From: a virus
DNA: 34,476 nucleotides
IMG/VR virus record: IMGVR_UViG_3300031862_000448
Coordinates: 1-34,476 of that record
Direction: 5' to 3' (one strand)
The notes under the pieces were generated by a model. It was not told the DNA's origin. It saw only the letters and a program-made list of their open reading frames with translations, and did not search any database. Below are positions 1 to 34,476 of this stretch, one piece after another; positions within the stretch are counted from its first letter, which is position 1, and each line of letters starts with the position of its first letter. The translations under genes were made by a program, and so were the position numbers.

Positions 1-30
1 GGTCTTCTCGGTGTCATCAGGCTTGCTCAT
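1..30 (-). CDS. Start of a gene downstream of the tape measure (partial)
   Basis: An ATG at 30-28 opens a frame reading MSKPDDTEKT that runs off the left edge, 18 bases after the tape measure stop. In phages of this layout the next gene would be a distal tail or baseplate protein, but ten residues cannot identify it. No clear ribosome binding site precedes the ATG, so the start is a guess from position and an open frame only. Confidence 0.3.
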   Translation of the reverse strand, partial: MSKPDDTEKT

Positions 31-48
31 GTAGCAGGCAGCCACTGG

Positions 49-3000
49 TCAGTCCCTGGCGTAGGTGTGTTCGCGTTCCAGCATCTCGGCGAGCTGGTCG
101 GCGATGCGGCTGATGTCCGTCCCCGCGGTCACCTGCCGACCGCCGATGTAGAAGTTGTAGGTGCGGGCCGCCGCAGGCGTAGGCCCTGCAGCCGCTGCTG
201 CGCCTGCAAGCGCGGGCTGGAGTCTCACGGAGGCGAGCGCCTGGAGTCGCTGCTGGAGAGCATCGAAGACCTGCTGGGCGACCTGGACGATCTGCCCGCC
301 GGTCTGGGAAAGCTGGTCGCGCAGGGTCTTCTGCTCAGTCTCAATCTGCTTGAGGGTCTCGTCGTGCTGCTTTCTGCGCTCCTCGAAGGCCGCCCGATCC
401 TGGGCCGCCAGTTCCTCCTTCGCCCGCTGCATCTCGGCGAAAGTCGCCTCCAGGGCAGCAGAGGCTGCCGACTCTGGCATCTCGCCGGCCTGGGCCATCT
501 CCATGATCAACTGCCGCTCTCGCCCCAAGGAGTCCAGTCGCTCCTGGGCGCTGAGCTGCTCCTCGGCGCGTCGCTGCTGCAGCGCGGCAAGCTCGTCCGC
601 CGCGATCCGAGCCATTGTCTCCTGGTCTTCCTCGCCCGTGATGCGCGCCAGATCGCGGCGATGCTGGAAGGTCAAGTCAATGAGCGAGAGTTCGTACTCA
701 TGCAGGCGGCGGCGCTGATCCAGTTCCTCCTGCGCCCACTGCTTGCGCACGTCCGCCAGGCGCTTCTCACCCAACTCCAGTTCTCGCTGCATGCGCTGGC
801 GCTCGGAGAAGATGGTCTGGGCCAGACGCAGTTCTTCCTGCTGGAAGAGTCGGCTCTGACCGGCCTCGGCCCGGCCCGCGTTCACCTGCCGGATGAGTTC
901 GAGGACGCGGGAGAGCTGCGCGAGATACTCGCCAGTCTGGAGCCGGTCGGCCTGGCGCATGCCCTCTAGCGCGGTGATCCAGGAAGAAACGATCTGGTCT
1001 GCGCTCTGCTCGAAGATGCGAGCCCTCTCTGCCGCTTCCTGCTTGGCGAGTTCGGCTGTCTTCGCCGCGAGGAATTGCTTCCGCGCGAGTTCGGCCTTCG
1101 TCGCATCCTCGCCCGCGGCGATCAACTGATTCTTGATCGCCGCGGCTTCCGACTGAATCTGCTGGAGGCGGACGCGGTGGATGCGCTCTCGTGCGCCAGC
1201 GATCTGATCTTCGTGGCCGATCAGCGCCTCGACGAGCTTCTGCTCGGCCTGCAGGACGATGTCCTTACGCTCCCGCTCGTAGGCGGCGATGGCGGCAAGG
1301 CGATACTGCCGGGCGGCTTCCTCCGCCTGTTCGCGCTGGCCGGCGGCCAGGTACTTCTCCTTGACCGCTTGCGCCTCGAGTTCGATCTGACGCATTCGCG
1401 CCTCGTGGTTGCGGCTCTGCAATTCGAGCAGCTTGATCTCGGCTTCCTGGATGTCTTTGCTGGCTTCTCGCTCCGCCGCAGCACGCGCTGCGGCCGCCCA
1501 CCTCGCCGCCTGCGCCCTCGCTTCCTCGGGCTTCATCCCGGCCTGAGCCAGGTCTTTCTCCAGTGCCTGCGCCTCCTCGGCGATCTGCTTCAGCCGCGCC
1601 GCGTGCGCTTCGCCGCGGAAACGCGCCAGTTCCTGCTCGATCTGCTTGAGCTTGGCGGTGCGTGCCTCCTGGCTTTGCTGGGCCTTCTCTGCTCCCTCGA
1701 CCTTCTGCTTGTACTGGTTCATCTGCGCGAGGAAGCGATCCATGTCCTGGGTGCGATAGCCGGCCCACTCCATCATCCGGCTCCAGAAGGAGGGCGTCTT
1801 GATCTCCTCCAGGCGCACCTTCACCTTGAAGGCGCGCCGGTCGAGATCCAAGAGTGTCTGCGCGAACTCCTTTCCCATCCGCTCGGCCTCGGAGAACTGG
1901 CGGTACAGCAATCCCAGTCCTACGGTGATCGCGGCGAATCCCAGCGCCCCGCCCCGTAGACTGGCCAGCAGGGCCGCCCCTGCTGTCTTCGCGCCCGCTG
2001 CGAGTTTGCCAAGCGAGAGTCCGGTCAGGTTGATCTCGACATTGGCTGCGGCCATGCTCGTCATCATCTGGCGCATCGCGCCGACCAGTCCGCCGGAGAG
2101 AACCACGGCCTCCTTCAGGTAGGCGTTGTAGAGGATGAAGGCGGCAGTGAGCGAAGCGAACCCGGCCGCCAGCAGCGCCACGACCGCGAGGATGGTACGC
2201 AGGGGAGCGGGAATGGCCTCGGCCATCTGCACTACGGTTTTGAGAACCTGCGCCAGCGCCTTGAGGACGGGCAGGAAAGCCGAGCCTACCTGCACCGCGA
2301 AGGCCCGCATCCCAGCCCAGGTCTTGGCCCACTGCACCTGGAAGGACTTGCTTTGCTCGGCGAAAGCGGCGGCTGACGCCCCGGTCGCCTGCGCCATCGC
2401 CTGCACGTCCTCGGAGAATTCCTTACCTCCCTGCGAAGCAATAGCCAGCGCACCCCTCAGAGCCCGCACGTTCGGGAAGAGTTGAGCCATGGACTCGGTC
2501 GCCATCCCGGAGCGCTGCGCGACCAGGGCCATGACTTCCGCGTCGGAGGCCCCGGCCTTCTGCATCGCGTCCAGATCATCCGCGCCGAGTTTGAGCGCAG
2601 CGGCCATCTCCTGCACTACGCCGCCCAGCCCCTTGGCGGCGAGGTTGGTGGCGGTCAGTTGGATGCCGAGCTTGGTGGCGGCAGCCTTAGCCTGCTCCGA
2701 CGGCGAGATGAACGACAACAACACCTGGTTCAAGGAGGTGACCGCCTCTGCGGGCACGACGCCGGCGCGGGTCATGGTGGCAATCGCCGCGCCCACGTCC
2801 TCGATGGGGACCTTCGCCTGCGCGGCGGTGGAGATCACATCGCCGATGTTCTGGGCGAGTTCCCCGAAGGTCAGCACTCCCCGTTCTACTGTCTTGAAGA
2901 GCACGTCCGAGACCCGGCCTGCGTCATCCGCGCTAAGTCCATAGGCGTTGAGCACGGCGGTGATTGCCCGGCTGGCAGTGGCGGTGTCAGTGATTCCCGC

Positions 3001-3393
3001 GGTGGCAGCAATTGCAGAGGCCTCCAGCACCTTCAGGCCCTCAGCACCGTTGAAACCGGAGGAGGCGATGTCGTAGAGGCCGCGCGCCAGGACTTCGGGA
3101 GCCTGCCCTACCTTGCCCGAAAGCGCCAGCACGGATTCGGACAGCGCGCGGAAGGCCGGCTCGCTCTCCTTCAGGATGGAGTTAACATTGCGCATCTCGG
3201 CCTCGAACTCAGCCGAGGCCTTGACCGCCATGCCCATCCCGCCGGCCACCGCCGCGCCGAAACCGGCTAGCACCGCGCTGGCCTTCATCGCTGCGCCGCT
3301 GTATTGCTCCAGGAGAGAGTTGGCTTTCACCAAGCCCTCCCGGAAGTTGGTCATGTCCAGCCGCAGTTGCGCGGTGATGGCTCCGACGGTCAT
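49..3393 (-). CDS. Phage tail tape measure protein (TP901 family)
   Basis: This 1114-residue protein sets tail length and is expelled with the DNA. Residues about 60-260 match the TP901 tape measure core, including a segment reading SSGFNGAEGLKVLEASAIAA and later AGVVPAEAVTSLNQVL. Two hydrophobic segments lie near residues 400-425 and 480-497, as expected for a protein that enters the host membrane. From about 510 to 1020 it is almost unbroken charged, Glu/Gln/Arg/Ala-rich helix likely to form coiled coil. A short C-terminal beta-like segment (TYNFYIGG) ends the protein. At the usual 0.15 nm per residue it implies a tail near 165 nm (inference). The ATG overlaps the methyltransferase stop as ATGA, so the two are translationally coupled. 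With no sheath gene in the window, a siphovirus tail is most likely. Confidence 0.93.
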   Translation of the reverse strand: MTVGAITAQLRLDMTNFREGLVKANSLLEQYSGAAMKASAVLAGFGAAVAGGMGMAVKASAEFEAEMRNVNSILKESEPAFRALSESVLALSGKVGQAPEVLARGLYDIASSGFNGAEGLKVLEASAIAATAGITDTATASRAITAVLNAYGLSADDAGRVSDVLFKTVERGVLTFGELAQNIGDVISTAAQAKVPIEDVGAAIATMTRAGVVPAEAVTSLNQVLLSFISPSEQAKAAATKLGIQLTATNLAAKGLGGVVQEMAAALKLGADDLDAMQKAGASDAEVMALVAQRSGMATESMAQLFPNVRALRGALAIASQGGKEFSEDVQAMAQATGASAAAFAEQSKSFQVQWAKTWAGMRAFAVQVGSAFLPVLKALAQVLKTVVQMAEAIPAPLRTILAVVALLAAGFASLTAAFILYNAYLKEAVVLSGGLVGAMRQMMTSMAAANVEINLTGLSLGKLAAGAKTAGAALLASLRGGALGFAAITVGLGLLYRQFSEAERMGKEFAQTLLDLDRRAFKVKVRLEEIKTPSFWSRMMEWAGYRTQDMDRFLAQMNQYKQKVEGAEKAQQSQEARTAKLKQIEQELARFRGEAHAARLKQIAEEAQALEKDLAQAGMKPEEARAQAARWAAAARAAAEREASKDIQEAEIKLLELQSRNHEARMRQIELEAQAVKEKYLAAGQREQAEEAARQYRLAAIAAYERERKDIVLQAEQKLVEALIGHEDQIAGARERIHRVRLQQIQSEAAAIKNQLIAAGEDATKAELARKQFLAAKTAELAKQEAAERARIFEQSADQIVSSWITALEGMRQADRLQTGEYLAQLSRVLELIRQVNAGRAEAGQSRLFQQEELRLAQTIFSERQRMQRELELGEKRLADVRKQWAQEELDQRRRLHEYELSLIDLTFQHRRDLARITGEEDQETMARIAADELAALQQRRAEEQLSAQERLDSLGRERQLIMEMAQAGEMPESAASAALEATFAEMQRAKEELAAQDRAAFEERRKQHDETLKQIETEQKTLRDQLSQTGGQIVQVAQQVFDALQQRLQALASVRLQPALAGAAAAAGPTPAAARTYNFYIGGRQVTAGTDISRIADQLAEMLEREHTYARD

Positions 3394-4763
3394 GACACCA
3401 ACTCCCGCGCCTTCTCAAGGCGCGCCTGAGCCATGGCGACGTAAGCAGCGTTGAGATCGCATCCGGCAAAGCGCCGGCCATGCTGCATTGCCACCAGCCC
3501 GGTCGTTCCGGCCCCGGCAAACGGATCGATCACAATCCCCTTCTCGCTCGCGCAGGTTGACAAGTCGAGCGCGTCCCAGTCATCCTGCAGCCGCTCGCCC
3601 TTGCCTCGACACCTGACACAGGTCATCCGTGACTTCGGGTTACGGCCTGACCCTGAGCATTCGGGGCAGGGCAGCATCGCCTGGGATGGCCAGCCGAAGC
3701 AGTCGCAGGTGGGAACCAGTCCGATGGGCTTGTGCACCGCGATCATCCTCGTGCGGAAGACCGAGTTAGGCGAGACTACCGCGTCCGGAGCGTCGGCTCC
3801 CTTCCTACCGCTGTGGCTCTCGCAATAACCGACCAGGCTGGTGCGCTTGCGCCAGGGAGCGCCGCAGCGGGCGCAGCATTTCTCGGGCGTGCCGGCCAGA
3901 ATACACGGTTCGATCAACTGAGGCGGGAAGACGGCGAAGTGCGCGCCGGGGAATCCCTGGGTGGCGACCCGCCACACGCTGCGCTTGTTGCGGCCCAGAG
4001 GGTTCGGGACAGCCAACGTGCCCAGGGTGCTGCTGATCCGCCGCCGCTCATCGCCGTCCGGGAATCCTTTCTTGCGATAGTTGCCACCAGGGGCCTTGCG
4101 GCCCAGGCTCACTGCCTGCTCGCGCACGGCGTCGGCATCGTAGAAGTAGTCGGCTGACCTACTGAAGAGAAAGATGAACTCGTGACTGCGAGTGGGTCGG
4201 CAGTTGACACTCTCAGGGCGGGTGTTTGGCTTGTCCCACACAATGTCGGTGCAGAGACGCCAGCCGTCCTCGCGCAGGCGAAAGGCCACCTCCCACGGGG
4301 TCCCCGCGATCTGCTTGTCCAGGAAGGAGTCGCCCAGGTTGAGCCAGAGGGTTCCATCCTTCCTGAGCACACGCCTGAGTTCCCGGAACACCTCCACCAG
4401 GTGCTCCACGTACATCTCGACCGTCGGCTCCTGCCCCAGGCAGCCACGCCACGCGCCGCAGTGACTACAGGTGGCGTCCTCGCGCCAGCGGGCAGCCTTC
4501 AGCCGCCGCACGTTCCCCGGTCCCGGCTTGCAGAAGGACTCGGTGGAGTGTTTGCCCGCCGTCTTCTCGGTGTAGTAGCGGCGCGTCTCCCATACATGGT
4601 CGCACTCGTCCTGCCCGCCCCATGCCGTGGGAGGCACCTCGTAATCACGCAGGCCCCAGTAGGGAGGCGAGGTGACACAGCAGTGGGCGCTTTCGGAAGG
4701 CATCCTCCGCAGCCACTCTCGGCAGTCCGCCTGTTCAACCTGATCTGTGAGCACAGTGCTCAT
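3390..4763 (-). CDS. Beta-class DNA methyltransferase with zinc modules, inside the tail operon
   Basis: The 457-residue product is an S-adenosylmethionine-dependent amino-methyltransferase. Motif IV (TSPPYWGLRDY, residues 31-41) comes first and the AdoMet motif I (DPFAGAGT, about 413-420) last, which is the beta order. SPPY suggests N4-cytosine, but N6-adenine cannot be excluded. Between them are a CSHCGAWRG zinc knuckle, a CCARCGAPW knuckle and a CxxCxGxG pair at about 366-389 (CPECSGSG and CVRCRGKG) like the DnaJ zinc centre. The frame stays open upstream to 5042, but the ATG at 4763 is chosen because it overlaps the tail chaperone stop as ATGA and the motif starts soon after. The gene sits between tail chaperone and tape measure, where a methyltransferase is unusual, and it shares its design with the gene at 21886-23874. 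No partner restriction enzyme is seen, so a protective or epigenetic role is likely (inference). Confidence 0.9.
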   Translation of the reverse strand: MSTVLTDQVEQADCREWLRRMPSESAHCCVTSPPYWGLRDYEVPPTAWGGQDECDHVWETRRYYTEKTAGKHSTESFCKPGPGNVRRLKAARWREDATCSHCGAWRGCLGQEPTVEMYVEHLVEVFRELRRVLRKDGTLWLNLGDSFLDKQIAGTPWEVAFRLREDGWRLCTDIVWDKPNTRPESVNCRPTRSHEFIFLFSRSADYFYDADAVREQAVSLGRKAPGGNYRKKGFPDGDERRRISSTLGTLAVPNPLGRNKRSVWRVATQGFPGAHFAVFPPQLIEPCILAGTPEKCCARCGAPWRKRTSLVGYCESHSGRKGADAPDAVVSPNSVFRTRMIAVHKPIGLVPTCDCFGWPSQAMLPCPECSGSGRNPKSRMTCVRCRGKGERLQDDWDALDLSTCASEKGIVIDPFAGAGTTGLVAMQHGRRFAGCDLNAAYVAMAQARLEKARELVS

Positions 4764-5520
4764 GGTCTCTCGGATTTGCTCCGACGTCTGTCCGTCAGCC
4801 CTAGCGATCGAGCGATCTCCTCTGGGTCTGTGGGCTTGGCCGCCCCGGCCTCTTTGCGCAGTCGCTGCACCACAGAGCGCAGCGCCTGGTAGGCCTTCTT
4901 GCCTCCCTGAGAGGCGGCAGCCGCGATGTAGGTCAACTCCGCCTCCTCGGCGAGCCGCAGCGCGCGCCGTCGCCGAATGCACTCCGCCCACACCAAGGCC
5001 TGCGCCGGGGTCACGTGCCAGACGATGTAATGGTGCGTCCACCCGTACTCGCTCTGCAGCAAGTCGAACGCGCCCGCCCAGCCCAGACTTACGGAATCGC
5101 CGTCGTCTTCGCGAGCTGGAGGGCGCGCCCCACGTTTTTTCGGATGTCCGGGAGCTGGTTGACCTCCAGCGCGGCAGCGATGATCTGCGCCGCCTGCGCC
5201 AGAGTCAGGTGGTCATCCAGATAGGCTTCCTCTACCCCGAAGAGTCGTTGGAACAGTCGCCCGACGGCCTCGCCCAGGATGGGGAAGATCGCCTCCAGGT
5301 GCTCGTCCGGTTTGGCGAGATCAATCTCTGGATGCTCCCTGGCCACCCGCTGCGCCAGCGCGCCCAGATCGGCGGCGATGCGCTTGAAGTCGCCGATCAC
5401 CAGGGGGCGAACCACGATCTCGCGCTCGCCTACCTGGAAGCGCCGCTCCTGGGGCATGACCACTTCGTCTGGCGATGGTGCTTTCGATACGCTGCCTGTG
5501 TCCGTCATGTTATCTGCCAC
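4760..5520 (-). CDS. Tail assembly chaperone G-GT fusion, made by -1 frameshift
   Basis: The downstream frame, 4760-5062, has only a TTG as a possible start and no ribosome binding site, but it is open without a stop back to the slippery site A AAA AAC at 5140-5134 in the preceding gene. A -1 slip joins about 129 residues of the G-like protein to 124 residues read from 5134 to 4763, giving about 253 residues. The junction region reads WAGAFDLLQSEYGWTHHYI, which resembles the T domain of other siphophage chaperones. By analogy with lambda gpG/gpGT, the fusion binds the tape measure through its G part and recruits tail tube subunits through its T part. The stop overlaps the methyltransferase ATG. 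The slippery motif and frame are seen directly; slipping itself is inferred. Confidence 0.8.
5089..5520 (-). CDS. Tail assembly chaperone, G-like unshifted product
   Basis: This 143-residue product is translated when the ribosome does not slip. It follows the tail tube gene and precedes the tape measure, the fixed position of the lambda G family, and it carries the slippery codons CGA AAA AAC (residues Arg-Lys-Asn) fifteen codons before the stop. The sequence is mostly helical and acidic, with a segment VRPLVIGDFKRIAADLGALA near residues 37-56. It should coat or chaperone the tape measure during tail assembly and be absent from the virion. The GTG at 5520 gives the longest form. An ATG at 5508, eight bases after AGAGGTGG, is an equally good start and would remove four residues. 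Confidence 0.82.
   Translation of the reverse strand: MADNMTDTGSVSKAPSPDEVVMPQERRFQVGEREIVVRPLVIGDFKRIAADLGALAQRVAREHPEIDLAKPDEHLEAIFPILGEAVGRLFQRLFGVEEAYLDDHLTLAQAAQIIAAALEVNQLPDIRKNVGRALQLAKTTAIP
5134..5140 (-). other. Programmed -1 ribosomal frameshift site A AAA AAC
   Basis: In the G frame the codons are CGA AAA AAC, so the heptamer A AAA AAC fits the canonical X XXY YYZ rule exactly. After a -1 slip the next codon is CGT at 5134-5132, in the frame of 4760-5062, with no stop between. Only a small possible stem (TGGGG with CTCCA) follows, close to the site. No strong pseudoknot or upstream Shine-Dalgarno stimulator was found by eye. Confidence 0.82.
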
Positions 5521-5536
5521 CTCTGCAAATCTCCGA

Positions 5537-5589
5537 TGGGGGCGGCCCGGCGCTTGCTTCGAGCCGCCTTCAACGCCAGGCCGCCCCCA
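5537..5589 (-). other. Long hairpin between tail tube and chaperone genes
   Basis: Perfect 11-base inverted arms (TGGGGGCGGCC at 5537-5547 and its complement at 5579-5589) enclose 31 bases, starting 26 bases after the tail tube stop. No U-run follows on the minus strand, so it is not a standard intrinsic terminator. It may protect the 3' end of tail tube mRNA or reduce expression of the downstream gene (inference). Confidence 0.6.
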
Positions 5590-5614
5590 AGTATCAGTCC
5601 GTCATCCGCTCATG

Positions 5615-6433
5615 CTACGCGGTGTACTCTTCCCAGCGTCCGACCTGGTCGCCGGCGGGTCGGCTGGTGTCGGCCAGCACCGTGAGCTGGATCGGCAGGT
5701 CCACCTGCTCCTCCTTGCTCCAGGAAAGGGTGCCCGACGCCAGCACCGCGCACCGGTAGAAGGTGAGGGCGAACTTCCTGCCCGACCCGGCCGGCAGCAC
5801 CAGCATCACCGACTTCTCGGTGATCGCGGTGTCGCCGCCGAAGGTCAAACGCCGGCGTCCGGTGCCGAGGTCCTCGATGGAAGCCGAGATACCCCACACC
5901 TCCTTGATATGCTCCAGCGTGACTTCCGCCAGCGGCACCGCGAGCGAGAACGTCTCGCCCGCCTTGATGGTGCGCACCGGGAGCAGCGACTGGTCGACCT
6001 CGATATCCGAGGTCTCGACGCCGTGCTCCACATCGAGGGAGCCGTGGGTGTGCCCCATGAACAGCCCCTCGATGTAGATTTCCTCCACCGCTCCCTTGAT
6101 CACGTCGTCGGGTGAGAACGCGCCGGCGGTGAAGAAGAACAGCGCCTGGGCGACGGAGCCGTCCGGCGTGCTCTCCCCCGAATCAGAAACGCCCACATCG
6201 TTGAGGCCGTTGTCCCAGCCGTCCGTGTTCGCCGCGTCGATGGCGACTGTGAGTTCCGTCGCCGAGACGTAGGTCACCCGCGACGGGTCAACATTCTCCC
6301 AGGCGGTCTGACCGTGTTTGCGGTGGTAGACCTTGGTCTCGCTCGGGGCGTCCAGGAAGCCGGTGCCGATGATCTTGATCGCCGAGTCTCCCGCTTTCGC
6401 GTAACTCGGATACACATCCGTGATGGTTGCCAC
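5615..6433 (-). CDS. Major tail tube protein with N-terminal IPT/TIG domain
   Basis: This 272-residue protein should polymerise into the tail tube. It lies between the tail completion gene and the G/GT chaperones, the standard place for the tube protein. Residues 1 to about 100 look like an IPT/TIG immunoglobulin-like fold: ITDVYPSYAKAGDSAIKIIG opens it and TYVSATELTV follows in the middle. Residues about 105-272 are beta-rich (for example TFSLAVPLAEVTLEHIKEVW) and form the tube-like domain. Ig-like domains on tail tubes usually decorate the outer surface and may bind cell-surface sugars (family knowledge; not shown here). The GTG start at 6433 has an excellent AAGGAGG seven bases upstream, fitting high expression. 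A structural gene other than the tube is possible but less likely. Confidence 0.75.
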   Translation of the reverse strand: MATITDVYPSYAKAGDSAIKIIGTGFLDAPSETKVYHRKHGQTAWENVDPSRVTYVSATELTVAIDAANTDGWDNGLNDVGVSDSGESTPDGSVAQALFFFTAGAFSPDDVIKGAVEEIYIEGLFMGHTHGSLDVEHGVETSDIEVDQSLLPVRTIKAGETFSLAVPLAEVTLEHIKEVWGISASIEDLGTGRRRLTFGGDTAITEKSVMLVLPAGSGRKFALTFYRCAVLASGTLSWSKEEQVDLPIQLTVLADTSRPAGDQVGRWEEYTA

Positions 6434-6448
6434 GTTATTACCTCCTTG

Positions 6449-6479
6449 CCCGCCAGACTGACGGCGGGTAAACCCCGCC
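6449..6479 (-). promoter_or_regulatory. Three-arm alternative hairpin before the tail tube gene
   Basis: Read on the minus strand, GGCGGG (6479-6474), CCCGCC (6468-6463) and GGCGGG (6454-6449) lie in a row, so the middle arm can pair with either neighbour. The last arm is directly upstream of the tail tube ribosome binding site, and the first begins at the TAG stop of the preceding gene. Ribosomes finishing that gene could decide which hairpin forms (inference). Confidence 0.4.
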
Positions 6480-6880
6480 TACGAAGACGGCCTCCGCAGA
6501 TCAAGGGCGATGTTGAAAGACGCGAGGTGCGCGGTCTCGTTGGCCGCTTGCTCGGTGCCCGTGTATGCGGGACTGGCCACCGCCTCGATGGTGAGCGCCC
6601 ACAGGCCTCCGCCCAGGTCCAGGTTCTGCTTGCGGTGCAGCCTGCCATAGAGGCTGTAGGCCTTTCGCAGGGCTGCATCAGGAGTCGCCGCCCGCGCGAA
6701 GAGCATCACTGTGGGGTGCTCACGCTCCGTGTATCGGTCAGGCGGGTAGCCCCCGGTGGCGTGCAGACTCACGCAGGCAAGCGGCGAGGAGGGCCTGTGG
6801 AGCCTGAACAGATCTGTCCCCACCGTTCCTTCGCCCTGGCTCTCCAGGTATGCCGCCAACTGGTCAATAAGCAAGCTCAC
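6479..6880 (-). CDS. Putative tail terminator / tail completion protein
   Basis: The 133-residue product lies between the HK97 gp10-like neck protein and the tail tube, the place of tail terminator (Tc1-type, minor capsid-like) proteins that cap the tail tube and join it to the head. The sequence (LIDQLAAYLESQGEGTVGTD at the N-terminus, then PTVMLFARAATPDAAL and LWALTIEAVASPAY) has the helix-then-beta pattern and length of that family. The GTG start at 6880 overlaps the preceding stop as GTGA, showing translational coupling. The assignment rests on position and general pattern, with no catalytic or signature residues to confirm it. Confidence 0.65.
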   Translation of the reverse strand: MSLLIDQLAAYLESQGEGTVGTDLFRLHRPSSPLACVSLHATGGYPPDRYTEREHPTVMLFARAATPDAALRKAYSLYGRLHRKQNLDLGGGLWALTIEAVASPAYTGTEQAANETAHLASFNIALDLRRPSS

Positions 6881-7380
6881 GTCAGCGCCCCTCGCAGATG
6901 ATCGTTCAGGTTGCCCTGGTAGCGGTCGGCCTGCTCCTTGAGGTTGTCCTCCAGGTACTTGGCCTTCCCGCCCTTGGGATGGTTGAAGTCCAGACGCTCG
7001 TGCTGCACCAGCGCGTAAGGAGTGTTGAACCCAACCTCGCCCACCACCGCGTCTCCCATGCCGCCCTCGACCACCTTGCGTTCCACCATCTCCGGGGCCT
7101 CGGGCTGTCCGCTAACCTCACGGAAGCCGCGCCGAGCGACCGCCCGGCCATTCGCGTAGACCGCGGCTGAACCGCTGGCGCGCAGCGTTCCCTCATCAAC
7201 CGGAGCGTCCCGCATGGCCCGGCCGAGGAGGTCCTCAGCGTTCTCGACCATGCCTTTGACCGCGGCCTGCTGGACGCGCTGCCACACCTCGCCATTGCGA
7301 GCGATCTGCCGTGACAGTTCCTCCAGCCCTTTGAGGGCGACTCCGAACTTGCCGTAGGTTTGGCGGCGGACAGTGGGCAT
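6877..7380 (-). CDS. HK97 gp10-like neck / minor virion protein
   Basis: This 167-residue protein resembles the HK97 gp10 family of head-tail joining proteins. An N-terminal helical part (VALKGLEELSRQIARNGEVW) is followed by a segment with APVDEGTLRASG, a hallmark of the family, and a conserved Tyr-rich part ending in FNTPYALVQHERLDFNHPKG. It should form part of the neck between head-closure protein and tail terminator. The ATG at 7380 comes just after the small membrane protein gene. It was judged from motif and position together, so the family call is fairly firm although the exact ring in the neck is inferred. Confidence 0.82.
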   Translation of the reverse strand: MPTVRRQTYGKFGVALKGLEELSRQIARNGEVWQRVQQAAVKGMVENAEDLLGRAMRDAPVDEGTLRASGSAAVYANGRAVARRGFREVSGQPEAPEMVERKVVEGGMGDAVVGEVGFNTPYALVQHERLDFNHPKGGKAKYLEDNLKEQADRYQGNLNDHLRGALT

Positions 7381-7384
7381 AGGA

Positions 7385-7570
7385 TTATCCCTTGGGGATG
7401 AAACCCCCGAAGCGCGCCTTGATCAGGTCGCGCACGGCCTCGATTGCCAGCACGCCGATGCCGGCCCACCAGGCCTGAACCGAGTGGATGTCGGCCGCCC
7501 AAACGCCGAGCGCAGCGAGCGCGCCGACAACAAGGCCCTTGCTCAGGGTCAATTTCCAGTTGAGTCCCAT
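7385..7570 (-). CDS. Small hydrophobic protein within the neck genes
   Basis: The 61-residue product has one clear hydrophobic stretch (LVVGALAALGVWAA, residues about 13-26) and a second amphipathic one (WWAGIGVLAIEAVRDLI, about 34-50), then a basic tail. A strong GGGAGG lies nine bases before the ATG at 7570, so it is very probably translated. The family is not recognised. Holin-like and short connector proteins can look like this, but no endolysin lies nearby, and its place among head-tail joining genes does not favour a lysis role. It may be an assembly factor that touches the membrane (inference). Confidence 0.6.
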   Translation of the reverse strand: MGLNWKLTLSKGLVVGALAALGVWAADIHSVQAWWAGIGVLAIEAVRDLIKARFGGFIPKG

Positions 7571-7592
7571 CTTGCGTTTCCTCCCTTTGAGC

Positions 7593-7898
7593 CTACAGAT
7601 AGGCCCTCTTCAGAGCCGCCTCGCCTCCCAGACCTCGGGAGACCGAGACGGCGATCACATCCAGATAAGTCGCACCGTCGGCAGACAGTTGATCTCCGAC
7701 AACCGCTGGCTCATCAGGCTTCAGGCTGACGGTGACCTCCGAGATCACCTGCTCGCCCTCGGCGTTCCGAACGAGACGGCGCTTCTCCAGCCAACGGCCT
7801 TTCGTCCGAACCGCCGCGCCGAAGGTCGGCTGGCCGTAGCCGTCAACGCCTGTCCTCGCCTTGCGCCAGATATCCTGAGCCAGGTAGTCGCCTATCAT
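7593..7898 (-). CDS. Putative head closure (stopper) protein
   Basis: The 101-residue protein lies between the DnaT-like connector and gp10-like genes, the position of head-closure proteins that plug the portal vertex after packaging. Its beta-rich sequence (ISEVTVSLKPDEPAVVGDQL, then GATYLDVIAVSVSR) is like SPP1 gp16-type stoppers, which are about this length. The frame is open to 7919, but the ATG at 7898 is preferred because it overlaps the stop of the preceding gene as ATGA. There is no signature residue, so the call depends on position, size and predicted fold. Confidence 0.65.
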   Translation of the reverse strand: MIGDYLAQDIWRKARTGVDGYGQPTFGAAVRTKGRWLEKRRLVRNAEGEQVISEVTVSLKPDEPAVVGDQLSADGATYLDVIAVSVSRGLGGEAALKRAYL

Positions 7899-8485
7899 CT
7901 CGCACTCCCCGGCGACCACTCGCCGTCAGGGTGATCTGAAGCAGCAAGCACCCCGCCCCTGTCGATGAACGCCGCGAGCAACGCCCTCGCCTCTGCGCTC
8001 TCCAACGGGTGCGCTGCGGTTGGCGCGCCGTAGGATTCACTTAGCCCGTCCACGGAGAACGAGGTGACGCCGGCGGCCTGCAAGGCCCGTCTGCGTTCCT
8101 GTTCCGCTCCCCGCGCCAGCAGCGCCAGCGCCTCTTCGCACTGGGCATCCTTCACCCGCTCCGGGATGGCGTAGTCGCCGGCGTTATCCTTGTCCTTCTT
8201 GCGAGGGAAGGAGAGGGCCTGGTCGGGATGCGACGGGGCCAGCGAATCATAGGGCCGGCCCATCGCGTCCGGCAGCTCGCCGGGATACCCGTAGGGCCGG
8301 CGATGAACCCGGACGCGGCAAGCCTCGATGTGGCGGCAGGCGGTCAGCAGCGCTTTCTCCTTGTCGGCGCTGCTCGCGCCGCTCCACGCGTCTACGCGCA
8401 AACGGTCGGCGAAGTAGGCCTCCGCCTCCTGGAGCGTCACATAGGAGTTGCTGTTCTCGCCTCCCGGCGTCGCGTCGATGGCCAC
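7895..8485 (-). CDS. Head-tail connector protein (DnaT-like/gp6-like adaptor)
   Basis: The 196-residue product begins with NSYVTLQEAEAYFADRL, the typical opening of a phage family often annotated as putative DnaT-like ssDNA-binding protein. In structural operons this family acts as the adaptor ring beneath the portal, and the DNA-binding label is probably misleading. A helix with ALLTACRHIEACRVRVHRRP and a later LPDAMGRPYDSLAP fit the family. The GTG at 8485 follows AGGAG by six bases, three bases after the preceding stop. Its C-terminal tail (HPLESAEARALLAAFIDRGG) is helical. The adaptor role is established for the family; this copy is assigned by similarity of motif. Confidence 0.75.
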   Translation of the reverse strand: MAIDATPGGENSNSYVTLQEAEAYFADRLRVDAWSGASSADKEKALLTACRHIEACRVRVHRRPYGYPGELPDAMGRPYDSLAPSHPDQALSFPRKKDKDNAGDYAIPERVKDAQCEEALALLARGAEQERRRALQAAGVTSFSVDGLSESYGAPTAAHPLESAEARALLAAFIDRGGVLAASDHPDGEWSPGSAR

Positions 8486-8488
8486 CTG

Positions 8489-8890
8489 CTACTCCTCGAC
8501 TTCCTCCACCAGGCCGGGCGCGCAGAAGAGCAGGTGGATGGCGTGCGCAGCCGCAAAAGGTTTCGGCGTGAGCGGCACCACCAGGATGTGCTCGCCGTAG
8601 CGCCATCGCACCTCCTCGCCAGTCTTGCTGCGCAGATTCACGGTCACGCCGGAGTTCGTGATTTTCTCCAGCGCCTCGGTGCGGGCCGGCTCCGGCAGCG
8701 CCATCAGAGCGGTGAGTTTGCCGACTCGTCGCGGAAGATCGGGAACCGCGACTGCTGCGCTCACCGGGGCAAGCGCAGGGCCAGTCAGACCAGCGTCAGC
8801 CAGGTCCACTGCCCCTCCACCGCTCGGTGCCGGGCCGGACTCGGCGGGGGCATCTTCCTCAACAGATAGGGCACCCGTTTCCTTTCGCAT
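8489..8890 (-). CDS. Hypothetical virion-region protein
   Basis: The 133-residue product is not recognised. It has an acidic, Pro/Gly/Ala-rich N-terminal half (residues 1-50) and a structured C-terminal half with EALEKITNSGVTVNLRSKTG and VRWRYGEHILVVPLT. The ATG at 8890 is supported by GGAGGTGG six to seven bases upstream; the frame remains open to 8923 but without a comparable site. It stands between the decoration and connector genes, where small head-completion or structural proteins are common. A strong hairpin separates it from the decoration gene, so its expression may be lower than that of the capsid genes. Confidence 0.7.
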   Translation of the reverse strand: MRKETGALSVEEDAPAESGPAPSGGGAVDLADAGLTGPALAPVSAAVAVPDLPRRVGKLTALMALPEPARTEALEKITNSGVTVNLRSKTGEEVRWRYGEHILVVPLTPKPFAAAHAIHLLFCAPGLVEEVEE

Positions 8891-8912
8891 TATCCACCTC
8901 CAGAACTTAGGT

Positions 8913-8935
8913 GGGGCCGGCACGTGGCCGGCCCC
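8913..8935 (-). other. Strong hairpin after the capsid/decoration genes
   Basis: Nine-base perfect arms (GGGGCCGGC at 8913-8921 and its complement at 8927-8935) flank the loop ACGTG, beginning seven bases after the decoration gene stop. No U-run follows on the minus strand. Like the hairpin after the tail tube gene, it may stabilise the upstream mRNA or limit readthrough. Confidence 0.6.
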
Positions 8936-8941
8936 GGTCGT

Positions 8942-9244
8942 TCACTTGCCAATCGCCAGCCACTCCACGTTCTGCGCGACCGTGGCAGCGATCAGTGTGC
9001 AGTCATTGGCCGCCGTGGGCTTCCAGCAGTAGAGGTTAATCTGGCCCGCTGCCGCACCCGCCGCCCAGGTGACCAGAGAGACCTCGAGCCCTGGCGCGGT
9101 GGAGCGCTTCAGCGAGACGATCACATCCTCCACCTCCGAAAGCCCGGTGGCGATGTTGGTGGCTGACCCGGTAACCGAGGTCACCCCGCGGGCGATCTTG
9201 CGCCCGTCCCGACAGTCAGAGATGATCCGCGCGACGCTCGACAT
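8942..9244 (-). CDS. Putative capsid decoration / head-stabilising protein
   Basis: This 100-residue, beta-rich protein directly follows the major capsid gene. It contains DGRKIARGVTSVTGSATNIA, TGLSEVEDVIVSLKRST and NLYCWKPTA, a pattern seen in small phage proteins of capsid operons that are thought to decorate the shell. The ATG at 9244 has AGGAGGTGG six bases upstream, and the gap to the capsid stop is only ten bases, so both are made in quantity. No trimeric gpD/SHP signature was recognised. The decoration role is inferred from position, size and composition. Confidence 0.6.
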   Translation of the reverse strand: MSSVARIISDCRDGRKIARGVTSVTGSATNIATGLSEVEDVIVSLKRSTAPGLEVSLVTWAAGAAAGQINLYCWKPTAANDCTLIAATVAQNVEWLAIGK

Positions 9245-9254
9245 CGGCCACCTC

Positions 9255-10166
9255 CTACTGAGCCAGGTCCTGCAGCGAACCCATGCGATACGGGTTGCGG
9301 CAGACGAGCTGGCAGTAGTGGGTGACCCAGATCACATCGGAGTCCTTGGTCTTCGCCATCGGCTTGGCCTCGAAGTCCTTGAGCACCACGTACTCAAGCA
9401 ACTCCTCGTCCACGAAGTCCATGCGGGTCTGCGGGTAGCCGGGCACCTTGATCAGGGGCACGCCCTCGAAATCAAGCGCCTGGTATCCCCCGGTCAGGCT
9501 GGCGGGGTTCTGCTGGCGACGCTCCGCCCGCAGCAGGTCTCCGTAGCGATACCACTGGGTCGAGCCGGCGTAGATCGCCGTCACCCGCCCGCCCCGCGCC
9601 TCCACCGTGGACTTGACGGTGCGCATCAACTCCTCGGTCAGGTTGCGAGGAGTTCCGCCGTTGGCGCTGACGTAGGCCTTCCACCAGGTGTAGGTGCCGC
9701 GGTCGAGACCAGCGTAGGTGCCAGTGTCGGCGATCGCGGCGAACAGGCCGGTGATGTCCTTGCCGGAGTTGCCCGTGCCGTCCGACATCAACTGCGTGTT
9801 GATGTTGCCCCGCATGTCCGACAGACCCAGGTCGAGTTCCGTGCGGAGCGCGGGCACGATCATCCCGCCCGCATCCCCGACGGCCTGCGCCAAACCGGAG
9901 ACCTCCACCTCGACCTTGTTGAGCTTCCAGCCGAGAAAGGCTTTCTTGAAGCCCTGGTTGCCTGCCCCCGCGCCGGAGTCGGTCTCCGCGTAGGAGCCAG
10001 CCGAGGTGTTTCCGCCGTAGCGCACCGGCCAGCGCACTCCCTCTCCCGCCCCCTGCTTCTGCTGGATGCGGGTCAGGAGGAACGTGTTGGTGAACAGGGC
10101 CTCCACCCACGGCCCCTTGTAGAGCTGGACGATCAGGTCGGCCAGCGTGGTTGTGGTCGCAGCCAT
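9255..10166 (-). CDS. Major capsid protein (HK97 fold)
   Basis: The 303-residue protein should build the icosahedral shell. The gene follows the scaffold gene and precedes decoration and connectors. The N-terminal helix region (TTTLADLIVQLYKGPWVEAL), an E-loop-like stretch around residues 48-75 with RYGGNTSAGSYAETDSGAGA, and a long spine-helix region with VPALRTELDLGLSDMRGNIN are consistent with the HK97 fold. The C-terminal half contains a P-domain-like core ending VIWVTHYCQLVCRNPYRMG. There is no long N-terminal delta domain, in keeping with a separate scaffold protein. The ATG at 10166 follows AAGGAGTG. Identification rests on order, size and general pattern. Confidence 0.88.
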   Translation of the reverse strand: MAATTTTLADLIVQLYKGPWVEALFTNTFLLTRIQQKQGAGEGVRWPVRYGGNTSAGSYAETDSGAGAGNQGFKKAFLGWKLNKVEVEVSGLAQAVGDAGGMIVPALRTELDLGLSDMRGNINTQLMSDGTGNSGKDITGLFAAIADTGTYAGLDRGTYTWWKAYVSANGGTPRNLTEELMRTVKSTVEARGGRVTAIYAGSTQWYRYGDLLRAERRQQNPASLTGGYQALDFEGVPLIKVPGYPQTRMDFVDEELLEYVVLKDFEAKPMAKTKDSDVIWVTHYCQLVCRNPYRMGSLQDLAQ

Positions 10167-10191
10167 GTGCTACTCACTCCTTCGTGCCGGG

Positions 10192-11088
10192 TCAGGTCAC
10201 GCCAGTGCGAAGTGCCTGCTCCAGGCGATCCCCGGCCTCGGCGAGATTCTTGGGAGGCGGCGGGCTCTGTTGAGCCGGGTTGCTTGCCGCCCCCACGCTC
10301 TGCGGCTTTTGCTGTTGTGGCTGGGAGACCAGGTAGGGCTTCTCGTTGACCAGCGTCTCGACGACCTCGTCGATGCCCGTGACCTTGCCCTCATCATCCA
10401 CCTGCACCGCGCCAAAGCCGGGCAGTGACTTGGCGATGATGAAGGCGACATCGGGGTCGACGATGCCCTTCGACTGGGCGGCGAGCAGGAAGCGAGCGCG
10501 GATGGCGTCGTCCTTGCGGCCCGACGCCTCTTTCTCGCGCGCCTGTCGCTCTTTCTCGTAGAGCTCCTTGAAGCGCTCCTGCTCCTCGAGGGCCTTGCGG
10601 TCGGCCTCTTCCTGGGCCGCGGCGATCTCGGCCAGCCGTCGCTCCGCACCCTTGGCGCGGGCAGTCAACTGCGCAATGCGATCCCGCACCGCGCCGGTGA
10701 ACGTGTCGTCGCTCAACTCCAGGGTGCCGTCCTTGACTAGGCGGTCAATCTGCTCCTGAGTCAGCTTCACCTGGATGCCCTTCGCCTGTGTCGCCGGCGT
10801 TTGCGATTGCGCTTGCCCGCCCTCAGTCTGGCGAGTCTGGGCACCCTCGGCTTGCTGTCCCTGGGAAGCCTGCTGCGCGCCGGGCTGCCCCGTCTGCGCG
10901 GCCTGCCCACCAGACCCCGACTGCGTCTGCGCTGCGGGCTGGCCCGCTTGGCCGGCGCCGACCGACTGGCCTGCGCTCGCGCCCTGTGCAGCCTGCCCTG
11001 AGCCGGCCGACTGGGCCGACTGGGCGTCGGCCTGGCCCTGGCTGCCAGTTCCCTGCTGTCCCTGCTGGTTCTCGGTTCCTTCGCTCAT
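10192..11088 (-). CDS. Capsid scaffolding protein
   Basis: The 298-residue product acts inside the procapsid and should leave before packaging. Residues 1-95 are a low-complexity Gln/Gly/Ala/Ser tract with many SAGQA-like repeats. Residues about 98-230 hold LTQEQIDRLVKDGTLELSDD and then a highly charged coiled coil (ERFKELYEKERQAREKE). The C-terminal part (GIVDPDVAFIIAKSLPGFG and EVVETLVNEKPYLV) is typical of GP20-type scaffolds, where it contacts the coat protein. It lies just upstream of the major capsid gene. A GGAGGGAG precedes the ATG at 11088. No separate prohead protease was recognised in the window. Confidence 0.88.
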   Translation of the reverse strand: MSEGTENQQGQQGTGSQGQADAQSAQSAGSGQAAQGASAGQSVGAGQAGQPAAQTQSGSGGQAAQTGQPGAQQASQGQQAEGAQTRQTEGGQAQSQTPATQAKGIQVKLTQEQIDRLVKDGTLELSDDTFTGAVRDRIAQLTARAKGAERRLAEIAAAQEEADRKALEEQERFKELYEKERQAREKEASGRKDDAIRARFLLAAQSKGIVDPDVAFIIAKSLPGFGAVQVDDEGKVTGIDEVVETLVNEKPYLVSQPQQQKPQSVGAASNPAQQSPPPPKNLAEAGDRLEQALRTGVT

Positions 11089-11161
11089 GGTCTCCCTCCG
11101 GTCTTACGCCCCGCGGCGGGTCTGCCAGATGTCGCTCCGGCGGGCGGTTATGTCAGAGCCG

Positions 11162-11515
11162 CTAGTCAGCGCTCATGCCCTCCGGCGGCTCTTCATCCAT
11201 TGCGCCATAGTGCTTGCGGACGTGCGCCAGCGCGGCCACCCGTGCCGAGCGCGGCCACTTCACCCCGCCCCGCGCGCCGGACAGCGCAGCTGCCAGTGCA
11301 TGCACGCCATTGCGGTTCACCACCAGGGTGTCGCCCTGGAGTTCGTGATGCGGGCCGCCCCACTCGCTGCGGTTCTCAAGGTCGGGCACGTATGCGAAGG
11401 CCTCCCGGATCACGCCGGCGTCGCCGTTCTCCGCAAGCCGCCGCGCCAGGGTCGCCTTGTCCACGTCGCCCCACGCCCTGTCTGAAACCGTCGAGTTGTC
11501 TATCCGAATCGGCAT
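11162..11515 (-). CDS. Conserved phage protein of the capsid operon, function unknown
   Basis: The 117-residue product contains RAWGDVDKATLARRLAENGD, AYVPDLENRSEWGGPHHELQ and a basic part ending VRKHYGAMDEEPPEGM. I recognise this as a domain recurring next to or fused with phage head proteins, but I know no function for it. No Ser-His or HEXXH protease motif is visible. It is the first gene after the late promoter and structured leader at 11533-11667, and AGGAGG lies nine bases before the ATG at 11515. Its position just before the scaffold suggests a head assembly role (inference). Confidence 0.78.
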   Translation of the reverse strand: MPIRIDNSTVSDRAWGDVDKATLARRLAENGDAGVIREAFAYVPDLENRSEWGGPHHELQGDTLVVNRNGVHALAAALSGARGGVKWPRSARVAALAHVRKHYGAMDEEPPEGMSAD

Positions 11516-11532
11516 CGTGTGCCGCCTCCTGC

Positions 11533-11633
11533 AAAAGAAAAGGCGGGCACCTCTAACGGCCTGGGAATCTGCTTCCCAAGGACATCAGAAGTGCCCGCCT
11601 ATCGTTGCGATGCTGGCAGGCCCTATTCAGTTG
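11533..11633 (-). ncRNA. Structured leader RNA, copy 1 (conserved block, 12-bp stem, T-rich run)
   Basis: From a predicted start near 11633 the minus strand carries GCCAGCATCGCAACGATA (11617-11600), then a stem with arms GGCGGGCACTTC (11599-11588) and GAGGTGCCCGCC (11553-11542) that pair over 12 bases with one G-U. An inner hairpin lies at 11580-11560 (CTTGGGAA, loop GCAGA, TTCCCAGG). TTTTCTTTT follows at 11541-11533 and then the ribosome binding site. The block, stem length, inner hairpin and T-rich run recur upstream of the portal gene with compensatory changes. It could be an attenuator, an antitermination element like HK022 put, or a terminator for upstream readthrough. Function is inferred; sequence and pairing are seen. 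Confidence 0.7.
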
Positions 11634-11639
11634 GCACCC

Positions 11640-11667
11640 ATTCTACCGGACCCGGGCCGGGTGTCAA
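11640..11667 (-). promoter_or_regulatory. Late promoter P(capsid), sigma70-like
   Basis: The minus strand has TTGACA (11667-11662), a 16-base spacer and TAGAAT (11645-11640). Transcription would start near 11633 and reach the 117-aa, scaffold and capsid genes after a leader of about 118 bases. TAGAAT is shared with the portal-gene promoter at 15602-15630, and both are followed by the same leader block. Confidence 0.68.
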
Positions 11668-11671
11668 CAAC

Positions 11672-11690
11672 TTTTTCTTACCTGGAGGTA
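11672..11690 (+). promoter_or_regulatory. Repressor-operator-like sequence beside the capsid promoter
   Basis: TTTTTCTTACCTGGAGGTA matches 18 of 19 bases of the sequence inside the repressor promoter at 34086-34104. It contains the interrupted palindrome TACCT-GG-AGGTA. It lies just upstream of the -35 of the capsid promoter and overlaps the stop codon of the 63-aa gene. A binding site for the phage repressor or XRE regulator is inferred. Confidence 0.42.
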
Positions 11691-11869
11691 TGAGGTCGAG
11701 GCATCATCTCCCACATGTGGATCATCTCCTCGTAGCGGGCAATGGCGGCCCGCTCCCGTTCGTCCTCTGCCAGGCGCAGGTATTGCCGCAGTCGCCGCCG
11801 TGCTTCTCGCGGTGTCCTGGCTGACCAGATTGCCCTGTCGGCCTCGTGGATGAGCTGCTCTCGCATCAT
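11678..11869 (-). CDS. Small helical protein after MuF, function unknown
   Basis: The 63-residue product is highly charged and almost wholly helical, with ARTPREARRRLRQYLRLAED in the middle and Met/Trp-rich residues near the C-terminus. The ATG at 11869 overlaps the MuF stop as ATGA, so it is probably translated by reinitiation from MuF. The sequence is not recognised. Small helical proteins in this place may help assemble the portal-proximal complex (inference). Its stop lies within the operator-like sequence at 11672-11690, immediately before the capsid promoter. Confidence 0.62.
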   Translation of the reverse strand: MMREQLIHEADRAIWSARTPREARRRLRQYLRLAEDERERAAIARYEEMIHMWEMMPRPHTSR

Positions 11870-13887
11870 CGCCTCTCCGCCCGCGCTACCAGGGCTTCAA
11901 CCGCGTGCTCGCCCTGACTCTCCAGCGCAGCCTCGATCTCGATGGCTGTCATGCCCGCCTCCCGATAGGCCCCATGCATCCTCTGCGCCAGCGCCCAGAA
12001 CCGCTCCCGACGCGGGACACGATAAGCGAGGTCGAGGTAGACCTCTGGCTCGACCTCGCGCATCGGGTTCATCATCGAGCGCCCCGCCGATGGACCGGCG
12101 ACCGCCTTGGCGAGGAATTGCTGCCTCGGCACGTAGCTCGGCATGGCTGAGAAGTCCACCTTGTCCAGCCCTGACGAGAAGCCCATGACGCGCTCGAAGA
12201 GTTGCGGAGCGACGTGCTCCGAGGCCGCGCTGGTGACAGCCTCCTCCAACCATCGCTGGGCGGCCGTGGCGTATTCCTCCGGCGCGATCGCGCCCATAGT
12301 GCCCGCGGCATGGGTGGCTTCGTGCACCAACGTGGTGAAACTCGAAGTCATCTCCTGCCTGGCCCGCTTCGACAGTTGCGCCCAGGAAGCGGCGTTCTGC
12401 TTCGTGAGGCGAGTCAAGCGTTCTCGCACCTCTCCGCCAACTGTGATCGCGCAGTCCCAGTCCTTGTGCCCGCCGAAACCGCCTTTGCCAGTTCTGAGGT
12501 CTCCGTTCCACCCGACCTTGGTCTCCATCAGGCTGGCCAGCTCCTCAGAGACGCGGCGGGTCATCCCGGCCGCATCGGTGGGCTGCGGCTTCGGGGCAAG
12601 GGCGGCTGCGATCTGCCCGGTGCGCTTACCGCGCTCTGCCACGCCGAAGAAAGCCGGCCCGCTGATTGCCCGCTGCCCTGTGATCATCCGGGCGACATCC
12701 GTCAGCGAGCGATAGATGCCGCCCTCGAAATAGACCTTGCCTCCCTCTACTACCTGGACGAGGTACTCGCGGCCCTTGTAGGTGCGGCGCAGGACAGTCC
12801 CCTCCTCCAGGGCGCGCAGTTCTGGTTCCGGGATCGACGCCCGGGTGGGCTTGGGCCGTCCCCGCGTTGCAGCAACCCTCGCCCGCCCCGCCCGCGCAAA
12901 CTGCCGCTTTCCCGCGGCCCGGGCCACGCCAGGGAACTCCTTACGGAAGCGCCGCTGGAGCTCGGCCGGAGACTTGTTCAGCACATCGGGCGAGACGATG
13001 CCCCGCTTCTTCTCCTCGTCGGTAGCGAGGCGCTCTACAAACGGTGTGAGCACATGTACACACCGCGGGTGGAAAGGCGGGCCGCCGTTGATGGCGGAGA
13101 TTGGCGGATAGACAGGGTGCGGGCCGTCCAGAGAGACGACGGCGTTCTCGTAGTAGCGGCAGAAGTCTTCCGCGTTGTGCGCCGATACCTGGGCGAGGGT
13201 GACGCCGTGCTCCCGCAGCCGATTGATCGTGCCCTGCGTCATCGCCTCACGCGTGGTCGTGCGCGCCACCATCTCGGCATAGCGGTCGAGCGGCCACTGT
13301 CGCCCGAGCGCGTCCACAAACGTCGGCCTACCTGCAGCGATCAGCCGCTGCTCCAGTTCGCGGCTCACGTCGATGCGAGCACGCCCGGCTGCGATCCCTC
13401 TCGCGACTGCCAGCATCCCCTCGCGCCGGAACACGTCGTCAACGCGGCGGCCGATCTGGGTAAGCGCCGCATTAGTGGTCTGCAGCATGGACTCCGTGAT
13501 TGCCCGCGTCGCTTCCCGGTGCACCTGGGAGAATACATCCCTCTCACGGCGACCCGTTATCGTTCTGTCTCGACGGCGCAGGTTGATTCCCGCGCGGCGG
13601 ACATTGCGGACTCCTTCGTCGGCGAACTCGAGCCCGACATCGTAAGCGCGAGGGATGTTGAGTTCTATCCAGGCAGCGGCTTCGTCACCGAGGTCGGCGA
13701 GGATCACCTGATACTGTCGCAGCAGTGCCACGGCTCGACCCCGCTGTCCCGCGAGTACGGTAGCGTCGGCCAGCACATCCATCATGTCCGCCGCCGCGTC
13801 CCGATACAGGGCGGCCAGAGAGTCTATCTCGCCGGTGAATGCCCGCCGAAACTCCTCAATGCTGCGGCGCCCGATGGGAGGAGGCAC
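11866..13887 (-). CDS. MuF-type minor capsid protein fused to DUF2924/RAMA-like and zincin domains
   Basis: The 673-residue protein follows the portal, the usual place of SPP1 gp7/Mu gpF proteins that sit near the portal and may enter the cell with DNA. Residues about 110-290 form the MuF part, with AEMVARTTTREAMTQGTINR, HNAEDFCRYY and the ending PPFHPRCVHVL. Residues about 355-420 (RRTYKGREYLVQVVEGGKVY, then YRSLTDVARMITGQ and GPAFFGV) resemble DUF2924 and the related RAMA fold, found in restriction-modification proteins. Residues about 490-560 contain HEATH at 522-526, an HEXXH zincin motif, with Glu548/Glu549 in WLEEAVTSAASEH a likely third ligand. MuF proteins are known to carry variable C-terminal effector or toxin domains, so the zincin may be an injected protease, or a capsid maturation enzyme (both inference). 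The GTG at 13887 has AGGAG nine bases upstream. Confidence 0.85.
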   Translation of the reverse strand: MPPPIGRRSIEEFRRAFTGEIDSLAALYRDAAADMMDVLADATVLAGQRGRAVALLRQYQVILADLGDEAAAWIELNIPRAYDVGLEFADEGVRNVRRAGINLRRRDRTITGRRERDVFSQVHREATRAITESMLQTTNAALTQIGRRVDDVFRREGMLAVARGIAAGRARIDVSRELEQRLIAAGRPTFVDALGRQWPLDRYAEMVARTTTREAMTQGTINRLREHGVTLAQVSAHNAEDFCRYYENAVVSLDGPHPVYPPISAINGGPPFHPRCVHVLTPFVERLATDEEKKRGIVSPDVLNKSPAELQRRFRKEFPGVARAAGKRQFARAGRARVAATRGRPKPTRASIPEPELRALEEGTVLRRTYKGREYLVQVVEGGKVYFEGGIYRSLTDVARMITGQRAISGPAFFGVAERGKRTGQIAAALAPKPQPTDAAGMTRRVSEELASLMETKVGWNGDLRTGKGGFGGHKDWDCAITVGGEVRERLTRLTKQNAASWAQLSKRARQEMTSSFTTLVHEATHAAGTMGAIAPEEYATAAQRWLEEAVTSAASEHVAPQLFERVMGFSSGLDKVDFSAMPSYVPRQQFLAKAVAGPSAGRSMMNPMREVEPEVYLDLAYRVPRRERFWALAQRMHGAYREAGMTAIEIEAALESQGEHAVEALVARAERR

Positions 13888-13890
13888 GCT

Positions 13891-13983
13891 TCAACACTCC
13901 TCACGACAGGTGCTGAGACCATGTCCACAGCCCCGAAACCAGACTGCGGGTGCAACATGTCGGATCACACACATCCACCACAT
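13891..13983 (-). CDS. Possible 30-residue protein between portal and MuF
   Basis: An ATG at 13983, five bases after a GAGG, opens a 30-codon frame beginning MWWMCVIRHVAPAVWF. It fills the gap between the portal and MuF genes almost exactly, ending three bases before the MuF GTG. It is Trp-, Cys- and Arg-rich with no recognised family. It may only carry ribosomes through the gap. Support is limited to spacing and a modest ribosome binding site. Confidence 0.28.
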   Translation of the reverse strand: MWWMCVIRHVAPAVWFRGCGHGLSTCREEC

Positions 13984-13990
13984 GGGCGCC

Positions 13991-15469
13991 TCAGGCGCCC
14001 TCTGCCCCGGCCTCCGGCTGCTCCACGGTGCGGGCTTCCTGCCCCTTGCGACCGCCCGCCCCGGTGAGGGCAATTGCCTGTCCCGTCTCCTCGCCGATGC
14101 GCGCCATCTCGGTTTCCACTGCGTCTGGTCCGTCCAGCCGCCGCACCGAGGACTCGACTGACGTGTTGCCTGCCGCCAGGCGCTGGCTCTCGATCTCCAC
14201 CATCTCGACCATGTCCTCGGGCAACCCGTCCGCCCACTGGATGGTCGGCTCGGCAGGCTCGTACTCTCCTGAGCCGTGCGTCACGTCGAGCATCTGCGCG
14301 GTGAGCAGCGCGGCCTTGAGCGCGGTATCGTAGTAGAGGCGCTTGCGGTTGATCTTCGCCAGGGTGCGGAGTAGACGCAGCCGCAGTGCCCGGCCACTCT
14401 CGGCGACTCCGAACTTGTCCAGCCCGAACGCGGAGGGTGCAGTCTCGGAAAGCATGAAGAGCAGGTCGAGCAGCTTCTCGAACTGCGTGAATGCTGCAGT
14501 CAGGTGGGCGTCCCAGGTGATGTAGGAGGGCGGCTGATCGCCCGGGCCCAGCTCGATGGTCTCCATGCGGTCGAAACGAATCTTGCCATCCTCGTCCACG
14601 AAACCAGGCGGCACCACAATCTTCGGAGCGACGTGCTTGTCCAGCACCTCGTCGATCTGGGAGACGCGGTTGTTCAGGGACTCGAAGAGCGACTCCAGGC
14701 CCTCGTAGTCGGAGATACCCCAGAAGCGCGAGCCGTAGCGGAAGTTGGGCACGTGGAAGATCGGGATGTGATCCAGGCCGGTTTGCTCTTCCTCCGGCAG
14801 GTCCTGGTAGGCTTCGAGGGTGTTCAGGGGAATCTGCTGGAGCGCCTTGCCGCCAATCGTGATCGTCCCAACCTGACTCCCGGCTACGGACAGTGTCGAG
14901 ACGCTGCCCAGATCGAAGAGTTGGTACCGGATAACGCCCGGCTCGTGCACCTCCGCCCGAAGATAGGCACGCTTCGTGTCCTTCGGGTCGCGCTTCACCC
15001 AGGCCAGGGTCACCCGCAGCACGCGCCGCACATCATCATCGTCCACTTCGGGGAAGTAGATGCTGGCCGGGACCTCCTCGATGATCGACTCGGGTTGCTC
15101 TGCTGTCGGCGTGCGCTTCCCCCAGCGCACCTTGTAGACCGCGTCGCCTCGGAACGAGTTGGACAGGGCCGATTCGTAGTTGACGGCATGGAGGTTATTG
15201 CGGGCGACGATACCGGCCAGCGCTTCCTGCGCCTTCTCATCATCCTGAGTCGCCAGGAAGTCCGGCTGTTCCCCGAAGAGCAGATCTGCCGACAGCCGTG
15301 AGATCAGTCCGGCGAAGTTCGCCACGATGTAGCGCTTCATCTGGTAGGGCTGCGGCACCACGGCAAAGACCAGCTTATGCTGCCCCAGGAACAGCCGCTC
15401 ATACCGCTGGTAAGTGGCGATGCGCTCCTGGTGCCCTTTGGGCGGGTAGGTTGTCAGGTCGAGTGCCAT
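13991..15469 (-). CDS. Portal protein (SPP1 gp6-like)
   Basis: The 492-residue protein should form the dodecameric portal through which DNA is packaged and ejected. Family features include an N-terminal stretch FAGLISRLSADLLFGEQPDF near residues 52-71, IPIFHVPNFRYGSRFWGISD near 230-255 followed by LESLFESLNNRVSQIDEVLD, and TAPSAFGLDKFGVAESGRAL near 345-365. The C-terminal acidic and Gly-rich tail is typical. The gene follows terminase and a small protein and precedes MuF. The frame is open to 15511, but the ATG at 15469, with GGAAG upstream, fits the family start. It is preceded by the second structured leader RNA and its promoter, so it may head its own transcript. Confidence 0.92.
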   Translation of the reverse strand: MALDLTTYPPKGHQERIATYQRYERLFLGQHKLVFAVVPQPYQMKRYIVANFAGLISRLSADLLFGEQPDFLATQDDEKAQEALAGIVARNNLHAVNYESALSNSFRGDAVYKVRWGKRTPTAEQPESIIEEVPASIYFPEVDDDDVRRVLRVTLAWVKRDPKDTKRAYLRAEVHEPGVIRYQLFDLGSVSTLSVAGSQVGTITIGGKALQQIPLNTLEAYQDLPEEEQTGLDHIPIFHVPNFRYGSRFWGISDYEGLESLFESLNNRVSQIDEVLDKHVAPKIVVPPGFVDEDGKIRFDRMETIELGPGDQPPSYITWDAHLTAAFTQFEKLLDLLFMLSETAPSAFGLDKFGVAESGRALRLRLLRTLAKINRKRLYYDTALKAALLTAQMLDVTHGSGEYEPAEPTIQWADGLPEDMVEMVEIESQRLAAGNTSVESSVRRLDGPDAVETEMARIGEETGQAIALTGAGGRKGQEARTVEQPEAGAEGA

Positions 15470-15489
15470 TGTCGTCTTCCTATCTGCCT

Positions 15490-15505
15490 CCGGGCTTCGG
15501 CCCGG
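15490..15505 (+). other. Short hairpin in the portal leader
   Basis: CCGGGC, loop TTCG, GCCCGG form a perfect six-base stem-loop. On the plus strand the loop is the very stable UUCG tetraloop; the minus-strand transcript would have CGAA. It lies between the T-rich run of the portal leader and the portal start codon, so it may affect initiation. Confidence 0.45.
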
Positions 15506-15511
15506 GGGCAC

Positions 15512-15595
15512 AAAAGCAAAAGGCGAGCCCCACCCTGGGTAACCAGGAATGTGAGGCCCGCCTATCGTTGCGATGCTGGCGGAAGTTATTCGGTT
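15512..15595 (-). ncRNA. Structured leader RNA, copy 2 (same block and stem as copy 1)
   Basis: After a predicted start near 15595, the minus strand repeats GCCAGCATCGCAACGATA and the next seven bases exactly (25 of 25 with copy 1; 15580-15556). The stem arms are GGCGGGCCTCAC (15562-15551) and GTGGGGCTCGCC (15533-15522), pairing over 12 bases with two G-U pairs. Several positions differ from copy 1 on both arms, so pairing is kept by compensating changes. The inner hairpin is CCTGG, loop TTAC, CCAGG. TTTTGCTTTTG follows. The portal ATG is about 126 bases from the predicted start. Confidence 0.7.
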
Positions 15596-15843
15596 GACGG
15601 CATTCTATGCCGGATGCCAGTGCCCGTCAACGGCGGCCGGGTCTTTCCCAGGCGGTAGCACGAGCGGCGCTCAAGGACATCGACCTGGGTCGGCAGCCCA
15701 TCGTAGTAGGAGACGCGAATCACCACATCTCCGTAGCCGCACACCGACTCGGCCTCGCGTTGCAGTGCCTCCACGAGGTCATCCCAATGCTGCTTCTCCC
15801 TCGAAACCTGTCCTGAGCCCGCTGAAGGCATAGCCGTCACCAC
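15586..15843 (-). CDS. Small DUF2292/YezD-like protein
   Basis: The 85-residue product contains GYGDVVIRVSYYDGLPTQVD followed by VLERRSCYRL, close to the short beta pattern of the DUF2292 (YezD-like) family, whose function is unknown to me. The N-terminal 35 residues are helical. It overlaps the end of the terminase gene: the GTG at 15843, or the next GTG at 15840, which forms a GTGA overlap with the terminase stop. Its C-terminal codons contain the promoter for the portal leader (15602-15630). It is likely a small accessory packaging or regulatory protein, but this is only inferred from position. Confidence 0.65.
   Translation of the reverse strand: MVTAMPSAGSGQVSREKQHWDDLVEALQREAESVCGYGDVVIRVSYYDGLPTQVDVLERRSCYRLGKTRPPLTGTGIRHRMPSTE
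15602..15630 (-). promoter_or_regulatory. Late promoter P(portal), sigma70-like
   Basis: The minus strand has TTGACG (15630-15625), a 17-base spacer and TAGAAT (15607-15602), inside the 3' end of the 85-aa gene. Copy 2 of the leader block starts 21 bases after the -10, against 22 bases in copy 1. Both intervening stretches contain CAAC(C/T)GAATA. Confidence 0.65.
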
Positions 15844-17459
15844 CCGGCCGGTCGCTGCGTCGTGCCCCTGGACATTCCCCGTTTGCGCGCCTGCCAGGCG
15901 ATCCCGGCTGCCATCACCCGATCGTCAAACTTGCCCTCCTGCGCTTCCTGGGCACCCGTGTCCGTGGTGACGAAGGTCAGGCATTCGTCCACCAGATCGG
16001 GCGAGTGAATCAGCAGGTGGCCTCCTGCGATGGCTGCCGCCAGGTCATCCACCAGGATGGGCTTGGTGGCCTGGTCGGTGGGCCAGCCGAGCATGGGCTT
16101 CCCCCTGCCCGTCTGGTCGTAACGCACGTGGTAATAGAGCCGCGGGTAGCGGCACACATTGCGCAGCGTGTTGAGCGTGGAGTGCCCGTGGTTGTTGCGC
16201 TCCACCGCCACCGTCGCCAGGTTGTAGAAGCGCCCCAGGGCATCCAGCAGGTAGCCGAATCTGTCCGGCGGAATGCGCCCGTGCAGTTCGGCGACCTGCT
16301 CCCCGGTCTCGCGATCCAGGACACAGGCACATGATGCGTCGCCGCCCGCAAGTCCTTCGCCAACGTCAGCGCCCACCACGTAGAGTCGCCCCTTCTCCAG
16401 CCGCTTCCACACTGACAGCCGGGCAGGTGCAACCCCAATGCCCTGTTCCCGTGCATCCTTGAGGGTGGCCAGCATCTCCGGCGCGGTCTCTGCGGCGATG
16501 CGCGCCTGTGCGAGGAGCAACGCATCCGTGTCGAAGCAGCACCGCCCGCTCGCCAGGAAGCAGGTCACGTCGTCCTCAGGATACTCCTGCCGGAACCGCT
16601 CCCGCAGTTGTCGCTGCTTGCTGCGCCGCCAGCGAATCTGGTCGTCATCCAGGTTCCAGGCCCGCTTGAACCTTCGCTCCTCGTCGGTCAGGTCGTCGAG
16701 CGGCGCGCCGGCAATCCGGTTCTGCGGGTCTTCCCACCAGACGTATAGGTGCGTGGCAAACTCGTTCCCGCCGCCCTTTGCTTCCGCCCAAAGATCGTGA
16801 AAGTAGTTGCCCATACCATTGGCGGTGGACTCGATCACGATCCGCCCATCGGCTGGCACCGCCTCCGTGAGCGCGACCAACGCCTCCTGGGGCTTGGGCC
16901 AGAAGGCGAACTCGGAGCAGTGCAGGTTGTTGATCGTCTGCCCGCGCCCGAAGGTGAGCGCCCCGGCCGTCCCCACGTAGAACTGGCTGTTGATCGCCGG
17001 CCACAGGAACTCCCGCCGGTTGGAGAAGCGCGGCTCACCTGCTCGCAGGCGCTCCTGCTCCGGCAGTCGCTCCCAGAACAACTGCACGATGCGGAATATC
17101 TTCTCGCTCGAATCCGTGTCATGGGCCACGATCACTGAAGTAGTGTTGGGCCGCAGGATCGTATCAGCGAAGAACAGCCCGCAGATCACGGTGGTGAAGC
17201 CCAACTGCCGCGGCTTGAGGATGATGTCCCGAAGCCTGCGGTGATCCCAGTAATCCACCTGGGCCGCGTTGAGCAGGAACGGGATCACGCGCCTATCTTT
17301 CGTGCGAATCCACAGGTTCGCTTCGATCCACGGCCTGGGGTTCCGCCGCATCTCCAGCAGCACCTCCAGCCTCGCCTCCAGCACGCGCCGCACACGCTCG
17401 GAGGAAGGCAAGGGCAGATTCGGCCTCGCAGTCGCTGAGTCGGCGCAGGTCGAGGTCAC
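15837..17459 (-). CDS. terL: Terminase large subunit
   Basis: The 540-residue motor cuts concatemeric DNA and pumps it through the portal. The N-terminal ATPase has a variant Walker A-like segment KPRQLGFTT (about residues 83-91) and a strand ending LHCSEFAFW (about 179-187), where Ser-Glu stands in for the usual Asp-Glu, with IVIESTANG as motif III near 208-216. The RNase H-like nuclease has YVVGADVGEG (Asp near 365), VAVERNNHG (Glu near 420) and KFDDRVMA (Asp near 512). The GTG at 17459 is chosen because AGGAGG lies nine bases upstream; a TTG three bases earlier is possible. The start lies about 170 bases inside the small subunit gene. Confidence 0.95.
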   Translation of the reverse strand: MTSTCADSATARPNLPLPSSERVRRVLEARLEVLLEMRRNPRPWIEANLWIRTKDRRVIPFLLNAAQVDYWDHRRLRDIILKPRQLGFTTVICGLFFADTILRPNTTSVIVAHDTDSSEKIFRIVQLFWERLPEQERLRAGEPRFSNRREFLWPAINSQFYVGTAGALTFGRGQTINNLHCSEFAFWPKPQEALVALTEAVPADGRIVIESTANGMGNYFHDLWAEAKGGGNEFATHLYVWWEDPQNRIAGAPLDDLTDEERRFKRAWNLDDDQIRWRRSKQRQLRERFRQEYPEDDVTCFLASGRCCFDTDALLLAQARIAAETAPEMLATLKDAREQGIGVAPARLSVWKRLEKGRLYVVGADVGEGLAGGDASCACVLDRETGEQVAELHGRIPPDRFGYLLDALGRFYNLATVAVERNNHGHSTLNTLRNVCRYPRLYYHVRYDQTGRGKPMLGWPTDQATKPILVDDLAAAIAGGHLLIHSPDLVDECLTFVTTDTGAQEAQEGKFDDRVMAAGIAWQARKRGMSRGTTQRPAGW

Positions 17460-17862
17460 CAAGCAACACCTCCTCGGGCACTTTCTCCATCAGCCCCAAT
17501 GACTGCAGTATCTTCACCCGCTGCTCGATGCTCTTGAGCACGATGTTCAGGAAGCGGGCCCGGGCCGGCGATCCCTCCGGCGCGGCCAGGCAGTCGGCCC
17601 AGGCCTGGCGGGTGGCCGCGTCGAACTCGGCGCAGGCCTCCAGGCCAGCATCGAGCACCCCTACCTGAGCCTCCTGCGCCTTGCGCAGCAGGCTCCGGCC
17701 CCGTGCCCGCACCGCTGCCAGGTCGCGCTTGACCGTGGTCTCGCTGACGCCGAGCAGTTCGGCGACCTCCGAAACCTCCAGCTTGCGCACCACCCGCATG
17801 TGCCACGCTTGGCGCTGGCGGTTGGCAAGCGCTCTTCGTGTTTCCACCGACCGGGCAGGCAT
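17293..17862 (-). CDS. terS: Terminase small subunit (HTH protein)
   Basis: The 189-residue product should recognise the packaging site and stimulate the large subunit. Residues about 25-55 form a helix-turn-helix (VSEVAELLGVSETTVKRDLA) of the type found in terminase small subunits. A helical middle with ARFLNIVLKSIEQRVKILQS is the likely oligomerisation part. The C-terminal 35 residues are Ala/Gly-rich and probably disordered; this tail overlaps the terL start over about 170 bases. The ATG at 17862 follows GAGG by nine bases, while a TTG at 17868 gives the longest frame. An HTH regulator is the alternative, but its place directly before terL favours TerS. Confidence 0.83.
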   Translation of the reverse strand: MPARSVETRRALANRQRQAWHMRVVRKLEVSEVAELLGVSETTVKRDLAAVRARGRSLLRKAQEAQVGVLDAGLEACAEFDAATRQAWADCLAAPEGSPARARFLNIVLKSIEQRVKILQSLGLMEKVPEEVLLGDLDLRRLSDCEAESALAFLRACAARAGGEAGGAAGDAAEPQAVDRSEPVDSHER

Positions 17863-17895
17863 CTTCAAGCGCCTCTGGCGTCATTTCTCCAAACG

Positions 17896-17915
17896 GGCCA
17901 CGAACGGCCACGAAC
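17896..17915. repeat. Two tandem 10-bp repeats upstream of TerS
   Basis: GGCCACGAAC occurs twice back to back, at 17896-17905 and 17906-17915. It lies in the TerS leader, about 34 bases before the start codon. Such paired sites close to terS are candidates for terminase binding near a cos or pac site (inference). Confidence 0.5.
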
Positions 17916-17923
17916 CCGTAACA

Positions 17924-17946
17924 GAAAAAGCCGCTCGCAGGCGGCT
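17924..17946 (-). terminator. Terminator-like hairpin in the TerS leader
   Basis: On the minus strand AGCCGC, loop CTGCGA and GCGGCT are followed by TTTTCTGTT. It lies between the ParB-like gene and TerS, but also immediately after the promoter at 17955-17983, so it would stop new transcripts after about 25-30 bases unless bypassed. Confidence 0.65.
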
Positions 17947-17954
17947 CTGCGGCC

Positions 17955-17983
17955 ATTATACCGCTGGTTCTGCCACCTAACAA
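17955..17983 (-). promoter_or_regulatory. Late promoter P(ter), sigma70-like
   Basis: The minus strand has TTGTTA (17983-17978), a 17-base spacer and a perfect TATAAT (17960-17955). The predicted start, near 17948, is at the foot of the terminator-like hairpin. It would drive TerS, TerL and the small following gene. Confidence 0.65.
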
Positions 17984-18000
17984 CAGGGTATGCTCCACAC

Positions 18001-18645
18001 TCACTCCTCTGTCGGCGTGTCATCGGTTCCTTGCAGGTAGACTTCACATACGCGCTCCAGGCATTGCCCGCGACGCGCGTTCCTGCCCAGTTCCTCCTTC
18101 GCTGCCGCCATCGCTCGCTCGAACTGCTCGTGTTCCCTGCCAAGTAAGACGACGGTCACCGGAATGGGCGCCTCGGCTGCGTCGCGGGCTGCCTGCTCCT
18201 CCAGTTTGTCCTGCAGGTCGGCGGGGAGCTTCAGGAGCTCCAGGGAGTCGCGCAACTGGCTGGCCGACCAGGGCAGCATCTTCACCAGATCGTCCACGGA
18301 GTAGGTGCGGTTCAGGTCGTGCACTAGGTTGGCGAGCCGCACTGGTATTGGCTGACCCCGCAGGTAGTTGAGCTGGAGGCCCCGCACCTTGGCCTCTTCG
18401 GGCGAGATGTCCCATACCTCGCAGGGCAGTTCTTCGAGGCCGAGGTCGCCCGCCGCCTTCCAGCGGTGATAGCCGTCCACCAGTAGAAAGTCGCCCTCGC
18501 GCTCAGGGTCGGGCATGACCTTGAGCGGCTCCATGATGCCTTTCTCCCGGATGCTCTCTACCAGCTTCGGATAGTTGGCTGGGTCGAAGGCGTTCGCGTT
18601 CCACTCGTTCGGTCGAATGCGCTCTCGCGCGATCATCTCAGGCAT
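18001..18645 (-). CDS. ParB/Srx-fold protein
   Basis: The 214-residue product has the ParB/sulfiredoxin N-terminal domain at about residues 1-85: VESIREKGIMEPLKVMPD, then the phosphate-binding loop LVDGYHRWKAAGDLG, and LPCEVWDISPEEAKVRGLQL. A helix-turn-helix region follows at about 100-145 (YSVDDLVKMLPWSASQLRDS). In phages such proteins lie near terminase and may act as DNA-binding regulators, CTP-dependent clamps or nucleases; no partition partner ParA is seen. A GGGAGGT precedes the ATG at 18645, which overlaps the end of the DUF4406 gene by eight bases. Its position as last gene before the late promoter is compatible with a late regulator (inference). Confidence 0.82.
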   Translation of the reverse strand: MPEMIARERIRPNEWNANAFDPANYPKLVESIREKGIMEPLKVMPDPEREGDFLLVDGYHRWKAAGDLGLEELPCEVWDISPEEAKVRGLQLNYLRGQPIPVRLANLVHDLNRTYSVDDLVKMLPWSASQLRDSLELLKLPADLQDKLEEQAARDAAEAPIPVTVVLLGREHEQFERAMAAAKEELGRNARRGQCLERVCEVYLQGTDDTPTEE

Positions 18646-19006
18646 GGTCCATACCTCCCGAAACCAGACTCTCCGGGCCTGTCCCGAGCAAGGCCGAGGG
18701 ATCGTCTACGATCAACAGACCCAATGTCACAGCCTCCTCATGCTCCCGCCGCGCGCCCTTGCTCTGCTCCCAGCCGGGCAACAGCAGGATAGCGTCACAG
18801 GCTGCCAGCCACTCGATGCCCAGGCGCAGGAAATCGTCGTAGCCACAGGTCTCTTCCCAGCCAGCAGTCATCGTATGGGGACAGAACGGGATATGACCAG
18901 CATTCAGCAGTTGCTGAGCCGCCTCGCTGGCGCGGCGGATGTTCTCCAGGCGTGTTTCCTCGCGCCTGTCGAGGGGCGAATAGGGACCAGCCACATAAAC
19001 CCTCAT
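18638..19006 (-). CDS. DUF4406, nucleoside 2-deoxyribosyltransferase-like protein
   Basis: The 122-residue product starts MRVYVAGPYSPLDRREETRL and continues with IRRASEAAQQLLNAGHIPF, then WLAACDAILLLPGWEQSKGA and REHEEAVTLGLLI. This is the pattern of DUF4406 and the nucleoside 2-deoxyribosyltransferase fold, with a Rossmann-like core and the GPYS loop for substrate. It could remodel or salvage nucleotides or ADP-ribose-like ligands; the exact reaction is not known for this family. The ATG at 19006 follows AGGCGG by five bases. Such genes are frequent in phage replication regions. Confidence 0.8.
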   Translation of the reverse strand: MRVYVAGPYSPLDRREETRLENIRRASEAAQQLLNAGHIPFCPHTMTAGWEETCGYDDFLRLGIEWLAACDAILLLPGWEQSKGARREHEEAVTLGLLIVDDPSALLGTGPESLVSGGMDHA

Positions 19007-19025
19007 CTCAACCGCCTTCCTGCCT

Positions 19026-19442
19026 TCACCGCGTCTTCATGATCACGACGAGCAAGTACTCCCGCCCGCAGCGCCAGCAGCTCGTCTGGCGTCTCATCAC
19101 GCCCAGAGGGAGCGCCTCACCGCAGGGACAGTTCACCCAGGCACCTGCATGAGAGCGCCGCCAGTTCTTGCCTTCCGGACCGAAAGTGGACCACGGCCCT
19201 GTGCGAGGCAGGGAAGGAGTGCCCCAGAAAAAGTGCGCGCGGCTGCGTTGACCGCCGGGCTGTCGATACTTGCCCCGGCATTGCACGCGGCCGAGCTTCG
19301 CCAGCAGTAGCAGGCGCTGGCGGGCGCGCTCATAACTGATCTCCAGGCGCTCTGCAACCTCGGCGGTTGAGAGCGCCCCGGACGTTCGAAGAAGGTCGCT
19401 GACCACATTCAGATCCGCTTCTTTGCGTTCCCAACGAGTCAT
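19026..19442 (-). CDS. Winged-helix protein with C-terminal zinc ribbon
   Basis: The 138-residue product has a winged-helix domain at about residues 8-55 (LSTAEVAERLEISYERARQR) and a zinc ribbon at about 104-128 formed by CPCG (Cys105, Cys107) and CWRCG (Cys122, Cys125). It is probably a DNA-binding regulator. A GGAGGAAA stands upstream of the ATG at 19442. The middle is rich in Gly, Pro and Trp and may be flexible. No known phage regulator family was recognised, so target and role are unknown. It could regulate the late promoter about 1 kb downstream, but that is speculation. Confidence 0.7.
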   Translation of the reverse strand: MTRWERKEADLNVVSDLLRTSGALSTAEVAERLEISYERARQRLLLLAKLGRVQCRGKYRQPGGQRSRAHFFWGTPSLPRTGPWSTFGPEGKNWRRSHAGAWVNCPCGEALPLGVMRRQTSCWRCGREYLLVVIMKTR

Positions 19443-19504
19443 CGCTTCAACGTTTCCTCCATCGTAAGTCCTTCACTCCATCAGGATATGCTCAGTGGAC
19501 TGCA

Positions 19505-19699
19505 TCAGGGATTGGCGCCATCTTCGGCTGCCAGCTCCCTTGTCAGCGCCAGGGCTTCTTCCAGCCCAGCAACTCGGCCGCGCCGCTGATTCCATCCCCA
19601 GTTATCGTCATAGGGGGAAGTGCGCTTCGCCTGCGCCTTCGCCTCTGCCAGCCGGGCCTCGAGTTTCTCAACAAGTCTCTCAAGCGAGGTGTCAATCAT
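19505..19699 (-). CDS. Small helical hypothetical protein
   Basis: The 64-residue product is a helix-rich, charged protein (SLERLVEKLEARLAEAKAQA, then a Trp-containing turn DDNWGWNQRRGR, then a second helix). It may be a short coiled-coil hairpin. The ATG at 19699 lies eight bases inside the end of the Dam-like gene, so it is probably translated by coupling. Its family is not recognised. Small proteins of this form are common in phage early regions. Confidence 0.6.
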   Translation of the reverse strand: MIDTSLERLVEKLEARLAEAKAQAKRTSPYDDNWGWNQRRGRVAGLEEALALTRELAAEDGANP

Positions 19700-20738
19700 G
19701 TTCGCCGTTACCCTTTTCCGCCAGGATGATGAACTCCCGATTCGCCTCCCGCTTCGCCTGGGTGGCCACCGCGTTCATGTGGGAGTAGGCTATTTCGACT
19801 GCTCGCGTCGGGCGGAACCGCTCTACAGCGCCCCGCACCGCATCGAGGTCGGCCACCGCGTTCCCGTAGGAGATCACCCAGAGAGGGTAGGCCTGACACT
19901 GCTCCAGCAGCGAGGCGAAGTGGTTGAGCCCTTCGCGCTCCGAGAATGCACTGGCTTCGTGGCGCTCTCCCAGTATCTCGTCCAGCACGCGATACTCCTC
20001 CTCGTAGGCGAGCGTGCCGCTATAAGGCGGGTCAAGGTAGAGCACCTCGGCGCCCTCACCAGCGCGGATGGTCTGGAGGGCGTCGCCCTTCATTGCGCGG
20101 CAAGGTTGCGCACCTCGCGCCACCGCCCGGTTGATATACCTGGCAAGGGAGCGCAGCGCCGGCAGCGGATGGCTTGCGTTCGCGGCGATGGCGTGCTTGT
20201 AGGTCGCCTTGATGTCGTCCCATCGCTCCTCGGCGAAGGGACGGTTGAAGGCACCTGGCGACGAGAACTTCGAGTGCGGTCGCATCCAGTAGATGTACTT
20301 GACCAGCAGCAGGCGGAGCAGTGATCGCTTCACCTGATCTTCAACCTCCTCCGCCGCGGGTAAGGCGTTGTCGAGGAAGCGCGCCGACGCGACAGCAAAG
20401 CAGTCAGGCACATAGTTCTGCTCGATTACATGTCGGTTCCCTTCGGCGGGCATGAACAGCCGCAGGATGTCGTCCTCGCTCAGTCTGACGTCATCGTTCT
20501 CGATCACTGCCTTGCCGATGATCACGCTCCGTTCTGCCAGGTCGCCGCACAGCACGCCGAAACCCTGCGCCTTTGCATACAGGCTGACGCTCCCGCCGCC
20601 CAGGAATGGGTCAACCAGACGAAGTGTCGGCCACGCCTCGCGCGGATACACTCGCGCTACCTCCCGGAAGATGCGCGGGCACAACCGGCGCTTCCCGCCG
20701 AAGTAGGGAGGCAGTGCATCAAACCCTCGCCAGGGCAT
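19692..20738 (-). CDS. Dam-like N6-adenine DNA methyltransferase (D12 class)
   Basis: The 348-residue product has LPPYFGGKRRLCPRIF at the start (FGGK at about residues 13-16), the AdoMet motif DPFLGGGS (about 43-50) and the catalytic motif DPPYSG (236-241). Motif I before IV and the FGGK opening define the alpha/D12 class of N6-adenine methyltransferases. The longest frame starts with TTG at 20765, but the ATG at 20738 is preferred because GGAGG lies six bases upstream. The helical target-recognition part lies between the motifs. It is longer than E. coli Dam, so its sequence specificity cannot be assumed to be GATC. It follows the RuvC-like gene in the same operon. Confidence 0.9.
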   Translation of the reverse strand: MPWRGFDALPPYFGGKRRLCPRIFREVARVYPREAWPTLRLVDPFLGGGSVSLYAKAQGFGVLCGDLAERSVIIGKAVIENDDVRLSEDDILRLFMPAEGNRHVIEQNYVPDCFAVASARFLDNALPAAEEVEDQVKRSLLRLLLVKYIYWMRPHSKFSSPGAFNRPFAEERWDDIKATYKHAIAANASHPLPALRSLARYINRAVARGAQPCRAMKGDALQTIRAGEGAEVLYLDPPYSGTLAYEEEYRVLDEILGERHEASAFSEREGLNHFASLLEQCQAYPLWVISYGNAVADLDAVRGAVERFRPTRAVEIAYSHMNAVATQAKREANREFIILAEKGNGEHD

Positions 20739-20777
20739 TGGCCTCCTCCGTTGTTCGTCTTCCAAGCAATGCGCTCG

Positions 20778-21299
20778 TCACGGCTGCTTCACCTGTTGCC
20801 GGCGGCTGCGTCTCACTCTGAGGCGCTTCTGCGCAGCGATCAGCTGGCTTGCGCGCTCGCGGTTCATGGCCGTCAGAGCAATCGCCGCCGCGTCTGCTAC
20901 GTGTTCCCCGCCCTCGATTCCCAGCAGGCAGCGCACGTGGTTCACGACCGCTGCCTTCGGGGCGCGGCCATCGCCGGTCAGCGCCTTCTTCACCGTCTGG
21001 GGTTGGAAGTCAACCAGCCGGATGCCCCGCGCCTGACAGACGGCGCGAACCACTCCCTGCTTCTCCCGCTGCGCCATACCGACGCGGGGCCGCCTGTCCC
21101 ACCAGCCAGTGTAAGGTCGTTCGGTGGCCACCAGGACGACCTGGAACTTCTCGATCAGGTTGTCCACAATGGACTGCAGACGGGCCAGGTCAACCGATCT
21201 CCCAAGGCACTGCCAGTGCAGCACCCGACCTGCCTGTGTGCCGTCCTCCAGCACGGCGAGCCCGCCCGGACAGCCCAAGTCTATGCCGAGGACGCGCAT
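20778..21299 (-). CDS. RuvC-like Holliday junction resolvase
   Basis: The 173-residue product is an RNase H-fold endonuclease that should resolve branched DNA before packaging. Acidic active-site residues are visible as Asp7 (VLGIDLG), Glu60 (VATERPYTG) and, near the end, His133/Asp136 in GEHVADAAAIAL. The basic segment PQTVKKALTGDGRAPKAAV (about 100-118) is the family DNA-binding region. A basic C-terminal tail follows. Length fits RuvC. The ATG shares one base with the stop of the preceding gene (TGATG). A phage role in debranching replication or recombination intermediates is established for the family. Confidence 0.9.
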   Translation of the reverse strand: MRVLGIDLGCPGGLAVLEDGTQAGRVLHWQCLGRSVDLARLQSIVDNLIEKFQVVLVATERPYTGWWDRRPRVGMAQREKQGVVRAVCQARGIRLVDFQPQTVKKALTGDGRAPKAAVVNHVRCLLGIEGGEHVADAAAIALTAMNRERASQLIAAQKRLRVRRSRRQQVKQP

Positions 21300-21538
21300 C
21301 AGCCGCCCTCCTCAAGTGCTCGCTGCCCGGCCTCGGTGAGGGCAATGCCACGCGCTCCAGGGAGCCTACGTAGGTGCCCTTTGCGCACCAGGCTCTCCAC
21401 ATGACGCTGCACCGTGCAGGTTGAGGAGACCCCGAGGGCATGCCCCAATTCGCGGATAGTGGGGCCTCGTGGCTGGGTGAGGTCGCGCACCGCGCGGAGG
21501 GTCTCCACCTGTCGCCTCGTTACAGAGGGCTGCGTCAC
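21299..21538 (-). CDS. LexA-type winged-helix DNA-binding protein
   Basis: The 79-residue product resembles the N-terminal DNA-binding domain of LexA alone: TRRQVETLRAVRDLTQPRGP, IRELGHALGVSSTCTVQRHV and a wing with GHLRRLPGARGIALTEAG. It has no peptidase domain, so it cannot self-cleave. It could control phage or host SOS-type promoters, or be a short regulator of early genes. The GTG at 21538 overlaps the SSB stop as GTGA and it is coupled to the resolvase, placing it in the replication operon. Confidence 0.82.
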   Translation of the reverse strand: MTQPSVTRRQVETLRAVRDLTQPRGPTIRELGHALGVSSTCTVQRHVESLVRKGHLRRLPGARGIALTEAGQRALEEGG

Positions 21539-21873
21539 TGCTCGGTCTCCTCCCGCTTTCGGTCAAGAGCCTTCACCTCTTCGGCAACCACCTCCACGGC
21601 CTTGCGGTGGCTGCCATCCTGGGTCGTCCACTTACGAACCTGCAGCCGCCCAGCGACTGCCAGCATCCGGCCCTTGCTCGTGTAGTTCGAGAGGAACTCG
21701 GCTGCCCCACGCCACGCGACGCAGTCGATGAAGTCGCACGAGCGACTCCCGTCCTCGTTCTTCACCCTCTGCTCGACGGCGAGAGTGAAGTTCGCAACCG
21801 CGTGCCCGCTCGGGGTATAGCGCAACTCCGGGTCGCCCGCCAGCCTTCCTATCAGCACCACATGATTCAGCAT
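21535..21873 (-). CDS. ssb: Single-stranded DNA-binding protein
   Basis: The 112-residue product is an OB-fold SSB. MLNHVVLIGRLAGDPELRYT opens it, followed by SGHAVANFTLAVEQ, FIDCVAWRGAAEFLSNYTSK and a strand with LAVAGRLQVRKW. It should protect ssDNA during phage replication and recombination. The protein ends just after the OB fold and lacks the acidic DDDIPF-type tail by which bacterial SSB recruits partners. It follows a methyltransferase gene and overlaps the LexA-like gene by GTGA. Confidence 0.95.
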   Translation of the reverse strand: MLNHVVLIGRLAGDPELRYTPSGHAVANFTLAVEQRVKNEDGSRSCDFIDCVAWRGAAEFLSNYTSKGRMLAVAGRLQVRKWTTQDGSHRKAVEVVAEEVKALDRKREETEQ

Positions 21874-21885
21874 CGCCTCATCTCC

Positions 21886-23874
21886 TCAGTGATTCGCATT
21901 GTCGAACGCCGCTGCCAGTGACCGCTGCGCAGTCCGCTTCTGGATCTGCGGCAGGTAGTCTTCGCAGATGTCTATCCCGATCCACCATCGGCCCAGTTCC
22001 TCTGCGACCATGAGCGTTGTCCCACTACCCGCGAAGGGGTCGAGGACAATCGCCGGCCGCGTCGGGGCCGGTTCCCAACTCGGAATCGTCACGCGCTCCA
22101 GCCAGCCACGCTCGATCCAGGCGTCCAGCAAGTCCGGGCGGATCGGCCGCGCGCCAGATGGGTCTGTGCGCAGGTAGTGCGCAAACGCCGCCCCCGCCTC
22201 AGCTCTCATCTCCTCAATATGGGGTGAGGCGCGAAGCTGCGCGGCATATTGCCGTTGCTCGTAGCGAGTAACCGGCCGCACGCCTTCGTTCGGGTTCCGC
22301 GGCCGGTTGAACCCGGCCCTGCCAGTGAGGAAGGAGGGATCGTCCTCTTCGCCCTCACCGGTCGGGGTCTCGATCAGCTGCATATCCCCCGGCTTCACGC
22401 CGGGAGGAGCGTTGCAGATGCAGGTCGGCTGCCATCCGACGGTGCGCCCGGTGTAGAATGCATTCGGCTCGCCTGGTTCCGGAGGCAGCCGCTTGCCGCC
22501 GCGATCAAGGTTCGCGGTCTTCATCCTCCGCGCCATGCCCTTGAGGATGCGCCGCTTGACCTCGGAGGGATTCTGGGCCTTCGCGCCGGCGTAGTCCTTG
22601 CGCGCCTCGCCCTCATATTCCGTGCCCTCCTTGCCCGTGCCCCCGCAATATTTGAGCAGGGCCACATCTTCATCTGTCAGCCCGACCGATTGCTCGTCTG
22701 TCGTCTCCCGTGCAGTCGTTTCCAGCCGCATCCTGTGCGGGTTGTTCTGCTGGTACGGAGGTTTATTCAACTCCCCAGAGTTTGGGCCAACCTCCGGCAC
22801 CTCTACCGGCTCGTCGCGCTCGATGATCCGCTCCCAGGGCGCGCCGCAGGTCGCACAGACCTTCGGCGGCGAACCGGCCAGGATGCATCTCCTGGGCAGC
22901 TCTGGCGGGAAGACAGCGAAGTGCGCACCGGGATATGGGAAGGTGGCGAACCGCCACACCGTGCGCATATTCCGCCCCACGGGGTGGCAGGAGCGTCTCA
23001 TGTTGCTCCTGTCCCGCATCCAGGAGTGCAGATGCTGCGGAGCCTGTTCGTCGTACTTGCTGTTGACGGCCCAACGGCGCTGAGCGCGTTCAACGGAGAC
23101 TTCCTGGTGCGGCTCGCGGACAGCGTCGGCGTCGTAGAAGTAGCGTTCCGACTTCGCCAGTAGGATCACGTACTCGTGGCTCTCGGTCGGGCGATCCTTG
23201 ACCGACTCGGGCATGGCGTTGGGCTTGTCCCACACCACCACTGACCGCAGCCACCAGCCGTCGCTCTGCGCGGCGAGCGCCACGCGGAACGGGATCGCAC
23301 AGAGGTCCTTCGGCTTCAGGATTGTGTGGGTGCCGGCCATCGGCGGGCGACCGGTAAAGGCTTCCCATGCGTCGCGCGGGTAACGCTCCTTGCGCCGCGT
23401 CCGTTGCTTGCCGTTACGTGCCCCATAGTTGCCCCAACTGCCGAAAAAGGTGTCGCCCAGGTTCCACCAGACCACGCCGTCGGAGCGCAGCACCCGTCGA
23501 ATCTCGCGCAGCACGTAGATCGTGTGCTCGACGTAGAGTTCTGGCGTCGGCTCCAGGCCAAACGGTCCGCGCCAGGCGCCGCACTTCGAGCAAGTAGCAT
23601 GAGTGGCCTCAAACGTCCCCGCCTGCATCTGCTCCATGTTCGAACCAGTGAGCGTGGAGGTGCCGTGATCGTAGTGGTAGCGGGAGACTTCCGCCCGCAC
23701 CCATTCGTGCGCGCAGTCCGGGTTCTCAGCGTCCAGTCGCGGCCAGATTGCTTCCTGCTGGCCATCGTAGCGGCGCAGCCCCCAGTACGGCGGAGACGTG
23801 ACAACACACTGGACGCTCTCTGCCTCCATCTCCCGCAGCACCTCTATGCAGTGCCCAATGCGGATTTCTCTCAT
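21886..23874 (-). CDS. Large beta-class DNA methyltransferase
   Basis: The 662-residue protein has motif IV TSPPYWGLRRY near residues 26-36 and the AdoMet motif DPFAGSGT near 612-619, the beta order of amino-methyltransferases. It shares CSKCGAWRGPFGLEPTPELY and VEHTIYVLREIRRVLRSDG with the methyltransferase at 3390-4763, so the two are related. A second knuckle CATCGAPWERIIERDEP and a long 200-residue insertion precede motif I and may form the target-recognition part. SPPY suggests N4-cytosine. It is unusually long for the family. The ATG at 23874 lies four bases after the radical SAM stop, so it is probably translated by reinitiation. A role in protecting phage DNA from host restriction is likely (inference). 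Confidence 0.9.
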   Translation of the reverse strand: MREIRIGHCIEVLREMEAESVQCVVTSPPYWGLRRYDGQQEAIWPRLDAENPDCAHEWVRAEVSRYHYDHGTSTLTGSNMEQMQAGTFEATHATCSKCGAWRGPFGLEPTPELYVEHTIYVLREIRRVLRSDGVVWWNLGDTFFGSWGNYGARNGKQRTRRKERYPRDAWEAFTGRPPMAGTHTILKPKDLCAIPFRVALAAQSDGWWLRSVVVWDKPNAMPESVKDRPTESHEYVILLAKSERYFYDADAVREPHQEVSVERAQRRWAVNSKYDEQAPQHLHSWMRDRSNMRRSCHPVGRNMRTVWRFATFPYPGAHFAVFPPELPRRCILAGSPPKVCATCGAPWERIIERDEPVEVPEVGPNSGELNKPPYQQNNPHRMRLETTARETTDEQSVGLTDEDVALLKYCGGTGKEGTEYEGEARKDYAGAKAQNPSEVKRRILKGMARRMKTANLDRGGKRLPPEPGEPNAFYTGRTVGWQPTCICNAPPGVKPGDMQLIETPTGEGEEDDPSFLTGRAGFNRPRNPNEGVRPVTRYEQRQYAAQLRASPHIEEMRAEAGAAFAHYLRTDPSGARPIRPDLLDAWIERGWLERVTIPSWEPAPTRPAIVLDPFAGSGTTLMVAEELGRWWIGIDICEDYLPQIQKRTAQRSLAAAFDNANH

Positions 23875-23878
23875 ATGA

Positions 23879-24757
23879 TCACAGGGTGCAGTTGCACGGG
23901 ATGACTTCCGGCACCACGCCGAAGGTGCGCTGCCAGGCCTCGGGAGTCTCCTTGCACAGCGCCACCAGGTCGGTGGTGTCGGTCTCTCGAAGGCTCGCGA
24001 TCATGGCCGCGTACAAGCCCACACGTTGCACCAACGGCAGCCGATAGGGATGTGTGCCCGCCTCGCCCTCTTCTCGCCGCACACGCGCGGCCAGGGCGCG
24101 CTGTGTGGGCGAACCGTTGGCGACCGCCCGATAGCCGGCGGAGGTGAAGCGCAGAGTTCCCAGGGTAATGCGCTCAAAGCGCGTTCTGGTCGCGCTTACC
24201 GCCGCCGCAATCCGAGCCACGCCCAGATGATCGATCAACGGGTCCACGCGCAGCCGCACGCGCCAGCTCCGCTCTACGACTGACCGCAAATAGTCGGGCC
24301 GGAACTGCGGCGACAGTTCCACCCACTCGCCGTCCTCCGTGCGCAGCCGCGGTTGTCCCAGACTGAACGACATGATCACCTTCGGCGTAGGCTCGACATC
24401 GAGCAACACCGCAGGCATCGCCTTGCTCAGGAGCAGCAATGTGTGCCGCGACTGGCAACGGAAGAGTTCGATCAGCCGCAGGCTCGCCTGGGCCGAGATC
24501 TCTGGCGCGAACGAGTCGCTCAGTTCTCCGGCATTGAGCATCGCAGGTTCGATTGTCCGCTCCATCCAGCGCGCCACCGCCCGCTCCATCTCCGACAGAT
24601 CGGCCTCGACGATATCGCGTGGTCGGCCCCGCCAGTAGACCCCCTGCAGGTAGCAGTAGGGACAGGTGTGCGGACAAGCAGCGATGTACCGCAGCCTCCT
24701 GAAGCCCGGACACATGCTCCCTGGCTTGCTCTCGAACCGGCCCACCCATTCCCTCAC
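23879..24757 (-). CDS. Radical SAM protein, spore photoproduct lyase-like
   Basis: The 292-residue product binds a [4Fe-4S] cluster through C-x3-C-x2-C at residues 28-35 (ACPHTCPYCYLQGVYW), the spacing used by radical SAM enzymes. The segment AMLNAGELSDSFAPE (near 94-108) and the later RHTLLLLSKA resemble spore photoproduct lyase relatives, which repair a thymine dimer in spore DNA by a radical mechanism. The C-terminal part is divergent and ends IPCNCTL. Its neighbours are replication genes, so a DNA repair or base-modification role is plausible (inference). The GTG at 24757 overlaps the loader gene stop as GTGA. Another radical SAM reaction cannot be excluded. Confidence 0.82.
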   Translation of the reverse strand: MREWVGRFESKPGSMCPGFRRLRYIAACPHTCPYCYLQGVYWRGRPRDIVEADLSEMERAVARWMERTIEPAMLNAGELSDSFAPEISAQASLRLIELFRCQSRHTLLLLSKAMPAVLLDVEPTPKVIMSFSLGQPRLRTEDGEWVELSPQFRPDYLRSVVERSWRVRLRVDPLIDHLGVARIAAAVSATRTRFERITLGTLRFTSAGYRAVANGSPTQRALAARVRREEGEAGTHPYRLPLVQRVGLYAAMIASLRETDTTDLVALCKETPEAWQRTFGVVPEVIPCNCTL

Positions 24758-25566
24758 GGCGCACCCTCCAGTCCCTGCCGTTTGCTGGGGCCGCGCAGTT
24801 CGATGCCCCAGCAGGTTGACCGCCAGCGATCATAGATGCGCGCCCATTCGGGTGTGCGTTGCAGGGCTTTCACCGACAGGTTGCTGGTCACGCATGTAGC
24901 CAGGTGATCGGCCTGCCGGTGCTCGCAGAAGCCCTCAAACTCGCTGGTCGGAAAGTCGTGGCCGTAGGGAGCGCCGAACTCGTCCAGCAGCAGAAGCGGG
25001 CACTCGCGCCAGCGCCGGACCTGCTCCCGCATCTCCTCCTCGCGGCGGTAGAAAGCCGCGTAGAGGTCGTAGCAATAGACGAAGTGAGCATCGCGAAGGC
25101 CCTGGTCGTAGGCCCATTCGGCGATGAGACCGAGAATGGCCGTCTTGCCAGTGCCAGTCGTGCCAGTGATAAGCAAGCCGCGACCGGCGCGGACGTGCTC
25201 CCGGAGGCGCTCTACATAGCCGATGACGTAATCCCGCACCCGCTCCTCCACCTGGTCCACTCGCATCCCGTGGTAGCGCCGCAGGACTCCGTGGCTGCGC
25301 AGCCATCGCGCCTTCTCCTCGGCGGCTTTCAGCACATCGGCTCTGGCGAGCAGGCAGCGCGCGGAGTCTGCGCGGCGCGGGCACTGGAGCGTCAAAGTCA
25401 TCCCGTCGTACTCGCCGCGCAGCAGGCCCTCCGGCTTCCTGCACGTCGAGCAATCCGGCTGCCAGTCGGGGTCAGAGTGCCACGAGTCCAGAATCGCTGA
25501 AGTCGCTCTCTGGCGACGGGAGATGCCTTCTTGCGCCCGCTCCAGAATTCCGTCGAGTTTCTCCAT
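24754..25566 (-). CDS. DnaC-like helicase loader ATPase
   Basis: The 270-residue product is an AAA+ ATPase that should load the host replicative helicase on phage DNA. Walker A GTTGTGKT lies near residues 135-142, Walker B LLLLDE near 191-196, and sensor-1 TSN near 227-229. An N-terminal zinc module uses CSTC (Cys39, Cys42) and later CPRRADSARC (Cys62, Cys71). This arrangement is like DnaC/DnaI loaders. The ATG at 25566 is chosen over 25632 since the longer form lies further inside the upstream gene, although no strong ribosome binding site marks either. It overlaps the replication-initiator-like gene by about 95 bases, so the start may need revision. Confidence 0.88.
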   Translation of the reverse strand: MEKLDGILERAQEGISRRQRATSAILDSWHSDPDWQPDCSTCRKPEGLLRGEYDGMTLTLQCPRRADSARCLLARADVLKAAEEKARWLRSHGVLRRYHGMRVDQVEERVRDYVIGYVERLREHVRAGRGLLITGTTGTGKTAILGLIAEWAYDQGLRDAHFVYCYDLYAAFYRREEEMREQVRRWRECPLLLLDEFGAPYGHDFPTSEFEGFCEHRQADHLATCVTSNLSVKALQRTPEWARIYDRWRSTCWGIELRGPSKRQGLEGAP

Positions 25567-26641
25567 GCCTTTCACTTCGGTCAACCGCCCTCGCCACGCC
25601 GTCGAAGAGGCGGACGAAGGTCTCGATGTCATGTCCGTTGCGCTCTGCCAGGGAGTCAGCGCTCTCCAGATAGGCGGCCCACACCTGCGCGATGCGCTCC
25701 TCGGACTTGCCTGCCTTCAGCAGGCCCTGAAGGAGTTTGCCGTGCTTGCCCGGCTTGAGGGTGGGGCAGTCGCCGTTTCGCTGCCGATACGTGTCATGGC
25801 AGTGTTGCAGCAAGCGATGAACGGCGGACTTCGCCTCCCGCAATGGCCGGGCGCACCAGGCGCATTCCGGGGAGTCTCGCGCAGAAGGACGGCATGCTGG
25901 CTCCAGGGGCGGCGAAGCGGAGCGAGCCGGAGTGCCGCTCACGGTGGTGCCGACATGGTGCGAGGAGGAGTCAGCATCTGCTGCAGCGTCCCCCTTCTGT
26001 TCCAGTTCCCTTCTGTTCTGTTCAGGTTCCGCGCGCACGCGCGAGGCATCAGCGATGCACCCGCTCTGCACCGGCTTCTCATCAGGGTTGGTGTCCAGTT
26101 GGTGCAGGGCTGGTGAGGGGTTGGTGTCGGGCTGGTGAGAAGCAGGTGCGACGCTCGTTGAGGGCGCGCCCTGCACTCGTGCGAGCGCCTCTGCCCACTG
26201 CTCGAGTGAACAAACCACGAGAGGCGGATCAGTCGGCGCCGGCTCCGGAGGCGCAGGACGATCGCTCGGGCTTGGCCGCCAGCCGTGGAAACTCTGGTTG
26301 TCGGGGAAGCCGGGCAGGCAGAGGTAGAGTCCGCCTTCGGCCCGATACCAGATGATCAGGCCCAAACGATGCATGGCCCCCAGGTGAGCGGTGACCTCTT
26401 TGCTCGATACATCGCTCTCTTGGTGGCGGGTGAAGCAGAGGTTGCGCACCACCACGGGGTCGCCCTCGAACCGCCCCTCGTCATCCTGGCTGGCGATCAG
26501 GCGGTCGAACAATGCGACAGCAAGCCAGCCGTTGTGGCCCAAGGCGTTCTGCACCTTCACCAGGGTGGCCACCTTGATGCTGGTGCAGATCTTCCGGCGC
26601 AGAATGCGCCCGTCCAGCCTCTTGCCTCTGACCTCCGCCAT
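25472..26641 (-). CDS. Replication initiator-like protein with winged helix and zinc module
   Basis: The 389-residue product has an N-terminal winged-helix-like domain (residues about 20-120, with FDRLIASQDDEGRFEGDPVV and TAHLGAMHRLGLIIWYRAEG) typical of phage replication organisers. A long disordered Pro/Ser/Asn linker (about 125-260) follows. The C-terminal part has ECAWCARP, then HRLLQHCHDTY, which could bind zinc, and a helical end with DIETFVRLFDGVARAV. The gene lies directly before the DnaC-like loader, so it likely recognises the phage origin and recruits the loader (inference). A GAAGGG lies nine bases before the ATG at 26641. A DnaD-like factor is an alternative reading. Confidence 0.75.
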   Translation of the reverse strand: MAEVRGKRLDGRILRRKICTSIKVATLVKVQNALGHNGWLAVALFDRLIASQDDEGRFEGDPVVVRNLCFTRHQESDVSSKEVTAHLGAMHRLGLIIWYRAEGGLYLCLPGFPDNQSFHGWRPSPSDRPAPPEPAPTDPPLVVCSLEQWAEALARVQGAPSTSVAPASHQPDTNPSPALHQLDTNPDEKPVQSGCIADASRVRAEPEQNRRELEQKGDAAADADSSSHHVGTTVSGTPARSASPPLEPACRPSARDSPECAWCARPLREAKSAVHRLLQHCHDTYRQRNGDCPTLKPGKHGKLLQGLLKAGKSEERIAQVWAAYLESADSLAERNGHDIETFVRLFDGVARAVDRSERHGETRRNSGAGARRHLPSPESDFSDSGLVAL

Positions 26642-26654
26642 ATGTGTGTGCCCT

Positions 26655-26870
26655 TCAGTTGCGTCGCGAACAGCGTCCCAGAATGAAAGCCCCAGGCAAC
26701 CCCACCCATACGAGGCTTTGAATCACCCAGGCCACGCTGGGCGAGAAGATAAACGCCCAGAAGTGCCAGTAGAGATAGCCGAACACGTACACCATGCAGT
26801 AGCCGAGGAAGAGTGCTTGAAGCACGCGGCCCCATCGCACGCGTCGCTTCGCTCGGCGCAACGCGGTCAT
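26655..26870 (-). CDS. Small membrane protein
   Basis: The 71-residue product has a basic N-terminus (RRAKRRVRWGR) and two hydrophobic segments (LQALFLGYCMVYVFGYLYWH and WVIQSLVWVGLPGAFILG), so it is probably a two-helix membrane protein. The ATG at 26870 overlaps the stop of the upstream gene as ATGA; the longer frame to 27218 lacks the features of a real gene. It is placed in the replication region. Superinfection exclusion or membrane anchoring of replication are possible roles but no family is recognised. Confidence 0.7.
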   Translation of the reverse strand: MTALRRAKRRVRWGRVLQALFLGYCMVYVFGYLYWHFWAFIFSPSVAWVIQSLVWVGLPGAFILGRCSRRN

Positions 26871-27274
26871 GGGCGGGCCTCTCCAGAGAATGCAGCGGCG
26901 AGTGAGAGCTGACCATCTTGCCGGTCGGTAGCCTGATTCACAACGCGGGCGTTGCCGCTGGTGGCGATGGCATGTGGGCGCGCCCCCACTCCTGCTCCTC
27001 GGCTGGAGCAGGTTCCGTCTCTGATTGCCGGCTTCGAAGTCGAATCGTGCGCTGCTTCGGTCATGTCTGCTTTGTCCAGAGCGTGCAGCAGGCGCCACTC
27101 CTCGATGCGTGGGTCTGCCGTGCGCCGCTTCTCGAACACATACCCGTCGCGCCTCAAGTCCCAGAGCCGCGCACCATAGCGCCAGCAGATGACGTGCAAC
27201 TCGATGGTCGAATGCCACCGGCCATCGGAGAGCAGGGCGACGATCTTCTCTTTCTGCGTCGGCTTTGTCTTCAT
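26867..27274 (-). CDS. Winged-helix phage protein
   Basis: The 135-residue product begins MKTKPTQKEKIVALLSDGRW, and continues HSTIELHVICWRYGARLWDL and RRDGYVFEKR. This pattern is common in phage replication regions and forms a winged-helix DNA-binding domain. The C-terminal 60 residues are polar, likely disordered. The ATG at 27274 is chosen over 27472 because the domain starts there and the longer frame overlaps the SbcC gene and a terminator-like hairpin. It may regulate or assist replication (inference). Confidence 0.75.
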   Translation of the reverse strand: MKTKPTQKEKIVALLSDGRWHSTIELHVICWRYGARLWDLRRDGYVFEKRRTADPRIEEWRLLHALDKADMTEAAHDSTSKPAIRDGTCSSRGAGVGARPHAIATSGNARVVNQATDRQDGQLSLAAAFSGEARP

Positions 27275-27293
27275 CGGCGAATGAAGAGAGACA

Positions 27294-27319
27294 GCCGCCG
27301 TGGCCGGAGCCACGGCGGC
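27294..27319 (-). terminator. Terminator-like hairpin after the SbcC gene
   Basis: Perfect 11-base arms (GCCGCCGTGGC at 27294-27304 and its complement at 27309-27319) enclose CGGA on the plus strand. The hairpin begins 14 bases after the SbcC stop and is followed on the minus strand by TGTCTCTCTTCATT, pyrimidine-rich but with no pure U-run. It may partly end the recombination transcript. Confidence 0.6.
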
Positions 27320-27333
27320 GAGATGCTTGACTG

Positions 27334-29604
27334 TCAGGCCGCGATCATCTGCACGCGGCTGCCCTCCGCATTCTTTGTGACCTCGAAGCGGAAGGGGAAC
27401 AATTCCTTGAGTTCCTCCACGTGGGTGATGACAAGGATGGTGGCGAAGCGCTCGGCCACCTTTTGGAGGCACTCGACGAACAGCGCCCGCCCCTGCGCGT
27501 CCAGAGGTGCGGCGGTCTCGTCCAATACCAGGAGTTCGCAGCGCGCGCCGGCGCGACTGGCGAGCAGCACGGAGAGCGCGATACGCAGGGCGAGGTCAAC
27601 TCTCATCGCCTCGCCGCCGGAGAAGTTCTCGTAGGGCCGCGAGCCGCGCTCGTCGGCGATGATGATGTCCAGCGTCTCCTGGAGCGTCTTCGCCTTGGTC
27701 TCCCGTTGGCTGCGAAGCTCCAGGGACATGCGGCCATCGCTCAGCACCGACAGCACATCGTTGGCGACGGCCTCCAGGTCAGGCACGGCCTTCTCGATCA
27801 GCAGCGCCGGGATGCCCTGCTTGCCGAAGGCCTGGGCGAGCACCTTGAGCACCTGCAGGCGACGCTCGCCTTCGCGCAGTTCAGTCGCCAGCCGCTCGGC
27901 TTCCTTCGCTGCTTCCTCGGCTGCTCGCAGACGCTCCTCCAGGCTGCCCCGCTGCTGCCGCAGGGACTGGATGCGAGCCTGGAGATCGCCAATCGCAGCC
28001 CGCGTCTCCTTGATGTTCCGCTCCACCTGCGCCAGCATCGCATCCCAGTTGCGCTGAGGGCCGAGTTCCTTCTCGAGGGCAGCCTTGCGCTCCGCGATCT
28101 GCTTCGCCTCGGCCTGGATCGCGTCCAAGTTGGCCTGCACCTCGACCATCTGGGCTTCGGCGCGCTCGACTCCGCGCAGCGCCTGCTGGAGTTCCTGAAG
28201 TCGCGCCGCCTGGCGCTTGGCTTCGGCGTGCTCCTTCGGGGCGTAGGCGATTTCCGTGCGCTGCTCGGCAATCTCACGCAGGCGTGCGGCCTCTTCGTCA
28301 CCAGCGGTCTGGCCCTGCAGCTCGGTGAGTTTGCACTCGTCCTCCGCCCAGGGCTGCTCTGACTGCAATTGCTTGTGTCGGTCTTCGAGCCCCGGCAGTG
28401 CAGCTCGCGCTTCACGCGCCTGCGCAATGAGCGGACAACCCTCCGCCAGTCCCTTCGCGTCCCGCGCCATGCACGGTACCTGGTCAAGGACTGCGCTCTG
28501 CTTGGTGAGCAGCGCAATCTGCTGATTGAGGCCTTTGACCTCGCGCTCGTGTGAGGCTCGCAGGTGCTGGATGCGCTCCTTCAACGCGTCCACCTTGCGG
28601 GCATGCTCTGCGACTGCGGACTGCTGCCGCTGGCGAACGAGTTCGGCCTCGTGGCGCAGCCGCTCATCCTCTTGGCGCTTGGCCTCCAACTCCTGGGAGT
28701 ACGTCTGCGCCTCTTCGGCCCGCCGCAGGCCTTCGAGAATGGCGGGCTTGTCCTTCACCGTCCGGCGCAACGTCTCGAGCCGGGACGCAACTTCGCTTAT
28801 GCCGGCCTGCGCCCGTTGCGCCCGGGCGGCAAGGTCATCGAGTTCCTTGCGGCGAGCGCGGTCAGCCTCCCGATCGCGCAGGAGCGCCTCCTTCGCCTCC
28901 TGCGCTTGGGCAAGGTCGCCCTCGGCTTGCGCCGATTGCCGCGCCACGTCGCCCTGTGTGGCTTCATTCTGGGCGACCTGCTCCCGTAAGCCGTCCACTG
29001 CAGCAGCCGCAGCACACAGCGTCTCGTGGCGCGCCTTTTCGCCCTCGATGCGCGCTGCCAGGTCGCGCCCTATCTGCCGCGTCATCTCTGCGCGGCGCTC
29101 CCAGGCGGCCAGGTCGAGAATGTCAGAGAGCACCTGCTTGCGCTCTGCTGGCTTGGACTGGCTGAAAGCGGCCGCATTGCCCTGGTTGGCGCAGGCGGTG
29201 ACAGTGAAGAGGTCATCCGTCAGGCGGAGCGCCTGCTCGATGCGAGCCTGAGTCTCGGCCACCGATTTGCCGTCCAGCACCGCCGAACCGTCGCCGTTCG
29301 TCATCTGGAACGAAAGCAGCGTGCTCCCGCTCCCCTTGCGGCTGCGAGCGCGACTGACGAGGTAGGTCTCCTCCCCCAGGGCGAAAGCAAACTCCACGCG
29401 GCAGTCCTGCTCGCCCTCGGTGATCACGCCATCCAGACCGCCACGAGTGTGGCCAAAGAGGGCAAAGCGAATGCCGTCGATCACGCTTGACTTCCCGGCC
29501 CCGTTCTGGCCTGTGAGCGCGGCGAGGGTAACGCCATCGAACTCTATGGTGTGCTCGCCGCGATAGGAGAGGAAGTTGTTCAGGGAGAGGCGGAGGGGCC
29601 TCAT
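27334..29604 (-). CDS. Rad50/SbcC-like ATPase of the recombination nuclease
   Basis: The 756-residue protein is the ATPase partner of the SbcD-like nuclease. Walker A is TGQNGAGKSS (31-40), the Q-loop CANQGN lies near 138-143, the ABC signature NFSGGE near 660-665 and Walker B LLVLDE near 691-696. Two long coiled coils flank the hook region at about 370-395. There the cysteines are Cys378 and Cys390 (VPCMARDAKGLAEGCPLI), spaced by 11 residues and not the normal CXXC zinc hook. It should process double-strand ends for phage recombination and replication, as T4 gp46/gp47 do. The ATG overlaps the upstream stop as ATGA. Confidence 0.94.
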   Translation of the reverse strand: MRPLRLSLNNFLSYRGEHTIEFDGVTLAALTGQNGAGKSSVIDGIRFALFGHTRGGLDGVITEGEQDCRVEFAFALGEETYLVSRARSRKGSGSTLLSFQMTNGDGSAVLDGKSVAETQARIEQALRLTDDLFTVTACANQGNAAAFSQSKPAERKQVLSDILDLAAWERRAEMTRQIGRDLAARIEGEKARHETLCAAAAAVDGLREQVAQNEATQGDVARQSAQAEGDLAQAQEAKEALLRDREADRARRKELDDLAARAQRAQAGISEVASRLETLRRTVKDKPAILEGLRRAEEAQTYSQELEAKRQEDERLRHEAELVRQRQQSAVAEHARKVDALKERIQHLRASHEREVKGLNQQIALLTKQSAVLDQVPCMARDAKGLAEGCPLIAQAREARAALPGLEDRHKQLQSEQPWAEDECKLTELQGQTAGDEEAARLREIAEQRTEIAYAPKEHAEAKRQAARLQELQQALRGVERAEAQMVEVQANLDAIQAEAKQIAERKAALEKELGPQRNWDAMLAQVERNIKETRAAIGDLQARIQSLRQQRGSLEERLRAAEEAAKEAERLATELREGERRLQVLKVLAQAFGKQGIPALLIEKAVPDLEAVANDVLSVLSDGRMSLELRSQRETKAKTLQETLDIIIADERGSRPYENFSGGEAMRVDLALRIALSVLLASRAGARCELLVLDETAAPLDAQGRALFVECLQKVAERFATILVITHVEELKELFPFRFEVTKNAEGSRVQMIAA

Positions 29605-30023
29605 ATTGCCACCTCCTGGTTGTCGCCCCCAAGCGCGGCCTGTGCATCGGCGATGCGACGAGCCATGTCCTCGTTGATAGCGCCGGCATTCACTGTGACG
29701 ACGGCGTATCCATCAGGCGCAAGATGCACCTCCATCTCCATCGCATCGGTGATCTCCATGCTGATTTCGAGCCGTACATCGGCCATGTGGGCCGCGCCGC
29801 GCTCAAGGATCTTGCTCAGCATGCGGGCCAGCAACGGCAGGTCGCTGCTCGTCATCGCCAGGCTGGCATCCTTGACGGTGGCGTCGTCGTCCATCGGGTC
29901 ATGGAGTTCCAGCCGATCTTCGGGTAACTCACAGTCGCGGGCGGCGTGATACATCACATTGGCTGGCCCCCAAAGATTGATTGTCGGCTTGCCTGCCCAC
30001 GTCCGCTGAGGCGTCGCCTTCAT
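29601..30023 (-). CDS. Hypothetical protein between SbcC- and SbcD-type genes
   Basis: The 140-residue product is acidic and Met-rich with INLWGPANVMYHAARDCELP near the N-terminus and MADVRLEISMEITDAMEMEV in the middle, ending in a helix (INEDMARRIADAQAALGG). The middle looks like beta strands. Its ATG overlaps the preceding stop as ATGA and its stop overlaps the SbcC start, so it is translated in the same coupled series. No family was recognised. An accessory factor for recombination is plausible from position only. Confidence 0.65.
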   Translation of the reverse strand: MKATPQRTWAGKPTINLWGPANVMYHAARDCELPEDRLELHDPMDDDATVKDASLAMTSSDLPLLARMLSKILERGAAHMADVRLEISMEITDAMEMEVHLAPDGYAVVTVNAGAINEDMARRIADAQAALGGDNQEVAI

Positions 30024-30301
30024 GTCGCACCTCCTTCCTGGAGCGCCTGCGCCACAGCCGCGAGATCCAGCAAGAACGTGCGTTCATCGCCATCGAGCCG
30101 CACGACCTGCCCCGCGACAGTGGGTGGGCCTTCGAAGTGCACCGCTGCTGGCTCCCCGTCTCTCGCCTCTATCGCGATCTGTGCGTTCTCGACGGCGTCG
30201 AACAGGCACATCAACCGCAGCTGGCGGAGGGTGAGATCCTCCAGGCGCGTTGGCCAACCGCGCAGGAGACGTGCGATGTCATCGTCCGATATGTGGGTCA
30301 T
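30020..30301 (-). CDS. Small hypothetical protein of the recombination operon
   Basis: The 93-residue product begins MTHISDDDIARLLRGWPTRL and contains LRQLRLMCLFDAVENAQIAI and VVRLDGDERTFLLDLAAVA. It is not recognised. The ATG at 30301 is supported by GAGGAGG eight to nine bases upstream within the mini-cistron that precedes it, and it overlaps that stop as ATGA. The frame continues upstream to 30427 but without a start site of that quality. Confidence 0.65.
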   Translation of the reverse strand: MTHISDDDIARLLRGWPTRLEDLTLRQLRLMCLFDAVENAQIAIEARDGEPAAVHFEGPPTVAGQVVRLDGDERTFLLDLAAVAQALQEGGAT

Positions 30302-30339
30302 AGGACTCCTCCTCGCATGTAGAACTCCAGGTCGGTCAT
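30298..30339 (-). CDS. Thirteen-codon mini-cistron, MTDLEFYMRGGVL
   Basis: This 13-residue frame overlaps the preceding stop as ATGA at its start and the next start as ATGA at its end, with a GGGAGGTG five bases before its own ATG. Its codons for Arg-Gly-Gly form the ribosome binding site of the following gene. It is either a real micropeptide or a translational coupling device. The arrangement is seen in the sequence; expression is inferred. Confidence 0.5.
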   Translation of the reverse strand: MTDLEFYMRGGVL

Positions 30340-30662
30340 GCTGCACCTCCCTGCTTCGCTCGCTGTCTTTCAGCAAGCACTCCCAAGTGTTCGCTCCGCT
30401 GCCTCTCTTCGTCCTCCGCTTCCTCATGGCCGACGGTGCGGAGACTGGCCCTGTCGGATTGGCGACTCAAGAGGATGAGGTGTTCAAATACATCGGCGAA
30501 GCGGGCCAAGTTCAGTGCTGCGGTCGACAACCAGCACTCCGAGAAGGTGTTCTCGACCTCTTCTGACTGACGCTCCAGCTCTGCGTAGAACTGGCAGTCG
30601 CTTCGGCAGGGCTCCTTTGTGAATGGACAGAACTCGTCGCGGAACTTGGGGAACTTGCTCAT
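30336..30662 (-). CDS. Cysteine-rich small protein
   Basis: The 108-residue product has an N-terminal cluster FCPFTKEPCRSDCQFY (Cys12, Cys19, Cys23) and a fourth Cys at 43, probably binding zinc. The C-terminal half is highly charged and helical. The ATG overlaps the SbcD-like gene stop as ATGA and its stop overlaps the mini-cistron. The CPFT...C...C pattern recurs in small phage proteins, but I know no function. A DNA- or protein-binding accessory of the nuclease complex is possible (inference). Confidence 0.68.
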   Translation of the reverse strand: MSKFPKFRDEFCPFTKEPCRSDCQFYAELERQSEEVENTFSECWLSTAALNLARFADVFEHLILLSRQSDRASLRTVGHEEAEDEERQRSEHLGVLAERQRAKQGGAA

Positions 30663-31879
30663 GCCGCACCTCCCGCCAGTTCGCGTTCAACAGCCTGGGC
30701 TTCGGTGAGCAGGGCTTCGCGCATGGGCTTGAGTTCTGGCTTCTGTTCGAGGTAGGCGTCAATCGCTGCCTCAAGCGCCATCTCCGAAGAGACCTCGACT
30801 GCCCTGCGACGCACCGCCTCTGCGCGCTGCGTCTCGAGCTGATATTCATGCACGCCAGCGGCCTCGAGATCTCGGCGCAGGGCGTTGAAGTCCACATCAT
30901 CGGCCTGCGGGACACGCACCCGCACAATCGCGCCGGCGAGTTCCTCCGGTGGCGGCAATGCTACTCCGTCGCCGAATTCCACGGTGATGAATCGGCGGTA
31001 GGGCGTGCTGACCCGCTTGACCTCCGCAATGCCATTCGCCTCAATGGAGACCAGGAGAAAAGACTTGTCTTCACCCTCCTCTCCGAATGTCACCGCTTCA
31101 GGGGAACCGCAATACCACATGTGCGGCTGACCGCCGACCATCTGCGGTTTGTGAATGTGACCGAGAGCGAAGTAGCAGAAGGGGAGCGCGGACAGATCGT
31201 GGGCGTTCAGCGTCCACTCGCCTCCGAGCATCATCAGCCGGTTCTGCCCGCCCGCCTGCGCCAGGTCGACAGAGAAGTGACCCAGCAGTAGCGCAGGAAC
31301 GTCAGGGGTGAGCTGCGCCGCGAGTCCGCGCAGGCAGTCCATCATCTTCTCCCGCACCAGTTCGTTCAGCTGGCCGGGGTCGAGTTTGCGGTTCTCTTCA
31401 CTCGCCAGCAGAAGCTGCTTGTTGGGCCAGGGCAGACAGGCCACTTGAAGGTCAGCCTGCTTTGCCGCGCACGGTCGCAGGAAGTCGCGCTGTTCGGTCT
31501 CAAGGTGTTGGAAGAACAGCAGCGTTGGCTGGTCTATCACTACCAGCCCCTCAGTCTCCCTCAGCAGGTCGAGGGCATGCCGTTCCACCGGAGACCGGGG
31601 TGCGTCATGGTTGCCGAGAAGCAGCACCACGGGCACCCCGGCCTCCAGGGCCGGCCCGACCGCCTCACGGAAGAGCCGCACTTCCGTCGGCGTGGGCCGA
31701 CAGCCGTGAAACGCATCGCCTGCGTGCAGGATGGCCTGCGCGCCGCGAGCGATTCCATCCTCGACGGTGAACCGCGCGCAGCGGTAGAAGTCCATGAGAC
31801 GGGCGTTCAGGCCGGTTTCTGAGTCGAGCCTGCTCCGCTGCGAGGAGAGATGCCAGTCCGCGGTGTGAACGAACTTCAT
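30659..31879 (-). CDS. Mre11/SbcD-like nuclease
   Basis: The 406-residue product is a calcineurin-fold nuclease. Metal-binding motifs are visible in order: HTADWHL (Asp8, His10), HAGDAFHG (Asp55), LLGNHDAP (Asn90, His91), LGHFSVD (His201) and LGHIHKPQ (His241, His243). The C-terminal part is acidic and helical, suited to dock on the Rad50-like partner. The ATG at 31879 is preferred to 31915 because the first motif starts at residue 5 and the ATG overlaps the upstream stop as ATGA. It works with the ATPase at 27334-29604 on DNA ends. Confidence 0.94.
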   Translation of the reverse strand: MKFVHTADWHLSSQRSRLDSETGLNARLMDFYRCARFTVEDGIARGAQAILHAGDAFHGCRPTPTEVRLFREAVGPALEAGVPVVLLLGNHDAPRSPVERHALDLLRETEGLVVIDQPTLLFFQHLETEQRDFLRPCAAKQADLQVACLPWPNKQLLLASEENRKLDPGQLNELVREKMMDCLRGLAAQLTPDVPALLLGHFSVDLAQAGGQNRLMMLGGEWTLNAHDLSALPFCYFALGHIHKPQMVGGQPHMWYCGSPEAVTFGEEGEDKSFLLVSIEANGIAEVKRVSTPYRRFITVEFGDGVALPPPEELAGAIVRVRVPQADDVDFNALRRDLEAAGVHEYQLETQRAEAVRRRAVEVSSEMALEAAIDAYLEQKPELKPMREALLTEAQAVERELAGGAA

Positions 31880-32076
31880 CTGGCACCTGCCGTCGCAGTG
31901 ACGAAGGCCGGGCATTGCCAGTGGGCCGGCATGCTACGCCGGACGCGCTCAGGGGTAATGGGCCGGCCCAGCCTGTCCTGCGGACAAGGGCAGTTGGGGC
32001 CTTCAAGTGCACCGGCCTTGCGGCGCTTGAAGTGCGGGCACTTCCAGCAGTTCTGCTGCAGAGCATGCTGACTCAT
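31876..32076 (-). CDS. Small zinc-binding protein
   Basis: The 66-residue product contains NCWKCPHFKRRK (Cys10, Cys13), NCPCPQDRLG (Cys29, Cys31) and a late Cys55, consistent with a zinc-stabilised domain. The ATG at 32076 overlaps the stop of the 413-residue protein gene as ATGA and its stop overlaps the SbcD start, so it is translated in series. The middle (RRSMPAHWQC) is basic. It is not recognised; a small DNA-binding partner of the recombination proteins is possible. Confidence 0.66.
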   Translation of the reverse strand: MSQHALQQNCWKCPHFKRRKAGALEGPNCPCPQDRLGRPITPERVRRSMPAHWQCPAFVTATAGAR

Positions 32077-33314
32077 TTCGCGTCGCCCTTCCCCCCCTTG
32101 CCGCGGTGCTTGTTCTGGCACTTGAAGCAGTAGTTGGCGCCGCCGAAAGCCTGTCGGCCTCTGGCGCTCTGACAGTAGGCGACCACGTTCGAGGGCAGGT
32201 TCGCGTTACAGTCATCGCAGCGGACACCGTCTGCTTCCTCTTCCGGCGCTTCGCCCGTGTCGTAACCGGCAGGCGCTTCATCGGCTGGCTCACCCTGTGA
32301 CGGCAAATCAGCGGCAGGAGCGTGACCCTCGTCTGCCTCGTGCGTCTGTCCGTTGTCGGTCACCGGCTCGTTATCCACCGGCGCGCTGGCTTCTTCTGCC
32401 CTGACTTCGGCGTCCGAGAAGTCCGGCTCGCGCGCCAGTTGCTCAACAACGTGGGCGTCGACTGCGGCACCCCGCAGCGTCGCGGCGGGTGTCTCTTCGT
32501 GAGCAGGCCCGAAGATCTCCGCGCCGCTGGCAAGGGCCTTTTGAGCCAGCGCCTGGCGAACCGCAGGGTCAGCGAAGTCAGGAGCCAGCTCAGTCCGCAC
32601 CACCACGAAGGGCCGTGCCATCTCGTCGCGCAGGTAGGCCTGTCGCAGGTGGCAGATCGCCCTCACCAAGCGCAGCAGAGACTTGGTCTCGGCCAGGCCG
32701 AACCGCTCGGTAATGACCTGGTCGACGCGGTCTTCGACGTAGCCGTCCAGGTCGAAGGACTTGCCCTCTTCCTGGGCCTTCGCCAGGCGCTTCTTGCCCT
32801 CGCGGACAATCTTGCGCCGCTGCGCATCCAGGTTCCATTCGTAGGAGGCCTTGACGATGCGCCAGCCGGTGTCGGTCCTCACTGCGCCGATGTGCTGGTA
32901 GGCGACGTCGTAGCGCGACGGACAGTCTCCGCAGCGCACCGCCTGACCGGTGGCGCGCGCCATGTCAATGCAGCGCTCGCAGGAGTCGGGCTTGATGCGG
33001 CGGGAGTTGTGGGGGTCAATCACCAGCCCGGTCGCCGACGCAATCTTCAGCAGGCCGGGTTTGGCCGGGGCCACGTGGGTGGGCAGGAGTTCGCCCGTCC
33101 GGCGGTCTTTCGTCCACCTCGTCCCCGGCGCAGCGTAGCAGTCGCCCCGGTTCGCATCTGGGTCGAGCCGCACCTCCACCGCGCGGAAGCGCAGGTAAGG
33201 AGCGGCCGTGTCCATCTTCAGAACCGGAGAGAGGATGTTGTAGGCCTGTGAGTCATAGCCCGACAGGTCGAGTCCGTTCTCGCCGGGTACTGCTAATGCT
33301 CTGGTCGCAGCCAT
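32073..33314 (-). CDS. Large zinc protein of the recombination operon, function unknown
   Basis: The 413-residue product has a conserved-looking N-terminal domain (residues about 25-240): APYLRFRAVEVRLDPDANRG, AKPGLLKIASATGLVIDP, a four-Cys module at 112-131 (CERC and CGDC), HIGAVRTDTGWRIVKASYEW and KSLLRLVRAICHLRQAYLRD. A Glu/Asp/Pro-rich linker follows and a C-terminal zinc ribbon ends it (CDDC near 366-369 and CFKC near 396-399). Position next to the SbcCD pair and the general pattern suggest recombination or DNA-annealing function, but I cannot place it in RecT, Erf, Rad52 or another named family. An AGGAGG lies ten bases before the ATG at 33314. Confidence 0.75.
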   Translation of the reverse strand: MAATRALAVPGENGLDLSGYDSQAYNILSPVLKMDTAAPYLRFRAVEVRLDPDANRGDCYAAPGTRWTKDRRTGELLPTHVAPAKPGLLKIASATGLVIDPHNSRRIKPDSCERCIDMARATGQAVRCGDCPSRYDVAYQHIGAVRTDTGWRIVKASYEWNLDAQRRKIVREGKKRLAKAQEEGKSFDLDGYVEDRVDQVITERFGLAETKSLLRLVRAICHLRQAYLRDEMARPFVVVRTELAPDFADPAVRQALAQKALASGAEIFGPAHEETPAATLRGAAVDAHVVEQLAREPDFSDAEVRAEEASAPVDNEPVTDNGQTHEADEGHAPAADLPSQGEPADEAPAGYDTGEAPEEEADGVRCDDCNANLPSNVVAYCQSARGRQAFGGANYCFKCQNKHRGKGGKGDAK

Positions 33315-33316
33315 CC

Positions 33317-33454
33317 TCAGATCACCTCCTCGCTTGGGCGGCCATCATCCAGCCACATCATGCGGCCGCCGCCCAGGAGCAGGGCGAGGATGCGAACCAT
33401 CCATCTTTCCCAGCGCCGCGGCGGCTTGGCCCTTGATCGGCACCACACGGTCAC
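33317..33454 (-). CDS. Probable 45-residue protein
   Basis: A GTG at 33454 stands nine bases after a perfect AAGGAGGTGA. The frame runs 45 codons and ends two bases before the next gene's ATG. The product is basic with a short hydrophobic centre (MVRILALLLGGGRMMWL) that may touch the membrane. It fills the gap between the 85-residue and 413-residue genes. No family is recognised. Support is the ribosome binding site and spacing. Confidence 0.45.
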   Translation of the reverse strand: MTVWCRSRAKPPRRWERWMVRILALLLGGGRMMWLDDGRPSEEVI

Positions 33455-33460
33455 TTCAAA

Positions 33461-33718
33461 TCACCTCCTTGCTTCGAGGGTTTGCAGCTCTTGCTGCAGC
33501 CGGGCGACTTGCTGGCGCAGGCGCTTCTCCCGCCGGCCGCGGTGGCTCTCCAGGGTTCTCTCCCGGCCCTCTCCGTTGTCGGAGAGCCACGCCCTCACGA
33601 GCGCCTCCCGCCGCCTGGCCTTGCCTTCCGGCAGGGGCTCGGTGGCCACTACCTCCACCGTAAACCCCTCCAGGCTCTGGCAGCCGTTGCCAGCGTCTAT
33701 TGTCGCCTGGCAATCCAT
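33461..33718 (-). CDS. Small coiled-coil hypothetical protein
   Basis: The 85-residue product has a short N-terminal part with GFTVEVVATEPLPEGKARRR and a C-terminal helix (RREKRLRQQVARLQQELQTL) likely to form coiled coil. The ATG at 33718 follows GAGGT and lies three bases after the stop of the XRE gene. A second frame starting at 33722 covers the same bases but has a Gly/Arg/Pro-rich composition typical of a shadow. It is the second gene of the early operon. Confidence 0.6.
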   Translation of the reverse strand: MDCQATIDAGNGCQSLEGFTVEVVATEPLPEGKARRREALVRAWLSDNGEGRERTLESHRGRREKRLRQQVARLQQELQTLEARR

Positions 33719-33721
33719 TCA

Positions 33722-33955
33722 TTACCTCGAAGGAGTGCAGAAGTCAAGAAAAAAGAAGTCCTCGAACTTGAACTTCTCGCCAGCGGCCTCCAGCCAGCCA
33801 GCGATGAACCTGGGGCCTGGGTTCTGGACGCCCCGCAGGATACGGCTCACCTGCGCCTGGCTGATTCCGACGGCGTGGGCGATCTGCTTTGGAGTCCAGT
33901 CGCGTAACTTGATCAGCGCATCCACTTTATCCCGCCGCATCCTGACCACACGCAT
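33722..33955 (-). CDS. Small XRE/Cro-like HTH regulator
   Basis: The 77-residue product carries a helix-turn-helix of the Cro/CI type (WTPKQIAHAVGISQAQVSRI, then LRGVQNPGPRFIAGWLEAAG). It is the first gene after the minus-strand early promoter, diverging from the repressor gene, and so likely is the Cro-like partner in the lysis-lysogeny switch. The longer frame to 34261 passes through the promoter region; the ATG at 33955 with AAGGAGG eleven bases upstream is preferred. The C-terminus is Phe-rich (FKFEDFFFLDF). Confidence 0.82.
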   Translation of the reverse strand: MRVVRMRRDKVDALIKLRDWTPKQIAHAVGISQAQVSRILRGVQNPGPRFIAGWLEAAGEKFKFEDFFFLDFCTPSR

Positions 33956-34031
33956 CGCGCCACGAGCCTCCTTTCCAGCAACGGGGGCAACCCGACCATA
34001 GTCTGAGGGGCTACAAATGCCTGTTCGCAAG

Positions 34032-34060
34032 AGGCTATCACGACTCATCCCTCCTGTCAA
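34032..34060 (-). promoter_or_regulatory. Early promoter, minus strand
   Basis: TTGACA (34060-34055), a 17-base spacer and TAGCCT (34037-34032), preceded by TG at the extended -10 position. The transcript would start near 34025 and give a leader of about 70 bases before the XRE gene. It faces away from the repressor promoter. Confidence 0.55.
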
Positions 34061-34079
34061 TACTTTTCGGACTGGCCTA

Positions 34080-34108
34080 TTGACATTTTTCTTACCTTGA
34101 GGTAAAAT
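34080..34108 (+). promoter_or_regulatory. Repressor promoter, plus strand, with operator
   Basis: TTGACA (34080-34085), a 17-base spacer and TAAAAT (34103-34108). The predicted start, seven or eight bases later, falls on or next to the ATG at 34116, so the mRNA is probably leaderless, as for lambda cI from PRM. Confidence 0.65.
34092..34105. promoter_or_regulatory. Operator-like palindrome in the repressor promoter
   Basis: TTACCT-TG-AGGTAA is a perfect six-base inverted repeat around two bases, lying between the -35 and -10 of the repressor promoter, where bound protein would block polymerase. A near-copy lies at 11672-11690. Confidence 0.6.
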
Positions 34109-34115
34109 CCACGAC

Positions 34116-34476
34116 ATGACTGACAAGAGCACGGTTGGGCCGCTGATCCGCCGCCTGCGCGGGGAGATGAGCCAGTGGGAACTGTCTCGGCGCTCCGGGG
34201 TGAGCAATGCCGAGATCTCCCGCATCGAGAGCGGGAAGCGCGACAACCCACATCCGCACACTCTCCAGAAGCTGGCGGGGGCGCTGGGGGTGGACCCCGA
34301 GGAACTCTACCGCGCCGCTGGCTACCTGCGAGGGGAGCCTTCCCCGGCCCTGGGCGAGACGGGGTTCAAGGCCATCGGGCTGCGCATTCGCACGGCGCGG
34401 GAAGTCGCCGGGCTCTCTGTGGAGGAACTCGCCAGGCGCATCGGGGTGGAATCCGCCGACGTGGAGCGCTGGGAAA
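34116..34476 (+). CDS. Repressor-like protein with tandem HTH domains (3' end outside window)
   Basis: This plus-strand frame has 120 codons in the window and continues past its end. A first XRE-type HTH covers residues about 8-66 (MSQWELSRRSGVSNAEISRI and LAGALGVDPEELYRAAGY). A second starts near residue 88 (IGLRIRTAREVAGLSVEEL, then ARRIGVESADVERWE). Divergent orientation from the early operon and the embedded operator fit a lysogeny repressor that controls itself. No ribosome binding site at normal distance is present; GAGG is 13 bases upstream and within the promoter, supporting leaderless initiation. Confidence 0.85.
   Translation, partial: MTDKSTVGPLIRRLRGEMSQWELSRRSGVSNAEISRIESGKRDNPHPHTLQKLAGALGVDPEELYRAAGYLRGEPSPALGETGFKAIGLRIRTAREVAGLSVEELARRIGVESADVERWE

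Follow-up and report, generated by a model that had tools for sequence, protein, structure and literature searches.

The question raised by this locus is why the same structured RNA should stand twice, about 4 kb apart, before the late genes of a phage. The window, that is, the whole stretch of DNA analysed, is an IMG/VR phage contig of 34,476 bases with a G+C content of 65%. Its genes lie nearly all on the minus strand and include those for an SPP1-like portal, an SU10-type capsid protein, a scaffold, and a terminase; the two leaders are intergenic and read leftwards. The best explanation, to which we give a probability of about 0.7, is an attenuator that locks the virion genes and is released by p85, the product of a small gene beside the second leader; termination in the cell and use of the promoters are inferred here. 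The parts are as follows.

11640..11667, minus strand: sigma-70-type promoter of leader 1, TTGACA-16-TAGAAT; the leaders of relatives have an equal arrangement in front
About 11633..11533, minus strand: leader 1
11624..11632, minus strand: conserved single-stranded element of leader 1, AACTGAATA
11593..11621, minus strand: predicted antiterminator hairpin 1, with outer arm GCCTGCC/GGCGGGC, a 2x1 internal loop, and inner stem-loop ATCG-CAA-CGAT
11533..11600, minus strand: predicted intrinsic terminator 1 and U-tract; its 5′ arm AGGCGGGCAC is the reused 3′ arm of the antiterminator
11162..11515, minus strand: 117-aa gene after leader 1, followed by the scaffold and major capsid genes; same place in relatives
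15602..15630, minus strand: sigma-70-type promoter of leader 2, TTGACG-17-TAGAAT, within the end of the p85 gene
About 15596..15512, minus strand: leader 2
15587..15595, minus strand: conserved single-stranded element of leader 2, AACCGAATA, overlapping the p85 stop codon (ACC GAA TAA)
15556..15582, minus strand: predicted antiterminator hairpin 2, with outer arm CCGCC/GGCGG and the inner part as in copy 1
15512..15563, minus strand: predicted intrinsic terminator 2 and U-tract; its 5′ arm is common to the antiterminator
13991..15469, minus strand: SPP1-like portal gene, first after leader 2; the reading frame reaches GTG 15511, and homologues suggest ATG 15469
15586..15843, minus strand: p85, a small gene between terminase and leader 2, encoding the candidate antiterminator protein (predicted helix and β-hairpin)

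Most of what the original prediction had described from the letters is borne out. The duplicated 25-bp block GCCAGCATCGCAACGATAGGCGGGC is present without a mismatch at 11593-11617 and again at 15556-15580, and none of 100 shuffles matches it with three mismatches allowed. The promoters said to lie just upstream of each copy are indeed directly upstream of the blocks, and 11000-16500 holds no promoter-like site besides these two, 0.4 being the number expected. The T-run after each stem is present, as is the ribosome binding site behind leader 1 (AGGAGG upstream of ATG 11515). The arms of the stem do differ between the copies with pairing kept, and the core leaders fold with z = -8.0 and -5.6. 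Block and stem are both real, but they overlap: the final ~8 nt of the block form the 5′ arm of the terminator, the stem of which in copy 1 is AGGCGGGCAC...GTGCCCGCCTTTTCTTTT, and the remaining block pairs with the same ~8 nt to give an alternative hairpin, whose competition with the stem had been overlooked. GGCGGGC is thus both the 3′ arm of the block hairpin and the 5′ arm of the terminator, so that the two folds exclude each other, which is the design of an attenuator. To the earlier description, CAAC[CT]GAATA can be added, a conserved string in the interval between promoter and block.

Two copies alone would be thin ground for reading compensating changes as selected RNA structure, as had been claimed, and relatives were gathered through searches with the portal, terminase, and capsid proteins. 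The block sequence is unconserved even between phages whose portals are 95% identical, but the layout is kept; of the two things that homologues had been expected to share, the structure is retained and the sequence is not. A detector for stems that lie behind a promoter and have one arm in common with a terminator returned 103 matches versus nine in reversed sequence, duplicates included, as the same loci were often fetched repeatedly; removal of duplicates and false positives left 51 distinct leaders. The three-strand design is kept in about 50 distinct relatives, which come from related phages and from one group whose head genes are unrelated. Among 37 aligned distinct leaders, 87.9% of cells are paired versus 37-45% in slid controls, and 32 cells carry two-sided changes versus 11 ± 3.4 when shuffled, with such changes at 7 of the 11 pairs, which makes the evidence for compensation strong. 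Given that the detector selects for pairing, the percentage paired in the outer stem is biased upward, but the inner stem is unselected; its pair 35/47, no part of the terminator, is formed by AU in 16 leaders, GC in 13, and UA in two. The shared arm covaries with the 3′ arm of the terminator as well (GGCGGGC/GCCCGCC, GGCGACC/GGTCGCC, GGCAGGC/GCCTGCC, and CGAGCCG/CGGCTCG). These results support the view that the leader is a selected RNA structure.

The covariance model built from it, R1, finds exactly two leaders in the window, at 44.6 and 43.5 bits, the next score being 13.3, and it recovers the leaders of the relatives, mostly two per relative. The claim in the original prediction that no described RNA family is known to hold this block agrees with Rfam 15, in which the phage leader matches no family above the gathering score. 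Other searches were less productive. An exact search of IMG/VR with 16 nt of the block gave six matches in unrelated contexts, the level of chance, and R1 in 399 Bacillota genomes gave a single match (E 0.004) that lacks the overlapping terminator and is read as chance. R1 gave nothing convincing in the Moorella, Heliobacterium, and Ammonifex records or in the regions read of Paenibacillus Tripp and Microbacterium Shocker, and it does not confirm the detector matches in record L163.

Folding gives the two structures a predicted order and a default. RNA ending at the shared arm adopts the antiterminator fold in 44 of the 51 leaders, whereas full-length RNA adopts the terminator fold in all 51, never keeps the antiterminator, and pays a median of 9.6 kcal/mol when forced to do so. 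Since the terminator wins at full length, the predicted default is termination, and readthrough would need the hairpin to be stabilised. Two exclusive folds, one of them an intrinsic terminator, were found before a gene, and all the genes concerned are virion genes: the leaders stand before portal, capsid-accessory, major capsid, or tail genes, with one leader of the relatives before the portal and the other usually before the 117-aa, scaffold, and capsid genes. In one phage, G021 (record L220), there are four leaders; the genes behind them are a capsid-accessory gene, the one for the major capsid protein, a homologue of the window gene at 5615-6433, and a late tail-end gene. Its leaders at 4776 (major capsid gene) and 9086 (5615-6433-type gene) lack a visible promoter, and one promoterless leader directly follows another hairpin. 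Taken with the gene positions, these copies suggest that the element serves virion genes and may act at a distance from a promoter. It appears very probable that the leader is a regulated transcription attenuator in front of virion genes, and of the three roles offered originally, attenuation fits best, hairpin and terminator sharing one arm in the 51 leaders examined.

A simpler view would be that the terminator merely ends the upstream operon and the hairpin serves the processing or stability of abundant virion mRNAs. The expected high expression of the genes behind the leaders and the two G021 copies without a promoter would suit it, but in most cases the promoter lies upstream of the terminator, which would then silence its own promoter, and the conserved shared arm, like the matching of hairpins within a phage described below, is left unexplained; we regard this view as improbable.

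Readthrough would call for a partner of the hairpin, and the hairpins themselves differ from phage to phage. In 19 phages with both copies, the distance between inner hairpins is 0.095 within a phage versus about 0.43 between phages, and none of 20,000 permutations gave a within-phage distance as low; removal of near-duplicates gave the same outcome. The window carries AGCATCGCAACGATA twice, L023 carries GGCGTTGACACGACGA twice, and the loops of G011 are AAAA twice, while the two hairpins of G001-G003 have different stems with identical unpaired GA / ATAA / A. Copies that match within a phage and differ between phages imply a phage-specific trans factor, one phage-made molecule reading both copies. 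The matching bears directly on the suggestion that the RNA might itself modify polymerase, as put of HK022 does, with no factor at all. A structured RNA directly after the promoter and two copies per phage, as in HK022, are what one would expect of it. Put RNA, however, acts without a phage protein, while the loops here vary among close relatives (95% identical portals) and match within each phage, which points to a variable partner, and the leader RNA alone is predicted to end as a terminator. Such a put-type RNA fits poorly and is very improbable.

Hairpin matching is accompanied by a conserved single strand, AAYYNAATA, which is present in 33 of the 51 distinct leaders, with another NAATA in six and none in 12. 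In L009, where the promoter is more distant, the element still lies close to the hairpin. The stop codon of p85 falls within it in the portal leaders, but that AACYGAATAG might be a mere stop codon of p85 was rejected, as second leaders keep the element without that reading frame, often as GAATAC or GAATAT. AAYYNAATA resembles the boxC RNA bound by NusA in Mycobacterium tuberculosis, GAACUCAAUAG. A fragment of NusA binds boxC-like RNA (PMC6614801), and by analogy NusA may act at the element.

This combination recalls the lambdoid nut sites, boxA and boxB with N, in which a linear element is likewise joined to a phage-specific hairpin in copies matched per phage. The original prediction had considered a leader through which a phage antiterminator loads. 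In such a scheme, host Nus factors would grip AACYGAATAG, a phage protein would sit on the boxB-like hairpin, many later terminators would be ignored, and the overlap with the first would be secondary. The conserved single strand, the phage-specific hairpin, and the likeness to boxC speak for this, but the analogy is partial. The arm shared with the terminator is kept in the 51 leaders examined and would be needless for pure loading, the element is missing in 12 leaders, and the four leaders of G021 look as though each acted locally. A gene of the NusG/LoaP type was not found in these contigs either (NusG family, PF02357, 0 of 16 records, with controls positive and some contigs maybe fragments). 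The leaders also differ from nut sites in that they precede late genes and share a hairpin arm with the terminator, p85 is not an arginine-rich peptide, no boxA was recognised by eye, and no N-like gene was identified. A loading site of this kind is unlikely.

For the factor of the attenuator, attention falls on p85. The protein diverges much faster than its neighbours (window versus L009: portal 96%, p85 about 35-42%), and its distances track those of the portal-leader hairpin with r = 0.66 (partial 0.66 given the portal; 0 of 2000 permutations), in contrast to terminase (0.00), portal (0.11), and minor capsid protein (0.08). The same holds for the unlinked hairpin 4 kb away, past the portal and minor capsid genes (r = 0.54, partial 0.55, 0 of 2000), for which the correlation with structural genes is about 0 after control. 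Of the genes tested, p85 is the only one whose divergence tracks the hairpins. Restricting the set to p85-type phages without duplicates lowers r to 0.36-0.38 (11 and 9 of 2000). Part of the correlation could stem from co-inheritance with the adjacent hairpin together with homogenisation of the two copies. Position and transfer point the same way: a leader lies within 400 nt of a p85 match in 44 of 47 cases, p85 is absent from all 26 distant portal relatives, and a DNA-pattern scan brought up the leader in further phages whose terminase (phrog_38), portal (phrog_2662), protease, and capsid form an unrelated set. Upstream of the leader in this group lies a p85 homologue that had been no part of the model (E about 1e-16). 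In L249, another small reading frame stands between this homologue and the leader. On covariation, position, and co-transfer, p85 is rather probably the factor of the attenuator.

Its biochemistry is less telling. The predicted structure, a helix and a β-hairpin, is mostly confident at residues 10-61 (mean pLDDT 75.7) and matches no solved fold in the PDB, and the pI of 6-7 is not basic, so direct RNA binding is not obvious. In about four records (G001-G003, G011, L011), an unrelated gene, p93, the predicted structure of which has low confidence, takes the place of p85; these records carry GA/A-type hairpins of a related class. The switch might thus work as described with a factor encoded elsewhere, by another phage gene or the host, and p85 as a hitch-hiking neighbour: p85 adjoins one of the leaders, its pI is neutral, and it can be replaced by p93. 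Against this, the hairpin 4 kb off tracks p85, while the intervening portal and minor capsid genes do not, p85 and the leader still occur together in phages whose head genes are unrelated, and a cassette bringing a new hairpin without its factor should fail. We hold a factor elsewhere to be somewhat unlikely. Several other candidates were dropped: the ParB-like proteins occur in every contig covering the region but are widespread in other phages, and the 85-aa frame at 33461-33718 and the 63-aa arginine-rich frame at 11678-11869, both considered as N-like, have no match in PHROGs and are not universal. Tblastn with the p85 of L009 gave no match in the phage collection, and the p85 profile gave nothing in 300 Bacillota genomes, a scan that had no positive control.

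With p85 as the releasing factor, the switch may be pictured as follows. A constitutive-looking sigma-70 promoter would produce a short RNA from a presumed start site, and in the emerging RNA the block would presumably fold first into the small antiterminator hairpin. Once the next ~50 nt are made, the far more stable terminator would take the 3′ arm of the hairpin, and transcription would stop. A phage factor on the small hairpin would hold its fold and let polymerase escape, a need suggested by the folding energies and the matching within phages. Accumulation of the factor would lead to readthrough and, judging from gene order, turn the virion genes on. That factor is most likely p85, from the last gene before the first lock, which would then have to bind RNA and promote readthrough. 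What is proposed for this large group of uncultured phages is an RNA-level lock on late genes, for which a candidate protein and a putative specificity code between hairpin loop and p85 allele can be named; so compact an RNA switch might also serve as a tool.

Among known systems, the closest in design is that of RAT and BglG, SacY, or LicT, in which a hairpin of ~30 nt, its internal loops asymmetric, includes bases of the 5′ arm of an intrinsic terminator and a protein holding the hairpin permits readthrough, as one would here. The overlap with the 5′ arm is found in the phage leaders, which differ in sequence, in the virion genes downstream, and in the extra conserved single strand. The BglG-type RNA-binding domain (CAT, PF03123) occurs in 0 of 16 phage records, some of them fragments, with control genomes positive. 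In genomic terms, the likeness is to lambda pR′-tR′-Q, with a strong late promoter, a terminator as lock, and a candidate activator encoded by the last gene before it. Lambda Q, however, recognises DNA at the promoter and pause, whereas the conserved feature here is an RNA structure, a hairpin overlapping the terminator. LoaP acts on dfn, a small leader hairpin before an intrinsic terminator, to give protein-dependent readthrough (PMC12691694). The phage leader likewise has a small hairpin ahead of an intrinsic terminator, but the dfn hairpin is of the UNCG type and separate from the terminator. A search for the ANTAR/EutV domain (PF03861) gave no match in the phage records, with the controls silent too. 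By analogy, the leader is filed here as probably working like RAT/BglG-type antitermination from a place in the genome equivalent to that of the lambda Q switch. Membership in the BglG or LoaP family is not assigned because their defining proteins were not found.

A possible cellular counterpart comes from OscA/DUF2292 proteins. DUF2292 (PF10055) is weakly matched by 2 of 19 p85 proteins (best E 0.031), four p85 proteins have no match to NCBIfam (NF033785), and a profile-profile comparison of p85 with DUF2292 (hhalign) gives E 0.00085 with a probability of 24%; the resemblance is marginal and the homology only a lead. Like these proteins, p85 has a helix followed by a YG-V...DG motif. OscA is described as a small protein, with no function assigned to it, that is linked to sulfate transport and sulfur starvation (PMC2996968), and the Bacillota DUF2292 proteins resemble OscA in NCBIfam, 'sulfur starvation response' (NF033785), below the cut-off. 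An OscA-like protein gave no tblastn match in the plasmid collection.

DUF2292 genes occur in 34 of 200 Bacillota genomes, and at 9 of 28 loci a GA/A hairpin that overlaps a terminator lies no more than 200 nt past the stop codon, the design of the phage leader; the same scan gave eight elsewhere in 168 kb, one in 174 kb reversed, and none in 129 kb of other bacterial loci. By eye, a few further loci have the element (L265, L277, and L292), and elements after DUF2292 genes were noted at L263, L266, L268-L270, L272, L273, L275, L277, L285, and L292. Nine such hairpin loci gave no match in Rfam to E 0.5. A GA / A internal loop, an inner stem of ~4 bp, an outer arm shared with a terminator, and a small gene alongside are thus found together in both settings: twelve Bacillota and four class II phage hairpins fit one alignment with 89.6% paired and 18 two-sided cells versus 5.5 ± 1.8, while the hairpin of the window has diverged, with AG instead of GA. 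Among the genes beyond the Bacillota elements, three encode the PUA-like domain of ATP sulfurylase, one belongs to the PALP family and is taken to be cysteine synthase, and another encodes a corrinoid-binding protein. It is conceivable, as a tentative proposal, that OscA/DUF2292 and p85 form an unrecognised class of RNA antiterminators with hairpins of their own, which in Bacillota would gate sulfur assimilation, and that phages took the module for their virion genes. If true, this would give OscA/DUF2292, the sulfur-starvation protein, its first testable molecular role.

Several features of the contigs are recorded in their own right. A hot spot for cargo lies between the late leader and the small gene upstream of it, with examples such as an AbiEi/AbiEii-like-looking pair in G001-G003 (about 30072-32732 in G003, record L212) and a 516-aa gene in L012 (1192-2742). 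One to four ParB-N proteins lie by the terminase genes in the window (18001-18645) and its relatives, some of them longer and with a methylase-like part. The longer contigs have in common an SbcC/SbcD-like pair together with a conserved 413-aa protein that has no match in Pfam (window 27334-29604, 30659-31915, and 32073-33314). Where the contig ends (33722-34475), divergent genes for Cro/cI-like helix-turn-helix proteins suggest that the phage of the window is temperate. Lastly, a strong terminator-like hairpin without a promoter lies near the end of the SbcC gene (27292-27342, minus strand), possibly marking the end of an early operon.

Follow-up and report, generated by a model that had tools for sequence, protein, structure and literature searches.

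A promoter with a 5′ hairpin before the terminase genes, and two separate leaders with phage-specific hairpins, in an uncultivated phage

We analysed a 34,476-nucleotide stretch of viral DNA (IMG/VR record IMGVR_UViG_3300031862_000448, positions 1 to 34,476; here called the window) together with related phage contigs. The reading that we favour, and consider probable, has two parts: a promoter for the terminase genes that carries an attenuator hairpin at the 5′ end of its RNA, and a separate switch made of two other leaders, with the small protein g15586 as a candidate for its specificity. An earlier reading of the same DNA (the original prediction) had instead placed three late promoters under one lambda-like control system.

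A promoter and a GC hairpin before the terminase genes

The features around the terminase site are as follows.

18001-18645, minus strand: ParB-like gene upstream of the site, an earlier candidate for the control protein that is not favoured here
17978-17983, minus strand: −35 element TTGTTA, 4/6 consensus, from a string scan and shuffle test
17955-17960, minus strand: −10 element TATAAT, 6/6 consensus, at the same place in relatives G004, G005 and G007
17921-17948, minus strand: intrinsic-terminator-like element with predicted RNA start at 17948, GC hairpin at 17947-17928 and U-rich tail
17293-17868, minus strand: TerS-like gene with HTH, the first gene downstream of the site
15837-17462, minus strand: TerL, terminase large subunit

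Flanking the site are the ParB-like gene, whose stop is at 18001, and TerS/TerL (17868-15837). On the minus strand, 17 nt separate TTGTTA (17983-17978) from TATAAT (17960-17955), which is the only TATAAT on either strand of the window. RNA is predicted to start at 17948, 7 nt downstream of TATAAT. When the RNA is folded from this position, 17947-17941 pair with 17934-17928 (−11.7 kcal/mol), followed by UUUUUCUGUU. With its GC-rich stem of 7-8 bp and the U-tract UUUUUCUG directly after it, this third site of the window has the form of an intrinsic terminator, and the hairpin at 17947-17928 is predicted to terminate transcription. The strings of the TTGTTA-17-TATAAT promoter and of the terminator-like hairpin are present just as the original prediction described them, and a promoter with a compact terminator at most 15 nt away arose in 0 of 300 dinucleotide shuffles. 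Promoters scoring at least 10/12 number four in the window, where 300 dinucleotide shuffles averaged 0.25; terminator-like sites counted alone are at chance level (10 found vs 9.4). The promoter-hairpin motif at the terminase site exceeds chance.

Recurrence at the same position in related phages

Searches of viral contigs returned 80 loci for TerL, 45 for the portal protein and 22 for g11162, and relatives with about 60-97% TerL identity were syntenic with the window; eight whole contigs (G001-G008) were compared. TerS as a query confirmed no relatives, and tblastn inside the TerL loci does find TerS. A search for the host among GTDB species genomes, by alignments of portal and TerL, gave no confirmed match.

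The eight related genomes examined for TATAAT (G001-G007 and the window; 403 kb) contain 15 copies, four of them just before the terminase module. All four are followed by a GC hairpin that starts near +1, and three have an extended −10 (TGnTATAAT), the exception being the window. A TATAAT with an immediate terminator occurs in two of the 15 (window and G004), and these are the two of the four terminase-module sites with a U-tract after the hairpin. The remaining two of the four, in G005 (29171) and G007 (52273), occupy the same place ahead of the terminase module and have GC hairpins that lack a U-tract. The G004 site reads TCGACG-17-TATAAT-9-GCCGCCTGCG...GGCGGCTTTTT, spaced as in the window, and stands just before the methyltransferase gene; its U-tract, UUUUUGUUUG, abuts the stem directly, as does UUUUUCUG in the window. 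The G004 and G007 hairpins, of 13 bp each, are clearly related, with paired changes between them, and the window hairpin shares GCCGCCTGCG; homology of the G005 hairpin is not clear. Between the G005 promoter-hairpin and TerS lie about 220 nt without an obvious gene (28947-29171), possibly a structured RNA.

Seven of these eight genomes were testable at the junction, G006 being left out as a contig that starts inside TerL. Four have the promoter-hairpin (window, G004, G005 and G007) and three do not (G001-G003). It is likewise absent at the ParB-terminase junction of L003, L004, L009, L006 and L088. In G001-G003, L003, L004 and L009 a ParB-methyltransferase gene lies directly 3′ of ParB, and in L006 and L088 the ParB-terminase junction has no gap. 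Because these phages have no counterpart of the site, it is dispensable. As G005 and G007 keep promoter and hairpin without the U-tract, the recurring part is the promoter with its 5′ hairpin; the terminator form is found in two of the four only. The proposal that the window has three promoters of the pR′-tR′ type holds insofar as each is followed by a terminator or a terminator-like element, but at the terminase site this form is kept in just half of the four relatives.

A generic promoter-terminator pattern matched 72 stretches in viral contigs, mostly from AT-rich unrelated phages; the one relative among them was L191, which is the G004 contig. Several unrelated phages (L179, L192, L226, L238, L246 and the similar L217) carry a near-consensus TTGACA-17-TATAAT followed immediately by a terminator. 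A promoter with an immediate hairpin and U-tract also precedes a LexA-like gene in G002 (2819-2880; L131). At 34080-34476 on the plus strand of the window, a strong promoter, TTGACA-17-TAAAAT, precedes a divergently oriented gene for an XRE-type repressor-like protein, cut off by the end of the window; the arrangement suggests a lysogeny switch.

Readings of the terminase site

The site is probably a true promoter of the sigma-70 type that serves the terminase module, (ParB-methyltransferase)-TerS-TerL, and its RNA is predicted to start at the foot of the GC hairpin. Because the U-tract is present in the window and in G004, the hairpin should work there as an intrinsic terminator, with termination predicted about 20-27 nt from the start in the window and roughly 35-40 nt in G004. 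The hairpin would cut down the output of the terminase promoter and would also block readthrough from the ParB operon. Counting against this reading, the window −35 element matches consensus at only four of six positions and the extended −10 is missing. A terminator that starts at +1 leaves RNA polymerase little RNA, and its strength may be low.

Alternatively, the 5′ GC hairpin might shield the terminase mRNA from decay or tune its translation, the U-tract being incidental, an explanation that we regard as doubtful. The G004 and G007 hairpins keep their pairing through paired changes and the U-tract is not kept, as this explanation would have it, but UUUUUCUG in the window and UUUUUGUUUG in G004 directly abut the stem, as in an efficient terminator, and the window stem is short (7 bp). 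It is unlikely that the hairpin merely ends transcription of the ParB operon upstream and that the TATAAT is accidental. The hairpin, at 54-73 nt past the ParB stop codon, has an ordinary terminator form, and terminator-like sites are common in the window; TATAAT, however, is very rare (15 copies in 403 kb, one of them in the window), yet four of the 15 are found here, three of them with an extended −10. Moreover, without a U-tract, two of the four hairpins are not ordinary terminators, and the G004 hairpin adjoins the start of the methyltransferase gene, not the end of ParB. A true pR′-tR′ attenuator, at which a short RNA would always be made and readthrough would require a phage factor common to all three leaders, is improbable: promoter and terminator do stand in tandem, G004 has identical geometry and the genome has two further attenuator-type leaders, but the recognition hairpin is missing at the site, the U-tract is present in just two of the four phages with the promoter and many relatives have no such site at all. 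The terminase site, read as a promoter with a 5′ hairpin attenuator, lacks the recognition element of the late-gene control that the other two leaders appear to share.

Leaders of the portal gene and g11162

The two other leaders have the following parts.

15602-15630, minus strand: portal-leader promoter, TTGACG-17-TAGAAT
15557-15583, minus strand: portal-leader recognition hairpin, its 3′ arm being the 5′ arm of the terminator
15512-15562, minus strand: portal-leader terminator
11640-11667, minus strand: g11162-leader promoter, TTGACA-16-TAGAAT
11593-11621, minus strand: g11162-leader recognition hairpin, with the same core, AGCATCGCAACGATA, as the portal leader
11533-11599, minus strand: g11162-leader terminator

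An exact 24-mer is common to both leaders, inside the hairpin CCGCC-AGC-AUCG-CAA-CGAU-A-GGCGG, and in relatives, leaders of this architecture precede the portal gene as well as g11162 or the gene upstream of it. Across 32 distinct leaders (alignment A2), 84.8% of 369 cells in the hairpin were paired, as compared with 32-47% in slid controls, and double-change cells numbered 32 vs 9.5 in shuffles; seven pairs were changed on both sides, a number that 83 of 500 shuffles matched and that is not significant by itself. The alignment leaves out the near-identical leaders of L004, L007, L086, L151 and L155, and three of its 32 rows, the portal leaders of L020, L084 and L092, were added by hand, the scan having missed them. 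Among the 32 leaders examined for overlap with the terminator, the L092 portal leader fell short of the U-tract criterion; in 31 of the 31 with a detectable U-tract, the 5′ arm of the terminator lay at most 2 nt from the 3′ arm of the hairpin. Folding of the growing transcript gave the hairpin first and the terminator later, the two being mutually exclusive. In these leaders, then, a short hairpin vies with a terminator for one strand, on the evidence of computed pairing, overlap and covariation.

A covariance model (R1), searched against nine contigs, gave 16 matches of at least 30.7 bits, most of which belonged to its training set, and the next best match scored 14.5 bits. Eight contigs had two matches each and G008 had none; the window leaders scored 48.1 and 47.1 bits. 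When the window and the G contigs were withheld from training, the resulting second model placed 13 of the 16 above all background (window leaders 42.7 and 32.2 bits), and the three portal leaders of G001-G003 fell into the background. Contigs were searched in 20-kb pieces, so a copy spanning a cut would be missed. At the terminase site we found neither the 24-mer, with up to 3 mismatches allowed, nor a covariance match even in an unfiltered search, which argues against one control system for all three promoters. None of the three window leaders matched Rfam up to E 5, and we found no description of the portal/g11162 leader family in the literature, subscription papers having been largely outside the search.

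That the inverted repeat is a DNA operator for a DNA-binding protein, not an RNA switch, is very improbable: the inner core is near-palindromic and the partner gene described below tracks it, but G-U pairs, which would break DNA symmetry, occur in 7 of 12 pairs (for example CG:18, UG:13 at columns 26/44), the internal loop is asymmetric and the overlap with the terminator arm is found in 31 of 31 leaders.

Some relatives carry additional elements near these leaders. L164 has an extra hairpin with a T-run (2136-2190) between the promoter and the g11162-leader hairpin. In L003, L083, L095, L097 and L151, an inserted GC inverted repeat, about 40 nt long, separates the −10 of the leader upstream of g11162 from its GAATA element. 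Cargo genes are inserted between TerL/partner gene and portal leader in L084, L096 and L085 (G001-G003); there, a promoter adjoins the inverted repeat GTTTCACCG. L020 keeps a short remnant.

Phage-specific cores and the gene after TerL

Within a genome, both leaders have an identical or near-identical hairpin core; between genomes the core differs. Over nine genome types, the within-genome core edit distances sum to 8 vs a permuted mean of 49.5, and 0 of 20,000 permutations were as low. The window and L003, for example, have portal proteins that are 96% identical and different cores in both leaders. Since the core varies from phage to phage, the window 24-mer is unmatched in the 80 TerL loci even with up to 6 mismatches. 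The exact window 22-mer has no match in viral contigs.

Two genes of the window bear on the matching protein.

15586-15831, minus strand: g15586, an 81-aa protein right after TerL, putative specificity partner of the leader hairpins
19026-19442, minus strand: wHTH/zinc-ribbon-like gene, an earlier candidate with no relative found

Among phages with the core AUCAUCGYGCAGAUAC, the post-TerL protein is 88-99% identical, and window g15586 is about 42% identical to these; phages with the core CUCG-AUAA-CGAG have an unrelated 86-aa gene after TerL. In profile searches, exactly one of the two post-TerL gene types was present in 12 of 12 phages. The post-TerL gene correlated with the hairpin core found some 4 kb away in the second leader (Mantel r 0.66, p 0.00005, n=11). 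The rows are related phages, so all such p values are rough. Nine other gene segments gave r 0.05-0.49 with the core: TerL C-terminus 0.10, TerL middle 0.17, portal 0.11, minor capsid 0.08, scaffold 0.07, MCP 0.15 and TerS 0.05, with g11162 marginal (r 0.22, p 0.041, n=10) and ParB weak (r 0.49, p 0.046, n=7). Restricted to the six closest phages, the correlation was r 0.92 (p 0.015) for the partner gene, with five flanking gene segments at −0.26 to 0.12.

Neither protein singled out in the original prediction fared well. A search of 16 relative loci found no match to the wHTH/zinc-ribbon gene, and ParB is 92-94% identical between L004 and L001/L002/L005 despite quite different cores; ParB is thereby less likely but, given its weak correlation with the core, not fully rejected. 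DUF4406, 86-95% identical between the same phages, whose hairpin cores are quite different, and TerS, on the Mantel value given above, are likewise rejected or weakened as candidates. The gene after TerL (15586-15831) is a better specificity candidate than these (r 0.66, n=11). Its differences by codon position (14, 11 and 62) fall mostly at the third, as in a real gene. An AlphaFold model of g15586 has a helix and a beta hairpin (pLDDT 74, moderate); a fold search gave nothing below E 1, its profile found chance-level matches only among PDB chains, and it was unmatched in annotated phages. The post-TerL proteins scored below the gathering score of the nearest Pfam family, DUF2292, with one of 12 members at E 0.039. 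On the computed correlation, the phage-specific hairpin core appears to be matched by the small post-TerL protein. Its binding would stabilize the hairpin and lead to transcription readthrough.

Discussion

Taken further, these data may describe a modular late-gene switch, a model that we offer tentatively. A small post-TerL protein and two cognate hairpins would form a private antitermination code in which binding blocks the terminators and which, with two unrelated protein types, is swapped as a unit between phages; the terminase promoter device would be separate, an RNA-start hairpin that turns into a terminator given a U-tract. What had been a guess at lambda-like control becomes a defined pairing of one named small gene with a hairpin that occurs in two leaders, and natural swaps between phages predict the specificity of such pairs. 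If true, uncultivated phages would possess a compact antitermination code that is new and comes in several orthogonal pairs. The terminase site, in turn, separates a recurring part (promoter and 5′ hairpin) from a non-recurring one (terminator).

In the pR′-tR′/Q system of lambda, the late promoter is followed by a terminator, so late genes need readthrough. The late promoters of the window likewise have a terminator before late genes. They differ from lambda in that an RNA hairpin overlaps the terminator in the portal and g11162 leaders, and in that the terminase site has neither the leader hairpin nor a conserved terminator. No Q-like antiterminator was found among 20 proteins of the window, a partial contig, in Pfam (ten also in PHROGs).

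Attenuators of the LicT/BglG and ANTAR types have mutually exclusive antiterminator and terminator hairpins. The leaders resemble them in that the 3′ arm of the leader hairpin is the 5′ arm of the terminator, with stabilization by a protein predicted. Unlike them, the leaders have one bulged hairpin whose core is phage-specific, the terminase site does without it, and the candidate partner is small and unmatched to those protein families; no CAT/PRD antiterminator was matched in Pfam by the 20 proteins of this partial contig or by the post-TerL families.

In lambda N with nut/boxB, a protein particular to the phage and encoded nearby matches an RNA hairpin that is likewise phage-specific, and here, too, a phage-specific leader hairpin has a phage-specific candidate protein encoded close by. 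In contrast to nut/boxB, the leader hairpin itself vies with the terminator, and an N-like peptide was not identified.

The put element of HK022 is about 70 nt long, has two stem-loops and requires no dedicated protein (PMC9378689). Our leaders are not put elements: each has one short hairpin, which covaries with a neighbouring gene. What they share with put (PMC9378689) is a promoter-proximal RNA structure that governs termination, in our leaders by prediction.
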